From positions 6,976 through 70,975 of the forward strand of contig SDOX01000158.1 in the NCBI GenBank assembly GCA_004565275.1: DNA of 64,000 nucleotides, read 5' to 3'. The notes below the pieces were generated by a model that did no database searches, had not been told where the DNA came from, and worked only from the letters and a program-made list of their open reading frames with translations. Below, piece after piece: positions 1 through 64,000 of this stretch (its first letter is position 1; the number at the start of each line of letters is the position of its first letter). The DNA is from Nannochloropsis salina CCMP1776. Taxonomy: Eukaryota > Sar > Eustigmatophyceae > Eustigmatales > Monodopsidaceae. The position numbers were made by a program, and so were the translations under genes.

Positions 1-46
1 TCCCTCCCTCCCTCCCTCCCTCCCTCCCTCCCTCCCTCCCTCCCTC
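1..46. repeat. (TCCC)n tetranucleotide tract
   Basis: About eleven uninterrupted TCCC units run directly into the CAG acceptor at 46-48. The tract forms the 3' end of an intron in the Pumilio gene and doubles as its polypyrimidine tract. Confidence 0.95.
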
Positions 47-48
47 AG

Positions 49-1214
49 GTACGGCTGCCGGGTGATCCAGAAGGCCCTGGAAGTGATCGGAATCCAGCGC
101 CTGATTGCCCTCGTCTCGGAATTTGAGGGCCACGTGCTCAAATGCGTCCACGACCAGAACGGGAACCACGTGATCCAGAAATGCATCGAAGTGCTCTCTG
201 TCCGATCCAAAGACCATCCGGAATACGCCGCCTTCCTCCTTCCACAGCTGGAATTCATCATCAACGCCTTTGTGGGACAGGTGGGTCTCCTGCCCCTCCC
301 TCCCGCCCTCCCTCCCGCCCTCCTTCCCTCCTTCCCTCCTCACCTCGCTCCTTTCCCTCCACCCTTGCTTTTTCAGGGGAACAACGTGGAGAAATTCAGC
401 ACGCACCCCTACGGCTGCCGCGTCATCCAACGCATTCTAGAACATTGCACGGGTGCGCAGAAAAGTGCCATTCTTGACGAGATTCGGAAGAGCTCTTCCA
501 CCCTCATTCAAGATCAGTACGGCAATTACGTGATCCAACATGTCATGAAGGTGCGTTGTGCCCCACCCCCTTTCCCTTCCTACTTCCCTCCCTCCTTCCC
601 CCCATCCTCTCCCGTGTCTTGAGGACGCTGAGCCCCTCCGATGAGGATGAGGACGCTACCCAAGCCTTCACCTTCCCTCCCTCCCTCTCTCCCTCCTTCC
701 CCCTTTCGCTTTGTAGCACGGCCGTCCAAACGATCGACAGATGGTGATTAATGAGGTGAAGAGCCGCATGCTCGTGTACTCACAGCACAAGTTTGCCTCC
801 AACGTGGTGGAGAAATGCTTGCAGGTAGGAGGGAGGGACGGAGGAAGGGAAAGATGGAGAAGTGGGAGGGTTTGCGGAAGGGAGGACGGTCTGAACACCT
901 CCTCATCGGCGGGTCCTCTCCCTCCTCGTTCCCTCCCTCTCCCTCGGGCACAGTACGGGAGCAAGGCCGAGCGCAACGACATCATCGACGAGGTGGTGCG
1001 CTCCGTCTTGGACAAATCCTCCCTCTTGCAGGTGATGGTCCGAGACCCGTATGGGAACTACGTGGTGCAAAAGATCTTGGACATCGCTGACGACCGGCAG
1101 CAGGAGGCGCTTTGCACTTACCTTAGGTCATGTGCGCCCCAATTGAGGCGGTACACGTATGGGAAGCACATATTGGTTCGGTTGGAGAAGATCAGCGGGG
1201 AGAAATTGGTTTGA
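49..1214 (+). CDS. Pumilio/PUF-family RNA-binding protein, C-terminal part
   Basis: Post-transcriptional regulator that binds 3' UTRs through PUF helical repeats; the 5' part lies outside the window. Exons are 49-280, 377-550, 717-824 and 954-1214, with GT-AG introns of 96, 166 and 129 bases, closing phases and stop TGA at 1212-1214. The repeats in order carry the RNA-contact cores CRVIQ, NHVIQ, CRVIQ, NYVIQ, SNVVE and NYVVQ, followed by the end helix [11 protein letters not shown]. This is the order of repeats 3 to 8 of animal Pumilio. By the known PUF code (C/Q=A, N/Q=U, S/E=G) it should read 5'-UGUAUA. The introns are rich in CCCT and a (GGGA)n tract starts at the stop codon. Family assignment is secure; the target inference rests on the code. 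Confidence 0.93.
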
Positions 1215-1249
1215 GGGAGGGAGGGAGGGAGGGAGGGAAGGAGGGAGGG
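1213..1249. repeat. (GGGA)n tract starting at the PUF stop codon
   Basis: Nine or so GGGA units with one imperfect unit begin within the TGA stop of the Pumilio gene and would lie in its 3' UTR. Confidence 0.9.
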
Positions 1250-2788
1250 TCACGCTTCCTGGATAACGAGCCCGGACGGCGTTGGCATGGCTGTGTCGCG
1301 GGAAAGTCCCTGGGGACTTGAGTCCCTGGGGACTTGATGTGTGGATGCCAAAACGCGGAGGTAGGAGCGAGGTGGAGGCGGGGAGGGTGCCCGTGGGGGC
1401 GAAAGAGGGGTGGCTCATGGTCACGCCCGAGGGAGTGGGGGATGGCTGGGAGGGAGGGGGGGGGGGCGTGCGGTGGAAGGAGTGAGAAGACCGGATAGGG
1501 GTGGGGTGGAAGGAGGGATGATAGGGGGAAGGGGGCGTCTCTGAGTCCTCTGTAGCGAGGCAGGGCAGGGAAGGAATCGGATGTGGAAGACTGAGGTTCC
1601 AGGGACAGGACGCACTGACGCTAGGGGCGGCGAGCTCCGGCTTGGCACCCGTCATGTACGGCCAGTGCGGTCAATGAAGCAGCGTCAGGCTGAAGACCTT
1701 ACATATACGTTTATGCTGTGCAGAGGCGGGTCGTGACGAACGGTGCTGAAAGTGAAGGAGCTGGTTCAGGGTGGTGTTGAGGACGAGGGGGAAGGTAGAG
1801 GGACTGAGGTTGGGCGGGGCGGAGGGCGGGTATTGGTGTGGAGGGAAAGCTTTCTCCAAGGCGCAGGCGGGGCGATGGAGGAGTAGAAGGTGATAAAGAG
1901 CCAGAAGAGGGAAGGGAGGGTCTAGGCATGGCATAGGGGACATCGGACTGAGCATGCTGGGGCTTGACGACGGCACATTTTCCCAAAAGACGGGCATGTG
2001 GGAGCATGGCGGGGCTTTGTGATGAGCAGAGATGGGAGGTACTTGCCCGAGAAAAAGACAAACGACTGCCCAGTGAAGACTGGATTGACTGGGCCCATGC
2101 GGAGATGGAAAGGCGAGGGGGAGGGAGCGGAAAGGAGGGGGGGAGACGTGGGAAGGAAAAGTAGACAAGCGGATAGGATGATGCAGGCAGGGACAACGCA
2201 GATGCAGGGCTTAAATCGTGTACGTAAACATAAGTTGTAGAGCTGGAATAATCCATTAATAATATAAGCATTCATGGCTCATGGAGGTGGAAGAGAGAGC
2301 CGGGCGCCTGGGGGAGGAGCCACCACTCCCCAGTGCCCCTTTCTCCCACCACCACCAAATTTCCGCGTCGCAAAAGAAGCAAAGAGTAGTGTTTGTGTTT
2401 TCGACACGTAAACCTCGCTTCTGGCGGGTGTGGGAGTGGTGGAACCGGTGGGAAACGGCCATACCAGGAGACAAGTCGAGACCTGTCTCCCACTCCCTTG
2501 TCTGCCCATGGTGCGACACTCCACCCCGGCTCACCTTCTATCAAGGGCGGTGTAATCGAATATTTTTAAAATGTTTTACCACGGTCACGGGTGTTTTGAT
2601 TTTTTATATCAAGGTTCTCCCACACACGAGGGTCTCTACGATCGACCGGCGTGACTACTTCCATTTCCGCCGACTGGCGCCATGCTCCTTCTCCACCGAC
2701 AGGCAGGGCCATCAAGTGCTGTCTTCGTTTTTCATCCCTCCTTCCCTCCAGCACCCCACCGCATTCAGTGCTTCCCTTAGTTTGCTTC
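1215..2788. other. Intergenic, between convergent PUF and subtilase genes
   Basis: About 1.6 kb holding the two 3' UTRs. It is G-rich on the plus strand up to about 2170 and then more mixed. An open frame of 186 codons at 2281-2841(+) has no recognisable domain and overlaps the protease 3' end, so I do not call it. Apart from the small tandem duplication at 1306-1337 I see nothing else. Confidence 0.6.
1306..1337. repeat. 16-bp perfect tandem duplication
   Basis: The unit GTCCCTGGGGACTTGA occurs twice back to back. Each copy holds the palindrome GTCCCTGGGGAC (one mismatch at the centre), so each could form a short hairpin. Confidence 0.9.
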
Positions 2789-5700
2789 CTATAGCAACCT
2801 GCCCGTCAAATCTTTGGCGTCCAATCCTGGCTCCGGCCTGACCGGTGATGCCACTTGGGCCACCGCCCCCTCCCCCCCGACCCCTCCCTCCTCCCTTCCC
2901 TCCCTCCCGTCCTCAACCTGCCCCTCCCGTCCTTCCCTCCCTCCCTCTGTTCCTCTCCTCCACGCCATTCCCCGCGCTCCCACCCCCCTCTCCCTCGCCC
3001 ACTCCGCCCCCCGATTCAGTGCGCGTTGACCGGAGGGAGTCCGCAGGCACATGGCCGCCATGCCCATCGCTAAAAGGATCAAAAAGAGGATAAAGGTGGC
3101 CGCCCCCCCGGCGCTGCCGTTGAAAGCGGCGACAAAATTGTCCCATCCGCTTACCTGGAGGAGGGAGGAAGGAAGGAAGGAAGGGAGGGAGGAAGGGAGG
3201 GGACAAGGGAGGGAGAGAGGGAGGAAGGGTCAGTCCTGGGTTGAGAATATTTATTTTACCGCATTTTTACAAATGCAGAGATTCTGCACGTAGGAAAAGA
3301 GTTGGGCGCGCAGTGTCCCTCTCTGCCACCACTTTGAATGTAACATGGTGCAACACAATGTCGTTCTGCCACCGACAGCCATCCTTACCGGATCCAACTG
3401 CCCGACCGTTTCATTGTACGCAAAGCCTGAGAATTGTCCCGAGATGACCAAGGCATAGTTCTGGGGGGTAACCAGGTTGTAGGCGACGACGGAGATGGTG
3501 TAATTGCCACCAGGGACGGGGTCGTCGATGATGATTTGCTCCAGGGGGTTGAACCTGTAGGGAAGAGGGGATAGAGGGGGGGGGAAGGCATGGTCAGAGG
3601 CCGCAGCCGGACCGGGTGTCTCCTTTTCCTTTTGCCATGGACTCGTGTTCGTATTATGAGAGAAATATTTTGGGGTTCAGGGGTGTATTGAAGCTGGAAA
3701 GTCCTCTATTCCGCGCGGGTCTATGCCAGTGGGAAACGAGGAGATGCACACGGAGGTGTCACCACTTCCTTCCAATCTCTCCGGTACCCCCATAGAAATA
3801 TCACTAAAGGGAGGAAGACGACAAAACAATGCTTGCCCTTTACAAACGCCGCACCGCCTCCCTCCCTCCCTCCCTCCTTCTTTCCCTCCCTTCCTCCCTC
3901 CCTCTTTTCTCCCTCCCTCCCTTCCTCTTTCCCTCCCTCCCATCGCCCCTACCTGTCTGGGCCTTTCCCCGCCGTGGACATGGGGTATGCAAGCGAGCCC
4001 CTCGGGTCCCTCACGGCCAGGTCCAAGTCGTTCGTCAGGACGGACTGCCGGGTCTTTTGGCACGAGGTGGCGGCCCCTGGGCGGTCGGTCCACACGAGGG
4101 TCACTTTGAGGGCCCGTGGGGGGTACCGAGTGCTGTTGCTGATCCGAAGCTTGTAGTCATGGATGTCGCCCTGCTTGCTGAAATGCCGGTAGCGGGGATC
4201 GTTCGGGTCTTGCGTTCCGTAGGCTAAGAGGGTAAAGACGCCCTGGGTATCCACCACCTGACCGAGGGAGGGAGGGAGGGAGGGAGGGAGGGAGGGAGGG
4301 AGGAAGGGAAGGAGGGAGGGATGGGTGAGTACCCAGAGACCTTTCCGCGCGCTGTCTGTTCCTTGCTGTGTAGTGAAAAAGCCACTTGGGCAGGCAACAA
4401 ATGTTTCCTCAGACCCAGGCTTCTTTCCAGAAAGACAGACGCACACACGAGGGCAACCTATCCAGTATACTCCATCACGCACACAGTACCACAGGGATAA
4501 CCACCTTCCTTCCCCCCCTTGTGAGAGAGCGCCCCCGCCTCTGAGACACACCTGATCAAGCTGCACTCGCCCATACCCCTGGTGGTTGTCCGGGTAAGCC
4601 ATCGCCCGGAGTATCCCGTTCGCGTCTTCAAAGGCCGCCATTTTTTGGGCCGAGTGCACCTGTTGGAGGCGTTGGAAAGACCAAAACAGTGTTGTGAGGA
4701 AAATTGACGCCAACGAAGGGAGAAAAGAAGGGCGTATCGTGGGAGGCACCCGTTGGATAGATCGGAGCAGGGAGGGGGGAGCAATCGAGGGAGAAGCAGA
4801 GAGGAAGGGGGAAGGAAAAGTGGGAGACTTGTCGTGGCTCGCTGCCTTGGAGTCAGCAGAGGGCTGTGGCTGCATGCGTGTTCCAGCTCATGGAAACAAG
4901 CACAGCACGCGGGCACCCCTAGTCTGCCCTTTGTGATCCAATCCTGCCTTTATAGATAGCCCCTTCTTTCCTCCCCCCCCCCTCCAAGTTGTTTTCCTCC
5001 CACGTACCAGCATGGCTTTCAACAGCGCTCCATTGGGCACGAACGCCTTGTTTTGGTACATCCCTTTCATGAACCACTGTCGAATCAGGGCAGCATTGCC
5101 AGCCACAACGGGCGTGGCCATGCTGGTGCCCCGGGATTGGATCGTCTCGCACCCCCTCAAGGCGCGCGCGGCAGTGATATAGTACCCAGGGGCTACCAGG
5201 TCCGGCTTCAACCTGCCGTCGGCGGTAGGTCCGGCGGAGGAAAAGTAGGCGACGAAATTGATGTGGCTTTCCAGCCCAAAGGACGTCTGTTGCACGTTGT
5301 AGCTGGCCCCCACAGTGACACAGCTCTTGGCCGTGCTAGGCGTGACCACGGAGTAATCGCCTTTGATCCCGGAATTCCCCGCCGCGAAGATGACGAGGGA
5401 GTCTGGGTGGTTGTGCATGAACTCGTCCACCATGACGGCGTACGTGGAGTAGCAGTTGCTGTCAGGTGACCCCCAAGACATGCTCATCACCCTTGCCCCT
5501 GCTGCGTACAGGCGCTCGAAGAGGTCTGCGTTCAGGTCGCCGGGGGGGAAGAGCTGGATGTTGCCGGCTCCGTCGTACTTGGCGATGTCGAAGAAGGCCA
5601 CCTGGGAAGGGGGGAAGGATCGGGGGAGGTCAGGTATTTCAGAGAAGGACGTGGCTGATGCAGGTGCCGGCACAGGATGAAAGCTAGTCTTGTTTGGGTA

Positions 5701-8582
5701 GGTCTGGACACAGGGAGGATGGCAATGACCTCCACACTTCTCCGCCGCAAGACTCTCCTTCCACACCAAATTTTTACATATCCCAACCCTCTTATTTGCC
5801 CAGAAAAGAGCACAAGCACCCTCTTATCTGACAGCATCCTCCCCACTTCCAGCGGGCGCACGGATACACTTGCATGGAGATGCATGCACACAGACTGCTC
5901 CACGACGCAAGCTGACCGCCACGACGTACCTTGCTGTTAGGCGCCATCCCGTTGTACTCCGCCGAGGCCCTCGAAACCGTGCTTCTCCCCACCAACGTGG
6001 AGGCCACGTGGGTGCCGTGGCCGATGGTGCTGACCCCGCCCTGCTTCTCCGTGTTCTCCTGCCGGTCTGCGAAGGTCACGTAGGTGGTGAGCTTTCGGTG
6101 GCTGCCCGTGACCTTGTTGTAGGGCACAGGCGTGTCCGGGTCTTCGATGAAACAGACGGAGGGGTCGATGCCAGTGTCGGCCATCTGCAGGAGGGTGGAA
6201 GGGAAGGAGGGAAGGGGTTGGAAATGGGTGGGCTATTCCGGGACACAGAGGGGGAAGAGTCTTTTATGAACAAGGAGACGACCCTGACCGTTCACAAACT
6301 TGCAGGTCCCCCCGACCAGCCTCCCCCCTTCCCTCCCTCCCTCCCTCCCTCCTTACCCCGATGACCTGCCCTCTCCCATCCAGGCCGAGTTTCCAGGATA
6401 GAGGCGTGTTCATCCAGTTCCCGGTTTGAGTGACCCCGCGGGCCCACCGCGTCAAGAAGAGGAGCTTGGGCGTCAGTTCCACGAAATCCACCGCAGCGCG
6501 GGTGGTGAGAAAATCAGAGACGGCCTTGGCGGCGGAAGGAGGCACTTCCTTGACCACCAAGTACTTGGTCTTGACCATGGAGGCGGGGGAGGGCGGGGTG
6601 GAGGGCGGGGTGGAGGGAGGGCTGGGGTCCTCGGCGGCACCCATGGTCTTCCTTGTAGCTGTCTGGTTTCCGCCTGCGGACAGTGTCGGCGCAAGCTCCT
6701 TGACCGCCTCCTCCTCCCCCTCTTCCTCCTCCTTCACCAACCCTTCTTCCAATGCCTCGTTCCCTTCCTCTCCCCCGCCCTCCCCCCCGCCCTCCCCTCC
6801 TTCTACCTCCAAGGCAGGCGCCTGGTCCGTCACGCTGAAGGTGACATTGTCCACCCGCAGCCCTGCCAGCAGCATTTCCTTTCGCCAGGCCTCTACCTTG
6901 TCCTCAATACCAGTCGGGTCCACTAAGGTCACGTGCAGGGAGATGGTGCTTGGGAAGTCCTTGCCCCCGCCCTCCCCCCCGCCCTCCCCCGCGACGCCGT
7001 TGTTGATGACGTCCGCCAAGTCTGGAATGTGCGCAAAATCCGACTGGGATCCGGGCCAGGTGAAGGTTGGCAGGTCGTTCAGGCTCGAGATGTTGCCAAC
7101 GCGCCCGCCCCCGGTCAAGGCCTCCCCCACAGTAGTCACTGCGATCTTGGTGGCTGTCACCGCGGCTTCGGCCTGCGCCGCCGCGGCCGTCTGGATGGCG
7201 GCGAGGGTGTCGCTCAGCCCCTCTTCGAAATGCAAGGGTTTCTTCATGGAGGCCTCCACGGGCACGACCACGGCAATTCGTGGGTCAGTGAGTAGATCGG
7301 CTGCCGCGCACCGGTCCAGAGGCACTACGAAACAGCCCGTTGTCCCCGCCCCGACCGCGCGAAAACTGGTGATGTGGTGGTCGAGCAAAGGCTGGGAGGT
7401 CAATCCTCCTAAGGCGGACAAGCCCATGGTCTGGTTGATCACCAGCATGAAGGGGCGGGTCACGGCGCAGAGCGGGTCATCCGAGGCCAGGGCCTCCAGC
7501 CGCCGGTGCGCATTGGGAAGCAGCATGGAGATATTCATGGCCGCCACGGCCTCTGTCCCCAGCCGAGCACCCAGGCACTGTTTGAAGGCTTCCTCGACGG
7601 CTAAGGCCGTGAACGGGGACTCCGACATGGTGGAGTTCAGGGACTCGACCGTGGCGGTGGTCATCGCGTCGACCGCATTCGAGGCATCCGTGCCTTCCTC
7701 CACGGGGGAGATGACAGTCACGAGCTTTTGGAGAAGAAGTGCCGGGCTGTTCGGTGTCGAAAGGGCAGGACGGGCAATGGGGCCCTCGGAGCCGACGGCG
7801 GGCGTGGAAATTGTCTCAGAAGGAGGGGAAATGCTAACCCCTGGTGAGGAAGGGGCCGTCTCTTTCGTGGCTGTGGGGGCTTTCGTGAGGATCTTCTCGG
7901 GTGCGGTGGCTCCGGCTGCCTCGGTGGAGGTGGATGGGGAGTCAGAAAGGGAATGGGAACTTGAAGAGGAAGAATTGGAGGAAGAGCGGCCCGAGGAGAC
8001 GGAGGAGGAGGAAGAAGAAGCAGCGGAGGAGGAGGCAGAGGAGGATGAGGGGGAGGAGGAGGAGGAGGAAGAGGAGTCGGATTTACTTGCCGGCGCCGCG
8101 GAATCTCCTGGTTTAGTTGCTCCTGTGCGCGTAGCCTCTATGTCTTTCGTCGTTTCGGGACCGTTCGGTTCATCAAGCGAAGGTTTGGTAAGGGGGTGTT
8201 CGATGTTCTCGCCCACAGCCTTCAAGGCCTCCACATCCGTCTCGGCGTCCTCCTCATCGCTGCCCCCTGGCTGAGTAGGTGAGTTTTTACCTATTACAGC
8301 GGTCGCATTTAATGTGAGACCCGTATTGTGGCCATTTAAGAGTTTAGCTGGCTCGGAAGCGGGCGGGGACGAATTTGCACTTGTGGACTTTGTCGTCGCT
8401 CCCTCAGTCCTTGCATGCGTAGTTTCCTCGGCCATCCGCCTGCGACGGGCGAATAATTTATCATGACGGGATTCAGTGGTTGGTAGTAGGAGACAGAAAA
8501 TGAGCATGCAGGATATCGCACGAGACAACCGCTGTGGTATCAAGGACCTTAATCCTCCTCCTTGTTGAAGTAGCTTCGCCAT
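2789..8582 (-). CDS. Subtilisin-like serine protease (S8, Kp43-like), membrane-anchored
   Basis: Secreted or surface endopeptidase. Seven exons (complement): 8582-6357, 6184-5930, 5601-5008, 4659-4552, 4257-3953, 3554-3389, 3154-2789. All introns are GT-AG and phases close to 1339 residues. Residues 1-40 carry a hydrophobic signal segment. About 50-330 is a Ser/Thr-rich, low-complexity stretch, and about 640-735 looks like an inhibitor-type propeptide. The catalytic domain shows Asp745 (ADTGID), His798 (GHGTHVA), oxyanion Asn903 (AAGNSG) and Ser987 (GTSMATP), so it should be active. A beta-sandwich C-domain follows (LTNDLDLAVRDP to GNYTISVVAYN). A hydrophobic helix at about 1235-1255 (ATFILFLILLAMG) then precedes an Arg/Gly/Glu tail. 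The catalytic core resembles Kp43 proteases. The roughly 740-residue N-extension is far longer than usual. The protein should sit type I with the protease outside the cytosol. Confidence 0.92.
4264..4320. repeat. (GGGA)n tract in a protease intron
   Basis: About 14 units, slightly imperfect at the right end. On the gene's minus strand it reads (CCCT)n and ends a few bases before the AG acceptor of the exon starting at 4257, so it serves as the polypyrimidine tract. Confidence 0.9.
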
Positions 8583-9451
8583 CGGTGGTCGTTAAGAGGG
8601 ATATTGATCGTATACAGAGCACGTATCCTCTGCTAGGTTTGTGAATATCGTAATTTTTCCTCTTTTTGCAGTATGCTAAGCCAGCTTGCTAACTCGGCCC
8701 ATACGAGTTCTACGCTGCTTCGAGATAAGGATATAAGGATACAATATGCCTGCAGTGTGTATGATCTTAACTTAGACAACCTATGTGTAGGGGTTTATGT
8801 ACAATAAGTATTGTACTGATTTTCTTTTCATTCAAAAAAATGCAGTTGGGAGGCCCGGAAGCCCCTCCTCCGCTTTTTCTTCCAATTCTTCCAGTCGCCA
8901 CTCCCCCCTTCCGTTGACGGAAGTTTTTTGAATCTCTTAACGGTTTTTCAAAAAAAAATGCAAAACAGGCATTTCTAATGTCCTGATCGGCTGCTTGTCT
9001 TTGAGCGGTAAGGAAGCACGTAGTTCAAAGCATGCATACTTCGAGTTCTATATTAGATCTTTGCATGATAGAGATGAAGTTGTCGCCTTTGTTTATCTGA
9101 CCTTCCACCTTAGGGAGGTTCATGTTCTCGATCGGCGAAGCTTTGGACGGCAAGGCAAACGTGAAGTCAATAATCTGGGTCACTCTACCCTGACGATAGC
9201 TCATATGCAAATGTCCTTCTCAATATTAATGAAATACTTCTACTTTATGTCCAGAGTGGAGGTGACTGCAAGCAATCATAGATTTATACTGCGGTGGAAT
9301 TCTACTCAACACCATATTTTGAGCGGACACAGATCTTCCATGTTTATTTAAAAACAAAGGAAACAAACCAAATCAATGAACACCAGACTTCACAGCATCC
9401 ATTTTTTCCAAATAATTGTGAGCATTGAAAAAAATACTGTCATGTTCGACA
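8583..9451. other. Intergenic, upstream of the protease
   Basis: About 870 bases between the ankyrin-gene stop and the protease ATG, both on the minus strand. It is AT-richer than the genes, with short A runs at 8834-8841 and 8950-8959. It should hold the protease promoter and the ankyrin 3' UTR. A 118-codon plus-strand frame at 8995 shows no family features and is not called. Confidence 0.5.
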
Positions 9452-10592
9452 TTATCCAGGAAGGTCACCCTTTTGTGAGACACCCGCTGAAGAGGCGCCG
9501 GAGCCTGAGGTGTAGTACGGCAGAAGGAGTTGCACCACGTCCCACGCTCCGGCCGAACGAGCCACATCCATGGGATTCTCTCCTGATTCCGTGTCTTCCA
9601 CATCTGTCTCTCCTTTATTCCCCGCATGGGCACAACGCCTTTTAATCCCAGCAGGGGCTTTGGGATCAGCTCCTGCGTCAAGAAGTGCTGCTGCGCCTAC
9701 AGCGAGATTGTTACTGGCCATTCGATGCAAAGGGCGATAACCGTAGGTGTCGACAGCCTCTCTGGGTGATGGAATGAGTGAATTGGAGACATGAACGTTC
9801 ATTCATTGTACAACTCTGTGCACCGCCTTTCAGTTGCTGACACTTGTCTCTGTCACCATTACTGAAGTAGAAAAATAATCGCAGTGTCTACGTGTATCAC
9901 GCGTGTGCGGGCCCTTTCAGCCTCCCAAATGCCCTCGCCATCTTTCTTCCTTTCCGCTCCACTACCTACATGTCTCCTCCACGTGCGATCAAGAGGGCAG
10001 TTCCTTTCTGATTGCGCTGGCTCATGCCAGCCATGTGCAACGGTGTGGCCCCCCCGGTGGTCACTTCGTTCACTGCCTCAGGACAGGCGTCTAAGAGGTC
10101 GTTCAAAGCATCGGGTCCCAAGCGCATTGCCTCCACAATAGGGGCGTATCCTCCTCCGGCGTAGACTGGGCCCGGACGAGGATTGTGTCCTTGATATTGG
10201 TCTCCAATCACTATCTTTCCGTCGGCGTCCCGCTTCACATTTCCCCCGTATATGCCTGGACCGACACTATCACTGTACGGATCGAATCCCTCACTGTCCG
10301 TGCGGCCTGGAGCCCCGTATTTGGCCCGCATTTCGGGCGTGTATGGATCGTAATTCATGCGAACGCCGTCTGCACGGACATAAGAAGTGCAAGAGGTGCT
10401 TGTAGAGTCGGGAGGTAAGGAAGAGGAAGAAGAGCAGGAGGACTTCGAGGAGGAGGAGGCGGCAGACATGGCAAGGACGATGGGCGAGAGGGGACGGAAA
10501 GGCGGACAAACGACACAGGAAAACGTTACGGCACGCGTCACCGACGAGAAGAGTACACTCAGGGTGAGTTTTGAAGCAGTGACGAAGGGCAT
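9452..10592 (-). CDS. Ankyrin-repeat protein, two exons
   Basis: Probable protein-interaction scaffold of unknown pathway. Exons are complement 10592-9970 and 9761-9452. The join gives GAC-AT|A-GAG (Asp-Ile-Glu) and restores an ankyrin repeat, GATPLHMA to RGGDIEAVDTYGYRPLH, which supports the splice. Total 310 residues. After a Ser-rich N-terminus a Tyr/Gly/Pro-rich stretch begins at about residue 70 (NYDPYTPEMRAKYGAPGR). At least three ankyrin units follow from about residue 150. There is a second ATG at 10469 (residue 42); the first 41 residues are Val/Phe-rich and could be a targeting sequence or 5' UTR, so the start is uncertain. I do not know the function. Confidence 0.8.
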
Positions 10593-11402
10593 CCAAATTG
10601 CTTCGGGCCTAGAAGAGTCAGAAGAAACAGGGAGGTTATCATGGGAGTATTAAGGCTCATAACACCTCAAAAAGAGTCAATCAACAAAAGAACTGAGCAA
10701 AAACCTTTCATTTGCCATGTAAGAGCACACATTGATAAAGGTATTGGTTGTAAATACGTGCATAAAGCGAAAATTCCCTCACTTACGTGGCATGTCCCCT
10801 TCCAAAATTTTCCTGACGTGCCCCCCAAGTGTGATCGACTCTCCCAGACGTCGTACATTGCGGCACCGACATGTTTTGTGGACACGCACTAGAAACTTGA
10901 TAACAAATAAGGCTTGACATACACTCTCTCTTCTGCCAATGGATTGTGTCTGGTGCTTTGATAGTGAACAAACCCTTTCTCAGTAGCCCCGTTGCGGTCG
11001 TCTCGATCCTCTCCCGGGCCCATCTCTGGTCCCGACTCACATGAATGTGCCCTTACGTATAAAACTTCTGTACCTTAATCGATTATCGTGCCCTCATTCC
11101 TCGGACTTATCATGTCAATCCATGTGTAGCTGCCAAGCCATTACTGACATCAGCGACAAGGGGGAAAGATCCGTTTCCCCCTCAAATGACGATGCTGCAA
11201 TGGAAGGATGGATAGTAGGGGATATATTTCCCACACGCAAAGTTACCGTCAATTTGTGAAAGCAGCGTCTTTGCATTTTTTCGCACGACGAAGCACTTTG
11301 CACCGAACACTTTCTCCGAAACCTTTCCATGCATAATGACACTCACTTTCTCGATCTCTCCGTTTTTCGCAGCTTTTCAACAGGTTTTCCTTGCTTGGAA
11401 GA
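10593..11402. other. Divergent intergenic region (ankyrin / FUN14 genes)
   Basis: About 810 bases between two divergent start codons, so both promoters should lie here. I see no convincing TATA box and no further gene. Confidence 0.5.
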
Positions 11403-12062
11403 ATGCTACGTCCCTGTTCCCGTTCCCATCCAGGTCCTACCTCCCTTGTGCAGAATCACCTCCAGCCACAAACCTGCTTTCGTCCCACAAGACTCACGCT
11501 GACATCGACAGAGAGAGTTCTGACCCTCAGACGTGGTTCACGCTTCTTGGCATTCCTCTCCTTCGTGGCCTCTACCACTCAAGACCTCAGACGGCTCTCC
11601 TCGTCTTCCTACTGCTCTCCAGCCTCACGCCGTCGACCCCTACCTTCCTTCCCTTCCACACACCTCCGCAAAGGGGAGTACAACACTCGTAGAAAGGACA
11701 ATGGCGATGGGGATGACTTTATCCCAAAGGCGCTGGGTTCAATAGGGGGAGAAATCACCTTCAACGGCGCTCTCGGGTTCGGGGCTGGATATACGCTTAA
11801 AAAAATTGGGAAAATGGCAGCGATCTTCTTAGGGGTAGCTTTTATTGTCTCCCAATCATTGGGTCATATGGGATACGTGGAGGTCAACTGGAAAAAAATC
11901 GAAGGCGAAGTTTTGAAGTTTCTGGATCTGGACGGAGACGACAAATTAACCGTGAAGGATGTCGCGCTGTACTGGGGCAAAATGAAGAGAGTGCTCATGC
12001 ATAATCTACCGTCCACCGCGACCTTCACGGCAATGTTTGTGCTGGGCCTTCAAAAAGGCTAG
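11403..12062 (+). CDS. FUN14-domain protein with EF-hand-like loop
   Basis: Small organelle-membrane protein of the FUN14 family; animal FUNDC1 is a mitophagy receptor of the outer mitochondrial membrane. The ATG at 11403 gives 219 residues. The first 80 or so are rich in Arg, Ser and Pro without acidic residues, like an organelle-targeting leader. The FUN14 core at about 112-168 shows GALGFGAGYTLKKIGK, a membrane segment (MAAIFLGVAFIVSQSLG) and GYVEVNWKKIEG. Directly after it comes DLDGDDKLTVKD, which matches an EF-hand calcium loop in spacing. A last hydrophobic segment (TFTAMFVLGLQ) ends the protein. The family call is firm. Whether the loop binds calcium, and whether the membrane is mitochondrial or plastid, is open. 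No LC3-interaction motif is obvious. Confidence 0.88.
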   Translation: MLRPCSRSHPGPTSLVQNHLQPQTCFRPTRLTLTSTERVLTLRRGSRFLAFLSFVASTTQDLRRLSSSSYCSPASRRRPLPSFPSTHLRKGEYNTRRKDNGDGDDFIPKALGSIGGEITFNGALGFGAGYTLKKIGKMAAIFLGVAFIVSQSLGHMGYVEVNWKKIEGEVLKFLDLDGDDKLTVKDVALYWGKMKRVLMHNLPSTATFTAMFVLGLQKG

Positions 12063-12574
12063 AGGTGGTAAGTGGGAAGGGGAGGGAGGAGGGAAATGGC
12101 TGAGACATGATGAGGGTGGAGTGTATGGATATCGCGTTGTTGAGCTAGGAGATGACGGCCAGTGTCCCGAAGCATAATGCCAGCGTTTGCGAAATCAAGA
12201 GACTGCCTTGAGCAACATCCTCGATCTCGGGTGCGTCGTCTATCCCGTGCATGCGCTGTAAAGTCGAATCGAATGTAAATCTTTCCATCGTCCAGTCGAG
12301 AGAGTGCTCCGGTCAGATCATGCTCATTTCTTTGTTACATTTTTCGCAAGCCTCCACACACCTGTTATCAACATGTACATCGCACAAATTCGACTCCCGT
12401 GTTCACACGGGAGCTTATCACCCCCTCTGCTCCCCCTTCGGTCCCTTTTTCACCCCCCTCGTTTCATGTTTTCCTACCATCTGCATCATACCCCCACCGT
12501 CACCATCAACCCCCACCGCCATTGTCTTACGAGCAGTCCGCTCCCTCCAACCGGCCCTCTTCTGCTTCCGTCTC
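12063..12574. other. Intergenic, between convergent FUN14 and BEACH genes
   Basis: About 510 bases of 3' flanking sequence for both genes. It contains the perfect hairpin at 12394-12413 and otherwise nothing I can name. Confidence 0.6.
12394..12413. other. Perfect 8-bp stem, 4-nt loop inverted repeat
   Basis: CTCCCGTG and CACGGGAG flank the loop TTCA with no mismatch. It lies between two convergent stop codons, where an RNA hairpin in a 3' UTR or a 3'-end signal would be placed. It does not match the histone stem-loop. Confidence 0.6.
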
Positions 12575-15500
12575 TTACCGCATGCCCTGGGACCTGGAGC
12601 TAGGAGTGCCTCCCTCCATCGCCGCCAAGGTCGAGGTCGAGGAGGCTGTCCATACACACACCCGCCCCACCGCGTCCCCTGCGTACAGGCAGCGGGCGTC
12701 GCGAGTCAGCGTCAGAGCCGTGACTGGCACCCGGCCGACACGAGCATGCGGCCGGTGGAGGTCATTCTCAAATTCTCCCACCAAATGCAGACGATTCGCG
12801 CCCCCGCCCTGCCACTGGCCCATGTCAAAGGCCATGGGCGGGGACCTGCCTCCCTCCACCTCCCTCTCCAACGCCACCACCCAGAGCCGGAGCCGGCCGT
12901 CCTGGTGCCCTGTGGCAAGCGTCACCGGCATCGACCCGTCACCCACCACGCACGAGGCAGTTATAAGGGCGGCGGGGGCGCGGAGCAGGTTTTGGGTGGA
13001 AATCGTGGCCTGTGCTGTCCCGACACAGGGTGAAACGGGCGTGGACAATGAGGGAAAGGGGCTGCGTTGCCTTGCGAAACCTCCTCGGACGGGCTCTGCA
13101 CGGAGGTCCAAGCGGGCCAAGGGGTCGCCGTTCACGTTGTAGACCTGTATGCTGGTGCCCATCGTGAGCAGGATGGTCCCGGTCACGTCGGCGATGCACA
13201 AGGTGACAGGCTCCTTCCCGATTTGCCCCTCCCACGTCTCTGTGAAAATTACCGAGAGGCGTCGAAGCAGGCGGCGCCGGTTCAAATCCCACAGGAGGAC
13301 GGCCCTATGCAAGGCGCACACGCTTACAACCACGCTGTACTTAGTACTAAGGGCCACGTTCGTGATCCCTCCCGCGTGCAGCGCAGAGAGCAATGCACCC
13401 ATACGTGTGATCATTCGTGGCGGCGCCGTTCCCCCCCCGGCAGCAGAAACCAGGCCTTTCGCCATTCCCCATACCGTGACGACAGGGAGAAGGCGGCTGC
13501 CCGTTACCATCGTCCGCCCGTCCTCTCCCACGGCCAAAGCCGTGATCGGACCGGCTGAGTCGAGTGCGAGGCTCAAGTGGGGCTCGGCTAGAGAACTCAC
13601 GCCAACACCGGCGTTACCCTTGGCAAAACTGGAAAGGCCGCTGTTGATCGGGTTTGAAGCCTGTAGCGCCGCATTAGGTGCCAGAGACCCGACCCGGAGG
13701 CAGTTGTCGGCATATCCCCAGGCGAGGAAATGCTCGGTCTGAGGGATGTAGGCGCAGGCCTTGTGAAGAGCCGAAGGGGCGGAGAGAGGCGAAGGGGAGG
13801 AGAAGGGAGGGGGAGGGAGGATTTGTCCGACCACAAAATGGCCGACGGGGTCGAACGCTGGGTGGGATGGTTCCAATGGGCTGTTGTGTTGAATCCAATG
13901 CACCACCGGCGCCGAGATACCGACAGTAAGGCACCGTGGGGGGCACCGGTTCAGGGCAGCTTCGGACGTGTGAAGACAGGGAACTTCAGCCTTTGTCCAA
14001 TGCGAGAACGGGAGGAAGGAAATCGTCCACGGGTAAGGTTTCAAAATGGAATGCGAGGTCTCGGCCTCCCTGACGGCGAAGGTTTTGGAGGGCTCAGCGT
14101 CGGTCATGCCGCCGGTGCCTGATAGAATGCGCTCGGGCTGTCCTGTGGGGCATGCCGTTGCTCCGATGCCGCGCGGTCCGTCATCGAAACCGAGCTGTGC
14201 ATTGATCGAAGGAGGCAGCGGAGAGGGCCCAGGGCGACCACCACTTCGCGTGGGCTTCAAATTTCGCAGCCACTGGGGAGTGCTGCCACCCACCAGCCCC
14301 CCCCCAGCCCCACTATTCCCGGTAGAATTTCCCGGAAACCCCTCTCTTTCGTGGGTGTTCCCCCCGGATGCGACATGAATTTTGGCGGGATGCGGCGTTT
14401 TGAACAACTGGGAAGGAGTCTGCCCAAACTCATGGATTTGCTCCACGTAGGCCGCACGGAGGGTGGGATCCTCCACCGTCTCCAAATCCATGGCTCCCTC
14501 GTAAGTCAGGTAGTAGTAGACATTGCAGGCCTCCTCGGCCGCCTTACCCCGTTGTTTGTATCCCCAAATCAGGTCGATCCAGTGGTGCAGGTGGCGTGAG
14601 ACGTGCTCGCTTTCCAATGCCTGGCGGTGGAGCCGAACGAATTCCTGGGCCGAGCCCCCTGCCCATGGGGGAAGCATCACGTGGTCGATGCGAGTCCCCT
14701 CCGAATCTTTACCGTAATCATAATTGTTTCGGTTCGTGAACATCTCGGGCAGGTAGAAAAACTCAGGAATGAGCTCCCGCACGTCTTGGGTATTGGTAGA
14801 TGCCCCACTTTCTCGGCCCTCTGCAGCTCCTGACGAGGCACACCAGGATTTTTTCAAGGCAGAAAAAAGGCGATCCGAGTGGTCGAAACGCCCTGACTGC
14901 AGTCGAACATGCTGCTCGGCGAAAGGTTGAAGCCGGACAAGATAGTAGAGAACGATTGCTGCAGACGAATAATGCGTTCCATAATGAAAGGCTTTCTTGG
15001 GATCCCCTGGCTGCTCCGCCTCCTTCAAAAGCGCGTACCGTTCCCGAAACTCCATCTCACGGGCGGGGTTCAAGGCACCCATGGGCCTGGATAAATCTCG
15101 GAAGGTGTTGGGGTTGGTGAGATCCAACTTGGGTGAGTCCCAGTCGGCCACGATCCAGGGAAAAACGGGGTATTGCGTCAGATCATTGTAGGAGCGGCCG
15201 GAGAGAGTGTTCAGATGCATCAGGTACTGAAAATTGGAAATATTACCACGGACCCAACGTTCCGTCCAAGTGGAAGGGGTGGTGAGGCTCAGGAAAGTTT
15301 GGATCTCGTCGAGCGGGGAAACCCTGGCGCTCTCCACAGCAGCTGTAGCCTCCTTGCACCGCGCCTTGAGCTTCTGCAACAAATTGTTCCGGGCCTCGGG
15401 GGCATCCAAGGTGATCAAGTGGTTCTCGCCATTCGCCAGAAAGATTTCCAGTGCCACGTGACGCAGGTGGTATCGTCTCCGGTAGACTACTGTCACGTCC

Positions 15501-18500
15501 TCGAATTGGAAGTAGTGGCAACGGTGGGGGGGTCCGAGGGCCCCGCCCGGAACGCATTTTGCACGCAAGCGTGGAGAAATTTCTACGCGATGGGTGCACA
15601 ATATCGGCACGGAAGAGCTCGAATTGGTTGTCCCGTGCTCGTTTTCAAGGGAGTGTTGCGTCTGGATCGTGGTTGCTTTCTCCGGTTCGATCTCCGCCAC
15701 TTCGTAAGGAGAGGTGAGATTTGCCTGGCCCGAGTGCTTTCCCTTTTCTTGCCCTGCGAGGACCCCAGTTTCGATCAACTTGTAGTTGTCAATTATGTAC
15801 AGGTGGTTGCGGGCAAGGAGGGCCAGGCCTGGGTAGCAGTAGACGCCTTGGATGCGTGCGCAGTTGTATCGATGCTTGATCTCATCCCCAGGCACAAGAA
15901 AGGGCTTGAGCTTGCCGTCGGCACCCACCAGGTCCTCGGCCGCCTCCAAATCCTCGCCCTCCATTTCGTGGCCGCCTCCAATTTCCCTGTCTAATGCCAT
16001 GCGAGGCGACACTCCCTCCGTCGTTTCCCTTTCTCCGTGCTCCGCTCCAGCCATTTCCGCCGCAGACGCCACAGTGCGACGTCGGAAAGGATGAATGATT
16101 GAAGGCAAGCGATCGAGGTGGTCGCCTTCCCCTGTTCCTGTCTCGGTCCCAGGTGATCCAAGGCTCTGCTTAGGGGAAGTGGCGGGACGGGACATGAGAT
16201 CGTCATGAGATCCGAAGGGGCGGAGGCGTTCCTCCATGCTCCTTGTCATGCCCACGACCGTGAAAGCAGGTGGCCTGGTGTGTTTGGCCGCCTGGCCGTC
16301 CGACACCTCCCTCCGCTTTGAATTGAGACCGCTTGACGTGACGTCCGCTCCTTCCTTCCTCTCCTCTCTCTCCTTCTGCTCAACCACTTTAATATCCTCT
16401 TCCCCCGCCTCCTCTCCATCCTCCTTCTCCTCCTCCTCTAATTCTTCATCTTCTTCGTCTTCTTCGTCTTCAGTCGCCTCCGTGTCCTCGTCCGTCTCCA
16501 CGTAATCATCCAAGAAGAAAGCCATGTCAGCAGCCCCTTTCTCCAGCAGGGTACTCGATGGCAATACTTCTTCGGAGCTACCCACCACACAGCCGGGGGG
16601 TTCCTCGCACTGGTCTGCTTCATACGTCAAGGACAGCGGAGACGAAACCGGGAGGTTCCTGCATGGGCGGAGGACTGGCGAGCCCCGAGGAAGAGGAATA
16701 TCATCACTCTCGGAATCCATGCTCGGACTGGCCTTCAGACCTCCCTGGACGGTCAGAGCGCCCACCGGACTTCCCCGATCGAAAGTGACGGATCGCTTAG
16801 GAAGGGCCGAAAGGGATCGACTACGTTGCCGTCTCATTTGAGGCCGCTTGGGCTCCAGAATGGGCGTCACCCCTGGCCGAGGTGAGGCAGACGAGGATGC
16901 TGCAAGGTTCCTGGCGACAGGACCAAGACGGTAAGGCGCCCGGAGCAGCTTCCTCCGCATCCTCATGGGCCCCTCTGCCGACTCCACGCAATAGTCACCG
17001 TCGCCAACCCCTTTTTCCATCCCTCCCAGCAATGCCGCGTCTCCCACGTGAAGGACCAAGCTTTGCACCCGCCGTTCCATCCGCACCTCCTCTGCGGTCG
17101 GTTCGTTTTGTCGCCAGGGGCCACGGGAGGGGGAACCCGCCCGGTCTGTGATGAAAGAGCCCTCCGCACGAGTCGCCAAGGACGTGCCCTCTATCAGCTC
17201 GGTGAAGAGTACTTGCATGTGCCGGGCCCCAAAGGCCTCCCGATCCGTCCTCTCTTGCGACCAGCGCACCTGTCGTCGCAGTTCCAGGTCCTGCCTGGGT
17301 TTCAGCTCTTTCCTCCACGCACTGCTTGCCTTGGTAAGCGCCTTGAGGCGCGCAAAGGTGGCTTTCCGACGGTGCTTTTCTGTCGTGGCGACGCCATCTT
17401 GGTGCGCCTGGACGACGACGCCGGCGGTGGACACGGCCCATTGCCGAAAGTCTCTGCCGTGCTGAAGGAGGGATTTATGGATCTTCCCTTGCAAATCGGA
17501 GGAAAGTGAGCCCAGCCAAGAATAAAATTCTTTGTCGGCAAACTCATTGCCAGCAGTCACCACCGTGGACTTGACACTCCGGGACCGTGGCCGTGCGCCC
17601 ATGGGGTAGGGAAAGCTAGCCGTGGAGGAAGTGCTATCGAGGAAGGGACGGAGGGAGGGGAAATGGCTGAGATCCACTTTGAGAAGGATGTCAAAGCCTT
17701 CAGAGCAAGGAGAAGGAGCTTGGAAGGGAAAGGAGGGTCCACCACCAACGCTGTAATTGAGTAGGTTCAAAGAGGCGTTTTTTTCGAGGAGCTCCCCCCT
17801 TTTCCCTTGGACTGTGACGAGGTGTGGAACTGAAAGTAGTCCTTCCATGACTTTCCGTAGGCGACTCGAGGCGAGAAGCTCCCTCCAGAGATACATGGCC
17901 GCTTCTCGATAGTGGGCTTTTTCGTCCGACAGCAGCGGGTAGAGATAATAGAGTAAGGCAGCAAGAAATTGTTTGTCCTGTTCAATCGCCCGCGGTGTGT
18001 GGAGCTGGGGGAGGAGAAAATTGAAGTGCCTGAGGGCATGCTTAAAGACCGCCGAAATGGTGCTCTCTTGAAGCCCGTCGTCCAGCCATCCGAGACCACA
18101 CAGGAGCACTTTCCGCAGATATTCGAGCGCGCAGAGGATCCATTCTTCCACGTCGTCGCCCTTCCATTTCGCGATCCCAAACAGGTTGCCCACTGCGTGT
18201 TTGGCCTGGCCCCCGAGGAGAGAAACGGTGGCAGTCGTCTTGTACGCAGGGGGTGAGGCTGTGTGTTGCCGTTGAGAGTGTTGATGCTGGTAATGTTGCT
18301 GCTGCTGTTGCTGCACCACCTTCAGAGACCGAAACGTTACTCCCAGCACAGGCTCGGTGGCAGATACTGGAGAAGGTATGACTGCGAATTGGAGCATGTC
18401 GACCAGAAATTGGAGGTTGGTTAGAAGCCAGTAGTCTCGATTCAGGCTTTTGGCTTGTCCAGGTTGGCAAGAACGAAAGGGTGTCCGGGGGAATGTGGAG

Positions 18501-21500
18501 GAAAGGAGATGGGCCCCATTCTTTTCTGCAACAAAAATGTTGGACGCCACAAGAGCAAAAAAGCGTGGCAAATTCCCGCTGAGTCGCGAGTGGGAAGGGT
18601 ACAAAAGTGCAGGTCCCGAGTCATGTTGCCCACTATTATCCTGAAGACGTGTTCGAACCTCCGACAGAAGGGCATGGAGAAGGGTGGACTGAAAGTGAGA
18701 TTGCAGCGCTTCCCCGAATTGCCCTGCCGACGGGGCAGGACCTTTGCCGTCGTCGTCCCTCTGATGGGGCGGGTGTGCTCCATGCAGCGAGGGCCAAGGG
18801 TAGAGATGCAAATCCCGAGGCCAGGCTTGAAGGCAAGATTGTATGGAGGAGACTGCCTTGGCTTGGTGTGCGAGACGATCGAAGAGCAAGGCGACCAAAA
18901 ACTTCAGGGTGAAACGGCGGAGGGAGCCAGGGTGCTTCAATACGTCCCTTTCGCTCGAACAAGGGGTTGCAGCATGCTTTCCGGGGGTTGTCGGGTTCGA
19001 TTCTTGCTCCTGTTCGTCTTCCTTCACCGCTCCTGCTACACGCCCGCTCCCACAACTCGCTTCATCGGCCTCCCTTGGGTCCTCTAGCATCTCCGCCAGC
19101 AGGACTGCATAATATACTTGTGCCATCTCCTCTACCAAGTCCTCTCCTTTTGGCAGAAGGAGACCGCCCAAACGCGCCGCCACACCCCCTGACACGCCAC
19201 CGACGAGCACATTGGAAGAAAAGTCTCCGCGGAAAAGCTCGCGCAATTCAACGGATTCCAGGTAGAGGTTGTAGAGGAAGGACAAAGCTTTGTAGGATAC
19301 GACACGGGCGGCATGACATCTTTCTTGGAGCACTTCGTGTAACGGAGAATGCGCATATTTATCTCTACATTTGTTACTGTCTTCATTGTTGCCGTTGGTG
19401 TTGCTGTTGTAGTTGCACTTGTTGTTGCACTTTTTGCTGGTTTCCTCACGGAGAAGGAGCATGACGTGGGATAATTTGCTGTCCGCCAGAGCGGTGGGGC
19501 GAGCCTCTATGGTTTGCAGAAGACCTTGCACTGTTGTCATCCCCGCCGCCGCTGATATGCTGGAAAGAATGGCGGGTAATGTCCCAGGTACTTGGATTGT
19601 TTGGTGCGGCAACAGCAGGCTCGGCTCGCCTCCCCTTACTGCGCTCCCGCTACTGGAAAGGGACCTTCGCGTGCCCACTGCCAGGTGGTCAAAGATTTGT
19701 TCAAGGGCCAAGAAGAGGGCGCTGCTGCCCAGGAGATGGGAAAATTGTGTTTTGTACAACGTCCTGAGGCACTGCAGATATACAGGAGGGGGCTCACAGG
19801 TACCTGTGTCCGAGGCAGGCAAATGGAAGAATGCCTTGACCTCAGCCACCTCTTTAGACACGAGCTGCGGCTGCCAAGCTTGACTCCAGTCATCATCGGC
19901 GAAGGAACCAGGACCATGGGATAAGTATCGACCACAGCTGGCTTGTTCCGTATTTTCGGTGGCGGTTGTGCCGAAAGAAGACTTGCTTGCGGGAAGCGGG
20001 ACGGGGTTTCCCAGCGCGTGGAGTTCGAGGGCCTTGAACACGCTAGGAAGGATCACTTGAAGGTGCCCGAGTCCGGCCGTGCGGTCCAAAATCGCCTGGG
20101 CCGAGGGCATGAGAGCCACTAACAGCTGATATGCCAACAGGGCTGAGAGTGGATCCTGGTGCCGGCGGGCCGCCCGCTTGAAACCCCCCACGGTGGAAAT
20201 TGAGGTCGAGATACGCCGACTGGTTGGAAGTCTCCCATTCACCCCTTTCTCTTCCCTGAGACCATTGCTTTCATACACCGGAAACACGCTACTATGGACG
20301 TCTCGCTCAAAGGGAGTGAAAGGTAGTCCGTCCTCTAAATCGATTTTTCCCTGGGCAATTCCCGCCCAGAAGACGACATCTCCGAACAGGTACGCAATGT
20401 AAACAAGCCATTTAGGCGGCATGGCCCTTACAATCAACCCTAGACATTCATCAGAAGCCACCGGGGTGAAAGAGCCTGTACTGGAATGCGCACAACCATT
20501 GACACCAGGGCGGAAATCGCCGCTCGATACCTTCCCATCCGTACGCGTCCCACCATTCCTGGCACCGTGCGACGAATGCAATGCGTAATGCTCCGTGACC
20601 CTGATCAAAAGCCGAAGCAATCCGCGTCGGACGCTCTTCAGTCGGTGAACACGACTGATGGTAGTTCTGTGCGGTGCGTGGGGCTTTTTGGGGTGCCGAT
20701 GGGCTGGATAGCTTGCTTTTCGGTCCTGCCCGTCCGAGACCTTGGCGTTTCCTCCAACGCTTCCACTGCCCCCCTTTTCAGAATGTGCTGCCTTGGCAGC
20801 ACTGGTTGTCAGAAGCCCATTCATGTAAAGTCTTTGAAAACGAATGGAGCATGTGGCCAAGATCACATGAGCAACCGCAGCCAAGTCGTCGATGGGTGGA
20901 CGCTTTCGCGTCAGGATGTCATAGATCAAATTGCACATGGACAGGAACAATTCCTGCGACATATCCGGTTGAATGAGCATGTAGAGTAACGACCTAGTAA
21001 TCCCAGCGAATTGGAACCTCCTGAGGTTCAGCTCTTCGACCGCGCATCGACCGTCATGCTCCTCGCTGCCCGAGGCGGCGATGGCATGACGTAAGGTGCC
21101 AAGGACCAGGCAGTGGACCTCAGGAGAGGCGTCTTTCCAGATGGGAAAATTGAATACCAGATGCTGCAAGGCCTGGAGATTAATGGCTGTCAACATCCAC
21201 TCCCTAGGCCGGTGATCCTGAGAAAAGGAAGTTTTACCGACCAGTAAGAGTAGTGGCTTCATGCTTTGCGGGACAATCAGACCTCGACGGGCTTTTCGAC
21301 GGAGCAGCTCGGAGAGGATGGCGTAAAAATGCCCTTGCTCCACCCTCTGTATGTTCAAGGGTTGTGCATGGAGGAGGGCAACCAAAAACTCGAGCGCCAA
21401 GCGGAGCTCTTCCACGCATTGGGCGCGTTCACAAAGCATGATGGCCGGGACGAGGGGGGATTGGCAGGCGTACTGGAGGGAGTCCGCGACGCGTCGTCGG

Positions 21501-24500
21501 TCCACTGCCAAGGCCCCCCCGGAAAGCTCGACGGCCAGATGTTCTCGGTTGCAGAGAGCGGAGTAAGCGAAAAGACGACTCAGGTTGCACGGATCCTCCG
21601 AAATCGTCCGAGGGGCCAGACTCAGGATGACATGATCGGCGGCAATCCCCAAAACATCCACCGGAGCGGCAGACAGGTTTGTAAACTGAGCACGACTGAG
21701 CACCGAGACTTTGGCCTCTCCCGTCCCTATTCCCTGCATGCCCCCGGTGCCGATACTTTTCCCTCCCCCATGACTACCATCCATGCCGCTGAAGCTCCCT
21801 CGAAGGCCCTTTCTCCCCTCTTTTGATCCTTCAGCCTCCTCCCTTTCCCCTCCCCGCGCGCCTCGGCTTCCTGCCGAGATATGGCCACCCAATTTGTGCG
21901 CTTTGATCAAGACTCGCAACTGAGCAGCCGAGCACAAGTCATAACAAAGAGGGAATGCTCCCCGCCCGTCGTCTCCCAAAAAGGTGAGCGCGGAGGACGG
22001 ACCTGTGGCATACAGCATCAAGACGGCCAAGTCGCTGATACATTCAGAGAGGAGGTAGACAGGTCCCAAGGTCCATTTCATACGGTTGCAGTCGCTAGGC
22101 GGCTGTTGCTGCGGCTGTTTCACTTGCTGCTGCTGGTGCGACGGTGGTGACCCTCGGGGTGGTTGTTGTTGTTGCCAAGTTAGAGGACAGGCGCCTCGTC
22201 CGTTGCCAGGCCCTTGACCCATGCAGCATTGCACACGGTGGAGTCCTTTTGTCGGCCGCGGGTAGGCCAGGGACAGGGCTTGAGCTAAGTCTCCGTTGAG
22301 ATAGACCGCCGCCTGTGCAGGTCGGCGCTTCTCGTGGACGACAGTCAGGTGGTACCACGTGCCCTCAAGGAAGGGGGGAAGACGATCGCACACGGCCTCT
22401 TGCACGCCTTCCCTCCCGGCAGGGGCGGAGGACACGGTCAGGCGGTTGTTGACGATTTCAATGCTGGTGAGTAGCTTTCCATCCTCTGCCAGGAGCAGGA
22501 GCGGCAGCCGAAGGGTCGCGGGCCGCCCAAGGCGAAACCAGACCGCGAATGTGTATCCTGTCGGTGGCGGCCAGGGATGCACCCTTCCTTCCCCTCCGCT
22601 TCCTTCCTCTTGACGAATGGCTTCGGCGAAGCCCTCGGGATGGAGGGAGGGTATTGCCAATCTCGGGCCCCCGCCGCTTCCGTCGGTCCCCGTTCCTCCC
22701 TGCGCGCATACAGGGGAGGGGTCAAAGACGACCAGGGCCGCCGATCCGAACGTATGCCCGGTGGGGTGCGAAAGGAATGTCCTGTCGGTGCAGCACGGGG
22801 AATACGGACTGTCCAAGCAAGGGGATGGATTTGTCGAGGGGGAGGCAGGGGCGCGGATGGACGCCTTCTTTCGCGCTTCGGGTAGAGGGGAAGGGACCGA
22901 CACCCCCCTGGTCACGTCAACCAAGACACGGAAGAGATTCAAGCGCCGCGTTTCCATCCGTTCATTCCTCTTCTTCCTCCCATCTCTTCCCTCGTCTCCT
23001 TCCGCGGCTCCAACCTCCTCGGGTATAACCCCATCGTAGTCAGTCAAGACCGCGTTGAACCACGTCCGTAAATCCTCCCCCGATGTCCGCTCTTTGGCCG
23101 CAAGACCCAAAAGACTGAGCAGACAACTTTCCACATTTTCCTGGAAAGCAGCAGGTCGCATGGCGGCCCACAACGCGGTTCTGACCAGGCCAGCCTCAAG
23201 GGCAAGCTCCAAGTTCTTCTCGGAGGCCAAAAGCCGGGCTACGAATCCCGCCAAGGCCTCGAGGAGGGGCCCCGCGAAGGCACAGCCCGGGAGATTGACG
23301 GGGTACTCGGCCACAAGCTCGAGGAGGAGGAGAATGGCGCGAGGGGAGTGGAGTGGGGGGTGGCTGGCGCTGAAGGGTACCATGTACTCGTTGCGATCAG
23401 ACAAAGTGGAAGGCCCGCCGGCGGTGGGAAAAAGATCACCGGGAGGGGCATCGGGACCATGAAATGAGGAAGACAATGGAGGAGAGGTTGACAGCAGAGG
23501 ACAAAAGGAGGGAGCCGGGATGGTAGAGAGCGAGTGGGCGGGACGTGGGGCCAAAATCGCTTCCAAGACAGGCGTGTATCCCCCCAGGGCCATGGAGAGG
23601 AGGAAGCGACCCAGGAAGGCCAGGATGGAATGGGGAACCCGAGAACTTTCCGAGTAGGAGCACGAGGAAGCCTCAGGGAGGATAAGGGCGGGGAAAGTGC
23701 CCCGTACAAGACGCGCACAAAGGCTGCCAAGCTCTTGAAAGAGGGCAAGAGAGTGGCGCATGGAAGTGACGGACGCTGCTCCTCCGACAAGCATATGCGT
23801 ATCGAAGCTTTTGCGGTCCCCCACCACAACCGTCACACCTTCCACCGAGTCCACAGGATGCAAACGACTCAGAGCAGTGACAAAAACTAGAAGACAGGAG
23901 CCAAAAAATTCCGCGAAAGCGGTGTTCTCGTCGTTGGCGAGTCCGACCTGACTGTTCCCCCCAGAGGCGTAAGAATCCTTGTCCTGACCGGGCCCCACAA
24001 AGGGACCGAAGGCAAGCCGTCGGTCTGGCCCAAGACAGAGACTCTGAAAGGGCCATTCTCCCGTCTCCATTCGCGCAATGCACTGCTCTACCATCCGCAA
24101 GATCCGATCCACTCCCCCCGCCCGTACCATGGCACAACGGATCTGCAGGACGCGGGAAAAGGCCTGGGCGAGGCTGGGGGAGACCGGAGGCGTGAGGGCC
24201 AACCATCTTAATGCTTGGCCCCGGTGGCACCGAATCGAGGCAAGCACAATCGGTGTCACGAAAGGAAAGCCGTCGTAACCCGTCTCAAGAAGCCCGTGTG
24301 CAGCTACTCCCCCCTGACTGCCGACGCAGGGAGGAGGAGTTCCGAGGCGTCGTTCCCATACCCCATCCAGGGTGTCGGGAGGGACCAACAGGGAGAGAAC
24401 GGCGTGCACCACCAATATGCATTGCTGCAACGCCTTTCCGGAGGCGTCGAGAGCGAGGGGGGGGTGGAGACCGACTGTCTCCGACCAGTTTCGCGCCTGG

Positions 24501-26371
24501 TAGGGGACTTCAGCCGTTGCCGTCAAGGCCCGCACGTAAGCCATGGCGATCATGCCTCCGTTTCCAAACGGGGCTTCCAGCATCCTCACAACCTCTTCGC
24601 TGGCGCCGTTTGTATTCGTTCCCGCCGAGGCAGGCGGTAATTCCGAGACGGCCTGACACGAGATGAAGCGTTCGTCGAAGTCGTCCAGCAATACCTTCAG
24701 CAGAGCCTCGAATTCCTTTCCGCTCCTGTCAGGACTTTCCTCCGCCACCTTTCCATTCATGTCTCCATGCAGGTCTCTTGAGGATGCAAGCGGGGTAGGA
24801 GGTAGGGAGCAAGGGGTTGGAGGAGGAGGCGAACCAGATCCCACGCTCCAATTGCGGCGTGGAGTTGACGTCATTGCCACGGCCATTTCACGCATTAGTA
24901 CGTTCCACAAACATACTCCCTCGGCGTAATGCGTATCTTGAGCTAACAAGGCTAATATCGTAGGGGCCGCTCCATTGTCCATGACCAGGCGCGCGGCTTT
25001 CCCACACCCGCGAACCACCCACAGCAGGGTGTCAAGCGCCAAGGAGACGGTAAATGAAGCAAATGCCTTCCCCGGTGCCCCGCCTGCTCTAGAGGATGGC
25101 TTCATGCCGCTAATATGACAAGCGTCTTGTGTCCTGGGAGGTATGACTGCAGCTGCTGGCCTGCTCGCAGGTCGAATGACAATCATCAGTGCCTCTATCA
25201 AGCCTGTGTCGCACCACACTTGCTTGTATCTGGGATCAGCCCGGACAGTTGCGACCACCAAATGCCGCAGAGAGCAGACGAGGTTAAAAACACGGAAGGA
25301 ATGTGCTTCTCTGCCTTTGTGAGCGAATTCATCAGCGCCTTCGCCTTGCTTCTCCTCCGCTTCCCTTTCCTCTCCTTCCTCTAGTGCAAGCCCATGGCCA
25401 GTCGACGCTCTTTCAAAGACCACCCCTGCGGCCTCCACAAGTGCGCATAACTCGACTAAGGGAGCAATTCGGTGGAAAGTGCAGAGGAAAGCCACCCAGG
25501 TGCAAATTTTGTATGTGATATCTGGGGGCAGGCGCCCTATGTCCTCTAGTACCGGGATGAGGGGATGGGCCAGCATGATCGGACGCATGTTCCCTGGGCT
25601 ACAAATCACCTGCATAAGAGCGTCAAGGAAGGTGGCACAGTATGCAATGCAGCCTGGATCGACGTCGTTGTTGACGTGGGCGGGAAAGGAGGCGATCTTG
25701 TGGAAGGCCATCACCAGGGCCGTGTAAACGTACTTGTTCTTTACCAGGGGTCCTTGCCTGCCATTTTCACACGTAATTCCCTGAGCAGGCGGCTGGGACT
25801 GTGCTTGCTGGTGGCTGGAAGGAGCGTGGAGAGGAGTTCGGAACCCTTCTGTCACTTGGGATAGGACGTGGGCACCGCAATGATCGATGCCATCTCCGTC
25901 CGAAGTCATGCCCTCGCCCACATAGAGCAAAGGCAAAAAGGCCTGGAGCAAGTCTTCTCCAAGGAGGTATCGTCCTTCTCCGACAACCACACCCATACGC
26001 GTCATGAACTCTTCCAGCATGCCGGACCCGCGAAACTCATCCCAATGTTTCCGGGTATGCGAGTTGCAAAGATACAGGAAGCGACTGACTGCCCGGACCA
26101 CGTTGGGTAAAGATGTGGCTCGCACGGCGAAGATCTTTCCCGTCATGGCTGTTACGACCCGACGCTTCAAAAAATGTTCAACTGTTTCTTTTGTGAATGC
26201 CTCTGGATAGCGTTTTAGAGTCTCAATCAAACTTTTGTCCTCCAAATCGAGGCCTAATCCTCTCGGCGGTGGAGCGAGGAGGAAAGTCATGTCAGTCACC
26301 GCAACCTCCACAGCCTTTGGAGATCCTTCGGGAAGCGCTGCGGAGACTGATCCCATTGATAAAGGTTCCAT
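12575..26371 (-). CDS. Giant BEACH-WD40 protein (WDFY3/LvsA/SPIRRIG type)
   Basis: Scaffold of membrane traffic, lysosome and autophagy functions in this family. A single uninterrupted frame of 4598 codons runs from the ATG at 26371; the frame stays open about 100 bases further upstream without an ATG, so a 5' exon is possible. Domains in order: Armadillo-like N-terminal helices; a concanavalin/LamG-like domain at about 1270-1430 (YTFAVWFRLGR, WYHLTVVHEK); more helical repeats; an acidic run near 3290-3330; a PH-BEACH domain at about 3480-3655 (HRYNCARIQGVYCYPG); and the BEACH domain at about 3700-3995 (NISNFQYLMHLNTLSGRSYN, YPVFPWIVADW). WD40 repeats follow from about 4200 (HRAVLLWDLNRRRLL, LATGHQDGRLRLW). 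No FYVE finger is seen. A 13.8-kb gene without introns is striking beside intron-bearing neighbours. Confidence 0.95.
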   Translation of the reverse strand: MEPLSMGSVSAALPEGSPKAVEVAVTDMTFLLAPPPRGLGLDLEDKSLIETLKRYPEAFTKETVEHFLKRRVVTAMTGKIFAVRATSLPNVVRAVSRFLYLCNSHTRKHWDEFRGSGMLEEFMTRMGVVVGEGRYLLGEDLLQAFLPLLYVGEGMTSDGDGIDHCGAHVLSQVTEGFRTPLHAPSSHQQAQSQPPAQGITCENGRQGPLVKNKYVYTALVMAFHKIASFPAHVNNDVDPGCIAYCATFLDALMQVICSPGNMRPIMLAHPLIPVLEDIGRLPPDITYKICTWVAFLCTFHRIAPLVELCALVEAAGVVFERASTGHGLALEEGEEREAEEKQGEGADEFAHKGREAHSFRVFNLVCSLRHLVVATVRADPRYKQVWCDTGLIEALMIVIRPASRPAAAVIPPRTQDACHISGMKPSSRAGGAPGKAFASFTVSLALDTLLWVVRGCGKAARLVMDNGAAPTILALLAQDTHYAEGVCLWNVLMREMAVAMTSTPRRNWSVGSGSPPPPTPCSLPPTPLASSRDLHGDMNGKVAEESPDRSGKEFEALLKVLLDDFDERFISCQAVSELPPASAGTNTNGASEEVVRMLEAPFGNGGMIAMAYVRALTATAEVPYQARNWSETVGLHPPLALDASGKALQQCILVVHAVLSLLVPPDTLDGVWERRLGTPPPCVGSQGGVAAHGLLETGYDGFPFVTPIVLASIRCHRGQALRWLALTPPVSPSLAQAFSRVLQIRCAMVRAGGVDRILRMVEQCIARMETGEWPFQSLCLGPDRRLAFGPFVGPGQDKDSYASGGNSQVGLANDENTAFAEFFGSCLLVFVTALSRLHPVDSVEGVTVVVGDRKSFDTHMLVGGAASVTSMRHSLALFQELGSLCARLVRGTFPALILPEASSCSYSESSRVPHSILAFLGRFLLSMALGGYTPVLEAILAPRPAHSLSTIPAPSFCPLLSTSPPLSSSFHGPDAPPGDLFPTAGGPSTLSDRNEYMVPFSASHPPLHSPRAILLLLELVAEYPVNLPGCAFAGPLLEALAGFVARLLASEKNLELALEAGLVRTALWAAMRPAAFQENVESCLLSLLGLAAKERTSGEDLRTWFNAVLTDYDGVIPEEVGAAEGDEGRDGRKKRNERMETRRLNLFRVLVDVTRGVSVPSPLPEARKKASIRAPASPSTNPSPCLDSPYSPCCTDRTFLSHPTGHTFGSAALVVFDPSPVCAQGGTGTDGSGGGPRLAIPSLHPEGFAEAIRQEEGSGGEGRVHPWPPPTGYTFAVWFRLGRPATLRLPLLLLAEDGKLLTSIEIVNNRLTVSSAPAGREGVQEAVCDRLPPFLEGTWYHLTVVHEKRRPAQAAVYLNGDLAQALSLAYPRPTKGLHRVQCCMGQGPGNGRGACPLTWQQQQPPRGSPPSHQQQQVKQPQQQPPSDCNRMKWTLGPVYLLSECISDLAVLMLYATGPSSALTFLGDDGRGAFPLCYDLCSAAQLRVLIKAHKLGGHISAGSRGARGGEREEAEGSKEGRKGLRGSFSGMDGSHGGGKSIGTGGMQGIGTGEAKVSVLSRAQFTNLSAAPVDVLGIAADHVILSLAPRTISEDPCNLSRLFAYSALCNREHLAVELSGGALAVDRRRVADSLQYACQSPLVPAIMLCERAQCVEELRLALEFLVALLHAQPLNIQRVEQGHFYAILSELLRRKARRGLIVPQSMKPLLLLVGKTSFSQDHRPREWMLTAINLQALQHLVFNFPIWKDASPEVHCLVLGTLRHAIAASGSEEHDGRCAVEELNLRRFQFAGITRSLLYMLIQPDMSQELFLSMCNLIYDILTRKRPPIDDLAAVAHVILATCSIRFQRLYMNGLLTTSAAKAAHSEKGGSGSVGGNAKVSDGQDRKASYPAHRHPKKPHAPHRTTISRVHRLKSVRRGLLRLLIRVTEHYALHSSHGARNGGTRTDGKVSSGDFRPGVNGCAHSSTGSFTPVASDECLGLIVRAMPPKWLVYIAYLFGDVVFWAGIAQGKIDLEDGLPFTPFERDVHSSVFPVYESNGLREEKGVNGRLPTSRRISTSISTVGGFKRAARRHQDPLSALLAYQLLVALMPSAQAILDRTAGLGHLQVILPSVFKALELHALGNPVPLPASKSSFGTTATENTEQASCGRYLSHGPGSFADDDWSQAWQPQLVSKEVAEVKAFFHLPASDTGTCEPPPVYLQCLRTLYKTQFSHLLGSSALFLALEQIFDHLAVGTRRSLSSSGSAVRGGEPSLLLPHQTIQVPGTLPAILSSISAAAGMTTVQGLLQTIEARPTALADSKLSHVMLLLREETSKKCNNKCNYNSNTNGNNEDSNKCRDKYAHSPLHEVLQERCHAARVVSYKALSFLYNLYLESVELRELFRGDFSSNVLVGGVSGGVAARLGGLLLPKGEDLVEEMAQVYYAVLLAEMLEDPREADEASCGSGRVAGAVKEDEQEQESNPTTPGKHAATPCSSERDVLKHPGSLRRFTLKFLVALLFDRLAHQAKAVSSIQSCLQAWPRDLHLYPWPSLHGAHPPHQRDDDGKGPAPSAGQFGEALQSHFQSTLLHALLSEVRTRLQDNSGQHDSGPALLYPSHSRLSGNLPRFFALVASNIFVAEKNGAHLLSSTFPRTPFRSCQPGQAKSLNRDYWLLTNLQFLVDMLQFAVIPSPVSATEPVLGVTFRSLKVVQQQQQQHYQHQHSQRQHTASPPAYKTTATVSLLGGQAKHAVGNLFGIAKWKGDDVEEWILCALEYLRKVLLCGLGWLDDGLQESTISAVFKHALRHFNFLLPQLHTPRAIEQDKQFLAALLYYLYPLLSDEKAHYREAAMYLWRELLASSRLRKVMEGLLSVPHLVTVQGKRGELLEKNASLNLLNYSVGGGPSFPFQAPSPCSEGFDILLKVDLSHFPSLRPFLDSTSSTASFPYPMGARPRSRSVKSTVVTAGNEFADKEFYSWLGSLSSDLQGKIHKSLLQHGRDFRQWAVSTAGVVVQAHQDGVATTEKHRRKATFARLKALTKASSAWRKELKPRQDLELRRQVRWSQERTDREAFGARHMQVLFTELIEGTSLATRAEGSFITDRAGSPSRGPWRQNEPTAEEVRMERRVQSLVLHVGDAALLGGMEKGVGDGDYCVESAEGPMRMRRKLLRAPYRLGPVARNLAASSSASPRPGVTPILEPKRPQMRRQRSRSLSALPKRSVTFDRGSPVGALTVQGGLKASPSMDSESDDIPLPRGSPVLRPCRNLPVSSPLSLTYEADQCEEPPGCVVGSSEEVLPSSTLLEKGAADMAFFLDDYVETDEDTEATEDEEDEEDEELEEEEKEDGEEAGEEDIKVVEQKEREERKEGADVTSSGLNSKRREVSDGQAAKHTRPPAFTVVGMTRSMEERLRPFGSHDDLMSRPATSPKQSLGSPGTETGTGEGDHLDRLPSIIHPFRRRTVASAAEMAGAEHGERETTEGVSPRMALDREIGGGHEMEGEDLEAAEDLVGADGKLKPFLVPGDEIKHRYNCARIQGVYCYPGLALLARNHLYIIDNYKLIETGVLAGQEKGKHSGQANLTSPYEVAEIEPEKATTIQTQHSLENEHGTTNSSSSVPILCTHRVEISPRLRAKCVPGGALGPPHRCHYFQFEDVTVVYRRRYHLRHVALEIFLANGENHLITLDAPEARNNLLQKLKARCKEATAAVESARVSPLDEIQTFLSLTTPSTWTERWVRGNISNFQYLMHLNTLSGRSYNDLTQYPVFPWIVADWDSPKLDLTNPNTFRDLSRPMGALNPAREMEFRERYALLKEAEQPGDPKKAFHYGTHYSSAAIVLYYLVRLQPFAEQHVRLQSGRFDHSDRLFSALKKSWCASSGAAEGRESGASTNTQDVRELIPEFFYLPEMFTNRNNYDYGKDSEGTRIDHVMLPPWAGGSAQEFVRLHRQALESEHVSRHLHHWIDLIWGYKQRGKAAEEACNVYYYLTYEGAMDLETVEDPTLRAAYVEQIHEFGQTPSQLFKTPHPAKIHVASGGNTHEREGFPGNSTGNSGAGGGLVGGSTPQWLRNLKPTRSGGRPGPSPLPPSINAQLGFDDGPRGIGATACPTGQPERILSGTGGMTDAEPSKTFAVREAETSHSILKPYPWTISFLPFSHWTKAEVPCLHTSEAALNRCPPRCLTVGISAPVVHWIQHNSPLEPSHPAFDPVGHFVVGQILPPPPFSSPSPLSAPSALHKACAYIPQTEHFLAWGYADNCLRVGSLAPNAALQASNPINSGLSSFAKGNAGVGVSSLAEPHLSLALDSAGPITALAVGEDGRTMVTGSRLLPVVTVWGMAKGLVSAAGGGTAPPRMITRMGALLSALHAGGITNVALSTKYSVVVSVCALHRAVLLWDLNRRRLLRRLSVIFTETWEGQIGKEPVTLCIADVTGTILLTMGTSIQVYNVNGDPLARLDLRAEPVRGGFARQRSPFPSLSTPVSPCVGTAQATISTQNLLRAPAALITASCVVGDGSMPVTLATGHQDGRLRLWVVALEREVEGGRSPPMAFDMGQWQGGGANRLHLVGEFENDLHRPHARVGRVPVTALTLTRDARCLYAGDAVGRVCVWTASSTSTLAAMEGGTPSSRSQGMR

Positions 26372-27483
26372 TTTGATCAGTTGGCCCGCTTGACGCTCCC
26401 TGTAAGCGGGGTCGAACGTGCTATCCTCTTTGGGATACAAGAAAATTGTTTTCGTATTCTTATTCTGGCATAAACCACAAGAAAGTCTCGAACAGTGTTC
26501 TCCTGCTTTTAGATGCGTATATTATAAGTAATTTTATAAATAATTACACTTAACGCAGATATGTGAGTGTACGGGCAATGATTACAAAGCAGTTAATTTG
26601 GTCTCGGCCCAATCGAACAAACTTCCGGCTCATCCTAGGCAAAAAGAATTCTCGCTTGTGAGATAATAAACAATCTTACAATTAATGTCCACAAAAAGGC
26701 GGATAAAAAGCGCAAGATTACAAATTGTGAGCTTCAAGGAACGTTGTTTGGTACGTCTGGCACCACGAGAATGGCAAGCGATGACCTGAGCGACACCTAA
26801 AGCAAGCAATCCAACGGCTCAGAAACGGCTCACGTAAACGGTTTGCTCGGAGGAGGTTGGAGAGTTGTTGTGGATAGTGACTTCCCTGGGGGACAAACAA
26901 AACAAATCAAAAATACGAGACAAAATAAACAAGCAAATGATATGCGATCTTGTGCCGTAACACGGAGTGCAGAGGATGAGGAACTAGTGGGTAAAGTGTC
27001 AATAGCAATACCAATATCGATCATCTCGTAAGTGTCGATTATGTCTGCTCGCAAGCATGCACTATATGACAATACGCTTAATATCGCATTAAAGCATGCC
27101 GGAAGGACTAAATTCAAAAATTGAAGGAAACCATACCATCTTTTATCTTTATCAGAACAAGTAGGTCTCTCTCGCATCAAATCACGTTGAAATTTTATGA
27201 GGTGTTCGAATGAAGAGCGGGACGCTGAAAGCCAATAAAAAAGCGATGAAACAGCAATTCACTGCTTCTTGCGACGTGTCCACTATAAATAATATACAAA
27301 TTTGAGTAGCAATAAATGGTGGTAAAGATCAAGTGACAGGCGACTATTCCGTGCAAGGCACGATATTGCAATCATACGTACCATCGCTGTCTTTGCTTTC
27401 TTTGCTTTGTAGTTTATGCCTGCTTTTCAATTTATCTCCTCTCTCTCAGGCTGCTTCTTCCATTGGGGTTTTCCCCGCCCCAC
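26372..27483. other. AT-rich region upstream of the BEACH gene
   Basis: About 1.1 kb, clearly AT-richer than the coding sequence. It should hold the BEACH promoter and 5' UTR, perhaps a first exon, and the SLX9-like 3' UTR. A 116-codon minus-strand frame at 26830-27180 has hydrophobic stretches but no recognisable family, so it is not called. Confidence 0.5.
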
Positions 27484-28441
27484 TTATTTTCCCTCCGCTA
27501 TCCGGGTACGCAGATGGTCACGGATGGCGGCATGTGGACCGGCCTTGAAAGCGGGGTGCGAGGTCACCATCTTCAAACGTTCAATCTGTTGGAAAACCAG
27601 AAGCAGAGAATAGAAATGAGAAGGAAAATAGCGTGCATGGAAAGAGGGGAAGTTGCTTAGAGTAAAGTGGAGAACGCGGAGAAGGAGTAAATCAACTGTG
27701 TCTCACACCGACAAGCAGCTTGGGATCCGAAAAAGAAGGCTACAAAACAGAGTGATGAAGAAGACATTTGCAGTAGTACATATTTAAGTGGCAATGGGTA
27801 AACGTCTTTCTCTCACCTCTTCTGCCGCGACCCTTTGCCTGGCTGCGTTCGTCTTGATGGTATTTGACACCCTCTGTTCGTGCTTCTTTGTCGATGTCAT
27901 CGCAATTGTTGCTCCAGGTGATCCGGTTGCTGCCTGTCAATGTCAAGCATATAGGACAACAGTAGAGACATAGTTAAGAGTCTGCGAGAATAGGCATTTA
28001 AAAGTCGCCAGCAGGGCTTCATGTTTCGATATTGGCCCACTCAATTTAAGATAATGTGCTCTCAATAATCAACGACTACTGTACCTTGTTCTCTTGGCCC
28101 AAAAATGGTGAATCTACACGCATTTCTGTGCCGTTTAGACCTCTGTGCATTGCTTCATCCCCATGTCCTGTGGTCTTCTTCCTTCGGTCAGCTTTCTCAA
28201 TCCCAGCCGCCATTTCCACCGACGCGGCCGCCGCATTTTCTCCTATGCTCTTTAGAAATGCCATTTTACGAAGCATTTTATGATGTCGTGACGGTTTTTG
28301 GAGGCCTGTCCCTGCTAGCTCTGGACGCTTCGGGTCTGGCAAGACAACTTGCGTAGAACAGGCATTCGGAAATTTCGCGTACGGTTCATTGGACGCTCGA
28401 GTGCGGGCACGCCGTTTGCTTGCGACATTGATTTTAGGCAT
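27484..28441 (-). CDS. SLX9: SLX9-like ribosome biogenesis protein
   Basis: SLX9 (human FAM207A) is a nucleolar factor of 40S precursor maturation and export. Exons are complement 28441-28085, 27933-27817 and 27585-27484. All sites are GT-AG, each exon is a whole number of codons, and the total is 191 residues. The start is very basic (MPKINVASKRRARTR). A middle block (SRHHKMLRKMAFLKSI) matches the family's Lys/Arg-rich helix. The last exon gives IERLKMVTSHPAFKAGPHAA, followed by IRDHL, the family's end signature: a basic helix with EE-I/R-x-x, then HPAFxA-P-xxAIxxHL. The acidic AAEE at the exon 2/3 join fits too. The small exons make it easy to miss. I am confident of the gene and fairly confident of the family. 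Confidence 0.8.
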
Positions 28442-28949
28442 CCTTATATCTTTTCATGTTGATAGAAGAGAAGAAACGGAAAATGTGATTAATTAATTGA
28501 TGGGGGAGGTTTGCAGTCCCCGTGGATGCGTGGTTTGCGTTCCTTGACATCGCGCCTCTCACTAATACTTACCGCTCCGAATCGTTGCAAGCATCACACC
28601 GTATGCGACCAGACACTGTCGGCCTTTTAAACCCGTTTTCCAACGCTCATCACGGGGACAAGCGGCAGCACCGTACAAGAGGGTGACTGAAAAAACGCGG
28701 CCGGGCGGGAGGTTAAATTTGGAAGCTACTACAAGCTTTTAAGGTTAAATGCGACACAGCACAAAAAGGCATTTAAACATGTAATCATACGTATTTTAAA
28801 ACAATACTGAAGACAACATAAGAAAAAACATACCCAGAAAAAATAATTCACAGGTTGTATTTAAAATACTTTTTTTGGTGCGATTAGTCACGAGTAACAC
28901 ATACGGCATTTCTCCCATTGATCCCGTGTCTACCGTGAGATGGCTCCAC
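28442..28949. other. Intergenic, upstream of the SLX9-like gene
   Basis: About 510 bases, AT-rich to the right (runs of A and T at 28790-28880), between the TH2-like stop and the SLX9-like ATG on the same strand. No further gene is seen. Confidence 0.5.
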
Positions 28950-31160
28950 TCATTCTCCGCAAGAATTATTGCCCTTATACCTTCTTCCCTCCTCCACCAT
29001 CTTCTTTACTAAATCCTTCCCATACAAAAAAGCTGCAATTTCCGCCCAGTCCTCGGCCGCGTAGACGACCCGGCTGGCTTTGCCCCGTTCCTCTTTCTTG
29101 ACAGGAAACGCTACAAGCCCCCGAATCTTCCATCCAAATCTTCGCAGCATCCGTCTCAAAGTCCGAGATTCACCCACCACAATCCCTACATCTGCTGCCA
29201 TCAACGCCAACACATCCGTAACCGAATCTCCGATAAACACCGACGGGGACGACCGTCCACGCCCTTTCTGCCCTCCTCCCTCGGGTCCAGCCTCCGCGAC
29301 TTGCAGCAAACGTTGGAAATGGCCGAGTTTCCCCCCCGGACCTCCTACCTTCACCTCGATTGCCCCGGTGGTAAGAAGGCGGCCGTCTGATCCTACCTCC
29401 TCCACGAGGTGGTTGCAGGTGACCCTGGCGGGGCTGAGCCCGGTGGCGGCAGTGATGAGGAATGACGACCACGAGACGGAGAGGACGTGAAAGAGGGAGG
29501 AGGAAGAAGGCGACGAGGAGCGGTCGGCGGCGTAGCGAAGGGTGGTGGCGCAGTAAGGACGGAGGGCGAGGGCAGCAGCAAAGGAGGAAGGAAGGGAGGA
29601 GGGGGGATGCGAAAAAGAAGGCATTGGGGAGGACGAGGTGAGGAGGGCGGGAAGGAGGGAGAGGTCAATCCCCTTGAGAATCCGGGAGTCACTGACCGCC
29701 GCCACTGCCTCGCTATCGAAGGCATCCAGGGGGGCCAAGTAGGCAGCGGCCCCACCCAGGTCCTTCGCCTCGGGGTGGGAGGGAGGGAGGGAGGGAGGGA
29801 GAGAGGGAGGGAGACCCGTCAGGAGGGGGTCAAGGACGCCGGAGAGCTGAGAGAGGTAGCCCTCTTCCAACCGCCTCCACTGCTCTGCCGTGGAAGCAGG
29901 GCTCTGGAAGTGCCCCGCTGCCCGCGCCAGAAGGTGCGTGGTGTCTGCCAGGGTGCAGGTGCCGTCGAAGTCCGTGATGAGGACGGAAGGATCGAGACCG
30001 CGCCACTCCTGCGACTCCTGCCATTGCTCCGCAAAAAAGGCGTATTCCAGCTCCATGGCTTCTCCGTACAGGGCGAATAAACGCCGTTCCTCCTCCTCCT
30101 CCTCCTCCTCCTCCTCCTCACCCTCCTCCTCCTCTTCCTCCTTCTCGTCCTCCTTCCCTCCCTTCCCTTGCCCTTCATGGTGCTTCTTTCTTCGATTTTT
30201 CCTCCTCTTCACCTTCTCCTTTTCCACCTCGGAATCCAATAGCGATTCTGTTGCCACAGCACTCGCCTCAAATTCGGTGCTTGCGTACGTTTCCAGCCAT
30301 TTTTGCAGGTAGGGAGGGAAGGAGGGCGGGGAGGAGGGAGGGAAGGAAGTCGCCGCGGTGCCCTCAGCCTGCGATCGTTCCTTCTCGTCCACGCCGAGGA
30401 AGCCTCTCTCCTCCATCAATCGACGGGCAACATGGGCGTACAGGCGCATGCACGGCGTCATGGCCGCCAATATCTGGGCGACGCCCACGCTCGGGTCGCT
30501 GGCATGCTGGAGGAGGAAGGTGGTGTAGGCACGGCAGGCGGGGGAGGGGACGAAGGAGGCTGGGAGGAGAGCGGACGTGGGGGGAGAGGATTGCCGATCT
30601 TCTTGCTGCTTGGCTCCTCTATGGTCCTGCGTTTCGACGCTCACCCTTCCGCTTTCTGAGCTCGTCGCCTCCCCCGCTTCTGGCTTTAAAGCACCCAAAA
30701 CGGTGGTATGCAACCGAAGCTCTTCCACGACATCGGCAATCATTCCACTCAATGCGATGACCGTCTCTGGATCTTCAGCTTTAGTCAGCGCGAAAGCATA
30801 GGCCTTGGCAAAGGATTGCAAAAAGTGCGCGTCTTGGGCTGCGTAGGCGTGAAATGTCTCGGCGGGTAATGTGCCTTGCCCGATGGAGCGGACGAAAGGA
30901 TGGTGAAGCACGGCTTGGGTCAGCGGATGGTAGGCGCGCCAGAGACGATGGGAAAGAGGAGAATGGGATGCCGAACTTGCCGGCATAGTGGACAGGGGGC
31001 GAGCTAGGGCCAGGGGAACGTGTTGGGGAGAGGCAGGAGGAAGGGAGGAGATGGTGGAGGACGAGAAAGGCACAGCCGACGCAAGGAGCAGATAGATGCG
31101 ACGGCGAAGTCCACGCTTTAAGATGGATTTTATATTTTGATAAAAGACATTTTTCAGCAT
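28950..31160 (-). CDS. TenA-HAD fusion, TH2-type thiamin monophosphate phosphatase
   Basis: In plants TH2 dephosphorylates thiamin monophosphate to thiamin and its TenA half is thought to salvage thiamin fragments. The ATG at 31160 gives 736 residues in one exon. Residues 1-57 are basic and hydroxylated, like an organelle leader. A TenA domain starts at about residue 58, with the active-site QD in AAQDAHFL near 108 and the late conserved Glu in MELEYAFFAEQW near 373. It is interrupted by a Lys/Glu-rich linker of about 60 residues ending in a near-continuous Glu run. The HAD phosphatase follows: DFDGT motif I near 397, motif IV FIGDSVTDVLALMAA near 643. A (CCCT)n tract inside the HAD part encodes [12 protein letters not shown]. 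The domain order equals plant TH2. Substrate is inferred from that order. Confidence 0.88.
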   Translation of the reverse strand: MLKNVFYQNIKSILKRGLRRRIYLLLASAVPFSSSTISSLPPASPQHVPLALARPLSTMPASSASHSPLSHRLWRAYHPLTQAVLHHPFVRSIGQGTLPAETFHAYAAQDAHFLQSFAKAYAFALTKAEDPETVIALSGMIADVVEELRLHTTVLGALKPEAGEATSSESGRVSVETQDHRGAKQQEDRQSSPPTSALLPASFVPSPACRAYTTFLLQHASDPSVGVAQILAAMTPCMRLYAHVARRLMEERGFLGVDEKERSQAEGTAATSFPPSSPPSFPPYLQKWLETYASTEFEASAVATESLLDSEVEKEKVKRRKNRRKKHHEGQGKGGKEDEKEEEEEEGEEEEEEEEEEERRLFALYGEAMELEYAFFAEQWQESQEWRGLDPSVLITDFDGTCTLADTTHLLARAAGHFQSPASTAEQWRRLEEGYLSQLSGVLDPLLTGLPPSLPPSLPPSHPEAKDLGGAAAYLAPLDAFDSEAVAAVSDSRILKGIDLSLLPALLTSSSPMPSFSHPPSSLPSSFAAALALRPYCATTLRYAADRSSSPSSSSLFHVLSVSWSSFLITAATGLSPARVTCNHLVEEVGSDGRLLTTGAIEVKVGGPGGKLGHFQRLLQVAEAGPEGGGQKGRGRSSPSVFIGDSVTDVLALMAADVGIVVGESRTLRRMLRRFGWKIRGLVAFPVKKEERGKASRVVYAAEDWAEIAAFLYGKDLVKKMVEEGRRYKGNNSCGE
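29775..29813. repeat. (GGGA)n tract inside the TH2-like coding sequence
   Basis: About nine GGGA units with one GAGA break. Read on the gene's minus strand they give Leu-Pro-Pro-Ser repeats in the cap region of the HAD domain. Confidence 0.85.
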
Positions 31161-31815
31161 GCACCCTGGCGACGGGAAGGCCAAAAGCGGACAGAGGGTC
31201 GTGATAAAAAGGGGAGGAGGTTAACATAGATGGTGTGATATTTCACAAAAGCAGGTGGCTCCCGTAAGATTGAGTACACTTGCACTGAACACCTCGTCCA
31301 GCATCTAGCAATGACTGGAGAGCACACCGGGAGAAACTTTCAGCCATCACGACGCAAGGTTGAGGCCGGTGGGCGTGTCGTTGAGTGCATGTCTGGTCAT
31401 CTCTCTCGCCTAGCACCTCGCTTTATGTTACCTATCTGGTCATCACTCGCGCTGAGCCCTTTCATCAATTATCGCTCCAAGTGTACTGCTATTCCCTTCT
31501 GTGTGGTTAGTCCTTGTTGATTCTAGGATATGCAGGAGGGGTACGCGCTGTCTTGTCGCCGTCTGCGTGCCGGACCCCCTCAGATATTCCCTGCGGGCAC
31601 CACCTTGGTGCGCATGGCCGGAGGAGAGATGCGCGAAGAATCATGTACTTTATCTTGAATATCGAAAAAAGGGGAAGATTGCGATATTTGCACGCCTGCC
31701 TTCGTTGCTGCTGCCGCTTGCTGCTTCAAGCTAATCTGAAGTGCTAAGTCTATCGTCTCCATTACGACCAACGCACCAAAAACAGACACTTCTTCCACTT
31801 CACAGCTTAAATATC
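31161..31815. other. Divergent intergenic region (TH2-like / psbM)
   Basis: About 655 bases between divergent start codons. It should hold both promoters; I see no clear core element or additional gene. Confidence 0.5.
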
Positions 31816-32945
31816 ATGTCTCGTACGTCCATGCTCTTCGTCACCGCCATCGCCGCCCTTTTGGCTTTGGTAAGTGCAAGTTGTTCATCCCCTTAGGTGT
31901 CTGGGGGACCCTACGAAGGCCGAGGAAGGGACTATGCCCTCCCTTCTCTGTTCGTGCTTGATAAATGCAAAAGTGGTTGAGAGTACGGCCGTACCTTACA
32001 TACAAACTCATCAGAATTCAGCTCAGGAGGGATTTGGCGCACAGAGGGGTTACATTGTGCCTCTTCCCCACCCCCGGGCCTACCGCCCTTCTTCCACCTT
32101 GCCCACTCACTCCCCTTCCTTCATTCCCTCAGAGCGCCCAAGCCTTCGTCCCCACCAGTAAGCTCGTCCAGCCCGCTGCTGTTGCCGCCGGCCGCAAGGC
32201 TGCCACCAGCATGAAGCTCGATGTGCCCGCAGTGGTCGCAGGCCTTGCCCCCGCCGCCCTTGCCGCCCCTGCCTTCGCCGCTGGTAAGGGTTTTTGCTTG
32301 GGCATAAGGGTTGGAAAATAGGATGATTATTGTCAGAATAGTTTCAGGAAGGGAAATGGACATGATTGATCCCCCTTGTAGTCCCAGGGATGCATCCGGT
32401 GGAGGAGAAGGAATGCACTCTTGAGAAGGACAGGCACGCGTAAGAGGGCACGAGGGCGGGACTCGTTCTGCCTCCTACCCGTGGCCCTCGAGCCTATCCA
32501 CCCATTACCCGTGGCCCTTGAGCATACCTTTCCTATTTCTTATCCACTCTTCGCCGTGTCCACTTCATCTCCCCGTGTCCCCTCCCTCCTCACAGACCAG
32601 ATCATGACTGCGCTCCCCTCCACCACTGTCTCCCTGGAGGTACGATTCCCTTCACTGGCTTAAGGGTATTCCTGTTTTCGGGTGCACGTGACCCTGTGTA
32701 GTGGCACCCATCCTTCTCCTCCGCCTGCATAAAGTTGCCAGCGATCGTCATTCCCCCGCGCACAACCTCCAAGGAACTGACTCGTTTCGTCCTCCCTCCC
32801 CTCCCTCCTCCACCCCTCGCAGGTGACCTTCGCGGCGTATCTGGCTGTTCTCCTCGGCACTTTCGTCCCCGTCGCATTCCTCATCATCCTTTACATCCAA
32901 TCCGAGTCTCGCAAGGCTGGGGAGGCTGCGGGGCGCGGGGAGTAG
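31816..32945 (+). CDS. psbM: Nuclear-encoded photosystem II subunit PsbM with plastid/thylakoid leader
   Basis: PsbM is a one-helix subunit at the photosystem II dimer interface. Exons are 31816-31869, 32133-32283, 32596-32639 and 32823-32945; GT-AG introns and phases close to 123 residues. Residues 1-20 are a signal peptide, followed by AQAFVP, an ASAFAP-like plastid motif. Residues 21-57 are a basic transit stretch. Residues 61-70 are a second hydrophobic segment ending in AFAA, like a thylakoid-lumen signal. The mature end LEVTFAAYLAVLLGTFVP continues with VAFLIILYIQS. It lines up with plastid and cyanobacterial PsbM, (M)EVxxxAxxAxxLxxxVPxAFLxIxYxxx, without gaps. The C-terminal tail is slightly longer than usual. 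A single transmembrane helix limits certainty, but the EV, VP-x-AFL and Y positions all agree. Confidence 0.82.
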
Positions 32946-33738
32946 GTTTGCAAGTGAGAAGGAGGCTCTGGAAGGGAGGACCTAGGCAGAGACATAGAGA
33001 TGGGAAGCAGCTTGTCGACCTTTGGTGTGGATGGATTCTTAATTAATCGTTGGGATTGGTTGCTGCCTGTGCGAGGCAGGGAAGGAGTGAAGCGAGGCGA
33101 GGGTGGATAAAATGTGCGGGCTGACGCCTGAATGTCCTATGGCAGCAGCCAGGGAGAACTCAGCACCATGCCCTGTCCTTTCTTTGTTTCCCGTTGTAGT
33201 CCTTCGTGCGTTCATTCTATCGCCACGCGACGATTTATACGACACGTAGTGTGAAGAGACGGAGCCGTGAGACGCTGCTCAGTCGTAGGGGTAATAGCTT
33301 GGCGTAAGACAGAGAGATGCATGGTCAGGGAGGGATTAGAAAAATGGTTGGACGTAAGCCACTGAAAGAAGGAACATTGAAAAGAGAAGACACGAGAGTC
33401 GTGGAGATTGGTTTGGATTGAACGTGCTCTTGACCGACAGCGAGTCCCAAGCACGCTTTCGTTCCTCACTTTCCATGGCCTCTGTGCCTCGAGACATTGG
33501 GCGAAAATAGCGAGCTCTCACACACAAAACACATGTATGCCTGTGTGATCCATTATATCAAAACGACTCCACAAGTATCTATCGCATGTAAAAACGGGAC
33601 AGCAAGTGTAGAAGTTAACCTCCTCCCCCTGCCCCATTCAGAGGCCTCCGTTCCCTCGACAATTGCCATTCTTAAGGAAAGACTGTAAGTCATTCACCAA
33701 GCTCTTAGCTACACCACCACAGAGGAAGGGGACTGTCC
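32946..33738. other. Intergenic, psbM to ankyrin-BTB gene
   Basis: About 790 bases holding the psbM 3' UTR and the upstream region of the next gene. Nothing else recognised. Confidence 0.5.
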
Positions 33739-36700
33739 ATGTCGGACGACCTGGAAGAGAGAGGCTGGATGCTTTCTTTCCGCCGCGTTCGTCAGCCCCC
33801 CCTTCCTCCTCCACGTCTCCCTCCTCCCCCTCTTCCTCCCCCTGTTCCATATCTACCCTGGCCTCTTCCTTCTTGCCGACGACTTTCCGGTATACAGATG
33901 GTTGCAAGTTCATCAAGCCCCTCTGATGACATAAAAGGGGGAGAAAAAACAGGCAAAGAGAGGGAGATGGGAAGGAGAGAAACGGCAACAGCTGACGCGA
34001 GAAATAATACAGAAGAAGGAGGAGAAAGGGGAGGGAGAGGAAGCACAGTCCAGAAAGCAGGGTATGGGCTGAGGAAGAGGAGAAATCCTCGCGGAAAGGG
34101 GGCAGGGCGTGGCTTGGTGGAAAGACAAGAAAATGCTGCCACGAAAGGCCGAGTTGGAAAAGGAGCGAAGCAACGCAATCAGAGCCAGAAACCACGTGCA
34201 ACCGCCCGAGAACGACGAAAAATGGATGGAAATGGTTTGAGCTCACTGGCAAATTTTTCAGGAGAGGGGACTGGTCAGGCACCTTCATCAGCTCCTGCCT
34301 CTGACCTTTCACTTGTAGCACCCCGTCAGCAGGACGAGGTGGGTACGCCCCAGACTTCTTCGCTCGCACGGAGGGACGACGGTGCCACAGCTCCTATTTT
34401 GAAACACCGAAAGCCTTTTCGCCAAGGCGAGAAAAAGGATGGCGATAGGCAGGGGGCCGGGAAGTTGGAGGGTGCGGGGGCCATGGCCGAGGGAGGGAAG
34501 CAAGGCGGGGGAAGGAGGCGAGTGCGCAAGAAAGAGAAAGCTCACAAGGCAGGCATGAGTACCTCAAACCTCACATATGTAGAGGAAGGGAAGGTGGGAG
34601 GGAGGGATGGGGAGGGGGAGGACGGCTTTCCCGTCCTGATCGAAGGGTGGGAGCAGCCTGGTGCCCATAGTCTGCCTCCCAGGTCGTACGCGAGCCTGCT
34701 CCGACACCAGCAAGAGCGATCGGCAAAGGATGAAATGGAGGTATCCGTCCAGGAATCGACGCAAGGGACGGATGAGGACCGAGGGGAGGCGGCTCGTCGA
34801 TTTGAATGCTTGAAAATCCGTTACCGGCTTGTGAAGCTTGACCCAGTCTTGGCCCTGCCTCCCTCCCGCCCCCCCCCTCTCACCCATGATGCCTCTTTAC
34901 CGGCATGCTCCTCGCAAGATTCGTCGTCTCCTGCTTCTGCTCCCTCTCCCATCGCTGCCCCCCTGCGATCCAGTTTGTCACGCAGCCGAGGAAGAGGAAG
35001 GGGAAGAAGGAGGGAGGGAGGGAGGGAGGAGGGGAAGCAGGCTGGGCAGGAAAGGAGTTTCCTCGATGTCACTCGGTGGGCTGCACGTCGGGAAGGGCTG
35101 GAGAGACGCTTGATGGAGTTGGAAGATGTGCGGGGCAGGGGCAAGGGAGGGAGAAGAGCAGGCCCGGGGGAAGGGGGCCGGTGGCCTGTCGTCTCGGGTG
35201 TGTCTTCGGGGCGCAAGGGAGAGGAAGAGGAAGAGCAGGAGGAAGGGATGGAGGGCGAGGCGGAGGAAGGGGAGAAAAACGGGTGGTACTCCTTCCTGCG
35301 CCCGTCCAAGGAGGTGCGCGGTGGCTTGTTGGTGGAGGGCGGGAGGGAGGGCGGGAGGGAGGGCGGGAGGGAGGGCGGGAAGGAGGGCAGGAGGCCGGAG
35401 AAGGGGGGGCAATGGAGGAGGGAAACGCCGGAGGAGAAGTTTGCTGCTGTGGCTGCCGTAATCAAGGACCGAAGGGTCAGTCACAAGACCCTTCAGACAC
35501 TCTTGATGGAGCAGGGAGGGAGGGAGGCAGGGAGGGCGGGCGGGGTGGGAGGCTGGGACTTGCGAGAGGTGGGAGGGCTGAGGATGAATCCGATCCACTT
35601 GGCGGCGAGGGAGGGGAGGGCGGACATGTTGGAGGTGCTCGTGCGGGCGGCTGGGGAGTCGATGGCCTTGGCAGTGGACGGATCGGATCGGAGGCGGATG
35701 ACGCCGTTGATGCACGCGGCGGAGGGAGGGAGGGAGGGAGGGAGGGAGGGAGGGAGGGGCCGGGACTGGGAGGAATGCGTGGAGGTGTTGTTGAATGGGG
35801 GGCGGACCCAGGTTTGCGGGACAAAGGCGGGGAAACGGCTTTGCACAAAGCGGCACGAGGGGGCCGCGTGCGCATCATGGAGTTGCTGGCGGCGCCCGTG
35901 AGGAGGGCGAGCGGAGGGCGGGAGGGAGGGAAGGGCCTGAGGAAGGGGGGGGAGAGGCGACAGCGTGCGCTGGGGATCAGGAACAAGCGGCAGGAGACGG
36001 CTTTGCACGTGGCGGCGGAGGGCGGGAAGGAGGAAGGGGTGCTCCTCCTCCTGCGACAGGGCGCGGTCGGCGACGTTTGGGACGTGGACGGTCATACTCC
36101 GCTTTCCCTCGCTGCTGCCAGGGGGCACGTGGGTGTGGTCCGAGTGCTTCTGCAGCGGGGGGAAGGAAGGAGAGAGGGAGGGAGGGAGGGAGGGAGGGAG
36201 GCAGGGATGCCTTGGAGGTAGCGGCACGGCATGGGAAAGAGGCGGTGGTTGCGCTACTGCTTGAGGCAGGGTGGGGTGTGGAGGGGAGGGAGGGAGGGAG
36301 GGAGGGAGGAAGGAAGGGGTTCACCCCCCGTGTTGGCAGCCGTGAGGGGAGGGCACCTAGGCGTAGTGAAGCTTTTGGTGGAGCAAGGGGCGATGGAGGG
36401 AGGGAAGAAATGGGAGAGGGCGATGCTCAATGCGGCTGTGGCAGGGAAGAAGGACATGGTGCGGTGGCTGCTGAGGGAGGGGGGGAGGAGGGCGGGAAGG
36501 AGGGGACGAGGAGGAAAGAGAAGAGGAGCGAGGAGCCGATGCAGGGGACCAGAACGGGGTTGCCGCCCTCCACAACCNNNNNNNNNNNNNNNNNNNNNNN
36601 NNNNNNNNNNNNNNNNNNNNNNNNNNNNNNNNNNNNNNNNNNNNNNNNNNNNNNNNNNNNNNNNNNNNNNNNNNNNNCTACCTTCTTCCCACGACGTCGT

Positions 36701-38555
36701 CTTGGTTGTGCGGGAGGGAGGGTGGGAGGGAGGATGGGAAGGAGGGAGGGAGGGAGGGAGGGAGAAGCGCTACCTGGCCCATCGGGCCGTGTTGGCGGGT
36801 CGGAGCGACAGATTCAAGGCTATGTTCGCATGGCAGGAGGGCGGCAGGGGAGGAGGCGGAGGAGGAGGCGAGGGTCCAGGGGCGGTGCGAGAGTTCCGGT
36901 TGGAAGGGGAATGGAGCCCGGGGGTGTTCGCGCAATTTTTAGAATTCCTGTACACAGGACGGAGCCCTCCCTCCCTCGGGCTGGGCGGGGAAGGGAGGCG
37001 CAGGGAGATGGGGGAAGGAGGCGGGGAGGGAGGGCGAGGAGCAGCATTGACGATGGAGCTGATGCTGCTGGCGGACGAGTGTCTAGTGGATGGGCTCCGA
37101 TGCCTGTGCGAGCACCGGGTGGGGGAACTTCTGGTGCGGTGGGGAAAAGAAGCGGGGGAGGCCGCTAGGGAGGGGGAGAGGGAGGGGTGGATGGCGAGCC
37201 TGGAGGAGGCCCTTCGAATGGTGGGGCTCTTGGGGTTACCAGTTTTGAGGGAGTATTGTCGCACGGCGGTGTTTGAGCAGGAGGGACGGAGGGAGGAGGG
37301 TGGGAAGACGGAGGGGGGGTGTCCGGCGAGGCGGCTGTGGGAGGCAGTGCTGGGAGTGGAGCTCGAGGGAGGGGGCAATGGGGCGAGGAATAGGGCCGAG
37401 CGAGGGCAAGTGCTGGGAGGCGCCACTGTCCTCACTGAGGCAGACGCGTCCTGGTGGGTGCGGGAGGTAGGAGCAGAGGGCGAGCGGGAGGGTGGGAAGG
37501 AGGGAAACAGGGAGAAAGACAAGGCGTTGCTCCCTGAGGCGTTGGTCAAGAGGCTGCTGGGAGAGGGATGGGGCCCTAGAGGGCCGATAATCTGGAGGGA
37601 GGTGGACGAGATCCTGGGCGGGTGGGGGGAAGGCGGGAGGGAGGAAGGGAGGGAGGAAGGAAGGGAGGAAGGAGGGGCGCTCCCCGGGGGAGAGCGGTCC
37701 TCCTCGTCTTTCAAGCTTAGCAATCTCGACAGGTATAGAGTGCAGAAAGCGTGGCGGGTCTGGTGGAGGAAAGAGCAGGAACGTCATACGGACCACGTCA
37801 GGAGGCCGTCCTACCCCCTTCCTCCCCCCCTTCCTCCCCCCGTCCTGCCTCCCCCCCTGGAGAGCCTCAGAATAGACATGGGAGGCATCTTGGCGGATGG
37901 GGGTATCTTTCCTGACTGTTACATTGCCTGCGAAGACAATGGGGGAAGGGAAGGAGGGAAAGGGGGAGGGCGGGAAGGAGGGAGCGTCGCATGTGCCGCG
38001 CATCGAAGCATTTTGGCAGCGAGGTCAGAACGGATGGCGGCTCACTTTCGTTTCGCGGAGATGGGAGAGGGCGAGAAGGAGGGAATGCCCACGTTCGTAT
38101 TCCCGTCGCTCTCTGCAAGCACGCTCGGACCCTTCTTGACATATCTATACACGGGGCGCCTGCCGGAGTTGGAGGAGGGGAGGGAGGTGGGAGGGGGGAA
38201 GACGGGGAGGTGCAGGACAGAGACGCTGATGGAGCTCGCTGTCGTGGCGGATGAATTTTTGCTTCCTGGCCTCGTTCGTGAGTGCGAGTGGGAGCTCTGT
38301 TTAAGTCAGGACTACATTCAGGGGGAGGGTACAGAAGAGACAGGGGCCGACGCAGAGGTGGAAGCGGCGGCGCGTCTCTTCAAACTCACAAACTTGTTGC
38401 CAGGAATGAGCGTGTTGAGAGTTCAATCGGCTTTGAGACTTGTCAAGGGGTGTAAGTATGTGTTGAAGGGAGGGGGGGAAGGAGGATGTCAAGATGGGGA
38501 AGACGAGGGCGAGGTATTGCTCAAAGAGGCCATTGACTGTTTGATGGACAAATAA
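33739..38555 (+). CDS. Ankyrin / double BTB-POZ protein (ABTB1-like), frame interrupted in this assembly
   Basis: Proteins with ankyrin repeats and two BTB domains, such as ABTB1/BPOZ, act as cullin-3 adaptors. The ATG at 33739 opens about 610 residues of Lys/Arg/Gly/Glu-rich, probably disordered sequence. Then come at least nine ankyrin units between 35583 and 36577 (MNPIHLAAREGRADMLEVLV, GETALHKAARGG, DALEVAARHGKEAVVALLL and others). After the gap follow BTB 1 (YLAHRAVLAGRSDRFKAMF, FLEFLYTGR) and BTB 2 (FPDCYIACEDN, AAHRSILAARSERMAAHF, FLTYLYTGRLP). The ankyrin units lie in different frames. The frame changes near 35797 (a run of six G), at 36165-36215, at 36280-36315 and at 36470-36510, each time in G-rich or (GGGA)n sequence. 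This may be a repeat-length error or a real defect. Confidence 0.8.
35336..35388. repeat. 12-bp GGGCGGGAGGGA tandem array
   Basis: Four or more copies in coding sequence, translating as Gly-Gly-Arg-Glu repeats in the disordered part of the ankyrin-BTB protein. Confidence 0.85.
35722..35758. repeat. (GGGA)n tract between ankyrin units
   Basis: About nine units inserted within an ankyrin repeat (after HAAE), read as Gly-Arg-Glu-Gly. A nearby homopolymer of six G at about 35797 marks a frame change. Confidence 0.9.
36174..36201. repeat. (GGGA)n tract at a frame change
   Basis: About seven units. The ankyrin unit before it (HTPLSLAAARGH) and the one after it (DALEVAARHGKE) lie in different frames. 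Confidence 0.9.
36284..36310. repeat. (GGGA)n tract at a frame change
   Basis: About six units plus imperfect GGAA units. The flanking ankyrin units VVALLLEAGW and PPVLAAVRGGHLG lie in different frames. Confidence 0.9.
36578..36677. other. Assembly gap (100 N)
   Basis: Exactly 100 N, the conventional length for a gap of unknown size. It falls between an ankyrin unit (GVAALHN) and the first BTB domain, so the frame across it cannot be known. Confidence 0.99.
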
Positions 38556-39298
38556 GCGCGAGGGCACCCAGAAATTACCAGATGTGTAAATTATATTGTA
38601 ACGAATAATTTTGAGATTAAAAAAAGGCATTATTTTTTCAACTTTTCCTGATAAGTCGTCTGCGCAGTCTCCCTGAACCGGCATGCCCCCTTTTCCCCTT
38701 TGTTGGCGTGGGAGTCATTCCCTTTCGTCATACAAGACGCCATCCGCCTTTAAAATCGACCCGTCGTCTTCTCAACGCCGAATCCTCTCTCACACACGCA
38801 TGTCTCTGGACTCTTTCGGGCGCTTGGCATATAAAAGGCAGACTAGCTTCCCTCATGCCGTTGAAGTCTACTTTTAGTTCGGGAAGCGTCGCGCCGTCTA
38901 TCTCTAAAGTTCTGCCCGATAACTTTCATTCTACCGATTGTGTCTCTTCCTCAAGGTCGCGAATACACCCCAGTCTACCTGCACAGCGGTCCGAGTACGA
39001 CGTAAAACAGACATATAGCGTGTGCGTGGACTTTATTTGAGGAGAGGGAGGAGGTCAGTGCTGCAGCGAGGCCGGCGAAAGCCCCGAGAAGGGTCAGTCG
39101 TGTGAATCAAAACCTCACTGTATGTCCGTCTTCTTGGTTCCCATGGCCTCCACAAACAAGCTCGACTCAGTCAATTATGCCCGATTGGGTTACTTTTTCT
39201 TCATAGCAGGGCTGGAGACGGGTGCCTTTGTTTTTCAAGCTTCTTGCCCTCGCCCATAGTCTTCCTCAAGTGTTGGGCGCCTCAGCGTGGAAGCCACC
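38556..39298. other. Intergenic, upstream of dymeclin
   Basis: About 740 bases. A TATAAAA string sits at 38830-38836, 469 bases before the dymeclin ATG, too far to trust without transcript data. No gene seen. Confidence 0.5.
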
Positions 39299-42200
39299 AT
39301 GACCAACGTCACTGGCAGCAATGGCAGCACTGCCGCGCCATCTAAAGCACAGATGGCCGTAGATCCCCAACTGCTCGACCTCCTGGAAACTTTCACCAGT
39401 CCACGCCCGGTCCCCTCGCACTCGGGATTCTGGCGGCAGCAACTCCTCCTAGCCCCCGGCCTGCGGGAAGCATGTGCTCGCGATGCCCGCGCAGAGAATC
39501 CGGTCATGGAGCATTTTGCAGCCCGCCTTCTTGAATGCAATCATCGGTCCAGAAATCTGGGAAGGCTGGTGCAGCACACCATATTTTCTCTCCATTCTGC
39601 GCGGGAGGCGGTAGAGGCGGACAGGGGGACAGAGGGGCCGGAGGATGGAGCAGACATGCAGATTGTCATGGCGATGAACGGGATGCGGTTGATGTCCGTG
39701 TTTGTGGGGTACTTGCTGGCGCGGACCAGCCAGGAGGGAGGCATGAGTATGGTGTGGGAGCATTTGCAGCCCTCCACATTGGAGAGGGAGGGGGGGGGAG
39801 GCAGAGAGGCCGGTCCCCCCTCTGCCCCCCTCGTCTCCTACGACGCGTCGGCGGATGCAAAGAGAGAAGGACTTGCTTCCAGGGAGCCTCCTGACTCGCA
39901 GCAAGGCAGGGAGACGTATCGGGCCTCCGCCTCCTCCTTCTCCTCCACCTCCTCTCTATCCTCCTCCTCCCGCTCCACCTTTTCCTTTTCCCAGCAGCCG
40001 TGGAGCCCGACCTCCACCGTGTCTTCCATTGTGCACGCCTTGTTACGCTTTCTCCTTGCCCCTACGAGTTCGGACCCTTCCTCTCGCCCTCCTTCTTTCC
40101 TCCTCTCTGCCGCCCACCTGGAGACGGTCAACCTCCTCCTGGTGCTCTGCGCGACGCAGCTCTATGGCCCCAGTCCCCTCGACGAGGAGGACCTGACCGG
40201 CCGCGCCCACAACCCTTTCATGGAAGCTCTGCTGGAGGCAGGGGGAGAGGAAGGGAAGGAAGCGGGTATTGAGGGCGTTTCTTTGGTGCGCCGGATCCTC
40301 ATGGAGTTCATGCAGGACGGAGGGCCTTGCCCAGGGGGGAGAGGACGAGAGGGGGGGGAGCAGGCTGCGGCCAGAGACAGCATGCACAGCGTACGGAATG
40401 GGGAGGGCAGTAAGGAGGCTGGGTGGGCTCTGAGCAGGACGCTCTCTAGCATGGGCCTGTCCTCGCGATGGCTGGGGGGAGGGAGGGAGGGACGACGGGA
40501 GAGAGGGAAGGAGGGAGGAAAGGAGGAAGGTGGCTCCCTTGATCCCTCTTCGTCATGGGCAGAGGCTCCATCGGTAGAAGATGAGGCAGAAATTTCTATT
40601 GCCAAGGAAGGAGGGAGGGAGGGCGGGGGGGAGGGCGGGATGGAAGGCGGGAAGGAGGGCGGGGGGGGCATGTGGCGTAGCTTCTACTCACTCATGCGAA
40701 GAGAGAGTGCGGTGCAAGCAGCCCCGAGTGGTGCAAGGGAAGGAGAACCCTCGAGAGCAGCATCGACACGGCCCCCCTCTTCCAGGTCCCCCTCCCAGAC
40801 CGCCCCCTCCCCCTCCACGGATTCCACCCCGGCGTCCCTGCTCACTTCCAGCACCGGCACAGGCAGCAGTCAGAGCATTGCGAGCCTCTCCATGGCCGCC
40901 GCCGCTGCTGTGGCGTCTCCTGCGGCCTGGGCTGGGGTGCGGCGAGAGTCGTGGCAGCCAAAAAGCGAGCCGGAGGAGTGGGCGCGTCGTGGGCGTCAGA
41001 AGCGGGAGCGGAGTCTCCTGCTCTTACTCCTCCTTGCCTATCAGGGGCGCGGGGAGCAGCGGGTGTGGAATCCCTACCGGGCGATTCTGGAGACCTTGCA
41101 AGACGAGCGGTATCAGTGTGGACAAGGGGAAGAGGAGGGAAGGCCCGAGGGAGGGAGGGAAGGAGGGCGAGGTGGAGGGGCTCCGGCACTTTTACGGCTT
41201 CCCTTTGACCGGCTTTTCACGGCGTTCGGCCGCCTGCTCCCCCTGGGCGAGCCCGCCCCTCTCCTCTTCTATACGCTCCTCTCCTCTCCCAATCCGCTCT
41301 TTCTCTCCACCAGCCTGGCCCAAGGGGACGTGGAAAGCCTCCTCCTCCCCCTCCTCCATCAGCTCTACCGCCCCGACCGCCTCCCCTCCCTCCCTCCCTC
41401 CCCCCGGCCCCTCTACCTCCTCCTCACCATCCTCCTCCTCTTCTCCCAGGACTCGGCCTTCAACACGGCCCTCTTCCGCCGCCATTTCCTCCCCTCCGTC
41501 CCTTGGTATAAGGAGAGGCTCCTGGGCCGCACCTCCCTCGGCTCCCTCGCCCTCCTCTGCCTCCTCCGCGCTCTCCTCTTCGCGCTCCATCCAGCCCCCG
41601 CGCCCTCGCCTAAACCCATCCCAGAGACACCCAGCACAAGCCCCACGACCAGCAGCAGTAGCCAGGAAAGTGCCAGCTCCCTCTACCTGCTCCAGACCTC
41701 CGGGGCCATCCTCCTGAATCTGGCGGCCCAGGCCGAGCATCTCCATGACTACGCCGCCCTCCGCCTCACGCAGGTTCTTCTCCTCCTCCTCCGCCGCTAC
41801 GTCCGCTTGGTCGAACGTCTTCCTTCTTCCTCCTGTCCGCCGTTGCCGCTCCCAGCCGCCGGCGCTGTCACGGCCGCTGCCCCCTCCTCTTTCCCTCCCT
41901 CCTCCTCCACCTCCCTTCCTTCACACCACCTTCCGGGCCACTCAGCCGCCCTTCCCTCCTCCTCCCCTCCCTCCGCAGCGTCCTCCGACCCCAACCCCTC
42001 CCTCACCCACGCCCTCCTCTCCTCTGGCCTGCGCACTCTCCTCTCCTTCTTCTCCATTGCCCTTTCTCCCTCCCTGCTACCCTCCAACCTGGCCCTCGTT
42101 CACTCCCTTCTCTACTCCCGCCAACACCTGGAACCCCTCCTCGCCCACCGAGCCGTGCGAGCTCTGGCTACCGCCTCCTTCCCGCCTTCCCTCCCGCCCT

Positions 42201-42823
42201 TCCCCTCGCCCTCCCACCCCGTGCAGGAGGGAGGGGGGGCGGCCGGATTGGGGCTCGTCCCGGGGGTCCTCGAATTTTTCGGTCGCCTCTTCGACGAGAC
42301 GGAAGGCACGCTCTCGGTGGAGCAAGCCATGCAGGTGCTGGAAAAGGGGGCGCGGGAGTGGGTGGGAGGGAAGGAGGGAGGGAGGGCGGGCGGGTTGGGT
42401 GCGGGAATGGCGGCGGACCCAGAGCTGAAGTTCACGTACGAGGAGGAAACCGAGGCAGATTCCTTCTTTGTGCCCTACATTTGGGAGACCATCTATACCA
42501 TCACCAAAGAAGACCTCTGGTGGATGCCTCAGTATATTCAGCTCTTTGGCCCCACCCCGTCGCCTTCGCTCCCTCCTTCGGCGCCTGCTCCCCGCCCTCC
42601 TCCCTCGGACGCTGCCCCGTCCTCGCAGGGAATGGTGCGCAGGCTGCTGGCAGGAACCATGAGCGTGATTCCGACCTCCCTCATTTCTTCCCCTCCCCCC
42701 TCGCGGGCTCAGAATCAGCTTTCTCAGAATGGGTGGCCGAGTACGGTCGACGCGGGTGCTGAGGAGGACACGGGCCGCGCTTCCATTGGTGCGTTGCCTG
42801 TGGTGGTGACCATGAACGTGTAG
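39299..42823 (+). CDS. DYM: Dymeclin
   Basis: Dymeclin is a peripheral Golgi-associated protein needed for normal Golgi organisation and trafficking. The ATG at 39299 sits in an excellent Kozak context (GCCACCATGA) and gives 1174 residues in one exon, much longer than the roughly 670-residue animal protein. Conserved blocks, in order: the N-terminal FWRQQLLLAP and NLGRLVQHTI; TVNLLLVLCATQLYG; LLLLLLAYQG with NPYRAIL; PFDRLFTAFG with LLFYTLLSSPNPLF; DVESLLLPLLHQLY; LLTILLLFSQDSAFN; the C-terminal DPELKFTYEEETEADSFFVP; and YIWETIYTITKEDLWWMPQY with IQLF. The extra length is low-complexity insertion rich in Ser/Pro or Gly/Arg/Glu (for example 40470-40670, from GGGA-like sequence). The assignment is strong because the C-terminal signature is nearly family-exact. 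Confidence 0.93.
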   Translation: MTNVTGSNGSTAAPSKAQMAVDPQLLDLLETFTSPRPVPSHSGFWRQQLLLAPGLREACARDARAENPVMEHFAARLLECNHRSRNLGRLVQHTIFSLHSAREAVEADRGTEGPEDGADMQIVMAMNGMRLMSVFVGYLLARTSQEGGMSMVWEHLQPSTLEREGGGGREAGPPSAPLVSYDASADAKREGLASREPPDSQQGRETYRASASSFSSTSSLSSSSRSTFSFSQQPWSPTSTVSSIVHALLRFLLAPTSSDPSSRPPSFLLSAAHLETVNLLLVLCATQLYGPSPLDEEDLTGRAHNPFMEALLEAGGEEGKEAGIEGVSLVRRILMEFMQDGGPCPGGRGREGGEQAAARDSMHSVRNGEGSKEAGWALSRTLSSMGLSSRWLGGGREGRRERGKEGGKEEGGSLDPSSSWAEAPSVEDEAEISIAKEGGREGGGEGGMEGGKEGGGGMWRSFYSLMRRESAVQAAPSGAREGEPSRAASTRPPSSRSPSQTAPSPSTDSTPASLLTSSTGTGSSQSIASLSMAAAAAVASPAAWAGVRRESWQPKSEPEEWARRGRQKRERSLLLLLLLAYQGRGEQRVWNPYRAILETLQDERYQCGQGEEEGRPEGGREGGRGGGAPALLRLPFDRLFTAFGRLLPLGEPAPLLFYTLLSSPNPLFLSTSLAQGDVESLLLPLLHQLYRPDRLPSLPPSPRPLYLLLTILLLFSQDSAFNTALFRRHFLPSVPWYKERLLGRTSLGSLALLCLLRALLFALHPAPAPSPKPIPETPSTSPTTSSSSQESASSLYLLQTSGAILLNLAAQAEHLHDYAALRLTQVLLLLLRRYVRLVERLPSSSCPPLPLPAAGAVTAAAPSSFPPSSSTSLPSHHLPGHSAALPSSSPPSAASSDPNPSLTHALLSSGLRTLLSFFSIALSPSLLPSNLALVHSLLYSRQHLEPLLAHRAVRALATASFPPSLPPFPSPSHPVQEGGGAAGLGLVPGVLEFFGRLFDETEGTLSVEQAMQVLEKGAREWVGGKEGGRAGGLGAGMAADPELKFTYEEETEADSFFVPYIWETIYTITKEDLWWMPQYIQLFGPTPSPSLPPSAPAPRPPPSDAAPSSQGMVRRLLAGTMSVIPTSLISSPPPSRAQNQLSQNGWPSTVDAGAEEDTGRASIGALPVVVTMNV

Positions 42824-43662
42824 TAGGGTTCAAAAAGGATCCGCGAAGGATAAGGTCAGGGGTCAGGCGGCTGACATGCGGGTGTGAAAGGGTGGAGAAC
42901 GGTGGATGGACACGACTCCGGTCGAGAAATTGTCGAGGGGGGAGGACTTTGTTGGATGGAAGCGAGGGGACGCCGCGAGGACGGGAAAGAGAGGGGTTGG
43001 GCACGCAGGGAGCAGCGATCCAGCTGTTGAAAGCGTGTTTCCTAGGGGCAAGAATGAAAAACTTTTGTTTTGGAAGGTATAAACGCATCACGTGTGAAGT
43101 GCTGTGTGTGGAGTGACAAGTAGGCCAGGGCGATAGGATGGTGGCCTGGGTGAAAATAAGGACGGCAAAAGGGATGAGGCTCGAAAAGCACATCAAAGTT
43201 GGTGTATCTTATAGAGTATTGGTGTTTTCCCTCTCTTTCCCTCTCATTATTCGAAGCCCTGCTCTGTCCTCTTTTATATGATCGAAAACTCATTCCATTA
43301 CCAGCCCTGCCCCTCTACCGTGCGACATGACCACATCGCAACGCTTTCCGCGATTCTTCTTACACCCCTTCGGATATACTTCCACCTGGCCTATCTTTGT
43401 TCGTATCTTTTTCTTGAAAAGCATGAATTTTGAAAGGAATACAAGTAGTCTCACACGACTCGTCACTCGCGCTGAACGCGAGCTGTCCCTTGTGATCCGT
43501 CTTGCAAGGAAAAGCATGTACACGACATGGAAACCCTTCTCTTGCTCCGCTACAAGAGCAAAGCAATGCTTCTCGATTTTCCCTCCTCTTCTCCCTTTCT
43601 ACCATTCAAGTCCAGCCGTTAAATATGTCTACCCGGTCCATGTCTCCTTCCAGCCCATTTTT
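42824..43662. other. Intergenic, between convergent genes
   Basis: About 840 bases between the dymeclin stop and the stop of the next minus-strand gene. Nothing recognised beyond 3' flanks. Confidence 0.55.
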
Positions 43663-45318
43663 CTAATGCAAGGTGGCAGCATTCCCATTGGGAGTCAAGC
43701 CTCCGGGGCTCGTGGCGCGTGCCTTCTTCCTTCCAAAGTAAAAGCCTGCCGCAATCAGAACGAGGCCGACGAAAGACATAAACACGGCCAAGATGATGTT
43801 GGACGAAGCGGGGAGCCCGGTGTAGTCGCTCATGCTGCGCATGGGACAGGCCTGGAAGCGCGTGCAGTCCGAGGAGGGGGTCAAAAAGACCTTGCTGCCG
43901 TCCGAGCAGGTCTTAAATTGGTCACTGGGGCAAATGGCGGCCGCCTTGTCTGCCAAAGACAAGCCGCATACGGGGTAGCCCCGCTCGCATTCCGCCGCCG
44001 TCACAACCTGCTTGGTCTCTCCCTGTGCCAAGTCGCGCAGAAAGACTCGCTCGTGGCTGGCAACGGCAGGCGTGGAAGGCTGGATGACCTTGATGAAATC
44101 CATCAGGACAATGTCGGGACGTGAGACGCCCGATTCGAACCAGGCGCTGCCTGTGGCCGAGCCGGTTCGGTCCTGGCGGTAGAGTTTCCCGTGCGCGATG
44201 AATGGGTACTCCTTGTCGTTACCAGAGAGACCGTAGGCGGCCAGGGACTCGTCGCGCGAGAGGACGGAAGGGGAGTAGCGTTCGTCGATCAGGATGTCCG
44301 TGTCTTTCAGGTTGGCGGCGAAGGCCTTGATGGCCGCCTCCCTCTCTGCCCCGGCTTCCTTCGGCACGGCCCATCTGGCGGCCCGCATGGTGCTCGGGAA
44401 GCTTACGTTAGGGGCGCCCACAAAGTCTTCCACATTGGCAATGTATCCGCCGGCATCCAGGACCGCGCTTCGTTTGTAGCCAGCCACATCGATCATAAAG
44501 TAATCCACGGTACTGTCACCGTACGTGTCGACGTTCACGAAAGACACTTTGGGGCGGCTCGGGTTGGCCTTGGCGGCATCCGAGAGCTCGTAGTACTTCT
44601 CCCGGGTCCTATCAAACTTCTGCTCTGCCACGCCGTCCAGGTTGAAAAAAGCAGCTGCAAACTTGAGCCACTCCCCGCGCCCCAACAAGCTGGTCTCCGA
44701 GGTGGCAGAGAAGATGACTGTTTTATCCGTGGCACCCGTCCCCTTGTAAGACTCCGAGAAATCGAAGTAGACATTGGCCTCGTTCATTAGGGCATCATAT
44801 TCTTCCGGCTTGGCGCCCCAGCCGGGCACCGCTGCATTCAAACCAGGGGACATGACATTGTTGCTGCAGGTCAGAGCTTTTTGAGCACAGGCATCCACGG
44901 AGTACGGGGAAAGCGAGATGAGACGATCGGTCACGCCCATGTCCGTCTTGTCGTTCTGAAGGAGGTTCAGAAAGTCGTAGCTGACAGTCTCAGCCGTTAC
45001 AGCCTTCTGCGCGGGCACGGAAAGAATGCGGCGCTCATAGCCGGCAGGGAGGGTCAGAGCGCTGACATCCGGCTCGGGGGCTCCGCACCGATAGAGCACG
45101 TACTGTCGCTTGCCTGCCTTGTTGGTCAGCACTTTGTACCCCTGATCGTATTCAATAGTAAACTTTCGGGCTTCATCGACGGTGGCACCGGCCGCGGAAG
45201 GGAAATAGTCTTTGGATGCACTGAATGTCGCGGGTGCGAGGCACTCCTCCACGGATCCTGCACTTGTGTAGGCGGATAGGCTCGCCAAGGCCATTGCGCC
45301 GAAGGCAACACGATGCAT
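43663..45318 (-). CDS. Type I membrane protein with periplasmic-binding-protein-like ectodomain
   Basis: Likely a surface or endomembrane receptor that binds a ligand outside the cytosol. One exon, 551 residues. Residues 1-20 are a signal peptide ending YTSA. About 25-440 resemble bacterial-type substrate-binding proteins of the FecB/helical-backbone class as found in diatoms. The features are a repeated pair of lobes, YDFLNLLQ, DRLISLSPYSVD, LGRGEWLKFAAAFFN and the following YYEL helix. A Cys-rich block at about 440-495 (CERGYPVCG, ICPSDQFKTC, CTRFQACP) has eight cysteines and looks disulphide-rich. A membrane helix at about 503-526 (IILAVFMSFVGLVLIAAGFY) is followed by a basic tail. Diatom relatives include iron/siderophore-linked proteins, but the ligand here is unknown. 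Fold assignment is from pattern, not a search. Confidence 0.7.
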   Translation of the reverse strand: MHRVAFGAMALASLSAYTSAGSVEECLAPATFSASKDYFPSAAGATVDEARKFTIEYDQGYKVLTNKAGKRQYVLYRCGAPEPDVSALTLPAGYERRILSVPAQKAVTAETVSYDFLNLLQNDKTDMGVTDRLISLSPYSVDACAQKALTCSNNVMSPGLNAAVPGWGAKPEEYDALMNEANVYFDFSESYKGTGATDKTVIFSATSETSLLGRGEWLKFAAAFFNLDGVAEQKFDRTREKYYELSDAAKANPSRPKVSFVNVDTYGDSTVDYFMIDVAGYKRSAVLDAGGYIANVEDFVGAPNVSFPSTMRAARWAVPKEAGAEREAAIKAFAANLKDTDILIDERYSPSVLSRDESLAAYGLSGNDKEYPFIAHGKLYRQDRTGSATGSAWFESGVSRPDIVLMDFIKVIQPSTPAVASHERVFLRDLAQGETKQVVTAAECERGYPVCGLSLADKAAAICPSDQFKTCSDGSKVFLTPSSDCTRFQACPMRSMSDYTGLPASSNIILAVFMSFVGLVLIAAGFYFGRKKARATSPGGLTPNGNAATLH

Positions 45319-47177
45319 GGTGCGTCAAGTACAGATAAATGTGTTGTAATTCGTTCCTGTTGAGTGTCAAAAGGATCGAGACAGATACAAAAAGTAGTGT
45401 TAGAGGGAATGATTGCTACGGCGACATGAGCACGAAGATGTCAACATTTGGTCCATGTTTCTACTTAAGATTTCCATGATAGTCATTTACGCCAAAGTGG
45501 AACACTCTATATCAGTTTCATCGCATACAAGGCCCATAAAGTCAAAACAATTGATTTTGTCTTGATTTCAAGCGCACTGAGATACAAGAATATGACAATC
45601 AACCCCCAAATCGTAGTGATGAAAGAGGAGCTGTAATCCGTAGAGAGAGTGTAGACGATGGAGGCATAGTGCTTTAAATTCTTACACAAAGCTTTATAAG
45701 GATTTCAAAGCAACCGGGTGCACGCAACGGTGCTGTATAAGAGGGTATCGTCTACTAACCAGTGGCCACGGACTCAAGTTCTCATGGGCTCTACATTTGT
45801 TTTCGTACTGTAGACACTGCCTTTTTTTGAAAACACATGCAAACACGATTCCACGTAGCATTTCATGTTCACCAAGGAAACAGATAGGAAAGCATGGGAA
45901 GGAACGAAACGAACGATGAGAGGGAAGAGTGAGAGAGGCAGTGGGCGGTTGAAGCTGGTGGCGCCTTCGGAAATTTGAAACGGTTTTGGAGCGAAACGGC
46001 GCATGAGCCGTTAATCTTCGACCTAGCCTGTCGTTTAATTCTTGTTTCGTCTTGTGCAAGCCCGGCTTTCAGTGATTTGGGGACTGTTGATAAATTCTGC
46101 GCAATATCGTGCAGAATCCAACCCAAGCTACAGCTGATGAAAGGCGCCTGGCACAAAAAAAGGAAAGGCGTTTGGTTTTAAAATTCCCGCAACACTCCCC
46201 CGCTACACAATACTCTGGAATCGTTGCTCATCCTTCATTGAGTTTACTACTTTTCGTATTGTATATATACATCACACGCCCCACCGATTTGTCAAAAATA
46301 GGGCGATTCATCCGATACCTCTCATCAATCTCTCAGACGTCGGCTGTAATTGTGTCTTATCAGTTTGTAAGAAGTGAGCCCCGCACAGTGGCGACTCCTG
46401 GAGCACTTTCAAAAAGTTAATTTTTCTATCTTTGTATTCTTGAATATCAGTTCTTTCATATGCATGGTATATTTTGTGACAGGATGGGCCCGCATGGCTA
46501 AGTAGTCTTAAGCTGTGTTTTATGCTCCATGTGACAGTACCCTCATTCTCTTTTAAACCACCTTGTCATGGACACGATGCATTTTGTTCTGATCACACTA
46601 CCGAAATATCCAGCCCTCCTGAGAATCGAAGATCAACTTCCATTCTCTTACATTTAACAATGACATCCCCTCGTGTAAAACTCAGCACCATAAGTGCCCT
46701 CTTATGTATAAAAATGCATCGCCTTCTATCTCCCCTGGTCCTTTTCTACATACCTACTGTCCAACCACCGGCACTGCCCTTACTCTTGAAGCTTCAAAAA
46801 ACTTCCGCCATGTCCGTATTCGATCACATCGCTCGTCCCTTAGGATGTAACAATTCTTCCAATTCTTGAATTTTCCAAATGCCGCGGTGAACCGGAGAAA
46901 ATAGAGCGACCGCCAAATTTCTTGGCAGTCCAGCTCGTACTTAAATGGGCGACCCACAACTGTAACGGCCCGGAGCTCACGGGAGCGCACATAATGGAAT
47001 ATCTGGTCGTGGAAGGTCATAAGAAGAGGAGGAGGGAAAAAGAGGGATGAGAATAAAAATTCTACCCCAGGAACAGTAGGAAAGCAGCATAAGATGTATC
47101 AAGGGTCATTTTTCAGTGTTTGCACATAAGCAGCAATGTCAGGTGAGTTGTCTTCCTGTGAAAATCGGTCTCTCCCA
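45319..47177. other. Long AT-rich intergenic region
   Basis: About 1.86 kb. Short open frames on both strands (for example 45694-46059 minus, 46522-46869 plus) show no family pattern and no good splice partners. It should hold the promoter of the binding-protein gene. Nothing else recognised. Confidence 0.5.
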
Positions 47178-47633
47178 TTAATGCCTGAGCATCACCCCTT
47201 TACGCCCTTGCACCTGCTCGAGAAGCTCAGGACAAGCCACAGCTATGTCGGATAGATGAGAAGCCGGATGTTGGGGAGGCAAAAAAAAGGGGATCTTTGT
47301 TTGACGGTGGTGGCAAGCTCTGTAGGATCGATGTTGGAATAGAAAAGATCAATCAACGAGACGGGACAGGAAATAAAAACGATAAACGTTTCTTCTGACT
47401 TACGCGCCATGTTGAGAGGAGACAGGATAATAGCTGTCGATTAATGCCGCGGACTCCGCATTGCCAGGCAAGACCCGCGATCCTCCTGTGGAAGTTGCAT
47501 TGTCCCTAGTGTTGGCCCCCACGAACCATCGAGCAGGCGGACGACGACGCGACAAGAGGCGCCATTGCAAGAGACGGGCCCGAACAAGCATGGAACGTTT
47601 CAATTTCTCGACCTCTCGGACCCGACTCATCAT
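47178..47633 (-). CDS. Possible two-exon hypothetical gene
   Basis: Exons are complement 47633-47404 and 47319-47178. A strong GTAAGT donor and a CTACAG acceptor close in phase to 123 residues ending at TAA. The first exon is helical and basic (MMSRVREVEKLKRSMLVRAR). The frame continues open upstream to about 47725 and still looks coding (YFGGENIEILHI), so the true start may be in an earlier exon. I recognise no family. It could be chance. Confidence 0.3.
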
Positions 47634-48190
47634 GATATGGAGGATTTCTATGTTTTCGCCGCCGAAATATAGATCTTTACACTGCCCTGCTTCTTGTTCT
47701 GTCTCGTGCTCTATCCGTCCTCCAGATCAAGACCCCCGCACTGGCAACCCAATAGGGTACCTGTCATGTATGTATTCTTAAAGTAAGTGGTGTCATGGAA
47801 TTGATCATGTCGCTGTACAGTTTGGAAGAGGGGGTTGTCATGCCCCTGTGGCACGACTTGGGATAGTTTCAACTGGCAAATGCCAACTCCAGCAGCCCTG
47901 CCTCTCGAGTACTTTGAAGCAGCGAACAGAACGGGAAATGAATAAATACGAGCCGATACCCCATGTTGACCATCTCTAGCTCTTGCTTCACAAATATTGA
48001 GAACAGAATTTTCTGGCCAATGCCGGACAAGGATACTTGGAGTGACACGCACCCCCCGCAGCGGAGTTGAACCCTTGAATCAAAGCAGTGGGGGTAATAC
48101 CGTTTTCGAATAGTTTTCCTGCAGGCTGCGACCACTTCAAAGGTCTTGTGTGCAAGTCTTTAGCAGAGTAATTTCCTTTATTTTGTTAAC
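47634..48190. other. Intergenic, upstream of the fibronectin-thioredoxin gene
   Basis: About 560 bases; the part next to 47634 may be an exon of the doubtful minus-strand gene. A TTCAACTCC string near 48065 recalls a tRNA T-loop but no cloverleaf forms. Confidence 0.4.
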
Positions 48191-49793
48191 ATGTGCCGGG
48201 ACGTTTCAATTCCCGATTCCCCTCGTACTCGCAGACGCGGCGAATCGCTTTCTGTACAAGAACACAGGAACCCGTCTCCCATGAATACCCAGGACACGCC
48301 GATATCGACTTCAAAACCGCCACCTTGCGCTCCTTCTGGTACGCAGACATGTGCCGCGGAAAAAGATACCGAGCCAAGTATTGTTGCTGTGGAAGAGGAC
48401 GCAGAGTCTCTTCTGTTGGGGTGGGATACAGTAGAAGGGGCGGTGTGCTACGAGCTTCAGATGCTGAAGCAGGAAGTCAAGTCAATAGTGTACGTGACGG
48501 CACTGTCTTTTGGAAAAATGGGTGTGTCACGGGTCCCCCATATATGTTGAAGGCCTGCGTCTTATTTTAGATTCTCTCGGAATGACAGAGGCGAAGAGGA
48601 TAGTCAGGCCGAAGACTGGAATGCTGCCAGGGCCATGGAAGAGCCTGGACTTATGGAGCATGGTGACGCTGTGGGAGAATGGTGCACGCTCTCCGCAACC
48701 CGTACGTCTTTGTCCATCCTCTCACCCACTTTCGCTTCTTTCCTCTCTCCCTCAACGTCTCCCTTCTTGCGGGTCGTTCTCGTCCCTCCTTTTACCGATC
48801 AATTTCACCCCTGCTCTCTTTCCCGCGCCTTTCCATGGATGCCTCACGTCCTTTCCCAAAATTCCAACTCCTCGCACCACAGTGAAGAGCAACATGGTCC
48901 GAAAGAGAAACCTCTCTCACTCCAGCTCCTACCGCTTCCGCGTCCGCGCCCGCGACAAAGTGGATTGGCTGCCGTTCCAGACTTCCTCCCTCCTCAACAC
49001 TCTCCCCACGTCCGTGCAACGAATGGCGGCCCCGCGGGAAGAGGTGGGCGGGGCAGCAGGGTGTGTCACCCTGTCCTGGGAGCCTGTGGAGGAGGCAGCG
49101 GCGTACGCCGTCCACATGCGCGAGCAGGGGGCAGTCAGATGGAAGGAGGTGGGGAGGGTAGGGGGCACGAGCGTGAAGAAGAAGAATCTGGAGGCAGGAA
49201 AAGCCTACCACTTCCGAATCAGGCCGGTGGGGGAGAGAGTGGAAGACGTCTGGGTGTGGAGCCCGTGGACTGAGGCCATGAGTCCTCCCTCGCTTCCACC
49301 CGTCCTCCGGCGCATGTTTGGTTCGCGCCTGGCGGTAGGGGGGGGAAAAGAGAGTAAAAGGGAGATTGGGGTGGAGTCTCTGGCGGGTAGTGTTGTGGGT
49401 GTGTACGCCTCGGCCCATTGGTGTGCTCCTTGCCGTCAGTTTACTCCGCAATTGGCCAATTTTTACCGCGGTCTGCGAGGCGCTGGGAAAGCTTTTGAGA
49501 TTGTTTTTGTTTCGCTAGACCAGGAAAAAGAAGCTTTCGAATTATACTTTGAAAGCATGCCTTGGCTGGCAATTCCGTGGGAGGGAGGGGAGGGAGAGAG
49601 GGAGGAATTGATGCGTATGTATCAGATAACGTCCGTTCCGCGATTGTTGATATTTGGGAGGGATGGAGAATTGCTGGAGAACAACGCGGTAGGGCCACAA
49701 TTTTTGAGAGAAGAGGCATTTCATTCTTGGTGGGAGGGGAGGCCGTTCAGAGCAGGGGGAGGTGGGTGTTGTGGAGGGGGAGGATGCAAGTAG
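48191..49793 (+). CDS. Fibronectin III x2 - thioredoxin-fold protein (nucleoredoxin/tryparedoxin-like)
   Basis: Predicted thiol-disulphide oxidoreductase with two adhesion-type modules. Exons are 48191-48489, 48571-48701 and 48883-49793. The donors GTACGT and GTACGT and both AG acceptors close in phase to 446 residues. The first fibronectin III domain spans all three exons (about 65-180: LLLGWDTVEGAVCYELQML, then SSSYRFRVRAR). The second is at about 190-280 (VTLSWEPVEEAAAYAVHM, YHFRIRPVG). The thioredoxin domain has the active site WCAPC at 323-327, then FEIVFVSLDQEKEAF and the cis-Pro strand TSVPRLLIF, as in nucleoredoxin. The protein ends in CCGGGGCK, an odd Cys/Gly tail that might bind metal or be lipidated. 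There is no signal peptide, so it should be cytosolic or nuclear. The combination of domains is unusual. Confidence 0.9.
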
Positions 49794-50257
49794 AAGAAGC
49801 GGGCGGTAGGGGAGGTGATTTCTGGAGGTAGACGCAATGCCTCCTGGACATGTTGACCCATTACTTTGCCTCTACATAATAGGGTGTTGAGCTAAAGCAT
49901 TCGATGAACAAACTAGATAGATCGTTCTTGATTCGCTGCCTGTTCGTCTCAAGGAAAGAGTTTACATGGGCCTCGGCCCCAATGCAGGGAAAGAAAAATA
50001 TCAGTGGTCGCACAAAAATGTGCACCAAACACTTCCCAAGACTGTTTTGTGTCGGGACTTTAGGACATGTTAGCTAAATCGCACGCACGTGCGGGGTGCT
50101 ACCAACCATGCTTTCTTCTCATCTGAGAAAATAAGGGCCAGGAGGTTTTCTTGACGGCCCGCGCTTTCTTTCGAGTATCTTCCCTCACCACCACATTCTA
50201 TCCCATGTCTTGTGGACGTGCAGGGATTCAACGCTGTTCCTGTCTCTGCTCTTCACT
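49794..50257. other. Intergenic, upstream of the ClpR-like gene
   Basis: About 460 bases between two genes on the plus strand. Nothing recognised. Confidence 0.5.
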
Positions 50258-51491
50258 ATGAAACAGTTTTTTTCGCTCTTACTTTCTTGCCTTCTCAGGA
50301 TATTCATGGCATTTTCTGGGACCACAAGACCTGCCCCTTCCTGCGCTTTCACGACGGCCAAGGTAGCGACGCCGCTCCTGCTACTCGTGCATGCTCTCCA
50401 TACCATGTCCTCCCTTGGGGTCGGCGCCTTTGTCTTGCCCACATCCACCGGCATTTCCACCTCCAGAACACCTATGACGATTCAGCCCCGAGCCCGGACT
50501 GACCTGGCTCACAAGCCTCGGAGCAACGTGGTGATGATGCCGGCCTCCGAGCCCGCCGTGCCATATAAGGCACCAGGGACAGGTAAGAATGGCTAGATAC
50601 TCGGTGGTGCAGCATCAGTCTACATAAATGTATATGCTAGTGGAATAAGGTAGCTTGGTCTTCACGTTTGGTTTCGCTCGTGTGCGTACTGAGTGGATTG
50701 AGAGGGGATTGACGTGTTGCTTTCTTTCAATTCCGGTCTAGATTATCATAGGTATGTAGGCATTTATCAACGACTGTACTACGATCGCGTTCTGCTTTGC
50801 GGACAGTTCATCGACGATCGAGTGGCGAATCAGATCATGTCGATTCTCTGGTACCTGCACAACGAGGACAAGCACAAGCCTATTTACATGTATTTCAACG
50901 TGCCAGGGGCCCTGCTACGACCTGCTCTGAGCGTCTTCGACACAATGCAAGCGATGAGCAATGAGATAGAGACGATCAATATCGGTCTCACCACGGGCAT
51001 GGGCAGCTTTCTCTGCGCGGCCGGGACGCACGGGAGAAGGTTTGCCCTGCCGAACTCGAGATTTTTAATGCAGAAGACGGGCTTCGAGGAGGTGAGAGAG
51101 GAAAGGATGTGTTGAGGGCTTGCGGGCACTGTCTTGGGACGGGTATGGGTCACTGACGTACACTCTTCCTTCTCCCATCTTTCAGCAAGTGTACGGCCAG
51201 GCTAGTGACATCATTTTGGAGGTGGAGAGCACCGTCCGGGAGAATCAGCGTTTTTTGAAGGAGCTCGCGCGCTTGACCGGGCGAGCCCCTGAGACGATCG
51301 TCGACGACTTTTCTCGCGACTTTTACCTGTCCGCAGAGGAGAGTGTGGAGTACGGCATGGTGGACCAGGTGATCATACCCGGACATAAGGACGCGTTGGC
51401 AGTGACGGACGGAGAGGTGGGCTTCGGGCGCTTTGTGTCCGGGAGCGATCAAAGGTACCAACCGCAATTCGCGCCGCAAGCGTGGAGCTAG
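50258..51491 (+). CDS. Plastid ClpR-like subunit (ClpP family, catalytically inactive)
   Basis: ClpR subunits mix with ClpP in the plastid Clp protease ring without catalysis. Exons are 50258-50582, 50742-51091 and 51186-51491; GT-AG, phases close to 326 residues. The N-terminus carries hydrophobic signal segments and then GAFVLP, an ASAFAP-like plastid signature. The Clp core starts at about 115 (IYQRLYYDRVLLCGQFIDD), with SILWYLHNEDKHKPIYMYF, TTGMGSFLCAAGTHGRRFAL and LARLTGRAPETIVDDFSRDF. In active ClpP the block reads ASMG and the next helix MIHQP. Here Gly194 replaces the catalytic Ser and Gln219 replaces the His; only Asp270 remains. That defines an R-type subunit. The exact start (50258 or the Met at 50354, MAFSG) is open. 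Confidence 0.9.
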
Positions 51492-51670
51492 GGTGAGAGA
51501 GACAATGGGGCAACGCCGCTCGCGGGTCTTACCAAAAAGAAAAATAAGCACGATGTACTTAGCCAAGCGGCACGTGGCACATATTGCACAGTTGAGGGCT
51601 GTAACGAACGGTTGAGTCTGCTTTAATCTTTGCTCACCGAGAAACTCTGATCCGCTCTTTCGCCTTTTGC

Positions 51671-52901
51671 TCACCAACGTCCAATCAGAGTGGTGACCAT
51701 CTTGAAGACGTCGAACAACCCGCTCCGTTTGTTCCCTTCCCCCCCCTCCACCTCCCCCCCCGCCACCGCCACCACTGCCACCCGCCACGCGGCCAGAAGC
51801 ACCAGCGTGGTGACCATCGTCACCGCCATAAATGGCACGGGGGGCACCTCCCCCTTCAGCAAGCCCCTCCCCACAAGCCCACCGGGTACGGCCAGGGCCC
51901 ACGCCTTCAGCACCGTCTTCACCGCGTCGCCTGTGGACCGGGAGGCCTCGGGCGTGTAGGCGCCCAGGAGAGGTGCCAGGCCCAACCAGGCCAGGATAAA
52001 GGGGGCGGCCGTCTGCACCACCTGGACGTCGAGTGAGAGTCCGCCCGTGTGAATGGAGCGACCGACGCTGGCGAAGAGCAGGAACATGAGCACGTCCCCC
52101 AGTGCCAAGAGAGGCCGGGCGCCCACGTCCTTCCAATTGTTTTCGCCCACCCGCCGAACGTCCAGGCCCGCTTGACCTGACCAGGCGGTCTCGGCCACGG
52201 CCAGGTCCTCAGCGTCGTCGAGAGGGTCGTAGTCCGGGTCCGCCTGGGCGGGGGAGGCAGGGGCGGAGGGAAGGGGCTGAAGCCCGGAGAAGAGGGGGCG
52301 GGAGAAACGCGATGGTGTGAGTTTTCCTCAGAAGGGAGGGTGGACAGGTGGTAAGGTGCGTGCATTGCCACTTCACGTGCTGGAATGGCATTCAAAACGA
52401 GTGCTGCCGGGTCATTGGATGGGAAGGGGGTTTCAACCTTTTGCCTTCCAAAATAATCGGTTGCTTCTTCCCCTTTGTAGGCACATTGTCCAGTACATTC
52501 GTATTTCATTTTCCATCCCCATCCCATCTCTGAAGGTCACTTACCTCAGCGTTTGTGCCGTCGAAGTCCAGCACGTCCTCCAGTTTATAAGAAGCTCGCA
52601 GCCCTTGCAACCTCTTTTTTTCCTCCGCGCTCATGGTCGATTCGTCCAGTCGTAAATCGTCCAATTCCTCTGCCAACGTTCTCTGTTTTCGCGCGAGCAA
52701 AGCCCCAAAAGCTGCTTGTCGACTCCCTGGCGCGGAGCTGGAAGGAAGCTTTGAGGCGACACACATTGGACTGCGGAGGATGTAAAAGTCCCGTCCCGAT
52801 GGGATGGAGGGTACGACAAAGGCGAAAACAGCAGGGAAAGATGTGGCGGCGAGGAGGAGGAAGAGTAGCGGGATGGGGTTGTGTTGCTTTCCCCCCCCCA
52901 T
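51671..52901 (-). CDS. Plastid-targeted DUF3054 membrane protein
   Basis: Function unknown; DUF3054 proteins are small four-helix membrane proteins of cyanobacteria, actinobacteria and plastids. Exons are complement 52901-52545 and 52276-51671. The donor is GTAAGT, the acceptor follows a good pyrimidine tract, and the total is 320 residues. Residues 10-27 form a signal peptide followed at once by AFVVP (27-31), the ASAFAP-like plastid motif. A hydrophilic stretch with EELDDLRLDES and an acidic DPDYDPLDDAEDL follow. Membrane helices lie at about 175-191 (ALGDVLMFLLFASVGRS, the family signature), 207-226, 238-257 and 268-291. It converges with the ClpR-like gene, only 179 bases apart. Confidence 0.82.
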
Positions 52902-53385
52902 GTCAGGAAGCGGCTTGTGTTCTCGCAACTTTCAGGGTCGTTCTGAACTAGCCCGAGGAAAAGTCTCCCGAGATACAGTCTCCAACAGGCGGTCTCCAGT
53001 CCTGTATCCGTTGCATATCAAGAAGGTATGTGTACAGACGGGAGAGGGCTGTGAAGAAAACTGGGAAACAATGAGGAGGAGCTACCATGGCTGGGACTGC
53101 GGCAGCCGAGGGACACGTGAGGATCTTTCCGCTTTCCTCTCCGTGACATCACGCTCCTATGGGCCTGGTGAGACGCGCCAAAGGATCATAAAAGTCCTTT
53201 CTTTCCGCGCCTTTGTGTATCGGATGTCGAATTGCATGTAATATTGGCCATTTGAGTGCTCGAAAGCTTTACTTCAACAATTGGTTCCTTTGTCTTGTAA
53301 GGGCTAGCATCTAATCATCCTCACTTCTCCTCCCCTTTCTTCTGGAAGTAAAATCCAAATCCAGAATGTCTACATCTTTTTCAGG
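52902..53385. other. Intergenic, upstream of the DUF3054 gene
   Basis: About 480 bases. A 145-codon plus-strand frame crossing 52804-53241 is antisense to the first exon and has no family features. Nothing else recognised. Confidence 0.5.
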
Positions 53386-54281
53386 TTATTGACTTCTCAT
53401 GCTAGCTTTCGCAGTCTGGAAATCTACGAAGCCGTGGTCTTTTCCGACCTTCTCCTCAAATGTTTCCATCAAGCAATTTCCTCGAACCAAGATATTCTCC
53501 TCAACTTCAAAACCTTGTGCACTTAGAAAATGGCGAACCTCCCGAAGATGTGCCTGTAATCATAAATGCACGAGAAGTTCTTTTTTGAGGCATCCTAAGG
53601 CTGTTTTGTAGCCATATTCTTTGCTTTAATGAAAAAGGTTGCAATCCACTTACGTAGTTTTGGTAATGGTCGTCAAAAGGAACCCACCAAAGAAACAACG
53701 CCCAAAACGGCGCTGCAGGGACGGAGGCCGGCACAATTGAGGCAGACGCAGACCGGCATTCGGCTACGACTCCATCTACCAACGTTTGCATGAGGAGCCA
53801 ATTTGTCGATCTCGAAATGCACAACTTCAATGGAAGCGTGAGACACACTGAACAATGCTTTCATGATCTTCAACTACGTACGACAACCTGCCAGCAGATG
53901 CGTGTCACACATGAGAATCACACCCACACAAAAATGTTTTCAAGCTTACTTGTTGTAGGCAGTATGGTCAATTCAACCACGTCCGTCCATTTGAACAACG
54001 GAGTTAGATATAGGGCCTCAAAACGTCCCGTTCGGCCATCTGACGATCTCACGGCCTTGACGACATGATAATTGCGATTTTGTCTCGAAATCCCTGCGAG
54101 AACTTTCATAATAGTAAGAGACTTCCCCTCTGGTTGTGAACTTCTCATTATGTCGAGAGGACTGGAAGTTGGAAAGCGGATTGTAAACAGGGCATGGCAG
54201 CGATTCTTTGTCAGCAGCCGACCGACCACAAGTTGCGCAGGGCGTAGAAAGGCTAACAGCTCGGCTTGCATCCAAATAAGG
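53386..54281 (-). CDS. Unrecognised multi-exon gene, C-terminal exons
   Basis: No family recognised. Four exons on the complement read as one protein end of 183 residues: 54281-54025, 53847-53780, 53712-53654 and 53553-53386, with TAA at 53386-53388. Sites are GT-AG; the last donor is a strong GTAAGT and the phases close. The donor at 54025 (GTTTTG) is weak, so that join is the least sure. The pieces have a protein-like look: CATCGRSAADKESLPCP (two CxxC-like spaced cysteines), SYYYESSRRDFETKSQ, REIVRWPNGT, VVHFEIDKLAPHANV, FWALFLWWVPFDDHYQNY and AHLREVRHFLSAQGFEVEEN. One or more exons further upstream must supply the start. Composition is less GC-rich than the neighbours. Confidence 0.5.
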
Positions 54282-54853
54282 CTGAAAATCACCCTACTTA
54301 CAAATTCTATGACGATGGATGTCATTGGAAATAATGGATGTACTGTAATATGCAACACAATGTCTCTAGGGTAGAAATAATGATGCTGATATGACAGCAA
54401 ACCTAGGGTAAAATTGTTCCGGGTGAGCATTGAAACATTAAATATACCACTATACCATTATTTTAGTGCATGTATTTTTTAATGAACGTAAGAACGTGCT
54501 TGTACGCAAGACTTCGCGCAGGGCTCACTCACATTTTCTGAGGTCCTTTTTGAATTTCGAGTTCAAAATCCTAACGGTCCGCGATTTTTCCCATGCTCCC
54601 ATCTCCAAGATGCTCACGTTCCCTCCCAACACTCATACATTTTCCTGGCACAATATGAACAATTTTCAAATTAATTTCAAAATAACTTCCACATTACTCC
54701 GTACCTTGATTTTCGCATTGGTGTTTCTTTTTGGCTCCAAGGCAGATACAGCGCAAAGACGTGGCGGTCACTCACACCCCTCTTCCTGTTTTTTCACCAG
54801 GGACGCAGTCGAAGAACACAACCATCGCGCTTCGTGCCGTCGGCCAAACAATT
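54282..54853. other. Intergenic or 5' exon region
   Basis: About 570 AT-rich bases between two divergent genes. It should hold the missing start exon of the minus-strand gene. The LRR frame also stays open here from 54731 without an ATG. Confidence 0.45.
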
Positions 54854-57292
54854 ATGGCACCGTTTGGGGACAATAAGCGCCACGAGTCCCAGACAATCCT
54901 TCCTAATCACAGGCGGCGGACGAGCTGGACTGCATTGTTTGACGGCGCAGTACCCCACGTGAGTCTCTTCATGGGGTTTCGAGAGCATCTTATGATGGCT
55001 TCGACTTGTCACGCCTTCTATGCCCGGTGGCCTATACAATCAAAAATATTAAAAATGGGCGTATACCTGCATCGTACCTCGGCCCCCGTGGCTTCAACGC
55101 CTCTCAGGGAAATAAACTGCCAACTACCCCGTGATGGGGCAGGAGGCAGCATATGGCGCGAAAATGGAAGCTCCCATAACTTGAAATGGAGAAGCCTCTC
55201 TCGCGTACTACAGCATTGGTCCCACATTGAGACTCTACGTTTCTCTGGTTGCATTAGCGGTCCTCAAGAATATTTTTTTCAGGAAGCCCTAGTGGACTTG
55301 CCTGCATCGACTCTACAAAAGCAGCAGTACCATAGGTCTCAGCGACAGAAAAACGTGTCGTTAAGCGCAGGAAACAAGAAGCCGTACAAATTTGTGCCAT
55401 GTTCCATGCTGCCAAAGCTTAAAGAGCTGGTCTTATCCAGGATTGGCCTCTCGCCTGCAAACGCCTCCTCCATGGCTGCAATCCTGGTCGGCCCCCTTGG
55501 GTCCCGCCTGGTCGATTTAGACCTCTCACATAACCCCTTAAAAGACGAAGGATTTCACACCATCTTCAAATCGCTGGCTGCCAGCATGCCGGAGCCCCCT
55601 GGCTCCGGCCCACGGCGTCGCCGGTCCTCGTCCTCCACTGCTCACGGTCTCTCTGCCCTCCAAAGCCTGGACCTGTCGCACACGCACCTTACCCACACCG
55701 GCCTTGGCTCCTTCCTCCTGGCCTTGCGGAAAGGGTGTGTGTCGAACCTGCTCGTGCTTATGCTAGGGGGAAACCCTCTCAAAGAGGAGGGCGGACTCGT
55801 CTTGACGGCCATCCTGGAGGGTCACCACCTCCCTCGCCTCCGCACCCTCGACGCGAGTGCATGCGGCATGGGCCCTCTGGCCACCAGGACTTTGCTCTCA
55901 GCGGGGATGGGCGGCGGGATGGCAGCTTTGAAGAGCCTGAATGTAGGGAGTAACTACGTAGACTCGGAGGGCGTGCGGGCCCTGGCCCTGGTCATGCGCC
56001 TGGGAAAACTCTCCCGCTTGGACCATCTGAAGGTGGATTTAAGTGGTGAGAATGCGCTCTCACTGCTAGCAGCAGGTTGGAACCGAGACGGAGGGGCAGG
56101 TTGGGAGGGAGAGAGGGAAGGACAGACAGGGAGAGGTTTGGAAAAGGAGGGTTGCCCCCCGCTACGGCGTCTCGACTTGGAGAAAAATGCGTCCCTGTAC
56201 GGACAGGGATGGGCCGAGGTGGTGGAGGGAGGGAGGGAAGGAGGGCTCCCGGCCAGCTTGGAGGCGTTGAATCTGGCGCACTGTAAGCGGTTGGGCGAGA
56301 AGGGCTTGGCAGGCGTGTTGGCCTGGGGTCGCATGCACGGGCCGGGACGGCATGAAAGCCGACTTACCTGCTTGGATTTGAGCGAAACAAGCCTAGACGG
56401 AGACAATGTCCGAACGCAGCAGCATTTACGGGAGTTGTGGGAAGTCTTTCCCGGTTTGACACATTTGAATTTGCGCGGGAATCGTCTTGGGTGGGCGGGA
56501 GGGAGTGCTCTAGCCGAGGGGCTGGCCTCGTCGCGGACGGGCGGAGGGACCAAGGCCAATGCTCTGGAGGTGTTGGACGTGGCAGGGACCGCGCTGGGTG
56601 ACGAGGGGGCTTCCTCCCTGTTGCAGGCTCTTCCCAGGTGTGCCTGTTTGCGGGAGCTCTTCTTCGCCAACAACGACCTGAGTCCCTCCTTTTGGCGGGA
56701 AGGGCGGGCAGTGGAGGTGCTGGGGGGTGGAAACATGGAAGCCTTGCGGGTCTTGGACATTAGCAAGAACGCTCTCGGCCCCGGTTTCCTCCCTTCTCAG
56801 GACCCCCACGCCTTGTCTGCCTTGCTGGCTCGTCTGCACGTCTTGAAAATGGCATGGACGGATGCGGGGCCTGAGGATGTGGCCGCATTGATTGCAGGAT
56901 TCAAGGGCGTAGTGGCCTGTGGAGAGGAGGAAAAACTTGCCGGCGTGCCTTTGACGGTCCTGGACTTGGCCTACAACACCCGCATGGGGGAGAAGGAGGT
57001 GGAGCGCCTGCTGGAATTCTCTCTCAGCCCTCGCATGGGCCGTCTCCGCGCCCTCTCCCTGGTGGGGACGGGGGTGGGGGATGCAGTTGTCACGGCCTTG
57101 ACTGGACTGCTGACATTGGATAGGGTGCTGGCGTGCGAGCATTTGGAGACGGTGGAGCTCCGAGGCAACGACGGCATCAGCAAGGGCTGTCGTCAGCAGC
57201 TTCTCGGACACTTGGCTCGCCTTCACAATCGATTGGCTGAGGAGGCTGTATGGGGACATTCACGACGACTTCAATCGCTGGTTCGCATATAG
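54854..57292 (+). CDS. Leucine-rich-repeat protein (ribonuclease-inhibitor type)
   Basis: Probable protein-interaction scaffold; the partner is unknown. The first ATG of the frame is at 54854 and gives 812 residues. The frame stays open upstream to 54731 without ATG, so a short 5' exon is possible. Residues about 20-60 (WTALFDGAVPHVSLFMGFRE, then HLMMASTCHAFYARW) have an F-box-like look. From about residue 190 come some 12-15 LRRs of the 28-residue type: LDLSHNPLKDEG, LDLSHTHLTHTGLGSFL, LNVGSNYVDSEGVRALA, LDLSETSLDGDN, LNLRGNRLGWAGGSALAEG, LDVAGTALGDEGASSLL, LDLAYNTRMGEKEVE. One repeat is stretched by a GGGA-derived Gly/Arg/Glu insert near 56096-56150. If the F-box holds, it could be an SCF substrate adaptor; that is inference. 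Confidence 0.85.
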   Translation: MAPFGDNKRHESQTILPNHRRRTSWTALFDGAVPHVSLFMGFREHLMMASTCHAFYARWPIQSKILKMGVYLHRTSAPVASTPLREINCQLPRDGAGGSIWRENGSSHNLKWRSLSRVLQHWSHIETLRFSGCISGPQEYFFQEALVDLPASTLQKQQYHRSQRQKNVSLSAGNKKPYKFVPCSMLPKLKELVLSRIGLSPANASSMAAILVGPLGSRLVDLDLSHNPLKDEGFHTIFKSLAASMPEPPGSGPRRRRSSSSTAHGLSALQSLDLSHTHLTHTGLGSFLLALRKGCVSNLLVLMLGGNPLKEEGGLVLTAILEGHHLPRLRTLDASACGMGPLATRTLLSAGMGGGMAALKSLNVGSNYVDSEGVRALALVMRLGKLSRLDHLKVDLSGENALSLLAAGWNRDGGAGWEGEREGQTGRGLEKEGCPPLRRLDLEKNASLYGQGWAEVVEGGREGGLPASLEALNLAHCKRLGEKGLAGVLAWGRMHGPGRHESRLTCLDLSETSLDGDNVRTQQHLRELWEVFPGLTHLNLRGNRLGWAGGSALAEGLASSRTGGGTKANALEVLDVAGTALGDEGASSLLQALPRCACLRELFFANNDLSPSFWREGRAVEVLGGGNMEALRVLDISKNALGPGFLPSQDPHALSALLARLHVLKMAWTDAGPEDVAALIAGFKGVVACGEEEKLAGVPLTVLDLAYNTRMGEKEVERLLEFSLSPRMGRLRALSLVGTGVGDAVVTALTGLLTLDRVLACEHLETVELRGNDGISKGCRQQLLGHLARLHNRLAEEAVWGHSRRLQSLVRI

Positions 57293-57612
57293 ATTTTAAA
57301 GTAATTAGCTTTATGAGGGTAGTGTAAAGAGGTAACGCATCGTCATCATCCAAAGCCGCGCTCAGAGTAGAATTCCACGGATAGGGAAATACAGGGTGTG
57401 ACCATCAAGTGCTTCGTTGTCAGATGGGGCAAAACAAACGTACAACAGCGAGCAGCAAAATTTACGAGTCAGAGCTTGATTTTCCCTCGCTAGTCAGTCT
57501 TTTACTTCCATTTGCTGGGACCGCCTTCCTCTACATGAGTGCGGCTCAAACTTTCATGACTAGCCCAATAGATCTCTCATAGCCCTTGCATGACCGTCTA
57601 CAACCGTAGCGC
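57293..57612. other. Intergenic
   Basis: About 320 bases between convergent genes; nothing recognised. Confidence 0.5.
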
Positions 57613-57918
57613 TTAATGAGTCCGATGGATACCATGGGGACCTTGCGCTGGCGTGTCGTCTGAATATTGCTCGATCGCCGAGGCTAGCCGTTCTTTAGGC
57701 GTCCGGGCCTCTGTCGGGATTTCCTGACGCTTTTTGGCCTCATCTTTGGTGCCATGCTCCCGCAAAGCTGAAATTTCAGCCTCTCCGTACGTACCGCCTT
57801 CGGGATGGCCTGCTACATTCCCCGAGAACGTTTTATCCGTCTGCTGCCTCAATCGGTCGTGCTCAAGCTCATCATGGCCCTGATCCTCACTCTGCCGATA
57901 TTCATGAGAGGACTGCAT
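57613..57918 (-). CDS. Small hydrophilic protein, uncertain
   Basis: An ATG at 57918 opens 101 codons rich in Glu, Asp, Gln, His and Arg with no hydrophobic core (MQSSHEYRQSEDQGHDELEH, KERLASAIEQYSDDTPAQG). This composition resembles stress or LEA-like proteins but no motif is diagnostic. An AG acceptor just upstream (CTCTATTACAG) would join in phase to a short exon starting ATG at 58085 (MLGKAR). That is possible but unproven. Confidence 0.4.
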   Translation of the reverse strand: MQSSHEYRQSEDQGHDELEHDRLRQQTDKTFSGNVAGHPEGGTYGEAEISALREHGTKDEAKKRQEIPTEARTPKERLASAIEQYSDDTPAQGPHGIHRTH

Positions 57919-58422
57919 CGCGCTGGCTGTAATAGAGACCTTCGCATATTTTCATCGAAGGTAGGTATTGGTAAATTCTTCAAGAAAAATGAGTCAAAGG
58001 TATGATTAAAATCATTCCCACACATCAAAAAGATCAAAACTTGTGAGATTCGTGATACACTCGTACTTCTTGCCTTCCCTAGCATTAAAAACTATAACAT
58101 TATAAAAGATGTGATCCACTAATGTCTGATTTTCTCCAATGCATCACATGGCATCGAAATCGGATGTGATCCGCTGTAAGTTCTTTTCGTCTTGAGTACC
58201 AGACAGCATCAAAATTTGTCAAACGCATGATCCACATCTATCACCTTGCCCTTCAATGCATCAGTTTAATACAAACGACGCAGAGATACCTTGCCAGCAC
58301 TGTCTTCCTGCCAAAGCACCATACATTCAAAGAGTAGAACTTCCAGCAGCAAAGACCGACGGGCCATGGCAAGTTGAAGCTTGTAACGTTTTTTTCCGGC
58401 AACGTCAGTCCCCCAAGCCCCC
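57919..58422. other. AT-rich intergenic stretch
   Basis: About 500 bases. The near-repeats GATGTGATCC at about 58108 and 58162, with related TGATCCAC strings at 58113 and 58230, are the only structure I see. Confidence 0.4.
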
Positions 58423-58764
58423 ATGGACGAGTTACATTCCAAGCATGAACAAGATACAGAAACCGAATGTAGGCCCAACGAACGAGAATTAGTTTCCCAA
58501 AATAGTTTGCCAACAAATTTATCCGTCCCCGTGAAGTTACCCATCTTGAATGAAGCGCTTGATAAAGTAGAGCCTCTAGCACCCTTGGGATCGAAAATAA
58601 AAATCAGGTTTCCATGCAATTCTTTGGGAAAGATAACGGGCAACACTGGAGCGTTAGCCGAAATTTTTATGGTTTCCAGCGACATGTGCCCACATTTGTC
58701 ACAACTGGGGAGGGATGACGGAAAAAGTGGAATTAGGAACATAGAAGCTAGGAATGAGAGCTGA
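58423..58764 (+). CDS. Doubtful small ORF
   Basis: An ATG in fair context (CCATGG) opens 113 codons of hydrophilic, AT-rich-codon sequence (MDELHSKHEQDTETECRPNE, ALDKVEPLAPLGSKIKIRF). No family recognised. A frame of similar length lies opposite. It is listed because its composition is protein-like; it may be chance. Confidence 0.22.
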   Translation: MDELHSKHEQDTETECRPNERELVSQNSLPTNLSVPVKLPILNEALDKVEPLAPLGSKIKIRFPCNSLGKITGNTGALAEIFMVSSDMCPHLSQLGRDDGKSGIRNIEARNES

Positions 58765-59114
58765 CAGGAGAATTAAAAACATGTTTTAAACTGTATTTAT
58801 GCACATGTCCAGTTGTAAGTCATCTATACGGGTACCTACATATGCTCAGAACGTACTTTCTGTACGTACTAGATGACGATGCGGTGGCCCCGCTACCCAG
58901 AAAGATAAGGCGAGAAAAGCAGTTCTCAGCCCGCGCTTTGTCTATAACAAACCATTCTGGTTTCGCCTTTATCATACTTTGTCATCCCTCTCACTAATAT
59001 TAAAGCTCGACAATTCCATTAACGCTCTCCCTCCATAACTCTCCCTGGCCCCTTCTCCCCCTCAAACATGAGGATGACCCTCGACTACGTTTTCATACCG
59101 TTCGCGGGAGGCCC
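58765..59114. other. Intergenic, 3' of the aminotransferase
   Basis: About 350 bases, AT-rich at the left. Nothing recognised. Confidence 0.5.
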
Positions 59115-60365
59115 TCACACCTTTACCGTCCAACTGAACTTATCTTCCGCTTCCCCTTGCTGTATGGCACGCACCCTACTGTAGAGCTTCGCTGTGACCG
59201 GCCCCGTTCCCCCGTCTTCTCCCCCGATTTTAATTACCTCATCCCTGTAGACGATCCGGTTTACGGGCGTCACCACCACAGCAGTCCCACATGCGGCTAC
59301 CTCGCGCAGGGTTTTCACCTCTGTTATGGGTATCGCTCTCTCCTGCACCGCCAGCCCCTCGTCGCGCGCCAAGTCCATGAGCGATTTGTTCGTGATGGAG
59401 GGTAGGACCGTGGGAGATCGAGGCGTGACAAAGGCGCCTGACGAGTCGATGGCAACGAAGTTGGAGGTGGAAAACTCCTCCACAAAGCTGTTCGTCTTAG
59501 CATCGAGGTACAAGCCGATGGGGTAGCCCTTCTTCTTCCCCAGCAAGTTCGGGAGCAGGTCTGCCGCATAGTTTCCCGCCACCTTCACGTGGCCGACGCC
59601 CCGGGGAGCTGCCCTGTCGTAATCGTCGATGACCAGGGCCGAGACGGGAGACAGACCGCCCTTGTAGTAGTCGCCAACGGGGATGGGCATGATCAAGAGG
59701 GTGTATTCGTCGGAGGGATTGAGGCCGATGCGCGCCCCGCTCCCAAAGAGGAGGGGGCGGATGTAGAGTGAGCCCCCTGTGCCAAAGGGAGGAACGTAGT
59801 CGGCATTATCTGCCACCACGCGTCTGACCGCTTCCACGAATTTGTCCTCGGGAAAGGCGGTCATCAAGAGCCGCTCAGCTGACATACGGAGGCGCTTGGC
59901 ATTCTCCTGCGGACGGAATATGCGAATGGAGCCGTCTTGCCAGGCAAATGCCTTCAGCCCTTCAAAGATAGCTTGCCCGTAATGTAAGCCTGTGTTAGCA
60001 ATATGAACTTTCACGTACGGATCGGCCACCAGTTCACCTTCCGACCATTCACCATTTTTCCAAACAAACTTTATGTGACTCCTTGTCTGCCTGAATTCAA
60101 AGCCCAAATTGGCCCAATCTAAGTTAGCAGTCCCTGGAGCTCGATGCGCCATCGTAGTCGCAGAAAGAGAAACAGGTAGCCGTCCATCATATTGGCAGCC
60201 ACAAAAGGGAGACGGTGTGGAAAGTGCTGCGGGGTGGGAGAGTTGGTGTTGGGCCTGGAGGGCCGGACGGCAAGGGGTGAGGAACGCGCTAGATGTGGGA
60301 AGCAGGGAAAACAGCAAGAAGACACTTGAATGCAGCGCAGGTCCTTGTAATCTTCTTCTGGCCAT
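59115..60365 (-). CDS. Branched-chain amino acid aminotransferase, plastid-targeted
   Basis: PLP fold-type IV enzyme that exchanges the amino group between glutamate and the 2-oxo acids of Val, Leu and Ile. The ATG at 60365 gives 416 residues in one exon. The signal peptide (SSVFLLFSLLPTSSA) is followed directly by SAFLTP, the plastid motif of this lineage, and a transit stretch to about residue 70. The enzyme domain shows HIANTGLHYGQAIFEGLKAF, then FRPQENAKRLRMSAERL, YIRPLLFGSG, and GHVKVAGNYAADLL with the PLP-binding Lys261. Also present are FVEEFSTSNF and LPSITNKSLMDLARDEG. It is a full-length BCAT of the eukaryote/bacterial type II subgroup. Plastid location implies the synthetic direction. 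Confidence 0.95.
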   Translation of the reverse strand: MARRRLQGPALHSSVFLLFSLLPTSSAFLTPCRPALQAQHQLSHPAALSTPSPFCGCQYDGRLPVSLSATTMAHRAPGTANLDWANLGFEFRQTRSHIKFVWKNGEWSEGELVADPYVKVHIANTGLHYGQAIFEGLKAFAWQDGSIRIFRPQENAKRLRMSAERLLMTAFPEDKFVEAVRRVVADNADYVPPFGTGGSLYIRPLLFGSGARIGLNPSDEYTLLIMPIPVGDYYKGGLSPVSALVIDDYDRAAPRGVGHVKVAGNYAADLLPNLLGKKKGYPIGLYLDAKTNSFVEEFSTSNFVAIDSSGAFVTPRSPTVLPSITNKSLMDLARDEGLAVQERAIPITEVKTLREVAACGTAVVVTPVNRIVYRDEVIKIGGEDGGTGPVTAKLYSRVRAIQQGEAEDKFSWTVKV

Positions 60366-61343
60366 GGTGTACTGTGTTGAAGTATATTTTTCGCACAAGG
60401 TCAGAGCAAGAGAGGGGTTGAGGGGAGGCTGGAGGCTCCTAGCTTGATCCCAAGTAGAGCCCAGCCAACGATGAGGGCCAGAAGGGTAAAGTATGGCAAC
60501 ATGGAGTCAAGACACTGCCCCAAAAATCGACATGACACGCTGACCCCACCCACACTATGGTAATACAATCGGGATGACTCGTTTTACTTTGGCCTTGTTT
60601 GTTGGCTAGACTGTCGCCGGGCCACGCCATAGGAATCAAGCGAACGGACGCGAGCGATTGAGCCAGCCCAAGATACATTCAGGCAGGAAGCCCAACCCAA
60701 CCTACGCGATCATTCCAGCCTGTGCAGGGTGGCCCACACCCTACGCAGCATGTGAGTATGCTGTGGCTCAAGCAGGGCATGAAGGGGAGGGTCAAAGGAC
60801 ATTGTGTGTGGCTAGGTACGTGCGCAGGAAGGAGGTGCTTGCGGCAACTGCTTCCTGCCTCCCGGACTCCCCCGCAAAGGGGACTCACCATTGTCGTGTA
60901 CGTGTTGGCCAGGTGCTGGTGGGAGTTAGCCGGCAAGTCTGTGCATTGCATGCACGGGAGCACGTGTGACTCGTCGCCGTGGGATTTTCGTGTGTCCATT
61001 GAGGTTGTGAGATCGTGCTGTGCCGGGGCAAATCTGTGCTCTGCAATTCAGCCCTCAAGTTCAGCCCTCTCAGGACGTGTCTGCTCTCTTTCTGATCGCA
61101 CGCATTATGATAAAACAGGCACTCCTGCATCATAGAAAAGGACGCAGCGTGAACGGCGGGAAAGCAGCAGTGCAGGTGGGCCTTCGTTGTCCTGGAAAAA
61201 AGGGTAGCCCGAGCATTTGATCGGAGGGAGCGCATGCTCTAAGCTTTTGGCTTCTCAGGGTCGCTTTCCGTCGAAGTGCACGGTGCTCTGCCTCTTGGTA
61301 GTAGCGTCCATTCTTCCACACAAGTTGCAAGCGCCGTCGTGCA
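60366..61343. other. Divergent intergenic region (BCAT / riboflavin genes)
   Basis: About 980 bases between two divergent start codons, holding both promoters. No TATA box or additional gene is convincing. Confidence 0.5.
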
Positions 61344-63734
61344 ATGAGAGGGCAGTTTGAGGGGCTAAAAAAGACGCCAGTATCACCATCCGTCATTGAC
61401 TGTCTTTGCCCGTCTCGTACTTGCATCTCTAGCACCAAGGCCAGCCGGAGCAGTAGCAGCCGCTACCGGTCAAATTATTTCTGTGCATTAGTCCTTTTTG
61501 TTTGCATAAACGTCATCGGCGCGACCCCTGTGGCTCCCCCCCCCTCGTTCTGGCCAGTCCGAGGTGGCGCTACGACCTCTCTGACCTCCGCCAAGACGGT
61601 TGCCAGCAGTCCCAGCCCTGGCACGGGGAGCAGCAACATAAATACATCGAACAAGAGTAGGCGACCGCCAGCGTCCGCCATCTCCACCACCAGCATGCTT
61701 GAGACTGACGAAAGCCCCTCCTTGCTCTCCGCGCATCCAAAGCCGGGCCCCCCTCCCTCCACGGCGGCCAACAGCACCACTGCCGCCACCTCGGGGCCCA
61801 TCCTCTTCGGCGACCGCATCCTCCTATCTCCCAGTCGAAGGAGAGAGACCGCCTCTGCCTCCGGTGGGGCCATGCCTGCCTCGTTTTCGCGCGTCCCTAC
61901 CGGCACCGGCCGCCCCGGTCGATCCCCGAAACCCCCCAGCTCGCCCCTCCCGCCCCCAGCCTCCGCCCCCTCTCCCCCTTCCAGCACAGTCGCGTCTCCT
62001 TCCCTCTCTCTGCACCACTCGCATCGGAAGCATGTGCCTGTTGGAGAAGAGGAAGAGGGATCCGTCACTGCCTTGGACCTGGCGATGGCGGACATCCAGA
62101 AGCCGACGCCCGTCTTGCTGGCGGAGGGCCCGGCCTTCGTCTTCGAATTCATCTCCCAGTGCGAGCTGCCCACGGACCGAGGTCTCTTCCACCTCCGCGC
62201 CTACCGGTACACGCACAAGACGGGTCGCCGGCAAGTGGTGGAGCCCGTGGTCCTCTTCCAAGGAGAGCACCGGGGGGGGAAGCAGGTCTGGGTGCGTGTC
62301 CATGACCAGTGCCTGACCTCGGAGGTGTTGGGGTCGCGCCGGTGCGATTGCAAGGAGCAGCTTGAAATGGCGCTGGACCGCATCGTTGGGAATGGGTCGG
62401 AGGGCGGGCTGGTGATTTATTTGCCACAGGAGGGGCGCGGGATCGGCCTTGCCAACAAGGTGGCGGCTTACGCGCTGCAAGAGCAAGGTCTGGACACGGT
62501 GGATGCGAACTTGTTCCTGGGTTTTGGAGATGACGAGCGCACCTACGACTACGTCTCCTTCATCCTGCAAGACCTGGGGATCGAGTCCATCCGCTTGGCC
62601 ACCAACAACCCTTTCAAGACGAGGTCCCTCAGGGCTGCTGGGGTCCAGGTCGACGGCGTGGATGGTCTGCAGCCCTCCGCCAACCGGCACAATCTGCACT
62701 ACCTCCGGACGAAAATCCTGAAAATGGAGCACGCCATGGAGCTGAGGTTTGGCGGGGGGGAAGGCCGGGAGGGCGGGAGGGAGGAAGGGGGTAGCCTGGA
62801 TGGTACCGAGGCGGCCACGACGCCGGAGGTATTGACCGAATCGGATCGGAATTCCTTGAGTTCCGAGAAGGAGAGGATTTTGGACCAGGAGGGGTTGGAG
62901 GAGGAGCTGGAGGAGGAGAGGGAGGAAGGAGGACGGAGAGGGAATGGGGAGGGATCGGTGGAGGACAAGGTTGGCGCGGGGGTGTCGGCGGGGACCCTGG
63001 CGAGGTCGGAGGGCCCACAGACCGGCGAAGCAGGAGAGAGAGCAGCGAAAGCAGCCGCGGCAGCCGCGGCAGCAGCAGCGGAGGCGGAAAAGAAGCTTCA
63101 AGCGCCGGAATATTGTTTTGGGAAAGCCACGGTGGAGGCGGCCATCAATGCGGTGGCGGCGGGGAAGATGGTAGTGGTGGTGGACGACGAGGACCGGGAG
63201 AACGAGGGGGATATCATTATGGCGGCCGACAAGGTGACCACGGAGGCGATGGCATTCATTGTCCGGCATTGCTCGGGCGTGGTCTGTGTCTCCTTGGAAG
63301 GGGAGGACTTGGACCGGCTGGCCTTGCCCCCCATGATCGCGGAAAACGAGGACCCCAAGCACACCGCCTTCACCGTCTCGGTCGACTACAAGCACAACAC
63401 GACCACGGGCATCTCCGCGCACGACCGGGCTGCCACCCTGCGCGCCTTGGCGGACCCAGCCTCGCGCGCCTCTGATTTCACCCGGCCAGGGCACATTTTC
63501 CCCTTGCGCTACTCCCCGGGGGGGGTCAGGAACCGCCGCGGACACACCGAGGCGGCCTTGGACCTCTCCAAGCTGGCAGGGAGGCGCCCTGTGGGGGTCC
63601 TCTGTGAGATTTGCAGCGAGGATGGGAGCATGGCCCGGCTTCCCGAGCTGAGGGAGTTCTGCGCCAGACACAATCTGGTCCTGACCAGCATTGCCGATCT
63701 GGTGGCTTACCGGGTGGAACACGAAGGGAGCTGA
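61344..63734 (+). CDS. Riboflavin-synthesis fusion: GTP cyclohydrolase II - DHBP synthase
   Basis: Makes both precursors of riboflavin: GTP to the diaminopyrimidine, and ribulose 5-phosphate to dihydroxybutanone phosphate. The ATG at 61344 gives 796 residues in one exon. A hydrophobic segment at about 45-58 (FCALVLFVCINVIGA) suggests a signal for plastid import, then a Ser/Pro-rich leader runs to about 240. GTP cyclohydrolase II spans about 252-465: the zinc cysteines 323, 334 and 336 in HDQCLTSEVLGSRRCDC, the PQEGRGIGL loop, and ATNNPFKTR. A Glu/Arg/Gly/Ala linker of about 120 residues follows. DHBP synthase spans about 589-790: VVVDDEDRENEGDII (metal-binding acids), AFTVSVDY, TTGISAHDRAAT, RRGHTEAALDLSKLAG. 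Both halves look active. The order is the reverse of the bacterial and plant RibB-RibA fusion. Confidence 0.95.
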   Translation: MRGQFEGLKKTPVSPSVIDCLCPSRTCISSTKASRSSSSRYRSNYFCALVLFVCINVIGATPVAPPPSFWPVRGGATTSLTSAKTVASSPSPGTGSSNINTSNKSRRPPASAISTTSMLETDESPSLLSAHPKPGPPPSTAANSTTAATSGPILFGDRILLSPSRRRETASASGGAMPASFSRVPTGTGRPGRSPKPPSSPLPPPASAPSPPSSTVASPSLSLHHSHRKHVPVGEEEEGSVTALDLAMADIQKPTPVLLAEGPAFVFEFISQCELPTDRGLFHLRAYRYTHKTGRRQVVEPVVLFQGEHRGGKQVWVRVHDQCLTSEVLGSRRCDCKEQLEMALDRIVGNGSEGGLVIYLPQEGRGIGLANKVAAYALQEQGLDTVDANLFLGFGDDERTYDYVSFILQDLGIESIRLATNNPFKTRSLRAAGVQVDGVDGLQPSANRHNLHYLRTKILKMEHAMELRFGGGEGREGGREEGGSLDGTEAATTPEVLTESDRNSLSSEKERILDQEGLEEELEEEREEGGRRGNGEGSVEDKVGAGVSAGTLARSEGPQTGEAGERAAKAAAAAAAAAAEAEKKLQAPEYCFGKATVEAAINAVAAGKMVVVVDDEDRENEGDIIMAADKVTTEAMAFIVRHCSGVVCVSLEGEDLDRLALPPMIAENEDPKHTAFTVSVDYKHNTTTGISAHDRAATLRALADPASRASDFTRPGHIFPLRYSPGGVRNRRGHTEAALDLSKLAGRRPVGVLCEICSEDGSMARLPELREFCARHNLVLTSIADLVAYRVEHEGS

Positions 63735-64000
63735 CAGGGATACAGAGGGATCGACAGTAAATTTGTAGGGATAGATCAAATGTTACAGCAGCCGCGTTAG
63801 CACCATTGAGGTCCCTCCCGGGCCGGAAGGAAGAGGCCGTTCGAGAGGGAAGGCGGAGAGCTCACAGCGAGCCTGGACGATCCATTTATGTGTGGGAAAC
63901 TGGGGTGTGGAGGCGGCCAGAGCCCCAAATGGATCCACGCGAGAAATTTTCACGTCCATGGCGCAGCCAGGGGGGCGAAGGGGGCTTTTGGAAAGGCCGA
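63735..64000. other. 3' flank of the riboflavin gene
   Basis: Two hundred and sixty-six bases to the window edge with no recognisable feature. Confidence 0.5.

Follow-up and report, generated by a model that had tools for sequence, protein, structure and literature searches.

A probable nuclear gene for the photosystem II subunit PsbM in Nannochloropsis salina, with a leader resembling that of diatoms

Introduction

In plants, PsbM is encoded in the plastid. Does a locus at positions 31816–32945 of a Nannochloropsis salina CCMP1776 contig (also named Microchloropsis salina) hold a nuclear gene for this photosystem II subunit, as an earlier note proposed from the DNA letters, and what would such a gene mean for the losses of psbM that have been reported among algae? 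Within the membrane, the two halves of the photosystem II dimer are described as touching mainly through PsbM; dimers can still form when it is missing, but they are less stable (PMC7184784). We analyzed the locus within the 64,000-nucleotide stretch of DNA that contains it (the window) and against the 26.5-Mb assembly; published sources are cited by PMC number. The locus is very probably a nuclear gene for PsbM, with the leader, targeting, thylakoid insertion, and role in the dimer that are proposed below.

Results and discussion

A four-exon gene model

The gene lies on the forward strand of the window and consists of four exons whose joined frame is open over 123 codons plus a stop; the exons and the 123-residue frame were found as the earlier note had described them, and all three introns have GT-AG boundaries. 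Exon 1 (31816..31869, +) encodes the predicted signal peptide MSRTSMLFVTAIAALLAL and is followed by intron 1 (31870..32132, +; 263 bases, phase 0, gtaagt...cctcag). Exon 2 (32133..32283, +), which can be aligned with the precursor of diatom PsbM (8iwh_M), encodes a plastid motif, a transit stretch, and a hydrophobic thylakoid-type signal ending in APAFAA. The motif had been described as "ASAFAP-like"; the sequence actually reads SAQAFVP. Homology to 8iwh supports the junction across intron 2 (32284..32595, +; 312 bases, phase 1, gtaagg...ctcacag). The final base of exon 2 completes the first codon of exon 3 (32596..32639, +), whose product, DQIMTALPSTTVSLE, is a linker ahead of the helix and aligns with diatom DSIVEALPTQTLSLE. 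Splicing of intron 3 (32640..32822, +; 183 bases, phase 0, gtacga...ctcgcag) yields SLEV, as in diatom PsbM, whereas reading straight into exon 4 without splicing would give QV. Exon 4 (32823..32945, +, stop included) encodes the PsbM membrane helix and a C-terminal tail, as identified by PF05151, TIGR03038, and AlphaFold. GC content is 0.766 at third positions of the exons and 0.55 in the introns as a whole.

Splice choices downstream of exon 2 were scored against the Thalassiosira PsbM precursor 8iwh. Among 90 open GT-AG models with one or two introns, all with the exon 2 start held fixed, the combination of introns 2 and 3 originally proposed ranked first (225; runner-up 213). For the 5′ end, ATGs from 31300 onward were enumerated with the exon 2 acceptor held fixed, giving 20 candidate first exons (19 spliced, 1 unspliced). 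Only the starts at 31816 and 31831, the latter a second in-frame ATG within exon 1, pair a donor matching at 6/6 positions (GTAAGT) with the highest hydropathy, and both exons end at 31869. Exon 1, for which homology offers no clear evidence, is predicted from this ranking of donors and hydropathy, and translation may begin at either 31816 or 31831. A different 5′ end, in which translation begins at 31831 or, with intron 1 left in the transcript, at 31965, is rather unlikely and would be a variant of the same gene, not an alternative to it. Both frames are open and the start at 31831 retains the hydrophobic core, but the unspliced start would give a leader without a strong one (12-residue maximum of 1.02 vs 2.77).

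The last exon encodes a PsbM helix

Exon 4 encodes VTFAAYLAVLLGTFVPVAFLIILYIQSESRKAGEAAGRGE. In a search of the organism's own assembly, this exon scored 29 bits against PF05151 (cut-off 24). The spliced protein scored 27.8 bits against the same model (cut-off 24, E 2.3e-6) and 51.2 bits against TIGR03038, the NCBIfam PsbM equivalog (cut-off 35.05, E 7.4e-14), the latter match covering residues 82–114, that is, exon 4 and the final residue of exon 3. The best solved chain for the precursor is a diatom PsbM (E 4.1e-23), and 28 of the 30 solved sequences matched at E <= 10 are named PsbM or protein M; the remaining two are a chain M entry labelled as a photosystem II subunit and an unrelated receptor (E 3.7). 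The precursor contains a single membrane helix of approximately 30 residues, seen both as a hydropathy peak (2.63, residues 91–105) and in an AlphaFold model of exon 4 alone (one helix, 3–37, mean pLDDT 91.5).

Single-helix proteins are short and hydrophobic and their profile scores are therefore generally low, which leaves room for a photosystem protein with one helix that belongs to a different family and merely resembles PsbM. We consider this highly improbable. A profile search, named at the outset as a possible refutation, placed the helix in no other one-helix family: in Pfam and NCBIfam up to E = 1 the spliced protein matched no family other than PsbM, with both PsbM models above their cut-offs, and the solved matches are nearly all PsbM or protein M. 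Judged by two curated models and the closest solved chains, the helix is that of PsbM, and the original assignment stands.

Relatives in the red lineage

Over the helix region, exon 4 is 63–79% identical to five red-lineage PsbM sequences (two from diatoms, one from a red alga, and two cryptophyte entries); the alignment, in which the GTG first codon of exon 4 is read as M, has 20 invariant columns. The diatom proteins come from another ochrophyte class and share the helix (73% identity for 8iwh_M, 63% for 6j3y_M), the type of leader, and the order of parts. These chains are from Thalassiosira pseudonana (8iwh_M, 113 residues) and Chaetoceros gracilis (6j3y_M) (PMC12680713). When exons 2 and 3 plus five residues of exon 4 were used as the query, the only matches below E = 1 were 8iwh (5.2e-6) and 6j3y (0.0049). 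The leader thus resembles that of diatom PsbM, with PAAIATPAFAMDSIVEALP in 8iwh corresponding to PAALAAPAFAADQIMTALP here.

Five more precursor-length chains (101–130 residues) come from other algae: 7y5e, 8wb4, 9l5v (Rhodomonas), 4yuu, and 9kqb, the last from C. roscoffensis (PMC12680713). The helices of red algal 7y5e_ML and cryptophyte 8wb4_m are 78% and 69% identical to that of exon 4. Their chains have 101 and 115 residues, and their upstream parts (AEGGGMSVSF and AEGGMNVSV, respectively) lack an APAFA-type signal ahead of the helix. We take the red alga of 7y5e to be Porphyridium. The PsbM of 8wb4 was modelled with a Guillardia theta sequence (PMC11133340). With 7y5e and 8wb4 as the comparison outside the ochrophytes, a leader carrying the APAFA signal seems to be characteristic of ochrophytes, common to the eustigmatophyte and the diatoms. 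Plant (3jcu_M) and cyanobacterial (11yo_M) PsbM belong to the same family and share P-x-x-F-L in mid-helix and Y-x-x-x-x-S at the helix end, but they have no leader and are only 37.5% and 43.75% identical over 32 residues. Searching viral and bacterial/archaeal contigs with the red-lineage alignment gave 27 and 39 pattern matches, none of which was confirmed, as expected from what those collections contain.

A proposed targeting route

By inspection and hydropathy, the precursor begins with a putative signal peptide that runs into a phenylalanine motif (MLFVTAIAALLALSAQ-AF). SAQAFVP is followed by a basic stretch (GRKAATSMK) and then by VPAVVAGLAPAALAAPAFAA, a hydrophobic stretch with an A-x-A end that stands before the mature part and is common to the diatom precursors. 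A conserved phenylalanine at the junction is a known feature of heterokont plastid import (PMC8730698). We propose that the signal peptide would take the precursor into the ER membrane system, and that the phenylalanine of SAQAFVP, together with the basic stretch behind it, would serve passage across the inner plastid membranes. The second hydrophobic segment, with its APAFAA end, would then direct insertion into the thylakoid, placing the N-terminus on the lumenal side. A cut behind AFA would free the PsbM helix, whose basic C-terminal tail, SESRKAG, would lie in the stroma, and the mature protein would sit at the center of the photosystem II dimer.

Basic residues flanking a membrane helix follow the well-established positive-inside rule. 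Under this rule SESRKAG is expected on the stromal face of the membrane and the N-terminus on the lumenal face, an orientation that fits a cleavable, lumen-directed signal. Expression of the gene, the route and cleavage site of the precursor, the orientation of the helix, and its position in the dimer are all predictions. Exon shuffling was considered, as a guess, for the origin of the leader. The position of intron 3 at the border between leader and helix would fit such an event. When the assembly was searched with the whole precursor, however, the leader turned up nowhere else, and the idea was set aside.

Nuclear location and copy number

The contig bearing the PsbM gene has a GC content of 0.45–0.66 per 2-kb step and is separate from the contig bearing psbA; the published plastid GC content is 32.92% (PMC3999925). 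We regard the gene as nuclear, in agreement with the initial reading, on account of its three GT-AG introns and its position on a contig of this composition, distinct from the psbA-bearing one. Searching the 26.5-Mb assembly with PF05151 gave exon 4 as the sole match found (one of two scored candidates), and the whole-precursor search gave four matches, which correspond to the four exons of this gene. A second copy was not found in either search; as only the best candidates are scored, the copy number is a lower bound.

Is psbM absent from the plastid? The chloroplast genome of N. salina CCMP1776 has 114,821 bases, and the gene list published for it does not include psbM (PMC3999925). The accessions given there for the two organelle genomes of N. 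salina are KJ410685 and KJ410689. The table of Nannochloropsis chloroplast genes in the same source gives psb30, psbA, B, C, D, E, F, H, I, J, K, L, N, T, V, 28, X, Y, and Z, with psbM missing; absence of plastid psbM is reported there and in PMC3750441. On the psbA-bearing contig of the assembly, 56,000 of 114,821 bases are masked as N. In the 58,821 unmasked bases, seven PsbM queries produced nothing meaningful (best E 0.29 with phmmer, 0.24 with tblastn). This negative means little, since psbI and psbX, published plastid genes that served as controls, were likewise not found by a family search of the organism's own genome. The argument that the plastid lacks psbM accordingly depends on the published reports.

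An unexpressed nuclear pseudogene, or a piece of plastid DNA inserted into the nucleus, is very improbable at this locus. Helix and leader are conserved relative to diatoms over three exons, the frame is open with GT-AG introns, and the searches above turned up one copy. Introns and leader also point to long residence in the nucleus, in contrast to a recent insertion from the plastid. A functional nuclear gene would have precedents. PsbM is listed among the nuclear-encoded photosystem II components of Phaeodactylum tricornutum as Phatr3_J55057 (PMC5156380), a likeness to the present gene that is known from its description and not from its sequence, and four psbM gene models are described from a dinoflagellate in which most plastid genes now reside in the nucleus (PMC4079212). 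Given these reports from a diatom and a dinoflagellate, transfer as such is not new, and we infer that the move of psbM to the nucleus is old and not particular to N. salina. Within the part of the literature naming both Nannochloropsis and PsbM that was examined, no report of a PsbM gene from this genus was found.

Reported losses of psbM

In a 2017 survey, psbM was scored as lost in Chromera, Aureococcus, Nannochloropsis, and Chondrus, and this loss was placed beside the monomeric photosystem II of N. oceanica, for which other work is cited (PMC5643376). The survey sampled N. gaditana and searched by blastp and tblastn; for the chromerids alone it added a PSI-BLAST screen at 1e-10 (PMC5643376). 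The chloroplast genomes of N. gaditana and N. salina are 98.4% identical (PMC3999925), and the PsbM gene is therefore expected in both. With the gene found in N. salina, closely related as a sister to the species surveyed, a loss of PsbM for the whole genus is doubtful. The initial suggestion that missing algal PsbM may partly be an artefact of annotation was well aimed, at least as regards the loss scored for Nannochloropsis in that survey.

To see how readily exon 4 is detected, we ran tblastn on the window with PsbM queries of different origin, scaling E-values to 26.5 Mb. Diatom, red algal, and cryptophyte queries found the exon at E 3e-11 to 1e-13, whereas plant and cyanobacterial queries reached only 0.13 and 0.059, respectively, and a query of the green algal type (9k7v) did not find it in the window up to E 1000. 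In this test the lineage of the query decided detection, which gives a practical rule for anyone searching for PsbM: red-lineage queries succeed, and plant, cyanobacterial, and green-type queries are weak or fail. With plant and cyanobacterial queries weak and red-lineage queries strong, the reported losses may be failures of detection. How easily this subunit is missed is illustrated by a structure paper in which PsbM was missing from the authors' own transcriptome and the Guillardia sequence was substituted (PMC11133340).

That all four losses scored in 2017 are detection failures, caused by a tiny, split gene and a diverged helix, is a tentative idea, and we think it less likely than not. 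Against reading the losses as failures of detection, the text of the survey leaves other stramenopiles outside them, and red-lineage queries may thus have been available; the survey may also have looked at annotated proteins only. If the idea were true, PsbM would be a regular part of photosystem II in red-type plastids, and lack of it could not explain why photosystem II is monomeric. The value of the present gene is a modest but real correction to the literature on psbM loss in Nannochloropsis, and the other three reported losses (Aureococcus, Chondrus, and Chromera) become worth re-testing.

Other genes in the window

Scans of the window for Rfam families and tRNAs returned no matches to either. 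The gene divergent from PsbM (28950–31184, −) is an ORF with a TENA/THI-4 domain (Pfam 2.3e-20) that continues into a stretch resembling HAD phosphatases by eye (DFDGTCT), where Pfam gave no match. An uninterrupted ORF of 4621 residues at 12575–26440 (−) appears by eye to be of the BEACH/WD40 type. Overlapping repeat-rich ORFs at 34905–38555 (+) include some with ankyrin-like stretches, and two of them contain a short run of masked residues (X). A class IV aminotransferase at 59115–60398 (−) has a leader plan similar to that of PsbM, with a hydrophobic stretch followed by SSAFLTP, and is perhaps plastid-targeted. Finally, a 796-residue ORF at 61344–63734 (+) joins GTP cyclohydrolase II (271–437) to DHBP synthase (598–789), both far above their Pfam cut-offs; this domain order is opposite to that of the plant RibBA fusions.
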